A stretch of DNA of 47,394 nucleotides from Bacteroidota bacterium (GTDB taxonomy: Bacteria; Bacteroidota; Bacteroidia; Bacteroidales; F082): the NCBI GenBank assembly GCA_013203805.1, contig JABMPH010000509.1, positions 1-47,394 on the forward strand, in the 5' to 3' direction. A model generated the notes under the pieces. It did not search any database. It was given only the letters and a program-made list of their open reading frames with translations, and was not told the origin of the DNA. Shown here piece by piece: positions 1-47,394 of this stretch (the stretch's first letter is position 1; every line of letters starts with the position of its first letter). The translations under genes and the position numbers were made by a program.

Positions 1-117
1 CCTTTCAAGTAGGTTATGTGTATTAAAAATTTCTTCAAAAGCTTCTTCGGCACTTTTTTCGAAATCCCATAAAGTACGGTCTAAATCAAAAAATACATGT
101 TGAATTTCATTCTTCAT
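1..117 (-). CDS. HAD-superfamily hydrolase, N-terminal fragment (YjjG-like)
   Basis: Only the first 39 codons lie in the window; the gene continues past base 1. The translated start contains FFDLDRTLWDFEKS, the HAD motif I (DxDxT-type, here DLDRT) in which the first Asp is the phosphate-accepting nucleophile. The motif lies about 10 residues from the start and is followed by LWDF, as in YjjG-type pyrimidine nucleotidases and related phosphatases. ATG at 115-117 is the natural start and lies divergent from the ammonia-lyase gene, with about 157 bp between them. Substrate cannot be decided from this fragment. Confidence 0.75.
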   Translation of the reverse strand, partial: MKNEIQHVFFDLDRTLWDFEKSAEEAFEEIFNTHNLLER

Positions 118-274
118 AACTGCTTATTTTTAGCCAGCAAAAGTAGCATTTTTAAACAAAGCAATTTAAAAATAACCCGACATATGGTAAATACAAAAAC
201 CCAATTTCCTGTTAAATAAATAACAATTTGGTCATCTTTTTTTATAATTTCGCTTTTTTTTAAAAAATAACTCT

Positions 275-1798
275 ATGACAATAATAATAACAGGCTCAGG
301 GTTAACCATCGAGAAAGTGGTTGATGTTGCCCGTAACCGTGCAAAGGTTGAACTTCATGCTGATGCATTATCTCGTATTGTAGCATGCCGTGCTATGCTA
401 GAGAAAAAGATAGATGCACACGAAATTATGTATGGTGTAAATACTGGAATTGGTGAATTTTCAGAGGTTGTGCTAGATGATGATCAAGTGGAAGATTTCC
501 AGAAATACCTCATATATAACCATGCAGCAGGCATTGGTGATGCTATGCCCGAAGATTACGTTCGTGGTGCTATGTTAGGCAGAATAAATGTACATGCCCA
601 CGGCAACTCTGGAATACGTCCTGAAATAACAATGACCCTTGTTGAAATGCTAAACAAAGGTGTTACTCCCTATGTTTGCCGCAAAGGATCTGTGGGTGCA
701 TCTGGCGACTTAGCTCCAATGTCGCAAATTGCATTATTGTTAATGGGTGAAGGTAAAGCTTACTATAATGGTAACATGTTGGAGGGCAAAGAAGCCATGG
801 ATAAGGCGGGGATTCCTATACCAGGACTAAAAGCACGTGACGGTCTGGGAACCATTAATGGCTCAAATGTACTTACTGCAATGAGCGCACTTTTTCTCTT
901 TGATGCCAATAATTGGCTAAAGCAAGCCGAAATTGCTGCTGCTATGTCTCTTGAAGCTTTAAAGGCAAATATGGGACCTTATACTGCCCGACTTCATGAA
1001 GTGCGTGGATTTAAAGGTGCGGTAAGAAGTGCTTGTGCCATTGGGAAATTGGTTGCAAATGGCGATTTAAAGACAGGAAAAGTAGATCACAAAGTACAAG
1101 ATGCATATTCTATGCGTTCTTCACCACAGGTTATTGGCACTGCTCATGATGCCCTAGCTTATGCTCGTTCCCAAGTAGAAATAGAGTTAAATGGTGTTGG
1201 CGATAATCCAATATTCTTTCCTGAAGAAAACATTCAACTTTCGGGAGCAAATTTCCAGGGAACACCTGTTTCATTACCAATGGATATGGCAGGAATTGCC
1301 ATAACGATGGTTAGTGTTATGTCAGAAAGAAGAATGAATAGATTAAACAACCCAGCACTGAGTGTTGGACTTCCTCCATTTCTTACAAAAGGTGCTGGCA
1401 TGTTCTCAGGAATGATGTTGAGTCAATATACCGCTGATATGCAAATTGTTGAGCAGCGAATCCTTTCGGCACCGGCATGTATTCAATCCATTCCGGCTGC
1501 TGCCGATCAGGAGGATTTTGTTTCGATGGGAATGAACACCGCGATTAAAAACTTTCAAATTCTTGATAATGCTTATGGCATCCTTGGAATTGAGTTTATG
1601 GCGGCGGCCCAAGCTCTTGATTTTAGAGAATATAAATTTGGTGATGGTGTTACCAAAGCCAAGGAAATTATTCGTAAGCACGTTGATTTTTTGGAGATTG
1701 ACCGACCATTATATAAGGACCATAATACAATGAAGGACCTTGTTAGTTCATGCGAGATCCTAACAGAAGTAGAAAAGGAAATCGGATCTTTAGAGTAA
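275..1798 (+). CDS. MIO-dependent histidine/aromatic amino acid ammonia-lyase
   Basis: 507 residues, the usual size of the HAL/PAL/TAL family. These enzymes remove ammonia from an aromatic amino acid using the self-made MIO cofactor. The MIO triad Ala142-Ser143-Gly144 is seen in GSVGASGDLAP. The catalytic Tyr is Tyr53 (YGVNTGIG), and His83 in YNHAAGIG sits where histidine ammonia-lyase has its substrate-binding His. QEDFVSMG keeps the HAL-type Glu, where PAL/TAL usually read NQD, but the following His of HAL (EDHVSMG) is Phe. The NGT motif of typical family members reads NGSN. No hutU, hutI or ftcD gene is adjacent, so a role in histidine breakdown is not supported by context. Histidine is the best substrate guess, with tyrosine or phenylalanine possible. 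Family assignment is firm; substrate is inference. Confidence 0.9.
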   Translation: MTIIITGSGLTIEKVVDVARNRAKVELHADALSRIVACRAMLEKKIDAHEIMYGVNTGIGEFSEVVLDDDQVEDFQKYLIYNHAAGIGDAMPEDYVRGAMLGRINVHAHGNSGIRPEITMTLVEMLNKGVTPYVCRKGSVGASGDLAPMSQIALLLMGEGKAYYNGNMLEGKEAMDKAGIPIPGLKARDGLGTINGSNVLTAMSALFLFDANNWLKQAEIAAAMSLEALKANMGPYTARLHEVRGFKGAVRSACAIGKLVANGDLKTGKVDHKVQDAYSMRSSPQVIGTAHDALAYARSQVEIELNGVGDNPIFFPEENIQLSGANFQGTPVSLPMDMAGIAITMVSVMSERRMNRLNNPALSVGLPPFLTKGAGMFSGMMLSQYTADMQIVEQRILSAPACIQSIPAAADQEDFVSMGMNTAIKNFQILDNAYGILGIEFMAAAQALDFREYKFGDGVTKAKEIIRKHVDFLEIDRPLYKDHNTMKDLVSSCEILTEVEKEIGSLE

Positions 1799-1806
1799 TA
1801 ATAAGG

Positions 1807-1844
1807 TGCAGAGTTGTTTGGTTATTTTATCTGACAACTCTGCA
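1807..1844 (+). terminator. Perfect 11-bp hairpin after the ammonia-lyase gene
   Basis: TGCAGAGTTGT (1807-1817) and ACAACTCTGCA (1834-1844) are perfect reverse complements with a 16-nt loop, starting 8 nt after the stop codon. There is no clear T-run after the stem, so it is not a canonical intrinsic terminator. It may be an RNA-stabilising or weak termination hairpin at the end of the lyase transcript. Confidence 0.45.
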
Positions 1845-1891
1845 AACTAATAACAACTGGACAACCTGATATTAACAACAATTCAACAACT

Positions 1892-2347
1892 ATGATTACG
1901 CTACCATCTTCCACTCAAGAAAACGATCAACCCACTCGACCTGAACTACTAAAAATACTATGTATATTAACATTTATTGGAAGTGGATTATCACTTATAT
2001 CAAACACAATAATGTTTTTTTCGATCGATATAATCAGATCTTATTATGAGAATGGTAATTTTGATTTTCTTGCAGAGAGTATGGATTTAACCGCATTAGA
2101 ATTATTAATAAATGTGAATTCATCCTATTTCCTTTTTCAGGCATTTATTTTTGCATTATCAGTATATGGTGCATATTTAATGTGGAATCTAAAAAAAATA
2201 GGTTTCCATATATACACAATTGCTCAGTTGGTTTTAATCATCCTTACTCAAGTATTTATAACAGAATTGCCCTTCCCTTTCTTTGAACTTATGATTTCTC
2301 TTATTTTTATTACTTTTTATGCAAAAAACTTACAATATATGACATAA
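1892..2347 (+). CDS. Small four-helix integral membrane protein, unknown function
   Basis: 151 residues. A polar N-terminus of about 18 residues is followed by four hydrophobic segments, around residues 20-45, 78-97, 105-124 and 128-147. I do not recognise a named family. Between helices 2 and 3 there is a short basic turn, LKKIG, on the expected cytoplasmic side. A similar small protein at 3577-3996 has the same four-helix layout and a comparable turn (LKKKG), suggesting distant paralogy. The two flank a probable outer-membrane protein at 2388-3563 with short gaps, so the three may be cotranscribed. No function is proposed. Confidence 0.65.
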   Translation: MITLPSSTQENDQPTRPELLKILCILTFIGSGLSLISNTIMFFSIDIIRSYYENGNFDFLAESMDLTALELLINVNSSYFLFQAFIFALSVYGAYLMWNLKKIGFHIYTIAQLVLIILTQVFITELPFPFFELMISLIFITFYAKNLQYMT

Positions 2348-2387
2348 CAAACAACATTAAAAAATAACCCAAATTAACATCACAATA

Positions 2388-3563
2388 ATGAAAAATCTAT
2401 TAACTTTCTTTTTAACTTTTATTACGTTTTTTGCCTTTTCACAAATCCAAAATGAAAAAGGTAAGCTTATACTTGAAACCAACGATACAATAGTAGGATC
2501 AATATCTTACTACGATGACTTCTCATCAACAGTAACATATATCGACAAAAACAATAATGGAAACTCCTGCACAATAGACTGCATAAACGAAATTATTCTT
2601 AACAATGGAATACGCTACACAACACTTGTATATCCCGATGGTAAGGATGGAAAAGTATTTGTTCAAAAAGTAATTGAATCAAATCTTATCAGCTTGTACG
2701 CAAGTGAAGAAAATGGTGCAATTTATTATTATGTTACAAAAGGGGATACCATTTACCGACTTGAGAATAATTATTTAATTGAGAAACAAAGCATGAATAA
2801 GACTAGTGTAAATCAGGTTATGAAGAAAAATGATAATAGGAAATATTCTCGATCTGATAACAGGTATTTGGGTTCATTAAAGATGATAATGATTGACAAA
2901 CCTGAATTATTTGATAAAATTGATGAATTAAAACTAAATGAAAACGATCTAATTGACATTATCCTCGAATATAACCAAGGTATTATTAGCTTCATGATGA
3001 CCACCGAAAAAGCAGAGTCAAAAGGGATTACCAATTGGGTAGCTTTTGGTCAATATAGTCACTTTGATACTTATTATTTTTCTGAACCCACATATGGAAA
3101 TTCATATGGTATATTTGCCGGAACTCAGATGTATTTTACAAAAAGCAGACGACATTCCCTAAAATTCTCAATTGGATATTCACAATATAAACTAAAGAAA
3201 GAAACAAAAGTAGGATATGGTGTATACAAGAGAGTAAAAGCTAATGCTGTGGTTTACGACTTTGAATTTATTTATGAATATATTGTTTTTATGACAAGGA
3301 GAACAAATATTTATGCAAATATGCATATAGCCGACTTTGCTCATGTTACAAAGTATTATGATGATGATAATACCAAATATGATAGCTATACTTTACCAAT
3401 TCCCCGATTCAGTCCGGGGGTAGGGATAGAGTACAAAAGTCAAAAACGATTTTCCTTCTATTGTGAAGTAAATCACTTGTTAAAAGCTAGTTATATTCCT
3501 TTAAATTTTAGTTTTGGAATAAAATATGATATAGGTAAAATTACCGGAAACTATCTAAATTAA
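2388..3563 (+). CDS. Secreted protein with probable C-terminal outer-membrane beta-barrel
   Basis: 391 residues with a clear signal peptide (residues 1-18, ending in FAFSQ). The N-terminal third is rich in short strands (LILETNDTIVGSISYYDD and on). A polar, Lys/Asn-rich middle follows around residues 130-200. The last 180 or so residues alternate aromatic and polar positions (YGIFAGTQMYFTKS, FSIGYSQYKL, FSFGIKYDI), as in small outer-membrane beta-barrels. It ends in NYLN rather than the common terminal Phe/Tyr. I do not recognise a family. It sits 40 nt after the 1892 gene and 13 nt before the 3577 gene, suggesting one transcript. Barrel topology is inference from pattern only. Confidence 0.6.
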   Translation: MKNLLTFFLTFITFFAFSQIQNEKGKLILETNDTIVGSISYYDDFSSTVTYIDKNNNGNSCTIDCINEIILNNGIRYTTLVYPDGKDGKVFVQKVIESNLISLYASEENGAIYYYVTKGDTIYRLENNYLIEKQSMNKTSVNQVMKKNDNRKYSRSDNRYLGSLKMIMIDKPELFDKIDELKLNENDLIDIILEYNQGIISFMMTTEKAESKGITNWVAFGQYSHFDTYYFSEPTYGNSYGIFAGTQMYFTKSRRHSLKFSIGYSQYKLKKETKVGYGVYKRVKANAVVYDFEFIYEYIVFMTRRTNIYANMHIADFAHVTKYYDDDNTKYDSYTLPIPRFSPGVGIEYKSQKRFSFYCEVNHLLKASYIPLNFSFGIKYDIGKITGNYLN

Positions 3564-3576
3564 CACAAATATTAGG

Positions 3577-3996
3577 ATGGAAGAAACAGCCATTGACGTT
3601 TTGGATCAAAAACAAAAACTGCCTCAATATTTAATTGTACCACTAACTGTTGCACTTGTTTTCAGCATTATTAACTTATTTTTTTTCGCAACAGCAACTT
3701 TATATTTATTATACAATCCGCATTTTCTTCAGTCAATCGATTTAGATTTAGCCCATTATAGCAACCTCAATGAATACTTTTTTGTAAGTACACTTTTAAA
3801 TCTAATGATCATAACCTGTATAATATTATTAAGTAAGCTTAAGAAAAAAGGTGTTTATCTTTTTTTAATAGTTACATTACTCATTATTATAAATGAACTC
3901 TTATTCATTAGTCAATTAACTATTAGCTATATGGTAATAGGTGTACTTGTTGGCTTTGTGGTATTAATAATTAACATCAAATTCAATCTCTCCTAG
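3577..3996 (+). CDS. Small four-helix integral membrane protein, unknown function
   Basis: 139 residues, four hydrophobic segments (about 18-46, 68-88, 92-112, 116-135) after a polar 15-residue N-terminus. The turn between helices 2 and 3 is SKLKKKGVY, resembling NLKKIGFH in the 1892 gene product; size and topology also match. It begins 13 nt after the stop of the preceding gene. No catalytic motif or recognised domain. The following 292 bp up to the susC-like gene contain no gene and hold that gene's likely promoter. Confidence 0.6.
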   Translation: MEETAIDVLDQKQKLPQYLIVPLTVALVFSIINLFFFATATLYLLYNPHFLQSIDLDLAHYSNLNEYFFVSTLLNLMIITCIILLSKLKKKGVYLFLIVTLLIIINELLFISQLTISYMVIGVLVGFVVLIINIKFNLS

Positions 3997-4181
3997 ATTA
4001 AACATTGTGCCGTAATACTTAAATAGGAATATAGATTTAATGGGACAACCAATATTGCTATTTTTAAGCAAAATATTGTTTTAACCCTCCTAAACACAAA
4101 GAAACTTCTCATTTTCTTGATTTAATATTCATATTTTAAATATGTTTGTTAATAATTGTTAATTTTACATTAATATTTTAT

Positions 4182-4189
4182 TAAGTTTG
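4182..4189 (+). promoter_or_regulatory. Putative -7 promoter element of the SusC/SusD operon
   Basis: TAAGTTTG matches the Bacteroidota -7 consensus TAnnTTTG. It lies 99 nt before the susC-like start in a 292-bp intergenic region. A possible -33 TTG is at 4156-4158, giving a gap of 23, slightly longer than usual. No transcript data; motif match only. Confidence 0.45.
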
Positions 4190-4288
4190 TACTCTTATTT
4201 CTTAAAATTAGTGAGAAAAGCTAACATGAAATCGTAAAATTTTAAGTAAATATATGTTTAACTAATTCATTAACCAAAAATTATTATT

Positions 4289-7200
4289 ATGAGAAAAATT
4301 ACAATTTTGCTGGCGTTCTTGTTTTTTGTTGGCGCTAATTTGGCCAACGCACAAACAAGAACCATTAGCGGTAAGGTTACTGGATCCAGTGATGGATCAG
4401 GTATACCTGGGGTTACTGTTCAGGTGCAAGGTACTACAATAGGTACAGTTACCGATATCGACGGTAATTACTCACTGGATGTACCACCAGATGCTGTATC
4501 GCTAGTGTACAAATATGTGGGAATGAAATCAGTTGTTGTTGCAATTGGTGATCAAAGCACAATTTTTGTAACGATGGAAGCCGATGCCGTTATGATGGGA
4601 GAAGTTGTTGTAACTGCACTTGGGGTTTCCCGTGAGAAAAAGTCACTTGGGTATGCAACTCAAGAAGTAAGCGGTGCCGACATTAACGAAGTTAAAACTG
4701 ACAACTTCATCAACAACCTACAAGGTAGGGCTGCCGGTGTTGCTTTAAAAGTTAATAACAACTTTGGTGGATCTACCAACGTTATTATTAGGGGATCAAC
4801 ATCTCTTACTCAGAGTAACCAGGCTATGTTTGTTATAGATGGTGTACCTGTAAATAATTCAACAACCAACACAACTGCTCAAGGAGGTGGTGGAACTGGT
4901 TATGACTTTGGTAATACTATTAGCGACATCAACCCAGAAGACATCGAATCGATGAATATTCTTAAAGGTGCTGCTGCAACTGCACTTTATGGTTCACGCG
5001 CAGCCAATGGTGTTATTATGATTACCACTAAAAAAGGTACCAGTCATGTTGAAGGTGGACAAAACAGAATAGGAATAACTATCAACTCAAGTGTTCAGGC
5101 AGGTGTAGTTGACAAAAACACACTTCCAACATATCAAGACCAATATGGTGGTGGTTATGGCCCTTATTATAGTGGTGGTGACTATCCAGGGTTATCAGAA
5201 GAAACAGTATTTGGAGTTAATGGACTAGTAGTTCCATTTACAGAAGATGCTTCTGTAGGTCAAAAATTTGATCCAAACCTAATGGTTTTCCAATGGGGTG
5301 CGTTTGACGAAGATTCACCAACTTATGGTAAAGCTACTCCTTGGGTAGCCGGAAGTAATGATCCTTCTGATTTTTTCGAAACAGCCTTAACACTTCAAAA
5401 CAGTATTGCATTTGATGGTGCAACTGATAAAAGTTCCTATAGAGTATCCTATACCAATTTTGACCAAAAAGGTGTAATGCCAAATAGTAAACTTAAGAAA
5501 AACAATGTAACCTTTAATGGTTCATATGATTTCACTGACAAGTTAACTGTAAGTGCTGCTGCAAGTTATATTAACACTCAAGGAAAAGGCCGTAACTCAA
5601 CCGGTTATAGCCAAAACATCATGTCGATGTATAGACAATGGTGGCAAGTTAATGTTGACATTAATGAGCAAAGAGACATTTATGATGCAACAGGTCGTAA
5701 CGTTACATGGAATAGAAGCGGTACTGACGATGCTTTCCCAATTTACTGGGATAACCCATACTGGCAGAGATACAAAAACTTTGAAACAGATGAGCGTAAC
5801 AGATTATTCGGTAACGTAATGTTAAATTACGAAGTTACCGATTGGTTTAGCATTATGGGACGTGCCTCTATCGACACATACACTGAAATTCAAGAAGAAA
5901 GACGTGCTGTTGGAAGTATTGCAACTCGTTTCGGTATCAGCCGCGGTGAAGTACAATCAGGTTATTCAAGGTTTAACAGAAGTTTCATGGAAACTAACTT
6001 TGACCTTATTGGTAACTTCAATCAGAAAATAACTGAAGATCTAAGCTTTACAGGTCTTATTGGAACAAACATCAGAAGAACAAATATTGGTTCAATTTTC
6101 GCATCAACAAATGGCGGACTTGAAGTTCCTGAGTTATATTCAATTAAAAATTCAATAGCAAATCCTCTTGCATCTGTTGAAACAGATGAAAAAGTTGGTG
6201 TAGATGGTATTTTCGCAAGTGTGTCATTTGGATGGAAAAATATGTTATATTTAGATGGTACAATCAGAAGAGACCATTCTTCAACCCTTCCAGTTGATAA
6301 CGCTGTATATTATTACCCATCAGTAGCTCTTTCGTTCATCTTCTCACAATTAATTGATGCTGATTGGATGCAATTTGGAAAAGTAAGACTTAACTATGCT
6401 GAAGTAGGTAGTGATGCTCCATTTGCAAGCCTTATTGATACTTATGCAAAACCAACACCATTTGGTACAACTTTATTCTCAATTCCAAATACAAAGAATA
6501 ACGATAAATTAGTGCCAGAAAGAACTAAGAGTATTGAGGGTGGATTAGCTATGAACTTTCTTCAAAACCGTTTAGGTATTGATCTTGCTCTATATAAAAC
6601 AAATACTGTTGATCAAATTATGGATGTTGCTGTATCTTCGGCCACAGGTTATAGTAAAAAGTATGTAAACGCTGGAGAAGTTCAAAACAAAGGTATTGAG
6701 ATTATTATTAATGGTTCACCTGTTGTAACCAAAGATTTCAGATGGGATGTTGCTCTAAACTGGAGTAAAAACGAAAATGAAGTTGTATCTTTATTTGAAG
6801 GTGTTGACAACCTACAACTTGAGGATTTCCAAGGTGGTGTATCAATTAATGCTACTGTAGGCAAACCTTATGGAACAATCATGGGTACCGACTATGTATA
6901 CGAAGTTAAAGATGCTGCTGGTAATGTAACTGCATCATATGATCAACCAATCGTAAATGATGATGGATCACGTAAAGGTTATTATCAAGTTTCCGGAACA
7001 TCTGATAACGTTATAGGTGATCAGAATGCTGACTGGAATGGTGGTTTATTAAACTCCCTAACATACAAAAACTGGTCATTTAGTTTCTTATTCGATTGGC
7101 AAAAAGGTGGTGATGTATTTTCACTCGACCAATGGTATGGATCAGGTACCGGATTATATGACAACACTGTTTATGCTAATGATCTTGGCAATCCTGTTAG

Positions 7201-7582
7201 AAACTCTATCGACGACGGTGGTGGATTAATTCTTCCTGGTGTTAAACCAGATGGTACACCTAATGATATTAGAATTGAAGGTAATGACTACAAAGCTAAC
7301 GGTTGGGCAAGATACCCAAATGCAGCTTATGTATATGATGCTTCTTACATTAAACTAAGAAACATTACTCTTTCTTATAGCATGCCACAAAGTGTATTGG
7401 CTAAATCATTCATCAAAGGGGTAACATTTAGTGCTACTGCATCTAACGTAGCAATTCTTATGAAAAACCTTCCTTATGCTGACCCAGAAGCCGGACTAGG
7501 TGCTGGAAACATGCAAGGATGGCAGAGTGGTGTAATGCCAACCACACGTAATTTTGGATTTAGTGTTAACCTACAATTTTAA
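4289..7582 (+). CDS. SusC/RagA-family TonB-dependent outer-membrane receptor
   Basis: 1097 residues, normal for SusC. It has a signal peptide (1-22, ending ANAQ) and a carboxypeptidase-regulatory-like domain (about 26-98, with TISGKVTG and GTVTDIDGNYSL). The SusC-type linker MGEVVVTALGVSREKKSLGY (103-122) follows, then a plug domain (about 125-245, with FVIDGVPVNN and GAAATALYGSRAANGVI) and a 22-strand-type barrel ending in NLQF, a typical barrel terminus. Such receptors import ligands captured with a SusD-like lipoprotein, powered by TonB. The SusD partner starts 11 nt downstream. No glycan-degrading enzyme, sigma or anti-sigma gene is beside it, so this is not an evident polysaccharide utilisation locus and the ligand is unknown (glycan, peptide or other). 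Confidence 0.95.
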   Translation: MRKITILLAFLFFVGANLANAQTRTISGKVTGSSDGSGIPGVTVQVQGTTIGTVTDIDGNYSLDVPPDAVSLVYKYVGMKSVVVAIGDQSTIFVTMEADAVMMGEVVVTALGVSREKKSLGYATQEVSGADINEVKTDNFINNLQGRAAGVALKVNNNFGGSTNVIIRGSTSLTQSNQAMFVIDGVPVNNSTTNTTAQGGGGTGYDFGNTISDINPEDIESMNILKGAAATALYGSRAANGVIMITTKKGTSHVEGGQNRIGITINSSVQAGVVDKNTLPTYQDQYGGGYGPYYSGGDYPGLSEETVFGVNGLVVPFTEDASVGQKFDPNLMVFQWGAFDEDSPTYGKATPWVAGSNDPSDFFETALTLQNSIAFDGATDKSSYRVSYTNFDQKGVMPNSKLKKNNVTFNGSYDFTDKLTVSAAASYINTQGKGRNSTGYSQNIMSMYRQWWQVNVDINEQRDIYDATGRNVTWNRSGTDDAFPIYWDNPYWQRYKNFETDERNRLFGNVMLNYEVTDWFSIMGRASIDTYTEIQEERRAVGSIATRFGISRGEVQSGYSRFNRSFMETNFDLIGNFNQKITEDLSFTGLIGTNIRRTNIGSIFASTNGGLEVPELYSIKNSIANPLASVETDEKVGVDGIFASVSFGWKNMLYLDGTIRRDHSSTLPVDNAVYYYPSVALSFIFSQLIDADWMQFGKVRLNYAEVGSDAPFASLIDTYAKPTPFGTTLFSIPNTKNNDKLVPERTKSIEGGLAMNFLQNRLGIDLALYKTNTVDQIMDVAVSSATGYSKKYVNAGEVQNKGIEIIINGSPVVTKDFRWDVALNWSKNENEVVSLFEGVDNLQLEDFQGGVSINATVGKPYGTIMGTDYVYEVKDAAGNVTASYDQPIVNDDGSRKGYYQVSGTSDNVIGDQNADWNGGLLNSLTYKNWSFSFLFDWQKGGDVFSLDQWYGSGTGLYDNTVYANDLGNPVRNSIDDGGGLILPGVKPDGTPNDIRIEGNDYKANGWARYPNAAYVYDASYIKLRNITLSYSMPQSVLAKSFIKGVTFSATASNVAILMKNLPYADPEAGLGAGNMQGWQSGVMPTTRNFGFSVNLQF

Positions 7583-7593
7583 AAAAAACAGAT

Positions 7594-9036
7594 ATGAAAA
7601 AAATACTAATAATATTGATGGCATTCTTAGTTATTGCTTCCTGCACTAAACTGGAGGATTTAAATAAGGATACCAAGAACCCGACAGCGGTTCCAGGAGT
7701 AACATTGTTCTCCAATGCACAAAAAAACCTTGCTAGCCAAATAGCAAGTACTAATGTAAACTTAAATGTTTTTAAACTTTTTGCTCAATATTGGACAGAG
7801 ACAACCTATACTGACGAAGCAAATTATGATATTATTAACAGAACCATTGCTGATAATGCATGGATGGTATGGTATCGTGATGTGCTTATGGATTTGCAAG
7901 AAGCCAGACTGACTATTGAAAGTTCAGCGTATGCTACAACTGATGAAGAAATGGCAGCTGCAAACCAATTGTTAATTGCTGACATACTTGAATGTTTTGT
8001 GTATGAAAGAATGGTTACTCTTTGGGGTGATATTCCTTACACACAAGCTCTTGACATTGAGAATATCAATCCGGCATATGATGATGCTTTCACAATCTAC
8101 AACGATTTAATAGTTAGACTTAATGCTGATATTGCAGGATTATCTCCTAACGCTGATTATGGTAGTTATGGTGGAGCAGATGTAATTTATGGCGGAAATG
8201 TTGATATGTGGGTTATGTTTGCTAATTCCCTAAAACTTAAAATGGGTATCACTTTAGCTAAATCTAATGCAACTTTGGCTAAAACAACTATTGAAAGTGC
8301 AATAGCTGGTGGAGTATTTACATCTAATGCTTATAACGCAGAAGTTGATTTCTTAGATGCACCTCCAAACACAAATCCATTGTATGTTGATTTAACTCTT
8401 AGTGGAAGACAAGATTTTATTGGAACAGGCACTATGATTGATAGTATCATGAATCCTTTGGAAGATCCAAGAAGAGCAGCTTATTTTACTTTTGCACCTG
8501 ATACCAATGTATATTTAGGTGGTATCTATGGAGCATCAAACCCTTACGCTGGTTATTCACACGTAGCTGATGCCATTGCAACAGATCCTACTTTCCCTTG
8601 CATAATATTAAGTTATGTTGAAGTGGAATTTTACCTTGCTGAAGCTGCTGCTAGAACTATCATTCCTGAAGGAGATGCCCCTACACATTATGAGAATGGT
8701 ATTAAAGCTTCATTCGCATGGTGGGGAGTTGATGGTGCTGATGATTATATAGCTAAGCCTGAGGTTGCTTATGCAACTGCCGTAGGTACTTGGGAAGAAA
8801 AAATTGCAACTCAAGCTTGGATAGCATTTTATAATAATGGCTATTTAGGTTGGACTGAGTGGAGACGTTTACAGTATCCAACATTTGTTCCTCCTCCGGG
8901 AGCAGCAATGTCAGATATCCCATTGAGGTTTACTTATCCTGTATTTGAGCAAACATTAAATGGAGCTAACTATAATGCAGCCGCATCTGCAATAGGTGGT
9001 GACAACTTAACAACAAAACTATTCTTCTTGAAGTAG
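7594..9036 (+). CDS. SusD/RagB-family surface lipoprotein
   Basis: 480 residues with a lipoprotein signal (lipobox IASC, Cys17). The mature start TKLEDLNKDTKNPTAVPG is typical of the SusD-like branch paired with RagA-type receptors. Helical TPR-like parts such as LLIADILECFVYERMVTLWG and the terminal LTTKLFFLK fit the family. It binds substrate on the cell surface and acts as the lid of the receptor encoded 11 nt upstream. It is the last gene of the unit, with a terminator 31 nt after the stop. Substrate unknown. Confidence 0.92.
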   Translation: MKKILIILMAFLVIASCTKLEDLNKDTKNPTAVPGVTLFSNAQKNLASQIASTNVNLNVFKLFAQYWTETTYTDEANYDIINRTIADNAWMVWYRDVLMDLQEARLTIESSAYATTDEEMAAANQLLIADILECFVYERMVTLWGDIPYTQALDIENINPAYDDAFTIYNDLIVRLNADIAGLSPNADYGSYGGADVIYGGNVDMWVMFANSLKLKMGITLAKSNATLAKTTIESAIAGGVFTSNAYNAEVDFLDAPPNTNPLYVDLTLSGRQDFIGTGTMIDSIMNPLEDPRRAAYFTFAPDTNVYLGGIYGASNPYAGYSHVADAIATDPTFPCIILSYVEVEFYLAEAAARTIIPEGDAPTHYENGIKASFAWWGVDGADDYIAKPEVAYATAVGTWEEKIATQAWIAFYNNGYLGWTEWRRLQYPTFVPPPGAAMSDIPLRFTYPVFEQTLNGANYNAAASAIGGDNLTTKLFFLK

Positions 9037-9066
9037 TCAATAAGCTTAGTTTATAACTAAAATCTT

Positions 9067-9099
9067 AAAACCCGTTGCATAATTGTGGCGGGTTTTTTT
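9067..9099 (+). terminator. Intrinsic terminator after the SusC/SusD pair
   Basis: AAACCCG (9068-9074) pairs with CGGGTTT (9089-9095) around a 14-nt loop and runs into a T-tract to 9099. It is placed 31 nt after the susD-like stop. Confidence 0.85.
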
Positions 9100-9146
9100 G
9101 TTATATGTTTAATACCACCTAAACATCAAAATGCGCGCAACTTGGG

Positions 9147-9240
9147 CGAGTTTGCAACGCGTCCGTTGTTTTAAAATAGCCCCCAAAAGAGAGTTTAAAG
9201 CTCAACATGTATTGTGTTTCTCGAACGCGTTGCAAGCTCG
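9147..9240. repeat. 16-bp inverted repeat between convergent genes
   Basis: CGAGTTTGCAACGCGT (9147-9162) and ACGCGTTGCAAGCTCG (9225-9240) are reverse complements with one mismatch, which would be a G-U pair in RNA. The spacer is 62 nt. The arms are notably GC-richer than their surroundings. The element lies between the converging SusD-like and M23 genes. It could be a folded 3'-UTR element or a REP/MITE-like dispersed palindrome; no transposase is nearby. Confidence 0.6.
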
Positions 9241-9259
9241 ATTTATAGATTTATTGATA

Positions 9260-10519
9260 CTACTGAACTAGATGCAATTGTGATATATAAGCATCAACAA
9301 TAGAATCAAAGGCAACCAAATTAGCTGTATCAATTGGTAATGAGGGGGGAGATTCAACTTTCAAGGGATCAACAGGTTTGCCATTTCGGTAAAAGCGAAA
9401 ATCCAGATGTGGTCCGGTTGCCAGCCCGGTTGCTCCCACATATCCAATCAAATCACCTTGCCTAACATGATTACCAATTTTTATTCCTTTTGCATATCCA
9501 TTTAAATGCATATAAGTAGTTGAATATGTTCCATTGTGCTTAATTGTAATGTAATTTCCACCACCACGCTTTTGATAACCTTTTTTTACAACGGTTCCAT
9601 CTCCAACCGTATATACAGGAGTACCTGATGGTGCGGCATAATCAACACCATGATGAGGTCTTCGGATTTTAAGTACGGGATGCATTCTACTATTTGAAAA
9701 CTTAGAACTAATTCGTGTAAAGCGGAGTGGTGCTTTTAAAAAAGTGCGTTGTAAACTATTTCCTTTTTCATCAAAATAGTCACCTTTCCCATCTTGTTCA
9801 AAATAAAATGCAAAAAGAGTATCTCCTCCATGATAGAACATTGAGGCTTTAACCCGCCCCAGTCCAATATAATTGTCATCAACAAATTGTTCCTCAAATA
9901 TTGCCTTATACGCGTTACCTTTCTGAAGTCCGAAAAAATCAATTGTCCATGCATAAATTTCAGAAAGTTCATTGGCTAAATTAGGATCGGCGTTATTTTC
10001 AACAATTGCATTCCATAAAGATGACTCAATAACACCAGTTGTATTACCATCAGAAATTACTATATCTTTTTCGCCACGGAGTGCAACAACAGAGTCTCTA
10101 AAGCTATAAATAACATAACTTGAAGCAGATAACTCATACGCAAAATATAAAGCATTGTTTAACGAATCATCTGTACAAATAACAGAGTACTTATTCCCAG
10201 CTATTATCTTTCTTACATCAAAAACATTTTTAGTCTTACGTGCGATATGATCTATCTGATTATAATTAATGCCATATCTCAAAAGAATATCAGATAAAAA
10301 TTCATTCTTCTTTACCTTGGCTTCAATAACTAATAATGTGTCAACAACTATACCATATGCAATGGTTGGGATACTAACTTCTTCAATAATATCGGGCTTA
10401 TCATTTATTACGGGTGTATTGGTGCAACCTGAGAGAATAATTGTAATAAGCACTAGAATAAACAAATACGATTGATGAAAATCCATTTTGTAATACTTCG
10501 AACCAGTAAGATTTCTCAT
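9260..10519 (-). CDS. M23-family peptidoglycan endopeptidase lipoprotein
   Basis: The C-terminal domain carries the LytM/M23 zinc motifs: HHGVDYAAPSGTPV with a metal His and Asp, and HLDFRFYRNGKPVDP with the HxD/HxH-type element (here HLDF, as in several active Bacteroidota members). The GATGLATGPH segment sits between them. The N-terminal half is a soluble region with an OapA/LysM-like opening. A lipobox LSGC follows a hydrophobic stretch. The frame stays open to 10639, but the extra N-terminus is encoded by a dispersed-type repeat and would bury the signal peptide. I chose ATG at 10517-10519; ATG at 10484-10486 is equally good (408 residues). It probably cuts peptide cross-links during wall growth or division. 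lgt lies upstream on the same strand, 177 nt away. Confidence 0.88.
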   Translation of the reverse strand: MRNLTGSKYYKMDFHQSYLFILVLITIILSGCTNTPVINDKPDIIEEVSIPTIAYGIVVDTLLVIEAKVKKNEFLSDILLRYGINYNQIDHIARKTKNVFDVRKIIAGNKYSVICTDDSLNNALYFAYELSASSYVIYSFRDSVVALRGEKDIVISDGNTTGVIESSLWNAIVENNADPNLANELSEIYAWTIDFFGLQKGNAYKAIFEEQFVDDNYIGLGRVKASMFYHGGDTLFAFYFEQDGKGDYFDEKGNSLQRTFLKAPLRFTRISSKFSNSRMHPVLKIRRPHHGVDYAAPSGTPVYTVGDGTVVKKGYQKRGGGNYITIKHNGTYSTTYMHLNGYAKGIKIGNHVRQGDLIGYVGATGLATGPHLDFRFYRNGKPVDPLKVESPPSLPIDTANLVAFDSIVDAYISQLHLVQ

Positions 10520-10544
10520 ATTAGCTTTAGTAATATTTTGAGAT

Positions 10545-10590
10545 TCCTGCCTGTACGGTATGCGGGCTTCACTACGTTCATAATAACAAA
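10545..10590. repeat. Diverged copy of a dispersed 'TCACTACGTTC' repeat
   Basis: TTCACTACGTTCATAATAAC (from 10568) resembles the reverse complement of the repeat at 35728-35749 and the repeat at 36110-36139, sharing the core TCACTACG followed by TTC. It occupies the gap between lgt and the M23 gene. Confidence 0.45.
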
Positions 10591-10696
10591 ATTCTGATAG
10601 TTTTGTATACGTACTATTATATTGATTATGACAAACCATTATAGCTATTAACGTTATTTAATTGTAAAACTTATGGGATAATTTAAGGATCTAAGA

Positions 10697-11524
10697 CTAA
10701 TTCTTTTTAGTAATAATTTTTCTAGAACGCCCTATTAAAACAAAACCCATTATAATTAAAGGTATGCTAAGGATTTGTCCCATATTAAGCAACATAGTAT
10801 TCTCGAAATCCACCTGTGGTAGTTTAATAAACTCAATTAAAAATCTTATCGACCACAGTATAACTAAAAGATACCCAAAGAGGGCACCCTCTGCAGGTGC
10901 TCCATTATGTTTCCAATAATACCTGTAAAGAAAAACAAATAGCCCCAGATAGGCAAATGCTTCATATATTTGTGTGGGATGATTTGCTATTGTATACCCT
11001 TCTCCAAAATTTTGAACAAATATGAACCCCCATGGCAGTGTTGTAGCATCACCAAATATCTCAGAATTCATTAGGTTTCCCATACGTATTAAAAATCCTG
11101 CCAAAGCAACTACAATTGCAATTCTGTCCATAACCCACAAAAAATGCTTATGGTATTGCTTCGCAAAGAAATATATTCCAATAAGTATACCAACCGCTGC
11201 ACCATGACTGGCTAAGCCACCTTCCCAAATTTTAAGTATGTCGAGAGGATGTGATAAATAATACCCAGGCTCATAAAAAAGACAATGACCTAAACGAGCA
11301 CCAACAATTGTAAAAATTATCATATAAGTTGCAAGATCGTCAAGTACCTTTATTGGTACTCCTTCTTTTTTAAATATTTTTTGGAGTATTAAATAACCAA
11401 AAATAAATCCAAGAGCAAATAATAATCCATACCATCTTACAGAAAAACCACCAACAAGAAACCATGTATCGGGTAATATAAATATCTCAGGTCTAATATT
11501 CCAAACAATATAGGATAACTGCAT
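10697..11524 (-). CDS. lgt: Prolipoprotein diacylglyceryl transferase
   Basis: 275 residues with about seven hydrophobic segments. Lgt moves a diacylglyceryl group from phosphatidylglycerol to the lipobox Cys of prelipoproteins in the inner membrane, the first step of lipoprotein maturation. Signature segments are all present: FSVRWYGLLFALGF (27-40), GARLGHCLFYEP (75-86), EGGLASHGAAVG (101-112, with the conserved His107) and IRMGNLMNSEIFGD (146-159, with the conserved Arg147). The start at 11524 fits the usual N-terminus. The flavodoxin gene lies 55 nt upstream on the same strand, so the two may share a transcript. It is an essential-type housekeeping gene, and its product would serve the many lipoproteins of this window. 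Confidence 0.97.
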   Translation of the reverse strand: MQLSYIVWNIRPEIFILPDTWFLVGGFSVRWYGLLFALGFIFGYLILQKIFKKEGVPIKVLDDLATYMIIFTIVGARLGHCLFYEPGYYLSHPLDILKIWEGGLASHGAAVGILIGIYFFAKQYHKHFLWVMDRIAIVVALAGFLIRMGNLMNSEIFGDATTLPWGFIFVQNFGEGYTIANHPTQIYEAFAYLGLFVFLYRYYWKHNGAPAEGALFGYLLVILWSIRFLIEFIKLPQVDFENTMLLNMGQILSIPLIIMGFVLIGRSRKIITKKN

Positions 11525-11579
11525 GTTTATTAACTTTTATACAAAAATTAGGGTGCTGGTTTCTATCAGCTAAATTTGT

Positions 11580-12083
11580 TTAGATAAACTCACTCTTCAA
11601 CTGCTTAACCCATCTTAAAATTCTTTCATCACTTAAATCTTCCTGGTTATGATCATCGAGTACAAGGCCAATAAAAGTTCCATCTTTATCAGCAAGTGAA
11701 AAATAATAATCGTAGCCTTTCACAGGCCACAATCCTACAACACATGATTTATCAGGTAGTCGGCAGTAGAGTGTTCCAAGCCCATCAACAAAACTCTCGG
11801 GATACTCATTTTGATCACCCAGTCCGTATAAAGCAACTTTTCGGTTGCTAAAATCTAATCCAGATAAACTATCAATTGTCATTTCCCAATCATCCTGCAT
11901 CTCACCTATTCCCCAGGCCGATGTTCCAAAAATTAGGTTTTTATATTTCTTCATGTCCTCAATAGAGGCATTTTTTAAATCATAAATGTCGACATTTGAA
12001 GTGCCAAATGCATTTTTAATTTTTTTTGCTGACTTTTCAGTCATGCCATATGTTGAACCATAAAAGATGCCAATCCTCTCCAT
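11580..12083 (-). CDS. Flavodoxin
   Basis: 167 residues, the size of long-chain flavodoxins. The FMN phosphate-binding loop GSTYGMTE is at residues 9-16 (family GxTxGNTE; here Met replaces Asn). FGTSAWGIGEMQDDW (around residues 52-66) and ALYGLGDQNEYPESFVDG correspond to the two FMN-ring loops, including an aromatic Trp. The long-chain insertion and the closing LSDERILRWVKQLK fit FldA-type proteins. It is a soluble one-electron carrier, probably replacing ferredoxin when iron is low. ATG at 12083. A TAnnTTTG-type element lies upstream at 12162-12169. Confidence 0.93.
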   Translation of the reverse strand: MERIGIFYGSTYGMTEKSAKKIKNAFGTSNVDIYDLKNASIEDMKKYKNLIFGTSAWGIGEMQDDWEMTIDSLSGLDFSNRKVALYGLGDQNEYPESFVDGLGTLYCRLPDKSCVVGLWPVKGYDYYFSLADKDGTFIGLVLDDHNQEDLSDERILRWVKQLKSEFI

Positions 12084-12161
12084 AATTCTAATTTTAAATC
12101 AATATTGAAAACAACTATTTATGCACCAAATTACAATGTAGAAACAATATAAATAACCGTG

Positions 12162-12169
12162 CAAAAGTA
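12162..12169 (-). promoter_or_regulatory. Putative -7 element of the flavodoxin/lgt transcript
   Basis: Read on the minus strand the octamer is TACTTTTG, matching TAnnTTTG, 78 nt upstream of the flavodoxin ATG. Motif match only. Confidence 0.4.
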
Positions 12170-12212
12170 CTTTGTTTTTCCAATAATACAATATTACCAG
12201 ATTTGCAAACAT

Positions 12213-12243
12213 AAAAAAGCCCTCTGACTTTCATCAGAAGGCT
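12213..12243 (-). terminator. Intrinsic terminator of the Cys-rich protein gene
   Basis: On the minus strand AGCCTTCTGA (12243-12234) pairs with TCAGAGGGCT (12227-12218), one mismatch, six-base loop, followed by a T-run at 12218-12213. It lies 26 nt after the stop of the gene at 12269-12568. Confidence 0.85.
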
Positions 12244-12268
12244 CAAACCAAATTAATTAATGAAAAAG

Positions 12269-12568
12269 CTATCTTTTGTCTCCTTCGGACTTTGTTTCTT
12301 TGTCTGATTTTTTATCTTTACAAGAATCATCTTTTAGCATTTTACTGCTGCAACAACTTTTCTTAGCTGTTTTACATGATTTGTCGCCAGCATCTTTGCA
12401 TTCTTTTGTCTTAGTAGTAGTTGACTTTTTCTTGTTTTTGTCCTTATCGTCATCATCATCAACAACAGTGATATTAGTTGTTGTAGAAACTACTTGCGCA
12501 AAACTTGTTGCTGCGATGCTTGTAAAAAATATCAAGCCAAATGTTAATGCTAATACTTTAAATTTCAT
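12269..12568 (-). CDS. Small secreted Cys/Lys/Asp-rich protein
   Basis: 99 residues with a clear signal peptide (1-25, ending TSFAQ). The mature part is about 74 residues and almost entirely charged: an Asp5 run (37-41), then a Lys/Thr/Ser-rich tail with five Cys (57, 65, 72, 73, 83), including an adjacent pair in KSCCSSK. No recognised domain. Cys pairs and acid/base runs could bind metal or form disulfides, but that is inference. The gene is divergent from a histidine kinase/response regulator operon and shares its 152-bp regulatory region, so it is a likely target of that system. It has its own -7 match and terminator, which supports it as a real monocistronic gene. A 102-codon reading frame on the opposite strand is taken to be a shadow. 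Confidence 0.75.
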   Translation of the reverse strand: MKFKVLALTFGLIFFTSIAATSFAQVVSTTTNITVVDDDDDKDKNKKKSTTTKTKECKDAGDKSCKTAKKSCCSSKMLKDDSCKDKKSDKETKSEGDKR

Positions 12569-12599
12569 AATTCTTTTTTTTTAGATAAATTTTCATTGA

Positions 12600-12607
12600 C
12601 AAAACTA
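12600..12607 (-). promoter_or_regulatory. Putative -7 element of the Cys-rich protein gene
   Basis: The minus-strand octamer is TAGTTTTG, matching TAnnTTTG, 31 nt upstream of the ATG at 12568. Confidence 0.5.
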
Positions 12608-12629
12608 AGCGTAACTGCGGCATCGCCGT

Positions 12630-12668
12630 GTTAATACCATGTTAATATCTGTTAACAATATGTTAATT
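12630..12668. promoter_or_regulatory. Four GTTAA direct repeats, likely response-regulator binding array
   Basis: GTTAATA (12630-12636), GTTAATA (12641-12647), GTTAACA (12651-12657) and GTTAATT (12662-12668) recur with start-to-start steps of 11, 10 and 11 bp, about one helical turn. Within each pair this is a 7-mer, a 4-nt spacer and a 7-mer, the geometry of pho-box-type sites bound by OmpR/PhoB-family dimers. The array sits upstream of both divergent promoters (-7 matches at 12600-12607 and 12693-12700). It probably binds the regulator encoded at 14009-14728. Confidence 0.6.
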
Positions 12669-12692
12669 TTTTAATAATTCGCTTTTTCAAGC

Positions 12693-12700
12693 TACTTTTG
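12693..12700 (+). promoter_or_regulatory. Putative -7 element of the two-component operon
   Basis: TACTTTTG matches TAnnTTTG, 20 nt upstream of the histidine kinase ATG and 24 nt after the last GTTAA repeat, a position compatible with activator binding just upstream of the promoter. Confidence 0.5.
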
Positions 12701-12720
12701 ATGTGCAAAGTAACAAATAA

Positions 12721-14004
12721 ATGAATAAAAAGACAATTCTTATAATAATATTTATTACCTCTACCGCATTAGCTGGTATTTTGCCTACGCAGATTTATTG
12801 GGTTGGAACAGCTTTTAAATTTAAAGAAGAGCAGTTCGACAATAGCGTACGTATGGCACTTAAGAGTGTGATTAATCAATTTCTACAAAACAAAACCGAT
12901 ACTGTTTTTCAGAAGAAACTTATAGCATTATCCTGCCGCAAACAAAAACTTAGCATTGATGATTATATTGATAATCTGATTCTTGACTCGATAGTGAAAA
13001 ACGAACTTAAGTGCATGGAAATTAATACAGTATATCGATATGGAATTTACAGTAAGTACAATAATCGTTTTGTATTAGGAGATTATAAAGACGTTGAACG
13101 AGAATTATTAGATACGCATTATCAATTTTCGTTGGCAAGTATCTATAAACCTGGCGATTATTATTTAAGTATACTTTTTACAAATAAAACACATATACTA
13201 CTACATCGAATGGAGTTATGGGTGTTTTTATCCATTTTGTTTTTATTAATTCTTATTATCAGCTTCATATTCGTTATTTTTACGATCCTTCATCAGAAAA
13301 AAATATCGGAAATTAAAACAGACTTCATCAATAATATGACTCACGAGTTTAAAACTCCAATTGCTACATCATCACTTGCTGCCGAAATGATTCAAAAGGA
13401 GGAGGTTATGGCAAATCGTAATAAGTTGATGAAATATTCATCTATTATACTAGATGAAAATAATCGTTTGCAAAGTCAGGTTGAGCAGGTGTTACAGGTT
13501 GCAATTCTTGAAAGTGGAAAGCACCAGTATAAAATACGAAGATTAAATACCAATGAAATAATCAAAGACGTAGTAAACAGTTTTGAACTTAGAATTAAGG
13601 AGGAGAATATTAAACTTGAACTACAATTGGATGCTACAAACCCATTTTTTATGGGAGATAAAGCTCACATTCTAAATATATACTACAACTTAATTGATAA
13701 TGCTATAAAATACAGTCCAAACAATCCAACTATTTTTGTATATACTTATAATGTTGGTGGCAATATTGTTATTTCTTTTAAGGATAATGGTATCGGTATA
13801 AGTAAGGAATACCAAAACAATGTCTTTAAAAATCTTTTCCGTGTTCCCACTGGCAACATACATGAAGTTCGCGGATTTGGATTGGGATTATATTATGTTA
13901 AAACAATTGTTGATCAATTTGGAGGCAGAATTGAACTTGTTAGCGAATTAGGTGATGGGTCTAATTTTAAATTATTCTTTCCCACAAACCAAACAAAGAA
14001 CTAG
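12721..14004 (+). CDS. Membrane sensor histidine kinase
   Basis: 427 residues. There is one membrane segment near the N-terminus (about 5-25) and a second at about 166-190, enclosing a periplasmic sensor region of roughly 140 residues with no recognised domain. The kinase core follows directly, without an obvious HAMP domain. The H-box is NNMTHEFKTPIA (phospho-acceptor His208), the N-box YYNLIDNAIKYSP, G1 FKDNGIGI, and G2 GFGLGLYYVK. All key residues for autophosphorylation are present. The layout (two TM helices, no PAS, paired OmpR-type regulator) resembles Bacteroides RprX-type kinases. The response regulator begins 4 nt after the stop. The signal is unknown; a Cys-rich secreted protein is encoded divergently. 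Confidence 0.93.
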   Translation: MNKKTILIIIFITSTALAGILPTQIYWVGTAFKFKEEQFDNSVRMALKSVINQFLQNKTDTVFQKKLIALSCRKQKLSIDDYIDNLILDSIVKNELKCMEINTVYRYGIYSKYNNRFVLGDYKDVERELLDTHYQFSLASIYKPGDYYLSILFTNKTHILLHRMELWVFLSILFLLILIISFIFVIFTILHQKKISEIKTDFINNMTHEFKTPIATSSLAAEMIQKEEVMANRNKLMKYSSIILDENNRLQSQVEQVLQVAILESGKHQYKIRRLNTNEIIKDVVNSFELRIKEENIKLELQLDATNPFFMGDKAHILNIYYNLIDNAIKYSPNNPTIFVYTYNVGGNIVISFKDNGIGISKEYQNNVFKNLFRVPTGNIHEVRGFGLGLYYVKTIVDQFGGRIELVSELGDGSNFKLFFPTNQTKN

Positions 14005-14008
14005 AAAT

Positions 14009-14728
14009 ATGAAAGAGGAAAAAAGTGTAATTAGCATTCTATTTGTTGAAGACGATCCTAATCTAAGCATGATATTAAAGGATTATCTTGAAATGATTGG
14101 CTACAATGTTGATCATGCTGAGGATGGCGAAGTTGGAGTTCAGCTTTTTTCTGAGCATGCCTATAACCTGGTTATATTGGATATAATGATGCCAAAAAAG
14201 GATGGTTTTACTGCAGCTAAGGAAATTCGGGAAATGAACCAATTAACTCCAATTATCTTTTTAACAGCAAAAAGCCTGAAAGAGGATCGGATAAAAGGAT
14301 TTGAGCATGGATGCGATGATTATATTACAAAACCATTTAGCACAGAAGAATTAAGCTTACGAATTAAAGCTATTCTAAAACGATGTACCACAAATTATCA
14401 ATTGGCCACCGAGCCTGTTAATGAGACATATATATTGGGCAAATTTGTTTTTGATAGTTCAAATCTATTACTAAAATTTGAAGGAACTGAACGAGTGCTA
14501 ACCAGAAAAGAATCGGGTTTGCTTAAACTTCTATGCATTAATAAAAACAACCTATTGCCTCGTGAAATTGCAATGGAAGCTATTTGGGGAGAAAATGATT
14601 ACTTTATAGGAAGAAGTATGGATGTTTTTATCGCAAAACTTCGCAAGTATTTAAAACCTGATCCCAGCGTCCAAATTAGTAATGTACATGGCATTGGGTT
14701 CAAGCTTCAAGTTAAGAATCCTGAGTAA
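14009..14728 (+). CDS. OmpR/PhoB-family response regulator
   Basis: 239 residues from ATG 14009. The frame is open upstream to 13952, but that would overlap the kinase and add a non-conserved leader. The receiver domain (about 8-125) has the acidic pocket Glu14-Asp15-Asp16, phospho-acceptor Asp58 in VILDIMMP, Thr86 and Lys108 in YITKPF. The C-terminal winged helix (about 140-235) includes LTRKESGLLKLLC and the recognition region RSMDVFIAKLRKYL. It is phosphorylated by the kinase encoded just upstream and should bind direct repeats; the GTTAA array at 12630-12668 is the obvious candidate site, implying autoregulation and control of the divergent Cys-rich protein gene. It ends 2 nt before the convergent DUF4249 gene. 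Confidence 0.95.
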   Translation: MKEEKSVISILFVEDDPNLSMILKDYLEMIGYNVDHAEDGEVGVQLFSEHAYNLVILDIMMPKKDGFTAAKEIREMNQLTPIIFLTAKSLKEDRIKGFEHGCDDYITKPFSTEELSLRIKAILKRCTTNYQLATEPVNETYILGKFVFDSSNLLLKFEGTERVLTRKESGLLKLLCINKNNLLPREIAMEAIWGENDYFIGRSMDVFIAKLRKYLKPDPSVQISNVHGIGFKLQVKNPE

Positions 14729-14730
14729 TG

Positions 14731-15879
14731 CTATTGTTGCTCAACCCAAAAATCTGGAGGTGTTAGCGAGCCTCCATCCAAACGGCAATCGAAACATGAG
14801 TTTGTAGTACCCATTGCCCATCCGGTAAACATTATATCAACAATATAAATTGGCCATGAGCTTGGTGGCTCGAATCTAATAAACCTCAAATCATAATCTG
14901 GCGTACATTCTTCATAATAAAATGGAATTTTTGGTCTGTCAACATAAATTCGTTTTTTTGTTGATCCCGCAACTATAAAATATCCCAGCACAGGCTCATC
15001 GGCATTGCTTATATTAACTACATTACCTTTAATCTGGATTGGTTGTTTTGAATATAAATTGCCCTGATCGATATTTTGTTGTTCAATGGCACTAAAAAAA
15101 TCATAAGTATTTTTTGATATTGATAACTGGTTCACAGATAAGCTATAGCGAATACTCAAACTTCTGTTATTAGTTGATACAAAGTTCAATGGAAATTGTT
15201 CCACAATGGGTTTATCAAAATATTGGGTTGAAAGTATAAAAATATCATTTATTCTCGATGTAAAATAACAAGTCTGCAAGGAGTCTGGATTTGGATAGGG
15301 AATAAATTCACCTTCAAATGTATAATGTATTCTAAATGATGCTTGATATTTAAAGCAACTGCTCAATTTCCAGAAATAATAACATGTATCATATTGATCA
15401 TTATGATTATCTAAGTAAAACTGTATCCCATAATCAAGTTGGTTACCAATAGTAGTTTCTTGAGATTCCTCTATACCATAAAGGGAATCAATAGGAGAAG
15501 ATTCTAGTAGCTTACTAACCTCAGATCTGTAATTACTTCCGTTTGGTAGTTCAATGTTCAAATAATACGAATTACCTACAATACCCCTAAATGAGCTATC
15601 CAGAATAGTATAAACACCGGGTTCGGTTTCTGAATAAAAGATATCGCCCTGTAGTTCAGTTGCTAGGTATACCGTACCACCAGTAACAGGTATTAGGTCG
15701 GCATTATTTATTGAACTTGAATATGATAACTTTACAACAGAAGGATCACTACCATCAGAAAGAAGTCCATCAACTACCAATACGTTTTCATATTTATCAA
15801 CCTTAGGCCAAAACTTATCCACGCATGAATTAGATATGATAAGTATGTATAATATTGCTATTATGTTTGTGGCTTTCAT
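14731..15879 (-). CDS. DUF4249 lipoprotein, copy 4 (last in the locus)
   Basis: 382 residues. Lipoprotein signal with acceptor Cys19 (ISNSC), then the DUF4249 opening VDKFWPKVDKYENVLVVDG and a beta-rich body. Shared with the other three copies are PIDSLYGI, QFYLDNH, SIRYSL..NQLSIS, a TKKRIYVDRP segment, and the terminal CFDCR..GG...PPDFW motif. DUF4249 proteins are Bacteroidota lipoproteins usually encoded beside TonB-dependent receptors; their biochemical role is not established. This copy is separated from the next gene by 162 bp, the widest gap of the locus, and may have its own promoter, although no TAnnTTTG match stands out there. It converges on the response regulator gene with a 2-nt gap. 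Confidence 0.88.
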   Translation of the reverse strand: MKATNIIAILYILIISNSCVDKFWPKVDKYENVLVVDGLLSDGSDPSVVKLSYSSSINNADLIPVTGGTVYLATELQGDIFYSETEPGVYTILDSSFRGIVGNSYYLNIELPNGSNYRSEVSKLLESSPIDSLYGIEESQETTIGNQLDYGIQFYLDNHNDQYDTCYYFWKLSSCFKYQASFRIHYTFEGEFIPYPNPDSLQTCYFTSRINDIFILSTQYFDKPIVEQFPLNFVSTNNRSLSIRYSLSVNQLSISKNTYDFFSAIEQQNIDQGNLYSKQPIQIKGNVVNISNADEPVLGYFIVAGSTKKRIYVDRPKIPFYYEECTPDYDLRFIRFEPPSSWPIYIVDIMFTGWAMGTTNSCFDCRLDGGSLTPPDFWVEQQ

Positions 15880-16041
15880 ATTATGCTAATTATTTCGTCG
15901 AAAAACATCGGATATGCCATGCTTAATCTTTCTGTACTCTTCGGATTGTAACTTTCGATTCATGCAATTTAATAATGAAAAGTGTTTATCTGCGAAATTA
16001 AGGAAAATAGGTAAGGTGATTTAACATTTCTATATATAGTA

Positions 16042-17190
16042 TTAATCCTCCCAAAAGTCGGGTGGTTCTAAATCACCACCTTCCAGGCGACAGTCGAAAC
16101 ACGACTCCAGCGAACCCATTCCTATTGCACCAGTTTTAGGATCCTGAGTAAGATATATTGGCCAAGTGCTAGGAGGTTCATATTTAATCCATCTCATTGA
16201 AGTATAATCAGGTTCACATATGGGGTAATTGAAAGGTAGTGCTGGACGATCCAAAAAGATGCGTTTTTTTGTTGCACCCGCCACGGTAAAGTATCCCAAA
16301 ACAACCTCTTCAGTATCATTTATATTTTTAACATTTCCCTTTATTTGAAAAGGCTGTTGAGCATATAAGTTACTGAGATTAATATTTTGCTGACGTAATA
16401 TATCCCAAAAATAATATGCAGCTTCTGATAATGTAAGCTGGCTTACCAACAAACTATAACGAATACTTAACTCCTTCCCATCTGTTGAAACATATACTAA
16501 TGGAAATTTATTAATTATTGGTTTTTGGAGATATTTGGTTGTGTAGGTAAATATTTCCTGAATTTGAGAAGTACGCCAACAAGTTCTAAACGTATCTGGC
16601 ACCGGATATGGATAAAAATCTCCTTCCCAAGTATAATCAATATCAAAGGATGATTGGTACTCATATGTATTACTTAATCTCCACAAATAATAGTTTGTGT
16701 CCGCTTCATTAGCATGATTATTAAGGTAAAACTGAATTCCGTTCTGAGGTAAATACCTATTTGGAATTTCACGTGTTTCTTTAATCCAAAATAAAGAATC
16801 GATGGGTACAGGCTCAAGCAAAGTACATATTTCAGACATGTAATTACTACCCCCTGGCAATTCTACAAAGAGTTGGTATGAATTACCTTCAACACCTTGA
16901 AACGACTTATCTTCCGGAATATAAACTCCGGGCTCTGATTCAATAAATGAAAATTCAACTTGATTGCCATCAGTAATATAAACATTTCCATTAGATAATG
17001 GGTTTAATCGACCTTGATTAACTGAACTTGAATATGATAAGCTAACTTTTGTCTGCTCTTTAATATTGGTCAATAACGCATCCACAACTAAAACATTATT
17101 ATATTCATCTACCTTGGGCCAATACTTCTCAACGCATGAATTAGTCATTAATAATACACTTACTACTACAATTACAATTTTGAATTTCAT
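16042..17190 (-). CDS. DUF4249 lipoprotein, copy 3
   Basis: 382 residues from ATG 17190. The frame extends four codons further to a GTG at 17202, but the ATG gives a compact lipoprotein signal ending in LLMTNSC. Domain content is as in the other copies, with the terminal CFDCRLEGG and PPDFW motif. It is closest to copy 1 (20706-21848): both have ETRE(I/V)PNRYLPQ around one third of the length, both read EPDY.SM.WI near the end, and both have a YTWEGDF/YTWEGEF segment. That suggests these two arose from a more recent duplication than copies 2 and 4. It lies 64 nt downstream of copy 2 on the same strand. Confidence 0.88.
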   Translation of the reverse strand: MKFKIVIVVVSVLLMTNSCVEKYWPKVDEYNNVLVVDALLTNIKEQTKVSLSYSSSVNQGRLNPLSNGNVYITDGNQVEFSFIESEPGVYIPEDKSFQGVEGNSYQLFVELPGGSNYMSEICTLLEPVPIDSLFWIKETREIPNRYLPQNGIQFYLNNHANEADTNYYLWRLSNTYEYQSSFDIDYTWEGDFYPYPVPDTFRTCWRTSQIQEIFTYTTKYLQKPIINKFPLVYVSTDGKELSIRYSLLVSQLTLSEAAYYFWDILRQQNINLSNLYAQQPFQIKGNVKNINDTEEVVLGYFTVAGATKKRIFLDRPALPFNYPICEPDYTSMRWIKYEPPSTWPIYLTQDPKTGAIGMGSLESCFDCRLEGGDLEPPDFWED

Positions 17191-17254
17191 TGATTTTAAC
17201 ACTATTAGGCTAAATTAACATGATTAGCTATTCTTATCTCATTTTATGCATAAA

Positions 17255-18415
17255 TTATTTCTCTGTTAGCCGTTTTTCCCAAAAATCAGGAGGAGTTATA
17301 GATCCTCCCCCTATACGACAATCAAAGCAGAATTCCATGGTAGCTCCAGCCAGATCTTTATCTGGAATCAGCGTTAGATAGATTGGCCAAGACTCAGGAG
17401 GTTCAAAGCGTATAACACCCATTATTTCAAGGTCGGGTTCACATTCCTCATAATAAAAAGGCACGATAGATGGTCGGTTAACAAATATTCGCTTTTTTGT
17501 AACACTGGCAACGGTAAAATATCCTAAAACAAACTCCTCAAAATTTAAGATATTGTGGACATTACCAACTATCTGGTTAGGCTGCTGAGAATAAAGGTTG
17601 CCCTGATCAATATTTTGCTGTTGTAGAGCATCCCAAAATCCAAAGGCCTCTTTAGTAATTGATAATTGGTTAACTAGCAAACTATATCTTATACTTAACA
17701 TTTTATTTTTTGTGGAGGTGAAGTTTAAAGGAAACCCATTAATTATTGGAGGTTTAAGATATAAGGTAGAATATGTAAAAAAATTAGTGATTTGTTGTGT
17801 ACGCCAACATCTTCGCAAAGAATCTGGATCTGGATAGGGAATTAATTCACCTTCCCATGTAAAATGAATATTAAAAGTTGTTTTATACTCATAAGTTTGT
17901 GATAAGCGCCACAAATAATACCTTGTAGAATCTGAATCGCTATGATTGTCCAAATAAAACTGATAACCATATTTATCTTTCTTATTCTCGACATATTGCT
18001 TTGTTTCTAATATTGCATATACTGAATCAATAGGTGATGGGGGCATCATTAAACAACTATTTGATTCATATTTCTTTCCTGAGACTAACTGAATATATAG
18101 ACGATACGAACTCCCAACTTTTCCACAGTATGTGCTATCCATTATCTGATAAACCCCGGCCCTTGTCTCACTCAGTAATATAGTTGTAGCATTATCTTCT
18201 GTTATATATACTTCGGCATCCATAACTGGTAACAGTTCATCGCTGTTAATTGAGTTTGAAAATGATAATTTAACAATTACAGGATCGTCTCCATCCGTTA
18301 AGGTTCCATCAACAACAAGAAGATTTTCATAACTATCAATATTTGGCCAATACCTGTCTACACAAGATGATAGGCTTATGACTACTAAAAATATTGATGT
18401 GATATTCTTCATCAT
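17255..18415 (-). CDS. DUF4249 lipoprotein, copy 2
   Basis: 386 residues, lipoprotein signal ending SLSSC (Cys18), then VDRYWPNIDSYENLLVVDG. It carries the same beta-rich DUF4249 body, FTWEGELIPYPDPDS, a TKKRIFVNRP segment and the terminal CFDCRIGGG plus PPDFW. In place of the ETREVPNRYLPQ stretch of copies 1 and 3 it has a charged ETKQYVENKKDKYGY segment, so the variable region lies just before QFYLDNH. It starts 18 nt after the MG2-like gene's stop, implying cotranscription and perhaps translational coupling. Divergence among the four copies suggests different ligands for a shared partner; that is inference. Confidence 0.88.
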   Translation of the reverse strand: MMKNITSIFLVVISLSSCVDRYWPNIDSYENLLVVDGTLTDGDDPVIVKLSFSNSINSDELLPVMDAEVYITEDNATTILLSETRAGVYQIMDSTYCGKVGSSYRLYIQLVSGKKYESNSCLMMPPSPIDSVYAILETKQYVENKKDKYGYQFYLDNHSDSDSTRYYLWRLSQTYEYKTTFNIHFTWEGELIPYPDPDSLRRCWRTQQITNFFTYSTLYLKPPIINGFPLNFTSTKNKMLSIRYSLLVNQLSITKEAFGFWDALQQQNIDQGNLYSQQPNQIVGNVHNILNFEEFVLGYFTVASVTKKRIFVNRPSIVPFYYEECEPDLEIMGVIRFEPPESWPIYLTLIPDKDLAGATMEFCFDCRIGGGSITPPDFWEKRLTEK

Positions 18416-18433
18416 CCTAACAACAAACTAATA

Positions 18434-20695
18434 TTACTTTACAATTAGTTTTTTATTGACAAGTATTTTATTGTTATTCAGGCTTATAATTTTAAGATCA
18501 TAATCACCAATACTGGATGGGGCTACAAGTGGAATTTTTGCTTTTGTGCTCTTGGCTACAAATGTTTTCCAGTAGATTGTATTCGCAAAATCAGGTTTAC
18601 CTGAATTATTAACTTCCGATGAAAATGGTATAAATTCAACGTTATTCTCCAAACCCCGGTACTCTACAAATACACCATTATCTGAAAGTGGTAATCCTGC
18701 AAAATTCCCAGTATTTGTTGTTATGGATATAATACCATTAAACTGCTCATTGCCGTACATATACTTATGAGGAGCAACCTCAATAAGTTCAATTTCGGTA
18801 GGTTGAAGTTCCATTAATTCATCAATATTATAATAAGGCACCTGATCAACAAATAATAACGGGTTGTCGTATTTAATAAATAATTGATCATCCAATACTA
18901 TTAGGCTGTAGTGCCCATCTTTTTTTCTTGCTCTTACAGATGGTACAATTTCATTTATTACTTCCGGTACAGATGATAACTGAACATAGTCTGTAAGCAG
19001 TATACTATGTAAATTATCTCCAAAAATCAACCTGCTTTTTTTAATATTTTCTTGGATTTGAAGTCTTTCAACACCATATAATATATTGATTTGGTGATTT
19101 ATATACATCTGAGTTATTAGCTCTTTTTGGGAGGTGTCAGGTAGAAAAGGAGTTGAGACCCAAATAGGCAACTCCTTACAGAATCCATTGTCAATAAGTA
19201 TTTCGACATCGCTTGTTCCGTTAATTAAATCTGTTCCAAGATAGATATCGTAAAGCCCTGTTATATCATTTAGTGGAACGACAAATCTGCCATTATTTAA
19301 GGTACGGGCAGTATGAAATTGTGGCTTATTACCCAGAAAAGAGCAAAAAACTAATTCATTCGAAATTGATTCACCACTTGTTGAGTTTATTACTTGACCC
19401 TGCAAGGTTAATCCAACTAATTCAGGAACCACAAACTCTTTGTTGACTATAGAGTTCTTCATTCTATTGAAAATGTTGTTTCCGTTAAGAGCTAATACTA
19501 TTTCTAGCTGATGAATAATATTTTCATCCAGATAATATGAATCAAAATAACTTTCAAAATATTGTGGATTGTTTAAAAGATAATCAGGTAGTAAATTTGG
19601 AGATTGAGATATTGTGCCACTTAGTGCAACTGAAACACCGATTGGGTAATCACTACTTTCAATATCTGATAGATCAATACTAAAATCACCTCCAGATTCT
19701 ATTGTATTTACAGCAGAATTTGCATGTTTGCTTACTTGATTTAATACTATGCTGTGTATCGAACTATGAATGATATTTTCTTCACTATCAGTTATGGCAA
19801 GTAAAAACAAATCTGAATCCAACATTGATATTGGAATATTTACCCTTGCAGTATCTCCTATCATATTTACTCTGCTTCTAAATAACTCATTTCCCGAAAC
19901 ATTTAACACTGAAAAGTGTAATTCCTGCTCAATGAGATTGTTACCCGAGATGGTAAAAACAATTTCATCCGCTATTCGTTCTTTTGTTAGCTTTCCAATC
20001 TGTATTTTAGGAGAAATAATTTTGCTGCTAATGGTATCGCCTGAATTAAGCTTTATGAGTAATTGCAGTTCGTCATTTGATTGTATTTCATAGTCAAAAC
20101 TGCCAATACCATTTTTGAAATAGTCAACATGATAATTTGTAAATAAACCATTAACAATCAATTCTACACTATCTACTTCTTTAATAATTGGCCCTTTCAA
20201 TCTAAAAGCCGTATTTCCATTTGGCATTACATTAATTGAAATTTGCTCATCTTCACCAGGCATTGCACTTGCAGATAAAGGATGAGTTGGGTTTACCACT
20301 GATAATATTTCAGTTGCCATTTGATAAACAGGAAAATTCTCTTGATATCGTGTATATGCTCGTAGTAAGTAATAACCGGTAGCAGATTGTTCAGGTATTA
20401 ATATTTTTCCTTCGGCCAATCCATTATAAATACTAACTTTTTGAGAAGCAACAACTTTTAAGTCATTGTCAAATAATTCAATATAGAGTACTTTGCTTAA
20501 ATCAGTAGGGTTATCATCTGCCAATGAATAAGATACAGTATACCAAATTGGCTCACCCGACACATAGAATTCTCTATCGGTAACTAGTTGAACTTGTTCT
20601 ACATTTTTGAATTTCGTTATTTGCGATTTTAAATTTACCGGTAAAATCGAAAGAAAGACAAAAGCTAACAGTAGATATTTATATTTTGATGACAT
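18434..20695 (-). CDS. Large periplasmic/surface protein with MG2-like N-terminus and barrel-less plug-like end
   Basis: 753 residues with a signal peptide (1-25). The N-terminal part (about 30-140), VQLVTDREFYVSGEPIWYTV then GYYLLRAYTRYQEN, resembles the MG2 (macroglobulin) domain of bacterial alpha-2-macroglobulin-like proteins. A carboxypeptidase-regulatory-like strand region follows near 410-480 (LTLQGQVINSTSGESIS). Near residues 613-662, LLFVDQVPYYNIDELMEL, EIELIEVAPHKYMYG and NGIISITTNTG read like the end of a TonB receptor plug domain, but only about 90 residues follow, so there is no barrel. No thioester motif is seen. It lies between DUF4249 copies 1 and 2, with gaps of 10 and 18 nt, so it belongs to this transport locus. 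Function unknown. Confidence 0.75.
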   Translation of the reverse strand: MSSKYKYLLLAFVFLSILPVNLKSQITKFKNVEQVQLVTDREFYVSGEPIWYTVSYSLADDNPTDLSKVLYIELFDNDLKVVASQKVSIYNGLAEGKILIPEQSATGYYLLRAYTRYQENFPVYQMATEILSVVNPTHPLSASAMPGEDEQISINVMPNGNTAFRLKGPIIKEVDSVELIVNGLFTNYHVDYFKNGIGSFDYEIQSNDELQLLIKLNSGDTISSKIISPKIQIGKLTKERIADEIVFTISGNNLIEQELHFSVLNVSGNELFRSRVNMIGDTARVNIPISMLDSDLFLLAITDSEENIIHSSIHSIVLNQVSKHANSAVNTIESGGDFSIDLSDIESSDYPIGVSVALSGTISQSPNLLPDYLLNNPQYFESYFDSYYLDENIIHQLEIVLALNGNNIFNRMKNSIVNKEFVVPELVGLTLQGQVINSTSGESISNELVFCSFLGNKPQFHTARTLNNGRFVVPLNDITGLYDIYLGTDLINGTSDVEILIDNGFCKELPIWVSTPFLPDTSQKELITQMYINHQINILYGVERLQIQENIKKSRLIFGDNLHSILLTDYVQLSSVPEVINEIVPSVRARKKDGHYSLIVLDDQLFIKYDNPLLFVDQVPYYNIDELMELQPTEIELIEVAPHKYMYGNEQFNGIISITTNTGNFAGLPLSDNGVFVEYRGLENNVEFIPFSSEVNNSGKPDFANTIYWKTFVAKSTKAKIPLVAPSSIGDYDLKIISLNNNKILVNKKLIVK

Positions 20696-20705
20696 AGTTA
20701 AGTTA

Positions 20706-21848
20706 TTAATTTTCCCAAAAATCTGGTGGCCTTAATGAGCCCCCCTCAAGTTGGCAATCAAAGCATTCATATAAAGTTGCCATACCAAGTGCTCCGCTAT
20801 TTGACATTGTAAGATATATTGGCCAATACTCTGGTGGTTCAAACTGAATCCATCCCATCGAACCATAATCAGGTTCACAAATCATATAGTAAAATGGCAA
20901 AGCAGGACGATTGACATAAATCCGTTTTTTTGTTACACCAGCTACTGTAAAGTACCCAAGTACTGTTTCTTCTGCGTTTTCAATATTTTTAATATTGCCC
21001 CTTAACTGAAAAGGTTGTCTTGAATGTAAGTTCTCCATATCAACATTTTGCTGACGCATGGCATCCCAAAAATCAAACGCCTCTTTTGATATTGATAATT
21101 GACTTACTAACAAACTATAACGAATACTCAACTCTTTTGTGTCGGTTGAACAAAAGTTTAAAGGAAACCTATCTATAAGTGGGCTGGCAAGGTTTTTTGT
21201 AGTAAAAGTAAATATTTCCTGCACTTGAGAATCATGCCAGCAAGTCCTCATGGAGTCGGGTACCGGGAAAGGTTTAAACTCGCCTTCCCATGTATAATCG
21301 ATATCAAAAGAAGACTGATATTTATATGTTTGATTTAATCTCCACATATAGTAGCAAGTGTCTGAATTATCACTGTGATTGTCCAAGTAAAATTGAACTA
21401 TTTGTTGTGGCAGATATCGGTTAGGTACCTCACGAGTTTCCTGGACACCATAAACCGAATCAATTGGTGAAGGAGCATTTAACCAACAGATTTCAGATTC
21501 ATATTTATTACCATTTGGTAACTCAACAAAAAGTTGATATGAATTTCCAATCTGCCCTTGAAATGATTGGTCTTCTGAGAGATATACACCTGGTTCAGTT
21601 TCAGTAAAAGTGAGAGTTAATTGGTTATTATCAACTACATATACGATACCGTCCGATATGGGAATAAATACGCCTTCGTTAATTGAACTGGAGTATGATA
21701 AATTTACCGTAGCAGGATCATTTGAATTTGAAAGAAATCCATCAACAACTAACACATGATTATATCTGTCAACCTGTGGCCAGTACTTCTCTACACAAGA
21801 TGTAATTGACAATAAGAACAAGATCGATATTACGGCTCTAATCGTCAT
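20706..21848 (-). CDS. DUF4249 lipoprotein, copy 1 (overlaps the receptor gene)
   Basis: 380 residues from ATG 21848. The frame continues to 21917, but the longer form would overlap the receptor gene by 80 nt and bury the lipoprotein signal. With the chosen start, MTIRAVISILFLLSITSC is a clean signal and the overlap with the receptor stop is 11 nt, typical of translational coupling. The body has VEKYWPQVDRYNHVLVVDG, ETREVPNRYLPQ, YTWEGEFKPFPVPDS, TKKRIYVNRP and the terminal CFDCQLEGG with PPDFW. It is the first DUF4249 copy after the receptor and therefore the best candidate for its direct partner lipoprotein. Confidence 0.9.
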   Translation of the reverse strand: MTIRAVISILFLLSITSCVEKYWPQVDRYNHVLVVDGFLSNSNDPATVNLSYSSSINEGVFIPISDGIVYVVDNNQLTLTFTETEPGVYLSEDQSFQGQIGNSYQLFVELPNGNKYESEICWLNAPSPIDSVYGVQETREVPNRYLPQQIVQFYLDNHSDNSDTCYYMWRLNQTYKYQSSFDIDYTWEGEFKPFPVPDSMRTCWHDSQVQEIFTFTTKNLASPLIDRFPLNFCSTDTKELSIRYSLLVSQLSISKEAFDFWDAMRQQNVDMENLHSRQPFQLRGNIKNIENAEETVLGYFTVAGVTKKRIYVNRPALPFYYMICEPDYGSMGWIQFEPPEYWPIYLTMSNSGALGMATLYECFDCQLEGGSLRPPDFWEN

Positions 21849-24627
21849 AATTACCAAGTTTAAAATCGTAAGTAATGGAAAAAATTTGCGTGCCAAAAAT
21901 TGACATTTTATAACCATTAACTACACCATTCTCCGATTTGAAGTATACAGAATATGCATTTTTTCTGCCGGTTAGATTATAAACTGAGAAGATAAATACA
22001 CCATGAGCTAATTTCTTCGAAACTAAGTTTCCTTCAAGTTTAACAGCCAGGTCTATTCTAAAATAATCAGGTATTCGATATTCGTTACGTTTACTATAAT
22101 GAAGAACTTTTTCACCATCCAGATAATAAATAGCTGCCGGATAAGTTATAGGCCTGCCTCTAGAGTAAATAATATTGCCCGAAAATATTAATCGACGTGA
22201 TGCTTTAAAGTTAGCTACCAAATTAAATGTATGTGGATGATCGAAATTTGAGGGATAGCGTTGTCCGAAATTAATGTTCTCCCCGGTTACATTGTTGTTA
22301 ACAATAACTGATGAATGCGCATAGCTATAATTAACCCAACCATTTAATCTTCCAAAGGGCTTTTTAACCATAAACTCAAGTCCATATGCATCAAGATCCC
22401 CCTGAAGTACATCCCACTCAACAACTTTACTTGTCACCAAATCGGCTCCATCCTTATATTCTACCAAATTATATGCTTTCTTATAATATCCTTCGACAGA
22501 GCCCTCGAAATTTTTACCAAAATTTACATAGTATCCCAACGAAAACTGATCGCCAACCATGGGTTTAATATGATAATCGGCCAATTTCCATTTATCAGAA
22601 GGTGATAAAGCAATTGTATTTGTTAACATGAAGATATATTGATGAAGACGATTATATGCCGCCTTTATCGACATATTTGGGTTTAATAAGAAATTTACAG
22701 AAAACCTATAATCCAGACCTCCATATGTTTTAATGGGCTGATTATCGCTAAAATGCAGAGTATCAGTAATTGTTGTGGGCGACATTGGTGCATTTGGCAA
22801 ATAATTGTATACTGATTGAGGCCCCAGATAAGTATATAAGTTATACCTCAGGCCACCCAATAAAGTTATTAATGGAGATATTTTCCATTCATCACTAATG
22901 AAAATAGCTGATTCAAGAGCCTTTTCACTACCAAAATTGATGGGCACAACGCCCGATTGATCATTCAGCGGTAAATGTGAGCCCCTGTCAAGCATATAAA
23001 GTATCCCGGAAACACCTGTATTAATAGTATGCTTTTCGAAGGGTTGCAAATTCAAATCAACATTAAACTGATTATGCCTTAGCCTATAGTTTTGTTTGTA
23101 AGCTGCAAATGATAATTCCGAATTCTCCTCTTCAAACTCATAATCAGAATATACAAAGGATATATTAAGGTCGTGTTTATTCTTAAATCCATGAAGCCAA
23201 CTTACCGAGGCTCCCTGATTTTTAAATTGATACGCGGTACTATTGGCCAGCTTTATTCTGTCTTCGCTATAATACCCAAAAAGTTTAATCTTATTACTCT
23301 CGTTAAGATTGACGTCGAAACCCAGTACAGCATCCCCGAAATATGCTTTTGAGTCGCGTATCTCAGGATCCTTTACCATTTTAAGTACCCAATCAGAATA
23401 TGTGGATCGTATTCCGGCAATGTAGCTAATCTTATTTTTTACTATTGGTCCTTCGGCCATAAGTCGTGCCGTAATCGGACTTATTCCACCCCGGGCAGAG
23501 AATTTTTCCATACTACCCGTCTTAGTACTTATATCGAAAATAGAACTTAGGCGGCCACCAAATTTCGCAGGTATACTTCCTTTGTAAAGAGTAAAATTAT
23601 CGATAATATCAGGGTTAAAAGCCGAAAAGAAACCAAATAGATGAGAAGTATTATAAACAGGAGCATTCTCAACATAAAACAAGTTTTGGTCGGCTGGGCT
23701 ACCACGAACATTAAAACCTGATGCTCCTTCGCCAACGCTGGTTACTCCGGGCAGGAGAAGTGCAATCTTTATTACATCCTTTTCGCCCAATATCACAGGA
23801 ATTTCATTTATTGTTTTGGCAGACAGTTTATCAAAACCCATTTGAGTACTGCGAACATTATGCTCCTGTGCTGATCTAATCTCAACTTCTTGTAAGACAT
23901 ACAAGTTTTGATCGAGGGTTAGATTTAGTTCACCTGACGACTGTATATCAATTTTAACATTCCGCTCAATACTTTCAAGACTATTAAATACAAGAGTGTA
24001 TTTGCCAGGTACCAAATTTAACTGATAGTAACCATTTTCATCAGTGGCTGTACCTGTTTCAAGTTCATCAACATAAATAGTACCACCTATAATCGGTCCA
24101 CTATTACCGCTACCGAAAACATAACCTGACAGTATACTCTTTCGCTTTTGCGGATTTAGCTTTCTACTTCCAACTATTATGGTTTTTGCTACATAAACTG
24201 AACTTGTAACTAAGTTTCCATCGCGAGCCTTCTGATCACGACTCTGCTGATTTAGATCAGAGATTTTTAATTGTTCGGTAAAAAAGCCAATGGGGAGTTG
24301 TGTTTTTAAGGATACCCCTTTTGTAATGAAAAAGGAATTATTATTATCGGACGCAACATTATAACCAATATCGTCAAGACTCTGTTTGAGCACATCTTCA
24401 ATGGTTAATGAATCTGACTCAACTTTGACTCTAAACTCGGGAATTGTATCTGTTTGAATATAATATTTAGCATAAAAGTTTTTTTCAGTCTCATTTTTAA
24501 AATCTAACCAAGTATAGTTATTAAGCTTTACCGGCACGAAATTATTTTTATCCTGACCTAGCAAATTAATAGAAATTAGCTGACCTAATATAAGAATGAA
24601 GTATATGATGAATTTATTATTTTTCAT
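21838..24627 (-). CDS. TonB-dependent receptor with STN-like and carboxypeptidase-regulatory domains
   Basis: 929 residues: signal peptide (1-25, ending LLGQ), STN-like short domain (about 55-105, with ESDSLTIEDVLKQSLDDIGY), linker, carboxypeptidase-regulatory domain (about 165-248, SGYVFGSGNSGPIIGGTIYV), plug (about 275-370, with GFNVRGSPADQNLFYVENAP and IDNFTLYKGSIPAKFGGRLS) and a barrel. It is not SusC-like in length or linker, and its neighbours are DUF4249 proteins rather than SusD. STN domains often signal to an anti-sigma factor, but no sigma/anti-sigma pair is in the window. The start overlaps the stop of the preceding gene by 4 nt (ATGA type). The imported ligand is unknown. Confidence 0.92.
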   Translation of the reverse strand: MKNNKFIIYFILILGQLISINLLGQDKNNFVPVKLNNYTWLDFKNETEKNFYAKYYIQTDTIPEFRVKVESDSLTIEDVLKQSLDDIGYNVASDNNNSFFITKGVSLKTQLPIGFFTEQLKISDLNQQSRDQKARDGNLVTSSVYVAKTIIVGSRKLNPQKRKSILSGYVFGSGNSGPIIGGTIYVDELETGTATDENGYYQLNLVPGKYTLVFNSLESIERNVKIDIQSSGELNLTLDQNLYVLQEVEIRSAQEHNVRSTQMGFDKLSAKTINEIPVILGEKDVIKIALLLPGVTSVGEGASGFNVRGSPADQNLFYVENAPVYNTSHLFGFFSAFNPDIIDNFTLYKGSIPAKFGGRLSSIFDISTKTGSMEKFSARGGISPITARLMAEGPIVKNKISYIAGIRSTYSDWVLKMVKDPEIRDSKAYFGDAVLGFDVNLNESNKIKLFGYYSEDRIKLANSTAYQFKNQGASVSWLHGFKNKHDLNISFVYSDYEFEEENSELSFAAYKQNYRLRHNQFNVDLNLQPFEKHTINTGVSGILYMLDRGSHLPLNDQSGVVPINFGSEKALESAIFISDEWKISPLITLLGGLRYNLYTYLGPQSVYNYLPNAPMSPTTITDTLHFSDNQPIKTYGGLDYRFSVNFLLNPNMSIKAAYNRLHQYIFMLTNTIALSPSDKWKLADYHIKPMVGDQFSLGYYVNFGKNFEGSVEGYYKKAYNLVEYKDGADLVTSKVVEWDVLQGDLDAYGLEFMVKKPFGRLNGWVNYSYAHSSVIVNNNVTGENINFGQRYPSNFDHPHTFNLVANFKASRRLIFSGNIIYSRGRPITYPAAIYYLDGEKVLHYSKRNEYRIPDYFRIDLAVKLEGNLVSKKLAHGVFIFSVYNLTGRKNAYSVYFKSENGVVNGYKMSIFGTQIFSITYDFKLGNYDD

Positions 24628-25370
24628 TGCCTTTTGTTATGCCTTTCATTAATAAACTCCATAAGGAGTGATAATTGAGTTGCTGATGCTTTTGCAAATT
24701 TGATTTTGTTCTTACGTAGAAATGTGGATACATCTTTACGCATACTAGGGAAAAGGTTTAAAAACGTTTTTTTTGAATTTATTTGAATCAACGATCCTTC
24801 ATACAAAACAAATATTGATCGCTTGGTGCTACCATATTTTCCAAAAGGGTTTATATTATTATACCTATTAATAAAATCTTTGCTATACCCAATATACATA
24901 CTATAATATCCATTATTAATGGAGTGCAAATACGAGTAATTACTTTGTAAGCCAATTTTATCAGGATTAACAAATAGTTGTTTTGAGAACATAAATGAAT
25001 CAATTAGCACATCACTTAATGAGATAATTCGTCTTGCATCATTTGAAGTAGTAATTAGCAACAATAATTTTTGAGTACTTACATCATAATTGAGAATTGA
25101 ATTCTTAAACTCCGTTTCACCAGTATAAACGCTGCCATCTATAAACTCTGCGTCAAATAAAAAGGGAGAACCGTTTGCTTCACTTTTTGGCTGAAAATAA
25201 AGTGGCCCGTTGACGAGTAAATCACTTGACCCATATATTTTCTTAGTTGAATCGATTATATATTGAAGAGAAGATTCATGTGAGTTCTGTGAATTCATGA
25301 GTAATGGACATAGTAATATGCTAAGGAATAAAAGATTATAAATTGGATTATGGAAACTATTAACTTTCAT
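24624..25370 (-). CDS. Secreted protein at the head of the DUF4249/receptor operon
   Basis: 248 residues from ATG 25370; two codons upstream there is a TTG that extends the frame to 25376, but ATG is preferred. It has a signal peptide (to about residue 28, ending LLMNSQ) and a predicted beta-rich body (LLVNGPLYFQPKSEANGSPF, FIDGSVYTGETEF, QKLLLLITTS). A basic C-terminus (FLRKNKIKFAKASATQLSLL) follows. I do not recognise a named family. It overlaps the receptor gene by 4 nt and is the first gene of the 11-kb minus-strand series, so it is part of the transport system. The role is unknown; an accessory periplasmic protein is plausible. Confidence 0.7.
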   Translation of the reverse strand: MKVNSFHNPIYNLLFLSILLCPLLMNSQNSHESSLQYIIDSTKKIYGSSDLLVNGPLYFQPKSEANGSPFLFDAEFIDGSVYTGETEFKNSILNYDVSTQKLLLLITTSNDARRIISLSDVLIDSFMFSKQLFVNPDKIGLQSNYSYLHSINNGYYSMYIGYSKDFINRYNNINPFGKYGSTKRSIFVLYEGSLIQINSKKTFLNLFPSMRKDVSTFLRKNKIKFAKASATQLSLLMEFINERHNKRQ

Positions 25371-25443
25371 TTGCAAGTGTTAAGGGGTTTTACTTCTTAA
25401 TGTTATTTTTCAATATATATATATCGCTATTTTATTTAATCAT

Positions 25444-25451
25444 CAAATTTA
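25444..25451 (-). promoter_or_regulatory. Putative -7 element of the DUF4249/receptor operon
   Basis: The minus-strand octamer is TAAATTTG, matching TAnnTTTG, 73 nt upstream of the ATG at 25370. The 263-bp region up to the divergent kinase gene holds no other gene. Confidence 0.45.
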
Positions 25452-25633
25452 GTAACTAATTTCTTAAATCGTTGATATTTACTTAAAAAGATTGTTTAAA
25501 TGCTAGACCCTTACATTCTATCTAAAGTTACTTTTACAGCTCATCGATTTGATATTAATATATTTACTACCTTGTCAGGAATTTGACTATTGCACGACTA
25601 ATGAAATAATCACCACATACTTATATTCTATTC

Positions 25634-26716
25634 ATGATCAAGTTAACGAATAGTAAATCTTTGTTTGATCCAAATATGGCAACATTACCCATCCTTATTG
25701 CAGAATGGGATGACAGCCCTATGGATGCTCTTATAACATATCAGAACAATATTCTGAGAAACGAAATCGGGTCATGGGTAGATAAATCTTTATTAGAATT
25801 ATTCGATAAACTATCAGGTGGGAGCGGTAAAATGGTTTTAAAAAAGTTAGTTAATGAAGGTGTATTGGCTTTGCCGTGTAAAATTGATAAGATGGAAGTT
25901 AAGGTTCATTCCCGTCTTGGACCTAAGCATATTCAGATTACAATAACTGATAACACAGAAATAAATCGCCTTCGCGATATTGGACAGAGATCAAAATTAA
26001 TTGACACCTTTTTAATGATAGGATCCCACGAATTAAAAACTCCTTTAAATGGAATTATCGGTATATCATCTTTGTTAAAAGAGGAGGAAGATGACTATTC
26101 TAAAAGTGAAATGCTTGATCTGATTATTAACAGTGGTCAGGGATTGAACGATGTGGTTATTAAAATGTTAAACCAAATATATTCATCTAAATCCAATAGT
26201 ATAGTCAATGCAATTGTAAATCAAAATGTCGGAGATTCAATTATGAAAAGTCTGCCTATGTTTAACAAATATCTACAAGACAGAGACTTTAATATTGAAA
26301 ATCTTCATTTGAATGATAAGTTATTTATACAGTTACCTGAAGGCAATCTAACGGATATTCTTACCGAAATTGCCATAAACCTCAGACGTAATACACCACC
26401 AAACGGAAAAGTTACATTTTCTACCTATGATGAAAAAGGTGAAGTTATCCTAATTGTTGAAAACGAAGGATTTGGGATTCCTGAGACAGATATTAAAAGA
26501 GTGTTTGAACCATTTTACCGGCATCAGGACAAGATGTATCATTCAAGCGGTTACGAGTATCAACAGGCAGGAGCTGGAATGGGATTAACCATACTAAAAA
26601 GAAATGTTGAGAATGCCGGAGGCAGGGTATGGTTTGAAAATAGTTATCCGTATGAACAAGGAAAGCAAAATAGAGTGAAATTATATATCATATTACCAGG
26701 GCATAATCCACATTAG
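25634..26716 (+). CDS. Orphan soluble histidine kinase
   Basis: 360 residues with no membrane segment or signal peptide. The N-terminal 100-120 residues look like a PAS-type sensor domain ending in ITITDNTEINRLRDIGQ. The HisKA domain (about 125-190) has the H-box SHELKTPLNGIIG. The ATPase domain has an N-box-like INLRRNTPPNGK, G1 VENEGFGIP (Asn where Asp is more usual, also seen in other active kinases), F-box FEPFYRH and G2 GAGMGLTILKR. No response regulator is adjacent. It is divergent from the DUF4249 operon (promoter region shared) and convergent with the Crp/Fnr gene, overlapping its 3' end by 4 nt. Control of the DUF4249 operon is possible but unsupported. Confidence 0.85.
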   Translation: MIKLTNSKSLFDPNMATLPILIAEWDDSPMDALITYQNNILRNEIGSWVDKSLLELFDKLSGGSGKMVLKKLVNEGVLALPCKIDKMEVKVHSRLGPKHIQITITDNTEINRLRDIGQRSKLIDTFLMIGSHELKTPLNGIIGISSLLKEEEDDYSKSEMLDLIINSGQGLNDVVIKMLNQIYSSKSNSIVNAIVNQNVGDSIMKSLPMFNKYLQDRDFNIENLHLNDKLFIQLPEGNLTDILTEIAINLRRNTPPNGKVTFSTYDEKGEVILIVENEGFGIPETDIKRVFEPFYRHQDKMYHSSGYEYQQAGAGMGLTILKRNVENAGGRVWFENSYPYEQGKQNRVKLYIILPGHNPH

Positions 26717-27369
26717 CAGCCAACAATCTTTTTTTTGATACGGCTTAAACTTTCGGGGGTAATTCCAAGATATGATGCCAGATGTTTTTGAGGTATTTTT
26801 TCAATTAAATCGGGACTTGTTTTCACCAATTCATTGTAATAATCTTCAGCTGTTCTGGTATGCATTTGAAGTTCTTTCATTTCGCGTTGAACATATAACA
26901 ACTCAACCATTCTCCGGCCAACCCTTTCCGCAGTGGGTGATTCATTATAAAGTGTCTGCATATCCATATACGACATTCTAAAAAGTTTTAACTCGGTTAA
27001 TGCTTCAACACAAATTAATGATGGAGTTCGGCTAACAAAAGAAGAGTAGGAATTAAATATTGATATTGGAAAGTTAAAACGAAGTGTATATTCAACACCT
27101 TTTTTATAATGGCAAATACGTGCTACTCCTTCAACAATAAAATAAATATAGTTTTCAACTTCACCGGTTTCCGACAACAAGTCATTTTTGTTATACTCTT
27201 TATAGTATAGACGTTGATCAAAAAGCGACCAATCAAACTCAGTAATTGGCACTATGTGATTTATATAAGCTCGTAGTTGATCTTTATAGATTTTCTTCAT
27301 CTTACGCTTACGCAGATATTTGGCAAGGTCAAATATATGAAAAAATCGATTGGTCATAACTTTAGTCAT
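26713..27369 (-). CDS. Crp/Fnr-family transcriptional regulator
   Basis: 218 residues; an internal ATG at 27300 gives a more usual 195-residue form, so the start is uncertain. The cyclic-nucleotide-binding-like beta-barrel runs from about 45 to 140 (YNKNDLLSETGEVENYIYFIVEGVARIC), and a C-terminal HTH ends with IPQKHLASYLGITPESLSRI, typical of Bacteroidota members of this family. There is no Cys cluster for an Fnr-type iron-sulfur centre, and the effector is unknown. It is the last gene of the minus-strand hydrolase series, 71 nt after the S41 protease gene, and may regulate it. The 3' end overlaps the convergent kinase gene by 4 nt. Confidence 0.88.
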   Translation of the reverse strand: MTKVMTNRFFHIFDLAKYLRKRKMKKIYKDQLRAYINHIVPITEFDWSLFDQRLYYKEYNKNDLLSETGEVENYIYFIVEGVARICHYKKGVEYTLRFNFPISIFNSYSSFVSRTPSLICVEALTELKLFRMSYMDMQTLYNESPTAERVGRRMVELLYVQREMKELQMHTRTAEDYYNELVKTSPDLIEKIPQKHLASYLGITPESLSRIKKKIVGC

Positions 27370-27440
27370 AAAACTGTAGGTTAATTTTTTCCAATAAATA
27401 AAATGGCTATATCAATCAAATAGATAATTACGAGAGTTAA

Positions 27441-29114
27441 CTATTTACTTACTACAACTTTGCCTCTGTACATATTTTTATTATCAGTTTTTAATTCATA
27501 GAAATAAATACCAGAGCTTAAATTTCCTAATTCAATAATATATTTAGTACTCCCTGATTCCAGATAATTCTGAAGAACAGGATTTCCATTTATATCAAAT
27601 AGATTAAAAATACCGCTGCTTTCGAGTTTTGATAATAAGCTTATATTAACAGCGTTTTTACATGGATTAGGGTAAATTGTTGCCGCTAATTTGCAGTATG
27701 TGTAATTTACACCCAAAAGATTGCTAATTGCATATTCCATCTGGACATCAATCCCCTGTTCCCATTGTTTTTTAATATTGTCAACATTGTTAGGCACTTT
27801 GATATCAGGCATAAGTCCTCCTACAAGGTTGGAGTCGGAATCAAGTTGAATAATATGGTTTTCATTGAGTGACATTGCCTGCGGAAACATAATTTGGAGA
27901 CCTGCCGGCATTAAAACAGGATCATAATCAACCATTCCAAATGAACCATTTGTCCCCCAGTGCGATACTATAGTTGCATTCTCCAACCTTTGGAACATCA
28001 TGGCAAACCCTTCCCCGGTACTGATGCAGTTCGGATCGACAATAATGGCAATTTCACCATCGAACAACGGTGTCAAAGGCTCAGTCCACAATTCATAAAT
28101 AACATGATAATCATAATCGTAGGAAGCTGTTATATATTCATAAAATGATGGCTGGTTATAAAATAACCCCATTGTAACTGCTGCCTGAAGATCGTTCCCT
28201 CCCATATTAAACCTGAGATCTACAATAAGTTTATCTACATTATTTTCATTAAAATATGTAACAGCGTCCTTTACTTTGATGAAATCCGGATCCTGCATCA
28301 TTTCTTCAGGAGTTTCGGCTTCTGCCGACTCAGCCCCGATAAAAAGGTAACCAATATTGTTTTCAATAATTTTATATTGTACTAATGAGTCGAAATCCAG
28401 TGGCTTGCCAGTGTTTAATAATCCCGTTAAATATAGTTCCAGTTCGTCTTCAAAAGCAACAAGTGTAATTGTACTTTCCTCCTTTGAATTGTTATTTTGA
28501 TAGGAAATTGTTGCGATTGCCCCTACTGAATCCCTGCTAAGCATCAGATACCTGCTAAATATCCTGCCTTCGGTTGTGGAATAGTTCCTGGGATAATTAA
28601 GAAGCTCAATATATCCAACAGAATCGATGTGAATGCCATTCCATTTCAGAATTTTGTCACCGGTACGAATACCTGCTTCATAAGCCGGACTTTCTTGTGG
28701 AATGTATGAAACCACAACTGATCCATCATCCAACTGAATCATGTTAAAACCGTAGCTGCCATTAATATAACGACTTCTGAATTTATCGAGATTACCTGAA
28801 ATCGAAATATGTCCGTCTGGAACATTATATAAATATTCCAACAGCTCCTTCACGAACAAAACGGTATCATTGGCATTTTGAGATTCAATAATTAGCGGCC
28901 TTGTTTTTGAGTTTTTTGAATCCCAGTCAATGGCTTTCCATTGAGTATAAGGATATCTCACCTCAAGTGTTGCATGCATCGAATCGTATGCATCAATCCA
29001 TGACAAAGAGCTGAAATCAAATTGTGATCTGCTATCAAGTGGTTGATGTTTTTCTAACTGCCCGAAAAGTTGTACTGAAATTACAAGAAATAGAATGAGT
29101 ACTAATTTTTTCAT
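27441..29114 (-). CDS. S41-family protease with T9SS C-terminal sorting domain
   Basis: 557 residues: signal peptide (1-19), N-terminal S41 part with the GH element VPDGHISIS (His102), PDZ-like domain (about 120-195, ESPAYEAGIRTGDKILKWNG), catalytic core with nucleophile Ser365 in CISTGEGFAMMF, then a type A T9SS sorting domain over the last 80 or so residues (YPNPCKNAVNIS to GIYFYELKTD and KVVVSK). The Lys that forms the Ser/Lys dyad in CtpA-type proteases is not seen at its place (the GKG segment reads GSFG), so the tricorn-like Ser/His arrangement is more likely. It is exported by T9SS to the cell surface or medium. It lies 49 nt downstream of a serine hydrolase gene in the same series. 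Confidence 0.9.
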   Translation of the reverse strand: MKKLVLILFLVISVQLFGQLEKHQPLDSRSQFDFSSLSWIDAYDSMHATLEVRYPYTQWKAIDWDSKNSKTRPLIIESQNANDTVLFVKELLEYLYNVPDGHISISGNLDKFRSRYINGSYGFNMIQLDDGSVVVSYIPQESPAYEAGIRTGDKILKWNGIHIDSVGYIELLNYPRNYSTTEGRIFSRYLMLSRDSVGAIATISYQNNNSKEESTITLVAFEDELELYLTGLLNTGKPLDFDSLVQYKIIENNIGYLFIGAESAEAETPEEMMQDPDFIKVKDAVTYFNENNVDKLIVDLRFNMGGNDLQAAVTMGLFYNQPSFYEYITASYDYDYHVIYELWTEPLTPLFDGEIAIIVDPNCISTGEGFAMMFQRLENATIVSHWGTNGSFGMVDYDPVLMPAGLQIMFPQAMSLNENHIIQLDSDSNLVGGLMPDIKVPNNVDNIKKQWEQGIDVQMEYAISNLLGVNYTYCKLAATIYPNPCKNAVNISLLSKLESSGIFNLFDINGNPVLQNYLESGSTKYIIELGNLSSGIYFYELKTDNKNMYRGKVVVSK

Positions 29115-29163
29115 GGCTTAAGTTTAAAAATTAATTGAACAGGCACATACTGAAATCTGTTTT

Positions 29164-30276
29164 TTAGAAATCAGGATAAATAAGTTCTGGAATTAACTTC
29201 GCTAATACGATTGGGTTAGCACTGTCTAACTCACCATTATACCATACTATAATGGTGCATTTTCTCTCAGGAGAATTAATCATCAGAGATCTATATCCGG
29301 GACATTCACCATTATGACCATAGAATCCTTTGTACCCTAAAATTCCTTCACCATAGCCAAAACCTCCATCTATTTCGGGACAGACTAGTCGCTCTTGCTG
29401 GGTTGCCGGTTGGAGGAACTCACCTCCTGTCAGAGCTTCTACATACTTTTTCAAATCAGCAATATTTGATGTCATACAGCCTGCGGCCCCAGCCCATGAA
29501 GTATCCAAATATTCTGATAATTCGGGAAAGCTGGGATCATAATCTCCACCATAGTAAGCACTCGAATGAAAGCCCGGAATGCTGGTACCTCCAACAAGGT
29601 ATGTGGTATTGTATAAGTTAAGCGAGTTCAAAATTCTGGTATTAATATTCATTTCAAGCGTTTTACCAGTTAACATTTCTATTATTTTCCCAACAATAAT
29701 TGTATTGGTATTGGAATAATGATAGCCAGTTCCTGGATTAAAATAATATGGTTTGTCCCTGGCAAGAGATATTAATTCGTCGGTTGTCCAGAATTTCGTA
29801 GGGTTGGAAAACAATCCTTCCCAAAACCCATCTATTTCGTCAAAACCAAAAATCCCGCTTCGCATATTGGTCAGCATTTTAATGGTGACCTCATTTGCCC
29901 TTGGAAAATCAGCAAGATAATCTGACAGTGGATCATCAAGAGAAATGAGCCCTTCATCTACCAATTGAAGCAATACTGTAATTGTAAAGGTTTTTGTATT
30001 ACTTGCAATTCTAAAGATCATATCAGCATCCATGGGAGCATTTGTTTCAATATTTGATACTCCGGCAGCATATACAAAATCGATTCCTTCATTAGGTGCC
30101 CAGATGCCGGCAACCAATCCCGGGACATGGGTGTTTGCAATGATTGAATCCAGTACCTCCTGGATTTTGCTTTCTGTAATTTTAGCCTGGCTGGGATCGT
30201 CATTCTTTTTACAAGAAGTCATGAGGACACTAATCAGGACAAGACTGATTAATAAGAATGTGTTAATTTTTTTCAT
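29164..30276 (-). CDS. Serine hydrolase lipoprotein, class C beta-lactamase/DD-peptidase fold (third of three)
   Basis: 370 residues. Lipobox LMTSC (Cys22), followed by KKNDD. The active-site motifs are SxxK as Ser92-Asn-Thr-Lys95 (FRIASNTKTF), YxN as Tyr187-Ser-Asn189 (YHYSNTNT), and the third motif as HNG in YGHNGECPGYRS near the C-terminus. This fold covers class C beta-lactamases, D-alanyl-D-alanine carboxypeptidases, D-aminopeptidases and esterases; HNG instead of KTG argues against a classical beta-lactamase. It is the shortest of the three paralogues here and lacks their insertion between SxxK and YxN. Cys-Lys-Lys plus acidic residues resembles the surface lipoprotein export signal of Bacteroidota. 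Confidence 0.9.
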   Translation of the reverse strand: MKKINTFLLISLVLISVLMTSCKKNDDPSQAKITESKIQEVLDSIIANTHVPGLVAGIWAPNEGIDFVYAAGVSNIETNAPMDADMIFRIASNTKTFTITVLLQLVDEGLISLDDPLSDYLADFPRANEVTIKMLTNMRSGIFGFDEIDGFWEGLFSNPTKFWTTDELISLARDKPYYFNPGTGYHYSNTNTIIVGKIIEMLTGKTLEMNINTRILNSLNLYNTTYLVGGTSIPGFHSSAYYGGDYDPSFPELSEYLDTSWAGAAGCMTSNIADLKKYVEALTGGEFLQPATQQERLVCPEIDGGFGYGEGILGYKGFYGHNGECPGYRSLMINSPERKCTIIVWYNGELDSANPIVLAKLIPELIYPDF

Positions 30277-30354
30277 TTGAATTCAATTTAGCTTTAATTT
30301 ATCAAAAATCGTAATCACTTTGAACCGTTTTTAAGCAGATTAAATGTTCAATTA

Positions 30355-31584
30355 TTATGGTTTCCCCGGATAACCCATCGCTTCCCTAACAGCATAAGCC
30401 ACATCGGTAATGGCATAGTAGGTTTTTATAAAGTCAACTTCGTCGATCGCGCTGATATAAGTAATTAACGAAATATCAAGTTCCGGATCGTACATCATCA
30501 GACTAATATTTCCAACACGTGCACCATTGTGGCCATATCCCAAATTTTCAGTATAGAAACAGCCCAGACCATAGGTGGGACTTGCGGTGGACACATCGTG
30601 TTTCATCATTTCTACCGAGGCTACGGAAAGCACATTTTCGCCTTTCATGAGTGTCCGAATGTAAGTGTTCAGATTACTCATGGTTGTATATCCATTTCCT
30701 TCTGCTACCTGGGCGCTCATGTTAAAACTGCAAATCTCATTTGTTTCGGTAGCCGATATTAGTTCATGCCCGCAAGAATAGGGTGAGGGTAAATCCTGAT
30801 CAGAAGCAAGGTAGGGGAATCGAATGTCCAATGGAACCCGAGTTGAAGTGCCAACAATGTAATCGGACAGATAATCTGTCAGATGTTTGGCGGCTCCTGC
30901 ATGGAATGAATAAATTCTGCCCACAATTTCTCCGGCAATGGCATATCCTGTATTGCTGTAGTGCTGACCTGTTCCGGGTTCAAAATAGGAAAGATGATTG
31001 ATCGTAACCTGGTTAATCATTTCCTCTGCGGTAAATTGGTGGTTGGGTTCCATATATTGCGTTACAGCTGTGTAGGAATAGGGTGCATATCCCGGAACAG
31101 AATCGTTGTCCACATCATACACTCCCGCACTGTGATTGAGTAACATTTTAATGGTGATCTGGCTTTTGTATGGGATATCCCAGCTCGCGGTTATGGGTAC
31201 ATAAGGGATGTCACTTCCTGGGATGAGATCCGTAATTTTGTCATTCAAATTCAGCCAACCATCTTCCTGCATATTCAAAATAGCTGTGGAAGTAAAATTC
31301 TTGGTATTGCTGGCAAACCTGAAATAAGTATCTGCCGTAATAGGCTGAAAATCATCATTAGCAGAACTTGAGAACCATGTCTCGGTAGGTGTTTGTATAA
31401 AAATGTTTAATGTGGGTATTGGTTTTCCTATACTGGTTTCAACTGCCAAACGAATCGAATCAACGGTTAAATCAATAAGTTCCTGAGTAGTTGATGCCGG
31501 AGGATCCTCGGTTTTCTTTTTACATGCTGGCATTATCAATAGCACTGCTAAACTGATAATAATAAGATTACTTATAATTTTCAT
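30355..31584 (-). CDS. Serine hydrolase lipoprotein, class C beta-lactamase/DD-peptidase fold (second of three)
   Basis: 409 residues. Lipobox MPAC (Cys21) followed by KKKTED. Motifs: Ser92-Asn-Thr-Lys95 (FRFASNTKNF), Tyr209-Ser-Asn211 (HYSNTGYA), and GHNGARVG as the third motif. Compared with the 29164 copy it has about 22 extra residues between the first two motifs (around residues 160-185, PGYAPYSYTAVTQYM), shared in outline with the 32831 copy, so these two are the closer pair. Like its paralogues it should cut a D-amino acid peptide, amide or ester bond at the cell surface. It starts 18 nt downstream of the C45 hydrolase gene, the tightest spacing of the series. Confidence 0.9.
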   Translation of the reverse strand: MKIISNLIIISLAVLLIMPACKKKTEDPPASTTQELIDLTVDSIRLAVETSIGKPIPTLNIFIQTPTETWFSSSANDDFQPITADTYFRFASNTKNFTSTAILNMQEDGWLNLNDKITDLIPGSDIPYVPITASWDIPYKSQITIKMLLNHSAGVYDVDNDSVPGYAPYSYTAVTQYMEPNHQFTAEEMINQVTINHLSYFEPGTGQHYSNTGYAIAGEIVGRIYSFHAGAAKHLTDYLSDYIVGTSTRVPLDIRFPYLASDQDLPSPYSCGHELISATETNEICSFNMSAQVAEGNGYTTMSNLNTYIRTLMKGENVLSVASVEMMKHDVSTASPTYGLGCFYTENLGYGHNGARVGNISLMMYDPELDISLITYISAIDEVDFIKTYYAITDVAYAVREAMGYPGKP

Positions 31585-31602
31585 GGCTGTATTTTTTAAT
31601 AG

Positions 31603-32784
31603 TTAAGTGATAATTTTTGAATTATTCAAACACGGATTGGAATAATACAATTTCCAGTTTTTCTCCTGAAAATCAAAAACTGAATGTGATAAGGTGCTTG
31701 CATGATCATGATCATGCACACATGGAGGCATTTCAACATCATGGCTCGACATAAAACCTGTTATCAAATTCCCATTTACATCATCGGGGTTATCGGCGTA
31801 AGCATCTGACAGTTCTGTTAATTTATTAAACCTTGACTCCGATGACGGTAAACCATCTGGTTTAAGTTCGATATCAAGCATATCGGGTAAGATAAAGTGA
31901 TTTGTGTGAACATAAAAACCATCTACATTGTGTGATTGGTTTTTTGTGGGTGCGGCTTCAACTGAGACTATTTTATTTTCGCTAAATGAACCAATATTAT
32001 GTGTCATTGTTCGGGCACGGTGAGGAAATTTCGCACGGTCGACGGCATCATTCAAAGATGTTGCATCCAAGACAGAACGGAAAAGAAATGCCATTGGAAC
32101 AGACTGCTCGATATGCAATCCTTGAATATCATTACCACACTGCACTATACCTGCCTCATTCATTCCAGGAGGAATGCCGGCTAGCATTCCCGGATAACTG
32201 AGTGCTAGTATTTCGGGCTTACCCGTAACTTTTATCTTCAGTAAATACATATAACTCAGGAAACTGGTAAATAAATCTTCGTTATGAGTAAGATACGATT
32301 TCCCATTTTTTGAATATGCTGTAGAACTACATCCATAACCAGAGGGTAATGAGCAATTTACATCGTAACCTAATTCATGAGCCAAAAATAGTATTTCAAT
32401 GGGCATATTGCCTATCATGATATCTTGAAAAGAAATTCCTGAACCATCAGCAATCCCTTGCAACTCATTAACATAATCTGGAAAATGATTTTGTGCTGCT
32501 TCAAGAAAAGGATTGTAAAGTACATCTGGAGCAACTTGAACATAATATCTGGCACCGTTAACTATATCAGGGATTGCCAATTGAGAAGCCATTATTTGTT
32601 TTGAAAACCTTGCCCCTATTTGTTTTCCAATATCGTAGTGCGTACCCGAAACTTCTATATAATTAAAGTGAGTTTGTTGTTCGGGAGTTGGGGATTCATC
32701 ATCTTTTTTACATCCCCATGCAAAGGGTAAAGTTAATGCTCCAGCTGCTGCTGCACTGCCAAAAAGAAATTCTCTTCTTTTCAT
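31603..32784 (-). CDS. C45-family autoproteolytic acyltransferase/hydrolase lipoprotein
   Basis: 393 residues. The N-terminus, MKRREFLFGSAAAAGALTLP, is a twin-arginine-like signal, followed by a lipobox WGC (Cys25) and KKDDE. The body matches the penicillin acyltransferase-like (C45) Ntn-hydrolase family. The Gly151-Cys152 pair in SGYGCSSTAYSKNGKS is the expected self-cleavage site, exposing Cys152 as nucleophile, and LTHNEDL with the later ALSYPGMLAGIPPGMNEAGI fits the family. Such enzymes cleave or transfer acyl groups on amide bonds (acyl-CoA:6-aminopenicillanate type, acid ceramidase-like relatives). It lies between two serine hydrolase genes (46 and 18 nt). Tat export would suit an enzyme that folds and self-cleaves before transport. 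Substrate unknown. Confidence 0.87.
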   Translation of the reverse strand: MKRREFLFGSAAAAGALTLPFAWGCKKDDESPTPEQQTHFNYIEVSGTHYDIGKQIGARFSKQIMASQLAIPDIVNGARYYVQVAPDVLYNPFLEAAQNHFPDYVNELQGIADGSGISFQDIMIGNMPIEILFLAHELGYDVNCSLPSGYGCSSTAYSKNGKSYLTHNEDLFTSFLSYMYLLKIKVTGKPEILALSYPGMLAGIPPGMNEAGIVQCGNDIQGLHIEQSVPMAFLFRSVLDATSLNDAVDRAKFPHRARTMTHNIGSFSENKIVSVEAAPTKNQSHNVDGFYVHTNHFILPDMLDIELKPDGLPSSESRFNKLTELSDAYADNPDDVNGNLITGFMSSHDVEMPPCVHDHDHASTLSHSVFDFQEKNWKLYYSNPCLNNSKIIT

Positions 32785-32830
32785 TTTATCTTATTTACTA
32801 GTTATACTTATTTCATCATTAAGTGATCAA

Positions 32831-34054
32831 TTATTCTTTCAAGATATCTTTTGCTTCATAAACTGCTGCATACATATTTAATAGTTGATAATACCCATCA
32901 TTCATTAGAATATCAAAATCCCAAACATTAGTGTATATCACAAAAGTGATGTCTGTTTCGGGATCGTACCTGGCAGCAGTAAAATAACCCATTATACCTC
33001 CATTGTGTCCATAACCCAAACCGGAAGTAAATGCAGTTCCTAAACCATAGTTCTGATGTGACTCAAATGTTGGCAGACAATCCATCATATAAAATCTTAC
33101 ATTTTCATAGTTAACCCCTGCTTTACCGGTGTATAGTTTATTTATCCAACTTGCCAAATCCAGCGGTGTGGTAATCAAATTACCTTCTGCAACATTTATT
33201 GATACATTATATTGGGTTACATCATAAGTTTCCCCCTGAGAATACACATACGAGCTTGCAAAAGGGCTTGGTAAATTGTTATCTGCTCCTTCGTAAGGAA
33301 AAGTTGTGTTTCCCAAACCTAAGGGGGTAAGGAAGTTTTCAGCAATAAACTGGCCGAACCTTTTTCCCGATATGCGTTCAATAATTAAGCCCAGTAGCCC
33401 CATTCCTGTATCGGAATAGTGAAATTCCGTTCCAGGCTTTGAGTTGTATAATTGATTTATAGCAACTACTCCGGCAGTTTCAGTTATGGTGAATGTATAA
33501 TTAAGACCGACGGTTTCTTCAATATAATCTCTGTATCGATACCCTGCATATGGTTGATTTACAGTGTCGGGGATATTTTGATTGATAATGTCAAACATTC
33601 CAGCTCGGTGCTGGAGCAATAACTGTATTGTAATTTCATCCTTAAAAGGAATATTGAACTCTTCACTAACTGGTAAATAAGGCTCGTTTGTACCTGGAAT
33701 TAAATCGGTTACAAAGTGATTTATATTCAATTTACCTTGCTGATGCAACAACATAATGGCGGCAGCGGTAAATGTTTTTGTTGTGCTACCTGCCCTAAAA
33801 TGAGTTTGATTTGTGATATCTGCAAGATCGCCGGCACTAACAAAAAAATCGCCCAGTGGAGAAAGTATCTGAAGAGCATATCCTCCCGGGAAGTTTTCTT
33901 GACCCTCTACAAAGTCAGACCAACTCCCATCAATCATGGTTTGGAGCTTGCCTTGGTAATCTATTTCAGGTATGGGATCAACCTTGTCATCGTCCTTTTT
34001 ACAAGAACTGATAACTACGAATAATGCTAAAATTAATAGTGTAATTTTTTTCAT
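32831..34054 (-). CDS. Serine hydrolase lipoprotein, class C beta-lactamase/DD-peptidase fold (first of three)
   Basis: 407 residues. Lipobox ISSC (Cys18) followed by KKDDD. Motifs: Ser90-Thr-Thr-Lys93 (FRAGSTTKTF), Tyr213-Ser-Asp215 (HYSDTGMG; Asp instead of Asn at the third place, tolerated in esterase and DD-peptidase relatives), and GHNGGIMG. It is the first gene of the minus-strand hydrolase series, divergent from the aminopeptidase P gene. A -7 match lies 32 nt upstream (34086-34093). Closest in layout to the 30355 product. Substrate unknown; a D-amino acid peptide, amide or ester is the likely class. Confidence 0.9.
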   Translation of the reverse strand: MKKITLLILALFVVISSCKKDDDKVDPIPEIDYQGKLQTMIDGSWSDFVEGQENFPGGYALQILSPLGDFFVSAGDLADITNQTHFRAGSTTKTFTAAAIMLLHQQGKLNINHFVTDLIPGTNEPYLPVSEEFNIPFKDEITIQLLLQHRAGMFDIINQNIPDTVNQPYAGYRYRDYIEETVGLNYTFTITETAGVVAINQLYNSKPGTEFHYSDTGMGLLGLIIERISGKRFGQFIAENFLTPLGLGNTTFPYEGADNNLPSPFASSYVYSQGETYDVTQYNVSINVAEGNLITTPLDLASWINKLYTGKAGVNYENVRFYMMDCLPTFESHQNYGLGTAFTSGLGYGHNGGIMGYFTAARYDPETDITFVIYTNVWDFDILMNDGYYQLLNMYAAVYEAKDILKE

Positions 34055-34085
34055 GATCGGTTAATATTAGATTGGTTTATTGGTT

Positions 34086-34093
34086 CAAAAATA
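34086..34093 (-). promoter_or_regulatory. Putative -7 element of the hydrolase gene series
   Basis: The minus-strand octamer is TATTTTTG, matching TAnnTTTG, 31 nt upstream of the ATG at 34054. Confidence 0.4.
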
Positions 34094-34216
34094 ATTTACA
34101 ATTACATTTTATCTCTTATCATATGTTAAGTTCCCAAAAAATAATTGGACGTCTAAAAAAATCATTAATTTTACATTCTGATTTTTTGAAGCTAATAATC
34201 AGTAATACATAGTTTA

Positions 34217-34224
34217 TAATTTTG
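34217..34224 (+). promoter_or_regulatory. Putative -7 element of the aminopeptidase P gene
   Basis: TAATTTTG matches TAnnTTTG, 21 nt upstream of the ATG at 34246. Confidence 0.45.
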
Positions 34225-34245
34225 AAATAATAAATACAATCAGAT

Positions 34246-35640
34246 ATGTTCAACAAAGAAGTTTATACCAAAAGAAGAAACAAATTACGAAAAGAAGTAA
34301 AATCAGGAATCGCTCTATTTTTAGGTAACGTTGATGCTGCATTCAACTATCCTGCAAATGTTTATTCATTTAGACAAGACAGTCATTTCCTGTATTTTTT
34401 TGGATTACAAAACCCGGGATTCGCAGGAATTATAGATTTTGATAATAACAAAGACTACATTTTTGGCAATGACTTTGATATAGATGATGTTATCTGGATG
34501 GGAGTTCAGCCAAAAGTTGCCGATCTTGCTGCAAAGGGTGGTGTTGAAAATGCAGCTCCATACAATGAACTGGCAAAATTTATTGCTAAAGCAAAAAAAG
34601 AAGGCAGACAAATTCATTATTTACCACCTTATCGAGGTGAAACCGTCATTGAGTTATCGGCTTTGCTAGGCTTGTATAATGCTGATATTAAGCCAGGTGC
34701 CTCAGTTGAGTTAATTAAAGGCGTTGTTGCCTTGAAAGAAATAAAAAGTGACAAAGAAGTTGCTGAAATAGAAAAAGCGGTTGATATTGCTTATGAGATG
34801 CATACCACATCAATGCGTATGGCAATGCCGGGAAGAGTTGAGCAGGAGATTGCAGGAACTATTGAAGGAATATCATTAGCACTGGGCGGACCAGTTTCGT
34901 TTCCGATTATTCTAAGTCAGGATGGTCAAACCTTGCACAACCACCACCATGATAAAGTTCTTAAAGTTGGACGTATGATGGTTACTGATGCCGGTGCCGA
35001 GACTCAGGAAAACTACACAAGCGATATTACACGTACTGTACCTGTTGGTGGAAAATTTAATGATCGTCAAGCTGAAATTTATCAAATTGTACTTGATGCA
35101 AATATGGCAGCCATTGAAGCAATCAAGCCGGGTTTGAAATATAGAGAAGTCCATTTCCTAGCTGCCAGGACAATTATAGAAGGTCTTAAAAAAGCAGGCC
35201 TTATGAAAGGTGATACCGATGCAGCACTTAAAGCTGAAGCACATACATTGTTTATGCCTCATGGACTTGGCCATATGATGGGCATGGATGTTCATGATAT
35301 GGAAGGTCTTGGCGAGAATTATGTTGGTTATGATGAAAATACTACCAGAGCAACTACTTTTGGAACTGCATATTTAAGACTGGGTAAAGAACTAAAAACA
35401 GGATTTGTATTAACTGTTGAGCCTGGCATATACTTTATCCCAGATTTAATTGACCAATTCCGTAATGAGGGCAAGTTTATGGATTTTGTAAACTACGATA
35501 AGGTGGAAACCTACAAAGATTTTGGTGGTATCCGTATTGAAGACGATATTCTTGTAACTGATGATGGATATCGTGTTCTTGGCAAACCAATTCCTAAGAC
35601 TATTGCTGAGGTTGAAGCTGTGATGAGTAATCCATTGTAG
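34246..35640 (+). CDS. pepP: Xaa-Pro aminopeptidase (aminopeptidase P, M24B)
   Basis: 464 residues, no signal peptide, so cytoplasmic. An AMP_N domain (about 5-140) precedes the pita-bread M24 domain. All five dinuclear metal ligands are visible: Asp248 (MVTDAGAE), Asp260 (YTSDITRT), His343 (PHGLGHMMG), Glu392 (TVEPGIY) and Glu432 (GGIRIEDD). It removes an N-terminal residue preceding proline and completes peptide degradation. It is divergent from the surface hydrolase series and followed by a terminator 20 nt after the stop, so it is monocistronic. Confidence 0.95.
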   Translation: MFNKEVYTKRRNKLRKEVKSGIALFLGNVDAAFNYPANVYSFRQDSHFLYFFGLQNPGFAGIIDFDNNKDYIFGNDFDIDDVIWMGVQPKVADLAAKGGVENAAPYNELAKFIAKAKKEGRQIHYLPPYRGETVIELSALLGLYNADIKPGASVELIKGVVALKEIKSDKEVAEIEKAVDIAYEMHTTSMRMAMPGRVEQEIAGTIEGISLALGGPVSFPIILSQDGQTLHNHHHDKVLKVGRMMVTDAGAETQENYTSDITRTVPVGGKFNDRQAEIYQIVLDANMAAIEAIKPGLKYREVHFLAARTIIEGLKKAGLMKGDTDAALKAEAHTLFMPHGLGHMMGMDVHDMEGLGENYVGYDENTTRATTFGTAYLRLGKELKTGFVLTVEPGIYFIPDLIDQFRNEGKFMDFVNYDKVETYKDFGGIRIEDDILVTDDGYRVLGKPIPKTIAEVEAVMSNPL

Positions 35641-35660
35641 TTCCTTAACAACGAAGAAAA

Positions 35661-35687
35661 TTGAGCCGCGTAACTCCGGCTTTTTTT
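35661..35687 (+). terminator. Intrinsic terminator of the aminopeptidase P gene
   Basis: AGCCG (35664-35668) pairs with CGGCT (35677-35681) around an eight-base loop and runs into seven further T-rich positions to 35687. Confidence 0.8.
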
Positions 35688-35705
35688 ATGCACTTAAAAC
35701 ACCAT

Positions 35706-35749
35706 TGTCATTTCGAACTTTACTGTAATTTCGAACGTAGTGAGAAATC
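35706..35749. repeat. Left copy of the TTTCGAACGTAGTGAGAAAT-type repeat
   Basis: Two partial units in tandem: TGTCATTTCGAAC at 35706-35718 and TTTCGAACGTAGTGAGAAAT at 35729-35748. The shared core TTTCGAAC suggests an internal duplication. Confidence 0.6.
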
Positions 35750-35890
35750 CTCTGAGTCTGTCCCAATACTCAAACTATTCTCTAGGTTAAGGGGATCTCT
35801 CAGTCATTCTTCCTACCAATAACAGTGATTTGTATGCGCCTGTATTTCTGATAGTTCTGGAAATGGCCAGCCGAATCTATTCATTAGGTT

Positions 35891-35985
35891 TTCTTTGTGG
35901 TTCTTTGAGAGTACTTTGTGAAACTTTGTGGTAAAAAATGATATTGATGATTAACCACAAAGTCACACTAAGGATTGCACTAAGT
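35891..35985. repeat. Imperfect palindrome with ACTTTGTGGT/ACCACAAAGT core
   Basis: ACTTTGTGGT (35923-35932) and ACCACAAAGT (35954-35963) are perfect reverse complements with a 21-nt spacer. Outside them the arms keep partial complementarity (CTTTGAGAGTACTTTGTG on the left, CACACTAAGGATTGCACTAAG-like sequence on the right). A further TTCTTTGTGGTTCTTTGAGA unit lies at the left end. Resembles the widespread TTAACCACAAAG-type intergenic palindromes. Confidence 0.6.
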
Positions 35986-36109
35986 ATATCAAAGGAATAT
36001 ACACATAACTTATCCATACAGTTCTATAAATTACCAACTGCGATTCCTAAAGATTTCAACTGAATATTGTCATCATACTATGTGCTCCTTTTTTACCTAG
36101 GGCTTTGGG

Positions 36110-36139
36110 GATATCACGTCACTACGCTTCGATATGACA
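36110..36139. repeat. Right, inverted copy of the dispersed repeat
   Basis: TCACTACGCTTCGATATGAC (from 36119) is, read in reverse complement, a diverged form of TGTCATTTCGAAC followed by GTAGTGAG as seen at 35706-35749. It ends 18 nt before the stop of the thioredoxin-like gene. Confidence 0.55.
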
Positions 36140-36157
36140 ACAACCAAGAACGAGCTG

Positions 36158-37510
36158 TCACTTCAAAAAACCTGCAATTTCTTCTTTCCCCAATGGCTTT
36201 CCGATGATTTTTTTGTTTTCATCCAAAATAAAAACTGATGGTGTAGCAACAATTCCGTATTCATTAATAATATCACCATTCCACCCCTTTAACTCTGCAA
36301 CATTTATCCAACCATAGCCGTTATCTTTAAGGCTTTTCATTAGGTCATCTTTCGATTCATCAATGGAAATAGCTATAACTTCAAGTTCATTTTTGTCGCC
36401 GTAGTACATATTAATAATGGGCATTATTTCATCGCAATGGGGGCACCAGCTTGCCCAGAACAACAGTAAGGTTTTCTCGGCTTTAATGTCTTTTAAAATA
36501 ACTTCATTACCATCAATATCAGTGGTAGTAAAATCTGGAGCAGGTTGGCCTATGGCTAATTTTTTTATCAGTTCAAGTTTGCTTTCAAGTTTTAGTTTAC
36601 GATCGGTATTTTCACAAAACTGATCAAGTGTACTTGCATTTGCAATATGTTCGAGTCCCTTTTCAAATCCAATTGATTGAAATCCGCTAATTAGAAAATC
36701 AACCAAAAATTCATAAACCTGCTGATTAACCTGAGCATGTTTAAAAATAGTATCAATTCCCATAAGCATATAGTCTTCAAGTTCCTCCTGCGAATTGGCA
36801 TCATTTTGAAATAGGCTAAGATACCCAACAGCTTTCGACGTCAAAAATGTACTTTTTATGAGCATAGTATCGCTAAAATCCACATTATCAAAATAATGTC
36901 TTTTCAAGTAGATGCCTTTTTCATATTCGGGTAAAGTGGGATCAACAATAAGCGGACGATCCGCTTTTAGATATCGGGCTGCAAGGGTCAATGGATTATT
37001 TTCGATCAACACATCTGTTCGGGTATTTAGTTGATCCTTAAGTGAGTTGTATTGTTTAATAGCATCAAGAAAAAATTCATCATTGGGAGGGTAATTATGA
37101 ATTAAGGTTGCTAACACATCAATTTTATACATATTCATCCCTTTAATACCCAAGTAATCATAATAGATTAGATTTTCAATTGAGCTAATAATCTGGATAC
37201 CATTGTCATTGTCAAAACCTGAAGTTGTGAATTGTATGTTTTCCTTGTTATAAATCAATTCAACTGCCTGACCAGGGCCTTTTACTATTACATACATTCC
37301 CGCCTCTCTATTATCAGGCATCACATATGTAAAGGAACCTGTAAAATCTGTTTGGGCTGTATCAACAACACTACGTTTTTCACCCATAAGTCTCAATAAA
37401 TATAGGTTTTCATTCTCCAACCCTGCTATTGTACCACTAATTTTATACTCCTGTGCAAAGCCAGATAAAAATGATGACAATAGGACAACAAACAATATTC
37501 TTCTTATCAT
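36158..37510 (-). CDS. TlpA-like thiol-disulfide oxidoreductase with DUF4369-like N-terminus
   Basis: 450 residues with a signal peptide (1-19, ending GFAQ). The N-terminal beta domain (about 21-115; YKISGTIAGLENENLYLLRL and VDTAQTDFTGSFTYVMP) matches DUF4369-type domains that precede thioredoxin folds in Bacteroidota. A helical linker spans about 120-310. The C-terminal AhpC/TSA-thioredoxin domain begins at APDFTTTDIDG and has the active site Cys356-Pro-His-Cys359 in FWASWCPHC and the cis-Pro VATPSVF. It acts in the periplasm, probably as a reductase of disulfides (cytochrome maturation or stress). It is a single gene with its own -7 match (37528-37535). Confidence 0.93.
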   Translation of the reverse strand: MIRRILFVVLLSSFLSGFAQEYKISGTIAGLENENLYLLRLMGEKRSVVDTAQTDFTGSFTYVMPDNREAGMYVIVKGPGQAVELIYNKENIQFTTSGFDNDNGIQIISSIENLIYYDYLGIKGMNMYKIDVLATLIHNYPPNDEFFLDAIKQYNSLKDQLNTRTDVLIENNPLTLAARYLKADRPLIVDPTLPEYEKGIYLKRHYFDNVDFSDTMLIKSTFLTSKAVGYLSLFQNDANSQEELEDYMLMGIDTIFKHAQVNQQVYEFLVDFLISGFQSIGFEKGLEHIANASTLDQFCENTDRKLKLESKLELIKKLAIGQPAPDFTTTDIDGNEVILKDIKAEKTLLLFWASWCPHCDEIMPIINMYYGDKNELEVIAISIDESKDDLMKSLKDNGYGWINVAELKGWNGDIINEYGIVATPSVFILDENKKIIGKPLGKEEIAGFLK

Positions 37511-37527
37511 AAAGCAAGTTTATTTTT

Positions 37528-37535
37528 CAAAACTA
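37528..37535 (-). promoter_or_regulatory. Putative -7 element of the thioredoxin-like gene
   Basis: The minus-strand octamer is TAGTTTTG, matching TAnnTTTG, 17 nt upstream of the ATG at 37510. Confidence 0.45.
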
Positions 37536-37647
37536 AACAAAAGAATTATTTATTCAATAAAAGGTAAAAAGCTTTTCCAAAAAAAAGATTTTTATTAGTT
37601 AATAAATATCAATAATTCAAAATATTCTCAATTAACAAAATATCTAT

Positions 37648-37655
37648 TAACTTTG
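37648..37655 (+). promoter_or_regulatory. Putative -7 element of the PKD/T9SS protein gene
   Basis: TAACTTTG matches TAnnTTTG, 24 nt upstream of the ATG at 37680. Confidence 0.5.
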
Positions 37656-37679
37656 TTGTGCGGATAAAAATAAACATGG

Positions 37680-40184
37680 ATGAAAAAAAACAAATTAATC
37701 CGGCAACTATTTACTACATTAGTAATATTCCTATCAACTACATTTATTGCTGGTAGACTATTTGCTCAGGTACCTACCACTCAAGATTGCATGGGAGCAA
37801 TTCCGGTGTGTGACTATATATATGTAGAAGAATATACTGCCACAGGAAACGGTAATTACAATGAAATCCCAACAGGATATCTTTGCCCTAATCATTGCAT
37901 GGATGGAGAACACAATAGCCGTTGGTATATTTGGACGGTAATTGAGTCGGGCGATCTCAGGTTTGAAATTACTCCTCAATTGCAATCAGATGATTATGAC
38001 TGGTCTGTTTTTGATCTCACCGAACATGATTGCGGTGATATTTGGAATAACGTTGGAAGTATATTATCTAGTTGCAATGCCGCAGGAGATGTTGGTTACC
38101 AAGGTGTAACTGGTATTAGCACCTGGAATGGCGGGACTTCAAATTGTAATAATGGAGGTCAAACAAATAAATGGAATGCCGATTTACCGGTATACGAAGG
38201 AGAAACTTATGTACTGGTAGTAAGCGATTGGACACAAACTACTGGAGGCTATACACTTGATTTTAGCACATCATCGGCTGTTATTTTTGATGACCAAAAA
38301 CCTTCATTAGAATACATTGGGGGAGATTTAATTACAGCATGTGGAATCAATGAATTAACCATCGAATTTAACGAGAATGTTAAATGCAGCTCGATACAAC
38401 CAGCCGATTTTATACTTGACGGGCCAGGTGGTCCTTATGTTATCGATAGCATATATGGTGAAAACTGTGATATTGGAGGTAGTAATGAACGAGATTATAT
38501 AATTTATTTTACACCTGCAATATATCAGGGTGGAGATTACACCCTTGAGATTAAGATGTTTAGCTTTATTTCGGATGCTTGCAACAATTATGCTGAGAAT
38601 CTGGTTTATGATTTTACCATAGACTTGGATTCACCTGATGCAAATGCCGGTGAAGATATTGACATTCCATATGCAGCAACTGCCACTTTGGATGGATCAG
38701 CAAGTAATGGTTCAGGGAACTACTTCTACACATGGGAGCCATCTTCTTTATTAACTAACCCTACAACTTCTAATCCCACAACCATAAGTCTTACCTCAAG
38801 TACAGAGTTCATTTTATCGGTAAGTGATCAACAAAGTGCATGCGTTGGGGTAGATACCATGTGGGTTAATGTTGTTGGTGGCCCTCTTGGGATATCTATG
38901 AGCACAAGCAATAATGAGATATGTAATGGAGAACGAGTGGACTTATTTGTGAATCCAGATGGTGGATCAGGGAATTATAGTTATGAGTGGACATCCAACC
39001 CAACAGGTTTTAGCTCTACAGTTCAGAACCCTTCCGATTTTCCGGTTACTGATAGATGGTATATTGTATCGGTTACAGATGGATTTACTATCATGGTCGA
39101 TAGTATTTTTGTTATAGTGAACCAATTGCCTGTATCAAATGCAGGTATTGATCAGGTGATAAATATAGGTACATCAACAGTATTAAGTGGAAATGCAACA
39201 GGAGGAATTGGCAATTACAGTTTTCATTGGGAGCCATCTAGTTGGTTGGAAATTAGTAATATTCAAAACCCAACAACTTTACCTCTCCCACAACCAACTG
39301 TTTTTACACTTTGGGTTACTGATGATAATGGTTGCACAAGCGAACCTGACAATGTACTTATTAACGCAAGCGGCGGTGGGTTATCAGCTTTCCTTTGGTC
39401 CGACTCTTCTGAAATATGTCTAGGTGAATCAACTACAATATACGCCAATGCATCTGGTGGTGGTTTGGAATATACATATGATTGGACTTCTGAACCAGCA
39501 GGTTTCTCATCAAACGAAATGTCAATTTTTGTAACTCCTCAAGAAACAACAATATATAAACTACTTCTTAAGGATCAATTTAACAACGAATTTGAATCAA
39601 GTATAAATATTATTGTAAACCCTCTACCTGTAATCAATTTAATACCTGAAAATACTGGTATTGATACGATTATTGTTTGTGTTCGTGATACGGTGGTACT
39701 TGATGCTGGTTATGATAACGACCCACCAAATACTGAATACTTTTGGATAGAAAACAATTTTGAAAATCGTTATAATGTTGCTTCAACCAATGGCAGTTGG
39801 ATAGTTTTTCAAACCCATACTGTTAGGGTTACAAATGGTTCTACCGGATGTAAAAACACTGGTGAAGTTACTATCTTTTTCAATTTTGATGAGTGTGTCA
39901 TTGGGATTGGAGAAAAACAATCAAATCTTCAGGGCACAATAGTTGTCCAGCCAAATCCAAATGATGGCAATTTTGAAATAAGTATTTTAGAGACAATCGA
40001 CAACCTGGAAATAAACATATTTAGTGCTACCGGAGAAATGGTTTTTCAGGATAATTATAGTGGAAATTGTTATAAAGGACGTAAAATAGAAATCAATTCT
40101 GATTTTAAACCCGGGATTTATTTTGTTCATTTTAAATCAGGGAATGATATTTTTGTTACTAAAATTATTGTGATAGGCAGGTAG
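37680..40184 (+). CDS. T9SS-exported multidomain PKD/Ig-like surface protein
   Basis: 834 residues with a signal peptide (1-30, ending RLFAQ). The N-terminal 200 residues are Cys-rich and contain CPNHCMDGEHNSRWYIWTV and YEGETYVLVVSDWTQTTGGY, typical of gliding-motility/T9SS-associated extracellular modules. PKD/Ig-like repeats follow (about 315-405, 405-480, 480-565, 565-650), recognisable by GNYFYTWEPSS, GNYSYEWTSNP, GNYSFHWEPSS and LEYTYDWTSEP. The final 85 or so residues are a type A sorting domain (QPNPNDGNFEISI to GIYFVHFKSGND). It is likely an adhesin or matrix-binding protein attached to or released from the surface; no enzymatic motif is seen. It opens the run of secreted proteins up to the window end. 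Confidence 0.88.
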   Translation: MKKNKLIRQLFTTLVIFLSTTFIAGRLFAQVPTTQDCMGAIPVCDYIYVEEYTATGNGNYNEIPTGYLCPNHCMDGEHNSRWYIWTVIESGDLRFEITPQLQSDDYDWSVFDLTEHDCGDIWNNVGSILSSCNAAGDVGYQGVTGISTWNGGTSNCNNGGQTNKWNADLPVYEGETYVLVVSDWTQTTGGYTLDFSTSSAVIFDDQKPSLEYIGGDLITACGINELTIEFNENVKCSSIQPADFILDGPGGPYVIDSIYGENCDIGGSNERDYIIYFTPAIYQGGDYTLEIKMFSFISDACNNYAENLVYDFTIDLDSPDANAGEDIDIPYAATATLDGSASNGSGNYFYTWEPSSLLTNPTTSNPTTISLTSSTEFILSVSDQQSACVGVDTMWVNVVGGPLGISMSTSNNEICNGERVDLFVNPDGGSGNYSYEWTSNPTGFSSTVQNPSDFPVTDRWYIVSVTDGFTIMVDSIFVIVNQLPVSNAGIDQVINIGTSTVLSGNATGGIGNYSFHWEPSSWLEISNIQNPTTLPLPQPTVFTLWVTDDNGCTSEPDNVLINASGGGLSAFLWSDSSEICLGESTTIYANASGGGLEYTYDWTSEPAGFSSNEMSIFVTPQETTIYKLLLKDQFNNEFESSINIIVNPLPVINLIPENTGIDTIIVCVRDTVVLDAGYDNDPPNTEYFWIENNFENRYNVASTNGSWIVFQTHTVRVTNGSTGCKNTGEVTIFFNFDECVIGIGEKQSNLQGTIVVQPNPNDGNFEISILETIDNLEINIFSATGEMVFQDNYSGNCYKGRKIEINSDFKPGIYFVHFKSGNDIFVTKIIVIGR

Positions 40185-40316
40185 TTGTTGATTTTAATAA
40201 TAATAAAACTGTATTAATAGAATTAATTCGGAGGTATTTCAAATTAAACTTATTTCATTTTTTTATTTATTAGTGCATTAGTTAATTTAGTTATATTTAT
40301 TCCTTATTTGGATTTT

Positions 40317-40324
40317 TATATTTG
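40317..40324 (+). promoter_or_regulatory. Putative -7 element of the FISUMP lipoprotein gene
   Basis: TATATTTG matches TAnnTTTG, 13 nt upstream of the ATG at 40338, implying a very short leader if used. Confidence 0.35.
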
Positions 40325-40337
40325 AAAAAGGAATAAC

Positions 40338-41060
40338 ATGAAAATTCCATTTTTATTAATAATCAGATATGGGTTATATATATCAATCTTCTCATTTCTG
40401 CTTGTTGGAGATAGCTGCAAAATAATATCAAATCCAACCTCCATTGTTCCAGAAAAAAATATTCCTGTCGAAAGCATATTTTTTGACACTATTGTAAAAG
40501 ATATTGATGGTAATTCATATCCGGTTATACAAATTGGAAATCAACTTTGGATGACATCGAACCTGAGGGTTTCCAGGTATAAAACCGGAAAACCAATTTC
40601 ACAAAAGCAAGGTAACAGCATAAATGGTAATATTGAAGAGGAAGGTAGGTTTGTTTGGTATCAAAATAATGAAGATAATGAACTGACGTACGGCAAACTC
40701 TATAATTATTATGTCATAATGGGAGGGTGTTTATGCCCCGAAGGTTGGCATGTGCCAGCGGTTGAGGAATGGCAACAAATGATCGATTATCTCGGCGTTA
40801 CTGATAACGCAGGGATTATTCTCCAGGCCGATACCGGCATTAATTTTTATAATGAATTAGGAGGAATAATGATACCCGAAAACATCCTGAGTCCTTTTTC
40901 AGATATAAATAAAGCAGGGTATTGGTGGACTAACACAAGTGTGGGCAGAAATACTGTAGCTGACTATGAGCTTCATTTAGGTAAGCTTCAGGTGATTAGA
41001 GGCAGTGTAAGCGAAGGGGCTTTTTTATCGGTCAGGTGTATCAAAAACATATCCAAATAA
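40338..41060 (+). CDS. FISUMP-domain lipoprotein
   Basis: 240 residues. Probable lipoprotein signal ending in VGDSC (Cys27). From about residue 50 the sequence follows the FISUMP (Fibrobacter succinogenes major paralogous) pattern: DIDGNSYPVIQIGNQLWMTS, YGKLYNYYVIM, CPEGWHVPAVEEWQQM, YWWTNTSVG and the closing FLSVRCIK. These domains occur in extracellular proteins of Fibrobacteres and Bacteroidota and have a C-type-lectin-like look; function is not established. It lies 53 nt before the first giant paralogue and could share its transcript. Confidence 0.88.
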   Translation: MKIPFLLIIRYGLYISIFSFLLVGDSCKIISNPTSIVPEKNIPVESIFFDTIVKDIDGNSYPVIQIGNQLWMTSNLRVSRYKTGKPISQKQGNSINGNIEEEGRFVWYQNNEDNELTYGKLYNYYVIMGGCLCPEGWHVPAVEEWQQMIDYLGVTDNAGIILQADTGINFYNELGGIMIPENILSPFSDINKAGYWWTNTSVGRNTVADYELHLGKLQVIRGSVSEGAFLSVRCIKNISK

Positions 41061-41113
41061 CAGCAATTATATTGAAGTAGAAAATATATGTTAATCTTCC
41101 AACCCAAAAACTA

Positions 41114-44100
41114 ATGATCATGAAACTGATTTTCAAGAATAAATTAACAATCGCTTTATTATTTTGTGTGTTTATAGCAACAGCTACTCAGGCTCAAACC
41201 TACAACACAAACCTAAAGGTTGGAGACCCAGTTCCCGACTGGTTAATAAATGAAGAACCAACATATGAGATGGTTAAACAAAAGTTTATTGAACATTATG
41301 GTGAAGATAAGGAAGACTGGCCCTATTTTATCCTTGAACTTGAATCTCTATATAATGAATTTCAGGAATTTAATAGTAGACAAAAAAACCCATCTTCACC
41401 TGCAGTAGATAAGTTTTTTAATAATGAGTTGAAATTGGGATATGATACGACTAAATCAAGATCATTTAAAGAAATACATATTAACTCACTCAGAAACTAC
41501 GTTATACTTAGAGATTACATATATTCCATGATGGGATTTTCATCTACTACTAGTTGGGCATATATAAAAAATAGTGGAACACCTCATGAGAAGACTTACA
41601 ATAATGCAGAAACAACAAAAGATGGTGTATTGCCAATGGTACTATACATCTATGTTTCGAAATGCCCCAAGGGGTTACTTGATTGGTATTTTGAAGATGT
41701 GTTTCCGGTAATTGATTTACTCTACCAGCAAGATGAACTATCGGAATTAGTTAAAACCCTAAAATCAATTCAGAAGCATATTAACAAGCTAATTGACAAC
41801 CATGATTTTGCTAAGGCTGATATCTGGGCAAAATCTATTCAGAAATTTATCAATTTATACCAATTTGATTGGTTGAAACCGGAATTGCCAATTAAGTTTT
41901 ATAGACATGATCAATGGAGTAATTATAAATATATAGAAAAAAAACAAAATGAAGCCATTGAAGAGTTTAATACTGCACTCACCAATAACCTTGCTAATTA
42001 TCTGGGAGGAAGGTCTTTTACTCTTAAGTTTTATGGAAATAAATATTGGAGCCCAAAAAATACGACGGCAGGTGAATTAGTTCTTGAGTCTGATGGTTCT
42101 TTCATAATTAATTATAATCAAGAATTCTTAGATGAGTATAATCTCAAGAGTGGGGCAAACGTTGGATTTCCATCCCCTATTTCTAAACATAGGTTTAATC
42201 AACCACGACTTTATCAAAACAAAGGCAATATTCCATTTAAAGATGATTTTTATGGTTCAGAAGTTATTGTTGATAATGGAAAGTCTATTATATTTTTCGG
42301 CATTACGGATAGTGCTGTGAACAATAATGTAGATAATAGAGGATATTGTATAGCTGGGGAACAAAAATATCTATTTGCTGTGACTGAAAGGAGTTATCAG
42401 GGATTGAACTACACTTACAAAATTCCACATTTTAGACACTTCCTACTCGACGGTGGTGAACCTATGGAGCGTGGTGGAATGGATCTTCCATTTGAAGAGA
42501 AAGTAACATACCGTATCCACCAATGGATAACATATGTGTTTAATAACACTGTAGATGAAGTTCTCAATAATGTTACAATTGTTCCACAAATATATGGGAT
42601 GAAATATGACAGGAAAAGACGCACCAGAATTGCCATCGGTGTCACCACCTCACCCAGAGAGGTTAAAACTGATGGAAAATCAACTACAGAAATAACAGCT
42701 ACCCTGTTCGAATATACACCAAACACCGATCTTCCAGCAACACCTATTGAAGGAAAAAAGATAACATTCACAATTAATGAACAATATGGTACTACACCAG
42801 GTACGATTAATACATCAACAGTAGTTACAGATATTTACGGGGAAGCAAAAATCACCTACACGGCACCAACAGGTGAGGCTTTGCAACAAACCGATGAACT
42901 CATTAATACAGCAACAGTTAATGTAGGATGTGAGGAATACAATGTTGAAGAATTGGCCTATATCAGTTTTGCATCCGATAAGGGTCAGGTAAAGGTAGAC
43001 CCGCCAATTAGGGGAATAGTCTCCAATGAAGGAATAGTACCACCTGACTCACGGTTTCCTGCACTAATTACAGTAAACTTGGAAGATGACCGGTTACAAT
43101 CAATGCCAAATACAAAAGTTGATGTTAAAATTGCAGGTAACAAGCCACTGGGCATATTAAGAAGTGATGATGGACAGGAAGGTATTGGTTTAAGTCTTAT
43201 CTCTGACCAATTTGGTGATCTGGAATTCCAATATTTCTATAATGCGGAAAACCCTCCTGATAAACCGGTAACCGAGGTTATCGAAATAAAAACAGCAGAG
43301 ATGTCCATGCCACTTAGGGCATATGTGTCCATTGGGTTAAACCTAGTTTTTGAATTAGTTGAAAATGCTTATGAATGCAAAGGAATAGTAAATGCAGGTG
43401 AGAAAATACCATTGCGCATTAGGGTTAAAGATATATGGTATCCAAAACTCGATCTGGCGCCAATAATACAATATTGGGGTAGTGGTAATAAAGCAGGAAA
43501 CACAAGGTTGGATGTTAAGTTAGAAATTGAAAACATAAGCACTGTTCCAAAATATTTTCTTGAACAGGTAAAACTTGAAAACTATCCTGAAGAACCCTTT
43601 GTCCATGATATGAATGTCAGATCCTTTAAGGATAAAAAAGTATATAATATGCTCTGGTTACCAGATTATTCATTGGAGGATTATAACGGTTATCCAAGAA
43701 TAACCCCAACCACTGTTGGCACTCATTACTATGAAGCGCAAATTACACTGGTTGACAATGAAGGTGAAGAGGTTTTTCCTTCAAAGCATCCGGCAAGGAA
43801 AGCTTTGTTTAATGTTGAAATCGGGTTGCCAGCTGATGCTATGCAAATATTTTTTATCAGTAACCCCTTTGCCACAGAGACCAAAGATGCTAAATTACTT
43901 GCCACTGCCTTGGATATTATGGGTTTTGGAGCAATCCTTTCGGTAACTGACGCATTATACAAAATAAACAATGGTGATGCTGAAGGATTATATTCTGCAT
44001 TATTTTCAGAAGTTAAAGGGGTAATATTTGATAAAGTTAAAAAGGGTTCTGCATACAATGAGTTGGCTGTGGATTTATATTCAGGAATGGCCCTGGCCGA

Positions 44101-44527
44101 AAAAATTGGTTTTGAAATAATGCATGATAAAACGGGCACTTTAACCGAAATGGAGGGGACAATTTTTAAGAGCTTGTATAATTCCTTTAAATGGAATCCC
44201 GGTCAACTAGTTGTGCTTATGGGTGATGGGAATCAAGTATTGATAGAGGAGGTTGAACTATCTCCAAAAGATAAGGAAGTAAATATGGTTGTATCGGCAT
44301 TTAATCTAGAAAACAACGGTAGCGCTCAAGGTGATCCTGAAAATTCAGATTTACTGGTACAGGCAATGGAAAATAACAAAAATGTGATCCCGGCGAGGGC
44401 AAATGAATATGTATCGGATAAAAAAAGGAACACAACTTCGCTAAAAAGCGGGAATGTAAGTATTTATGTTATTCCTGCCACAATGAAGGTTCGATCGGAG
44501 AATGCTATTGAAATGAAGAGATACTGA
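41114..44527 (+). CDS. Giant secreted protein with Ig-like domains, tandem paralogue 1
   Basis: 1137 residues; ATG at 41120 is an alternative start that matches the paralogue's N-terminus (MKL). A signal peptide ends at TQAQ (about residue 28). The N-terminal 450 residues have no recognised domain and share QTYNTNLKVGDPVPDW, YGEDK and LDWYFEDVFPVIDLLYQQDE with the next gene. From about 505 to 605 there is an invasin/Big_1-like Ig domain (TTSPREVKTDGKSTTEITAT, TVVTDIYGEAKITYTAP), and a second Ig-like stretch lies at about 635-745. The C-terminal 230 residues include a helical, small-residue-rich segment (LLATALDIMGFGAILSVTDA) and end without a T9SS sorting domain. Function unknown; a surface or secreted structural role is plausible. 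Confidence 0.8.
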   Translation: MIMKLIFKNKLTIALLFCVFIATATQAQTYNTNLKVGDPVPDWLINEEPTYEMVKQKFIEHYGEDKEDWPYFILELESLYNEFQEFNSRQKNPSSPAVDKFFNNELKLGYDTTKSRSFKEIHINSLRNYVILRDYIYSMMGFSSTTSWAYIKNSGTPHEKTYNNAETTKDGVLPMVLYIYVSKCPKGLLDWYFEDVFPVIDLLYQQDELSELVKTLKSIQKHINKLIDNHDFAKADIWAKSIQKFINLYQFDWLKPELPIKFYRHDQWSNYKYIEKKQNEAIEEFNTALTNNLANYLGGRSFTLKFYGNKYWSPKNTTAGELVLESDGSFIINYNQEFLDEYNLKSGANVGFPSPISKHRFNQPRLYQNKGNIPFKDDFYGSEVIVDNGKSIIFFGITDSAVNNNVDNRGYCIAGEQKYLFAVTERSYQGLNYTYKIPHFRHFLLDGGEPMERGGMDLPFEEKVTYRIHQWITYVFNNTVDEVLNNVTIVPQIYGMKYDRKRRTRIAIGVTTSPREVKTDGKSTTEITATLFEYTPNTDLPATPIEGKKITFTINEQYGTTPGTINTSTVVTDIYGEAKITYTAPTGEALQQTDELINTATVNVGCEEYNVEELAYISFASDKGQVKVDPPIRGIVSNEGIVPPDSRFPALITVNLEDDRLQSMPNTKVDVKIAGNKPLGILRSDDGQEGIGLSLISDQFGDLEFQYFYNAENPPDKPVTEVIEIKTAEMSMPLRAYVSIGLNLVFELVENAYECKGIVNAGEKIPLRIRVKDIWYPKLDLAPIIQYWGSGNKAGNTRLDVKLEIENISTVPKYFLEQVKLENYPEEPFVHDMNVRSFKDKKVYNMLWLPDYSLEDYNGYPRITPTTVGTHYYEAQITLVDNEGEEVFPSKHPARKALFNVEIGLPADAMQIFFISNPFATETKDAKLLATALDIMGFGAILSVTDALYKINNGDAEGLYSALFSEVKGVIFDKVKKGSAYNELAVDLYSGMALAEKIGFEIMHDKTGTLTEMEGTIFKSLYNSFKWNPGQLVVLMGDGNQVLIEEVELSPKDKEVNMVVSAFNLENNGSAQGDPENSDLLVQAMENNKNVIPARANEYVSDKKRNTTSLKSGNVSIYVIPATMKVRSENAIEMKRY
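43832..43908 (+). repeat. 77-nt segment repeated exactly at the window end
   Basis: These 77 bases, inside paralogue 1, are identical to 47318-47394 inside paralogue 2 and lie in the same frame (ADAMQIFFISNPFATETKDA and on). One base upstream the copies already differ (A versus T), and upstream sequence is clearly diverged. Confidence 0.95.
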
Positions 44528-44620
44528 TTTTGAGATTGAAAAAAGGAACAAGTTTGTTGAAACTTTGCCTGTAAACTAATAATAACAAGGTAATTATATT
44601 AAAACTTAAAACCATTCTTA

Positions 44621-47394
44621 ATGAAACTACTTCTTAATAAAAATATTGTATTCTTTTTTTGGTTCTTATTGGTGGTAGATATCAATGCTCAAACCTACAA
44701 CACAAACCTAAAAGTTGGAGACCCGGTTCCCGATTGGTTTGTTAATGAGGAACCAACATATGAAATTATTAAACAAAAGTTTATTAAGCATTATGGCGAA
44801 GACAAGGATGGTTGGCCTTTTTTCATTACAGAATCTGACAGACTTTTTACGCAATTTCAGGATTATAACAAAACAAAAAAAAATCGTAAACACCCAAAAT
44901 ATAGTGAGTTTTTTAATAACGAGTTAGGGTTAGGCAATGATTTGACAAAAAATTCATCATATCTGGAACAACATAAAAATGCATATAGAAACTATGCAAT
45001 CTTAACAAATTATATAATTATTAGGTATAAAGGGTCATCAAGCGAATGGACGACCATACAGTACGAAGGAAATCCAGCAAAGAAAACTTTCCTCGAAGCG
45101 GATAGTACTGATGGGATATTGCCTCTGGTACTATATACCTATGTATCCAATATTTATAATCCAAAATGCCCCATTGGTATGCTCGACTGGTATTTTGAGG
45201 ATGTATTTCCGGTAATCGATTTGCTATATCAACAGGATGAATTGGATGATGTAATTAAAATACTTGAAAGCGTGCGGCAACACTCTAAAAAGCTAATTGA
45301 TAATTATGATTTTGTTAAAGCTAAAATATGGATGGAGTCGGTTTACCAATTTATAAGTCTTTACCATTTCGAATATCTCAGGCCTGAAATTGAAAATAAA
45401 TATGAACATCATTTGTGGCTTAATAACCCCAATATTGAAGAAAAACAGAAAGAAGCAATTGAACTGTTCCAACTGACTTTTGATAGGAATATTAGCAACA
45501 ATCTTGGAGGGCTTTCATATAGACTCATTTATCCGGCTAAGGAATATTGGACACCAAAGCATTCGTACATCGGTGAATTGGTCTTTGACAATTCTGGAAA
45601 AAGCGTAATTGAAATAAACAAAAAATTTTCAGATGAATATTATAGTAGGTTTGAACGTCATTGTCACGAAGTGCAAGATTATTCTGTTGGGTTTCCCATC
45701 ACCGGAAGTACAGAAGGAATACAGGTCAGGAACGTTTTTATAGGTTCTGATGTTTTTGTTTCTTATCCTGAGACTACGGTTTTTTCTGGAATAATAGAGA
45801 GTGTGCATGGGAATAATATAGATAGTAGGGGCTTATTTACATTTGGTGAACAAAAGTATTTATTTGCCTTTTCGGAAAAATGCGGCAGCTCCTTAAACTT
45901 TGTATTAAAAATGCCCCATTTAAATTACTATTATTTAACCTTGTATGGTATGGAAGTGACTGCAGATTATATTGCATTTGAAGAAAAGTATAAATCTGGG
46001 ATTCAAAGGTTGGCAACTTATGCCTTTGTTAAAACGGTGAATGACGTTCTAAATAACAAAACCATTGTCCCTCAAATTTATGGCATGAAATATAATAAAA
46101 AGAGAATGACCCGAAATGCCATAACTGCTTCAACCTACCCCAGGGAAGTTAAAACTGATGGGAAATCAACCACAGAAATTACAGCTATACTATTCGAATA
46201 TACTCCAGGAACAGATATCCCATCCACACCTATATCGGGCAAAACTGTACAATTTAGTATTAATGAGCAATATGGCATTGTGCCGGGAACATTAAACACA
46301 GAATCAGCTGTTACCGATATAAATGGACAGGTTAAAGTTATCTACACAGCACCAATGGGAGACTCATTGCAAAAAACCGATAAAAAGATAGTTTCAACAG
46401 CAGTAAATGTATTTTGTGATGAATTAAATGTTGAGGAATTAGCCTATATCAGTTTTGCTTCTGATAAGGGAGAAGTCCGGGTTAGTCCACCGTACAAAGG
46501 AATAGTTTCCAACCAGGGAATAGTGCCTCCTGATTCCCGTTTTCCGGCATTAATTACTGTTAGCCTGGAAGATGACCATTTAGAACCAATGCCAAATACG
46601 GAAGTTAGTGTTATAATTAAAGGTGATAAACCATTAGGTAAAATAAGAAGCGAAAATGGAGAGGAAGGTATTAGTTTAAATCTTATATCTGACTCAAAAG
46701 GAGATTTGGAATTCCAATATTTCTATGCAGTTGATACTCCACCGGACAAACCGGTCACGGAAATTATTGAGATTAAAACCCCCGAAATGGCTATTCCCAT
46801 TCGCGCATATGTTACAATTGGTTTAAATATTGTTTTTGAACTTGTTGAAAACGCATATGAAGGAAAAGGAGAATTAAACGCCGAAGAAAAAATACCTATC
46901 AAAATAAAAATAAAAGATGCATGGAATCCGGAAATTGACCTGACATCAATTATAAATTATTGGAGTATTGGTAAAAAAACCGGGGATAATAGTTTAAATG
47001 TTAAGCTGGATATAGAAAATATAAGTACAGTTCCTCAATATTTAATGGAACAGATTAAGCTTCAAAATTATCCTGAACCAGCATTTTCTGAAAACATGGC
47101 CATAAAATCATTTAAGGATAAAAAAATCTATAATATCTTGATGTTGAAGGAGTCATCGCTAAAAGACTACATGGGCTATCCTAAAATTAATCCAACAGTA
47201 GTTGGCAATCATTACTATGAAGCCAGTATCACCCTCGTTGATGATCAGGGTCAGGAAGTATTTCAAACCAAACATCCGGCACATAAAGCTTTGTTTAATG
47301 TTGAAACCGGAATGGCTGCTGATGCTATGCAAATATTTTTTATCAGTAACCCCTTTGCCACAGAGACCAAAGATGCTAAATTACTTGCCACTGC
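44621..47394 (+). CDS. Giant secreted protein, tandem paralogue 2, 3'-truncated by the window end
   Basis: I translated it from ATG 44621: 924 codons without a stop, running off the window. Signal peptide to VDINAQ (about residue 24), then QTYNTNLKVGDPVPDWFVNE as in paralogue 1. Collinear similarity runs throughout: GMLDWYFEDVFPVIDLLYQQ, the Big_1-like domain (YPREVKTDGKSTTEITAI, SAVTDINGQVKVIYTAP), VPPDSRFPALITVSLEDD, and ADAMQIFFISNPFATETK at the end. Middle parts (about residues 230-480) are much more diverged, with an extra insertion around YVSNIYNPKCP. It lies 93 nt after paralogue 1 on the same strand, so the pair arose by tandem duplication. By comparison about 230 residues are missing beyond the window. 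Confidence 0.85.
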   Translation, partial: MKLLLNKNIVFFFWFLLVVDINAQTYNTNLKVGDPVPDWFVNEEPTYEIIKQKFIKHYGEDKDGWPFFITESDRLFTQFQDYNKTKKNRKHPKYSEFFNNELGLGNDLTKNSSYLEQHKNAYRNYAILTNYIIIRYKGSSSEWTTIQYEGNPAKKTFLEADSTDGILPLVLYTYVSNIYNPKCPIGMLDWYFEDVFPVIDLLYQQDELDDVIKILESVRQHSKKLIDNYDFVKAKIWMESVYQFISLYHFEYLRPEIENKYEHHLWLNNPNIEEKQKEAIELFQLTFDRNISNNLGGLSYRLIYPAKEYWTPKHSYIGELVFDNSGKSVIEINKKFSDEYYSRFERHCHEVQDYSVGFPITGSTEGIQVRNVFIGSDVFVSYPETTVFSGIIESVHGNNIDSRGLFTFGEQKYLFAFSEKCGSSLNFVLKMPHLNYYYLTLYGMEVTADYIAFEEKYKSGIQRLATYAFVKTVNDVLNNKTIVPQIYGMKYNKKRMTRNAITASTYPREVKTDGKSTTEITAILFEYTPGTDIPSTPISGKTVQFSINEQYGIVPGTLNTESAVTDINGQVKVIYTAPMGDSLQKTDKKIVSTAVNVFCDELNVEELAYISFASDKGEVRVSPPYKGIVSNQGIVPPDSRFPALITVSLEDDHLEPMPNTEVSVIIKGDKPLGKIRSENGEEGISLNLISDSKGDLEFQYFYAVDTPPDKPVTEIIEIKTPEMAIPIRAYVTIGLNIVFELVENAYEGKGELNAEEKIPIKIKIKDAWNPEIDLTSIINYWSIGKKTGDNSLNVKLDIENISTVPQYLMEQIKLQNYPEPAFSENMAIKSFKDKKIYNILMLKESSLKDYMGYPKINPTVVGNHYYEASITLVDDQGQEVFQTKHPAHKALFNVETGMAADAMQIFFISNPFATETKDAKLLAT
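47318..47394 (+). repeat. Exact second copy of the 77-nt repeat, abutting the window end
   Basis: Base-for-base identical to 43832-43908 across all 77 positions up to the last base of the window, inside otherwise diverged paralogues. Confidence 0.95.

Follow-up and report, generated by a model that had tools for sequence, protein, structure and literature searches.

A recurring TonB-dependent receptor cassette of Bacteroidota with one to several diverged DUF4249 lipoproteins, possible exchangeable lids

In the window (the whole 47,394-nucleotide stretch of Bacteroidota DNA that was analysed), four diverged DUF4249 lipoprotein genes accompany a single TonB-dependent receptor gene, in a cassette whose gene order recurs across the sampled Bacteroidota and which varies chiefly in the number of DUF4249 genes. 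Copies have been gained and lost repeatedly, and three of the four copies in the window are under purifying selection. We read the locus as an expanded uptake cassette in which diverged DUF4249 lids may exchange on one receptor, widening its ligand range, and give this reading a probability of roughly 0.48, slightly short of even odds.

Results

Organisation of the locus

The ORF listing places seven closely packed genes on the minus strand, running from position 25370 down to 14731. The series begins with a family-less, secreted-looking protein, SEC (24624..25370; 248 aa from its ATG, or 250 aa if a TTG further upstream serves as start), followed by a non-SusC TonB-dependent receptor (21838..24627; 929 aa), the first DUF4249 lipoprotein, D1 (20706..21848), the MG2 protein (18434..20695; 753 aa) and the DUF4249 copies D2 (17255..18415), D3 (16042..17190) and D4 (14731..15879). 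Three copies thus lie beyond the MG2 gene, apart from that of the receptor. SEC and the receptor overlap by 4 nt (24624-24627) and the receptor and D1 by 11 nt, while gaps of 10, 18, 64 and 162 nt separate D1 from MG2, MG2 from D2, D2 from D3 and D3 from D4. These are the overlaps and gaps of the tight series listed in the initial annotation, and they are reproduced with the nearest in-frame ATG starts (17190 for D3); for SEC, D1 and D3 the ORF lister instead extends the frames to starts further upstream.

The -7 box consensus of Bacteroidota promoters is TAnnTTTG. An exact fit, TAAATTTG (25444..25451, minus strand), lies upstream of SEC in a block conserved in the nearest relative, G001, and is a candidate operon promoter. 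A second conserved block precedes D4 (15990..16041, minus strand): 49 of its 52 nt are identical in G001, whose copy carries a one-base insertion, whereas the remainder of the 162-nt D3-D4 gap is identical at 73 of 106 aligned nt. This block contains TAATTTCG, one base off the consensus, and D4 may have an internal promoter of its own.

Among 530 flanking ORFs of at least 130 aa within 4.5 kb of the cassettes, no constant neighbour was seen in a fixed place, and the neighbourhood therefore offers no hint of a ligand. The biggest group of flanking ORFs comes from 19 loci and occurs on both sides and both strands; by eye, its members resemble signalling kinases or regulators. Thirteen further groups were seen in at least four loci, each spanning four to seven.

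Receptor, SEC and MG2 proteins

The CarbopepD_reg_2, Plug and barrel domains of the receptor all score above the curated Pfam cut-offs (Plug 30.9 bits, cut-off 23.9; TonB_dep_Rec_b-barrel 64.4 bits, cut-off 27), and a plug followed by a barrel identifies a TonB-dependent receptor. No NCBIfam model, TIGR04056 and TIGR04057 included, is matched at E 0.1, while the second receptor of the window (4289-7582), the positive control, matches TIGR04056 (SusC/RagA) at 8.6e-183 in the NCBIfam search; the cassette receptor had rightly been called non-SusC. That second receptor belongs to the window's own SusC/SusD-like pair (4289-9036), whose SusD-like protein matches SusD-like_2 at 1.2e-108. Among 39 aligned members of the cassette receptor family, the N-terminal extension matches STN in 11 and FecR_C in four (E<=0.01); the extension of the window receptor itself matches neither at that threshold.

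SEC looks secreted by its signal-like N-terminus alone, and no Pfam or NCBIfam family is matched at E 0.1. SEC was aligned with 29 relatives; it shows no notable similarity to the receptor or to the MG2 protein. Its structural model (pLDDT 88) has no Foldseek match at E<=0.001 and a best VIA Z of 3.7, values that do not in themselves imply a new fold. Searches of PDB sequences returned nothing credible for SEC, the receptor or DUF4249.

The designation MG2-like may suit the MG2 protein family, 28 of 30 aligned operon members matching the MG2 domain at E<=0.1, the window's protein among them; the latter, at 24.7 bits, lies below the Pfam cut-off of 32.8. One of the 30 matches the A2M domain (E 0.065). 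Against the PDB, the MG2 profile gave weak matches to SusC plugs (E 0.077, 0.15 and 0.87), which led us to compare the receptor and MG2-protein profiles directly. In this profile-profile comparison, residues 423-687 of the MG2 protein align collinearly with residues 158-401 of the receptor (E 2.7e-5, probability 74%), the part that holds its carboxypeptidase-like and plug domains. Pfam Plug is found in two of the 30 MG2 proteins (best E 0.099), and domain searches revealed no barrel in them. Behind a probable MG2 domain the protein has a region similar to the receptor's carboxypeptidase-like and plug domains, with no barrel after it.

The DUF4249 proteins

All four copies match Pfam DUF4249 (PF14054), at E 9.7e-38, 1e-36, 2e-39 and 1e-40 and with scores of 127.4-140.5 bits (cut-off 28.5). 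Each has a hydrophobic stretch followed by an N-terminal cysteine, and each ends in CFDC...PPDFW, so that the four DUF4249 copies with common terminal motifs reported in the initial annotation are confirmed. Their pairwise identity is 50-63%, with synonymous change between copies saturated or near-saturated; this identity, together with separate counterparts in relatives, rules out chance ORFs or a single unchanged repeat. The ending, written more generally as CxDC...PxFW, separates a long from a short DUF4249 form: it is present in 159 of 172 DUF4249 ORFs of at least 360 aa and in two of 52 of 250-330 aa (duplicates kept). By a simple rule, a lipobox cysteine is found in 175 of 184 different long DUF4249 proteins, D1-D4 included. 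Eight of the nine misses were displayed, and each has a plausible cysteine by eye.

At Pfam E 0.1 D1-D4 match DUF4249 alone and no SusD model. We modelled one copy, D1, from its 403-aa ORF, the initial 23 residues of which are probably untranslated (model m19157e6d4ec8, pLDDT 86.1, pTM 0.77). The model consists mostly of beta strands, arranged as two beta-sandwich domains with a C-terminal extension; the SusD fold is helical. Foldseek returned 18 matches at E<=0.001, to arrestins, cytokine receptors, antibody and biofilm proteins, with TM-scores by query of 0.10-0.19, and the top VIA match is a sandwich domain of factor XIII (Z 8.4, 111 residues, 3.6 A). In the predicted structure these are common sandwich arrangements of many unrelated proteins, from which we claim no kinship. 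SusD is absent among the 50 matches listed by each of Foldseek and VIA, though some likeness to it may exist. The earlier term SusD-analogous is accordingly retained in its functional sense alone. DUF4249 and MG2 proteins show no notable similarity.

The tail of the DUF4249 proteins was also considered as a site for a conserved docking face. Over 30 pairs of in-operon copies, mean identity is 0.60 in the first domain, 0.58 in the second and 0.54 in the tail, and a docking face there is not backed by these values.

Recurrence of the cassette

Loci were sampled from receptor relatives in the same taxonomic family, from DUF4249 surroundings in the order, class and phylum, and from receptor relatives in named genomes; the last of these (set B) are the top 80 out of 591 confirmed stretches, and set A includes near relatives of the window. 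Set B covers Flavobacterium, Mucilaginibacter, Hymenobacter, Dyadobacter, Rufibacter, Allomuricauda, many Bacteroidales assemblies and others. With gene order read using profiles made from the window genes and their matches, the order SEC, receptor, DUF4249, MG2 recurs across the sampled Bacteroidota. An MG2 gene stands in the trailing chain of 113 of 196 non-repeated receptor matches, and in 101 of these 113 modules the receptor gene is immediately preceded by SEC. SEC and the MG2 protein, originally set down as two accessory proteins, are thus regular members of the cassette. Four of the 12 modules without an upstream SEC (L116, L139, one module of L144, and L213) have at least 900 nt of sequence upstream; in L116, SEC is placed after MG2. 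A shorter system also occurs, in which the receptor is mostly 770-810 aa (a few near 900), the DUF4249 protein is of about 290 aa and the MG2 gene is absent. The window's genome has one such short receptor-DUF4249 system, on contig C198.

DUF4249 genes had been said often to neighbour TonB receptors, and a census bears this out: 31 genomes gave 71 matches above the cut-off, and for 61 of these a receptor lies on the same strand no more than 7 kb away. Far from lying mostly away from receptors, DUF4249 lacks one within 7 kb in seven of the 71, two of which (L101 and L126) are at a contig end. Three matches (L102, L117 and L132) were not re-found by our own profile, and four below-cut-off matches were left out. 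More broadly, DUF4249 is matched in 270 of 392 sampled Bacteroidota genomes, a survey in which mostly no more than six candidates were scored per genome, so that its gene numbers are lower bounds.

Copy number

The ratio of DUF4249 to receptor genes was surveyed in cassettes with an MG2 gene and at least 1300 nt of sequence beyond the chain, a DUF4249 gene being taken as intact at 320 aa or more. Among 82 receptor-selected cassettes, three have no intact copy, 56 have one, 13 two, six three, two four and two five. The usual number is one (56/82), and four or five copies form the upper tail (4/82): four in the window and in a Mucilaginibacter MAG (L196), five in L065 and in Allomuricauda ochracea (L207). 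The three cassettes with no intact copy are L168 and L176, both DUF4249-less and with the receptor and MG2 genes joined, and L221, whose gene is split. Copies beyond MG2, as in the window, are also found in L047, L068, L186, L187, L213 and L224, those of L186 being fragments of 121 and 217 aa.

Short receptor-DUF4249 pairs, in comparison, are single-copy in 30 of 30 cases; two or more copies are more frequent in the cassettes (Fisher p 4e-4, relatedness ignored). Left out of these counts were the loci fetched for being tandem (L133-L146), L079 (its MG2 gene 1983 nt off), modules with less than 1300 nt beyond the chain, and repeated receptors. The tandem set holds 13 complete cassettes, three with one copy, eight with two and two with four, and also gave short loci in L141, L142 and L143. 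The short locus of L142 has two DUF4249 copies; amplification is not strictly limited to the MG2 cassette, nor is the short system always single-copy.

Gain, loss and divergence of copies

A maximum-likelihood tree was built from 83 DUF4249 proteins of at least 330 aa and three shorter ones. In it, copies from the same operon are mutual nearest relatives in 13 loci: L052, L057, L065 (all five copies), L069, L133, L134, L135, L137, L138, L142, L145, L146 and the two-copy module of L140. Expansion has therefore been repeated many times. The duplicates of L069, a family member, are young, with branches of 0.044 and 0.039. The copies do not form one group in L047, L048, L051, L053, L136, L139 and the window.

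D1-D4 fall inside a 12-member group restricted to the window's genus (98/92). The tree pairs each of D1, D3 and D4 with a gene of G001; D3 and D4 are further paired with one of G003, and D2 is paired with one of G004 (95/98). The copy adjoining the receptor in G003, the first slot, pairs with D3 of the window, not with D1 (100/100), a pattern that could mean either that slots are unfixed or that copies were lost differentially. G001 is without D2. Its MG2 and D3 genes are 94 nt apart, and this stretch can be aligned with the MG2-D2 gap and D2 start of the window at a score of 106, where 200 shuffles scored no more than 50; to judge from this alignment, the stretch is a 5' remnant of a lost D2 copy.

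Rates of change differ across the locus. When the window is compared with G001, dN/dS comes to 0.07 and 0.01 for the two pieces of the receptor, 0.22 for D1, 0.18 for D3, 0.15 for D4, 0.20 for SEC and 0.26 for MG2; the values for D1 and D3 used the longer ORF starts. D2 has no close counterpart, so these estimates of selection cover D1, D3 and D4, which are under purifying selection but evolve faster than the receptor. The copies had been described as diverged, as indeed they are, and for these three constraint can now be added. D4 is 87% identical to its G001 counterpart, the least alike of the three. Protein identity to G003 is 85% for the receptor, 75% for D3, 73% for D4, 60% for SEC and 49% for MG2, and by these comparisons the receptor is the steadiest part of the locus.

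Divergence of D4 between the window and G003 is patchy: 39 of 90 residues are identical in codons 61-150, and 226 of 272 in the remainder from codon 19. Synonymous identity is 20/39 inside the patch and 141/219 outside, a non-significant difference (p 0.15) for a patch picked after inspection; both fast change and exchange could account for it. A clearer patchwork is the pair of adjacent copies in L196, with nucleotide identity per 30 codons of 86-88% up to codon 120, 50-61% in the 120 codons that follow and 37-70% further on, then 80% at the extreme end. Among 131 pairs that are 55-85% identical, the 60-residue stretch of lowest conservation begins at residues 30-119 in 55 pairs and at residue 300 or beyond in 36.

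Discussion

A possible mechanism can be proposed for the expanded cassette. The single TonB-dependent receptor would form the outer-membrane channel, and the DUF4249 lipoproteins, held by their lipidated N-terminal cysteine, would sit outside on the barrel as lids or capture proteins, likened to SusD, BtuG and XusB in function though probably of different fold. The four copies would have arisen via duplication within the operon, and would either vie for the one receptor or take turns on it; if the binding surface of each lid differs slightly, the ligand range of the receptor would become wider or would shift. The MG2 protein and SEC would be regular helpers that serve the receptor complex, possibly by aiding its assembly or gating. 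In a more elaborate form of this model, which we consider unlikely, a single slowly changing receptor takes any of several lids, whose genes undergo duplication, loss and patchwise alteration within the operon, and the plug-like MG2 protein helps to swap or reset the lid.

That DUF4249 proteins are lids, and that several of them can serve a single receptor, we infer from published lid systems together with the present data. The exchangeable-lid reading draws on the position of DUF4249 beside receptors in the census and on a published proposal for one such pair (BT2172/BT2173, below), on copy number that varies among the 82 cassettes while the 30 short pairs are single, and on the repeated in-operon expansion in 13 loci. 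It draws further on the prevalence of the lipobox among long DUF4249 proteins, on the unfixed receptor-adjacent copy of G003 and on constraint on D1, D3 and D4 that is looser than that on the receptor; and the ending kept by all four copies is expected if all dock on the same type of partner. Against it stand the three cassettes without an intact DUF4249 gene, the failure of any docking face to stand out by mean identity, and the lack of a constant neighbour that would point to a ligand. Confidence is lowered further by the two copies of L142 and by differential loss, which could also yield the slot pattern of G003.

Other divisions of labour have to be weighed against exchange. One copy may be the lid and the others extra surface binders that gather ligand near the receptor in the manner of the surface glycan-binding proteins of a utilisome, with several DUF4249 proteins per complex. 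Utilisomes that combine a transporter with additional lipoproteins do exist (PMC7618045), and three window copies lie beyond MG2, away from the receptor gene; we nevertheless regard this as unlikely, as all four copies keep the long-form ending and slot order varies among relatives, contrary to a fixed division between lid and helper. The copies might also be a store of diversity, in which pressure from phages, predators or bacteriocins alters the exposed surface and leaves transport unchanged. The faster evolution of DUF4249 and MG2 proteins relative to the receptor, the patchy divergence of D4, the patchwork of L196 and the loss of D2 in G001 would all be in keeping with such pressure. We hold this to be quite improbable, given that dN/dS is far below 1 in D1, D3 and D4, that the D4 patch was chosen post hoc with a non-significant synonymous difference, and that, of 75 inverted-repeat pairs listed, the 25 longest include no perfect one and none that resembles a promoter switch.

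Extra copies could, finally, do no more than boost the amount of lid, or be transient duplicates awaiting loss, as the young duplicates of L069, the fragmentary or split copies of L186 and L221 and the D2 remnant of G001 would suggest. For the window this seems very doubtful. D1-D4 are far apart in sequence, with synonymous change at or near saturation, and the G001 counterparts of D1, D3 and D4 are under purifying selection; divergence and selection together favour kept roles over mere dosage.

If several lids do serve one receptor, the range of ligands would follow the number of lids as well as that of receptors, and receptor counts would underestimate the uptake range of a bacterium. DUF4249 is widespread in the sampled Bacteroidota genomes, yet scarcely treated in the literature searched, where a single paper uses the name. 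The family-less SEC and the plug-like, barrel-less MG2 protein are concrete new targets, and operons with one to five lids provide a natural test series. The DUF4249-receptor partnership is already in print, whereas the recurring four-gene cassette and its variable lid number are apparently undescribed: we found no description of the cassette in the literature searched, which did not extend to preprints, and that of Price et al. may contain one.

The nearest known system is BT2172/BT2173 of Bacteroides thetaiotaomicron, a TonB-dependent transporter and a DUF4249 protein proposed to act jointly and encoded in a conserved operon; disruption of either gene is reported to have similar consequences (PMC11003636, citing the Price et al. 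preprint, in the passage that deals with this pair). The window resembles it in joining receptor and DUF4249 genes in a conserved operon, and differs in having four DUF4249 partners where that passage names one. With SusC/SusD and the utilisomes, which are described in the relevant sections of PMC7618045 as transporter complexes with more than one lipoprotein, the cassette would share a barrel with a lipoprotein lid and room for extra lipoproteins, if DUF4249 is indeed a lid. It differs from SusC/SusD in that its DUF4249 proteins match no SusD model and its receptor has no SusC/RagA match. A further parallel for DUF4249 may lie in the non-SusD lids of small-molecule TonB-dependent transporters. 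According to the parts of PMC10404256 and PMC13142918 that describe them, BtuG is such a lipoprotein lid on BtuB, which has this one lid alongside an array of other B12-binding lipoproteins, and XusB is the lipoprotein lid of XusA. XusB is a DUF4374 beta-propeller (PMC13142918, same part), whereas the DUF4249 model has two beta-sandwiches.

Genomic context and variation of the DUF4249 cassette

The operon of the window (14731-25370, minus strand), in which a gene for a secreted-looking protein (SEC) and a receptor gene are combined with four DUF4249 lipoprotein genes (D1-D4) and a gene for an MG2-domain protein, has kinase genes on both sides. At 12721-14728, the ORF listing and Pfam matches place a histidine kinase with a response regulator, convergent with the last gene of the operon; at 25634-26716 they place another histidine kinase, divergent from the operon's start. 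When the ORFs flanking cassettes were grouped, the largest recurrent neighbour group comprised 19 loci, on either side and either strand; judged by eye, this group looks like histidine kinases of the kind that flank the window cassette.

Comparison with the nearest relative genome (G001) revealed a conserved non-coding block at 15990-16041, which makes up the initial 52 nt of the intergenic gap preceding D4, the last gene (14731..15879). Here 49/52 nt are identical, against 73/106 in the remainder of the gap.

Cassette composition varies elsewhere. In two of the other cassettes (L168 and L176), the receptor gene is joined directly to the MG2 gene, without a DUF4249 gene between them. An adjacent DUF4249 gene pair in a Mucilaginibacter MAG (L196, 6189-8550) shares 86-88% nucleotide identity over codons 1-120 and 50-61% over the next 120, a patchwork pattern.

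Other genes in the window

Four genes in a row at 29164-34054 (minus strand) encode three proteins of the serine beta-lactamase fold (PF00144) and an AAT-family acyltransferase. Next to them, at 27441-29114, is an S41 peptidase that carries a type IX secretion tail. At 275-3996, an aromatic amino acid lyase gene is followed by three ORFs that match no Pfam family at E 0.001. Finally, NCBIfam and Pfam matches identify a SusC/RagA receptor (TIGR04056, 8.6e-183) and a SusD-like_2 protein at 4289-9036, a pair that provides an internal contrast to the DUF4249 cassette within the same window.
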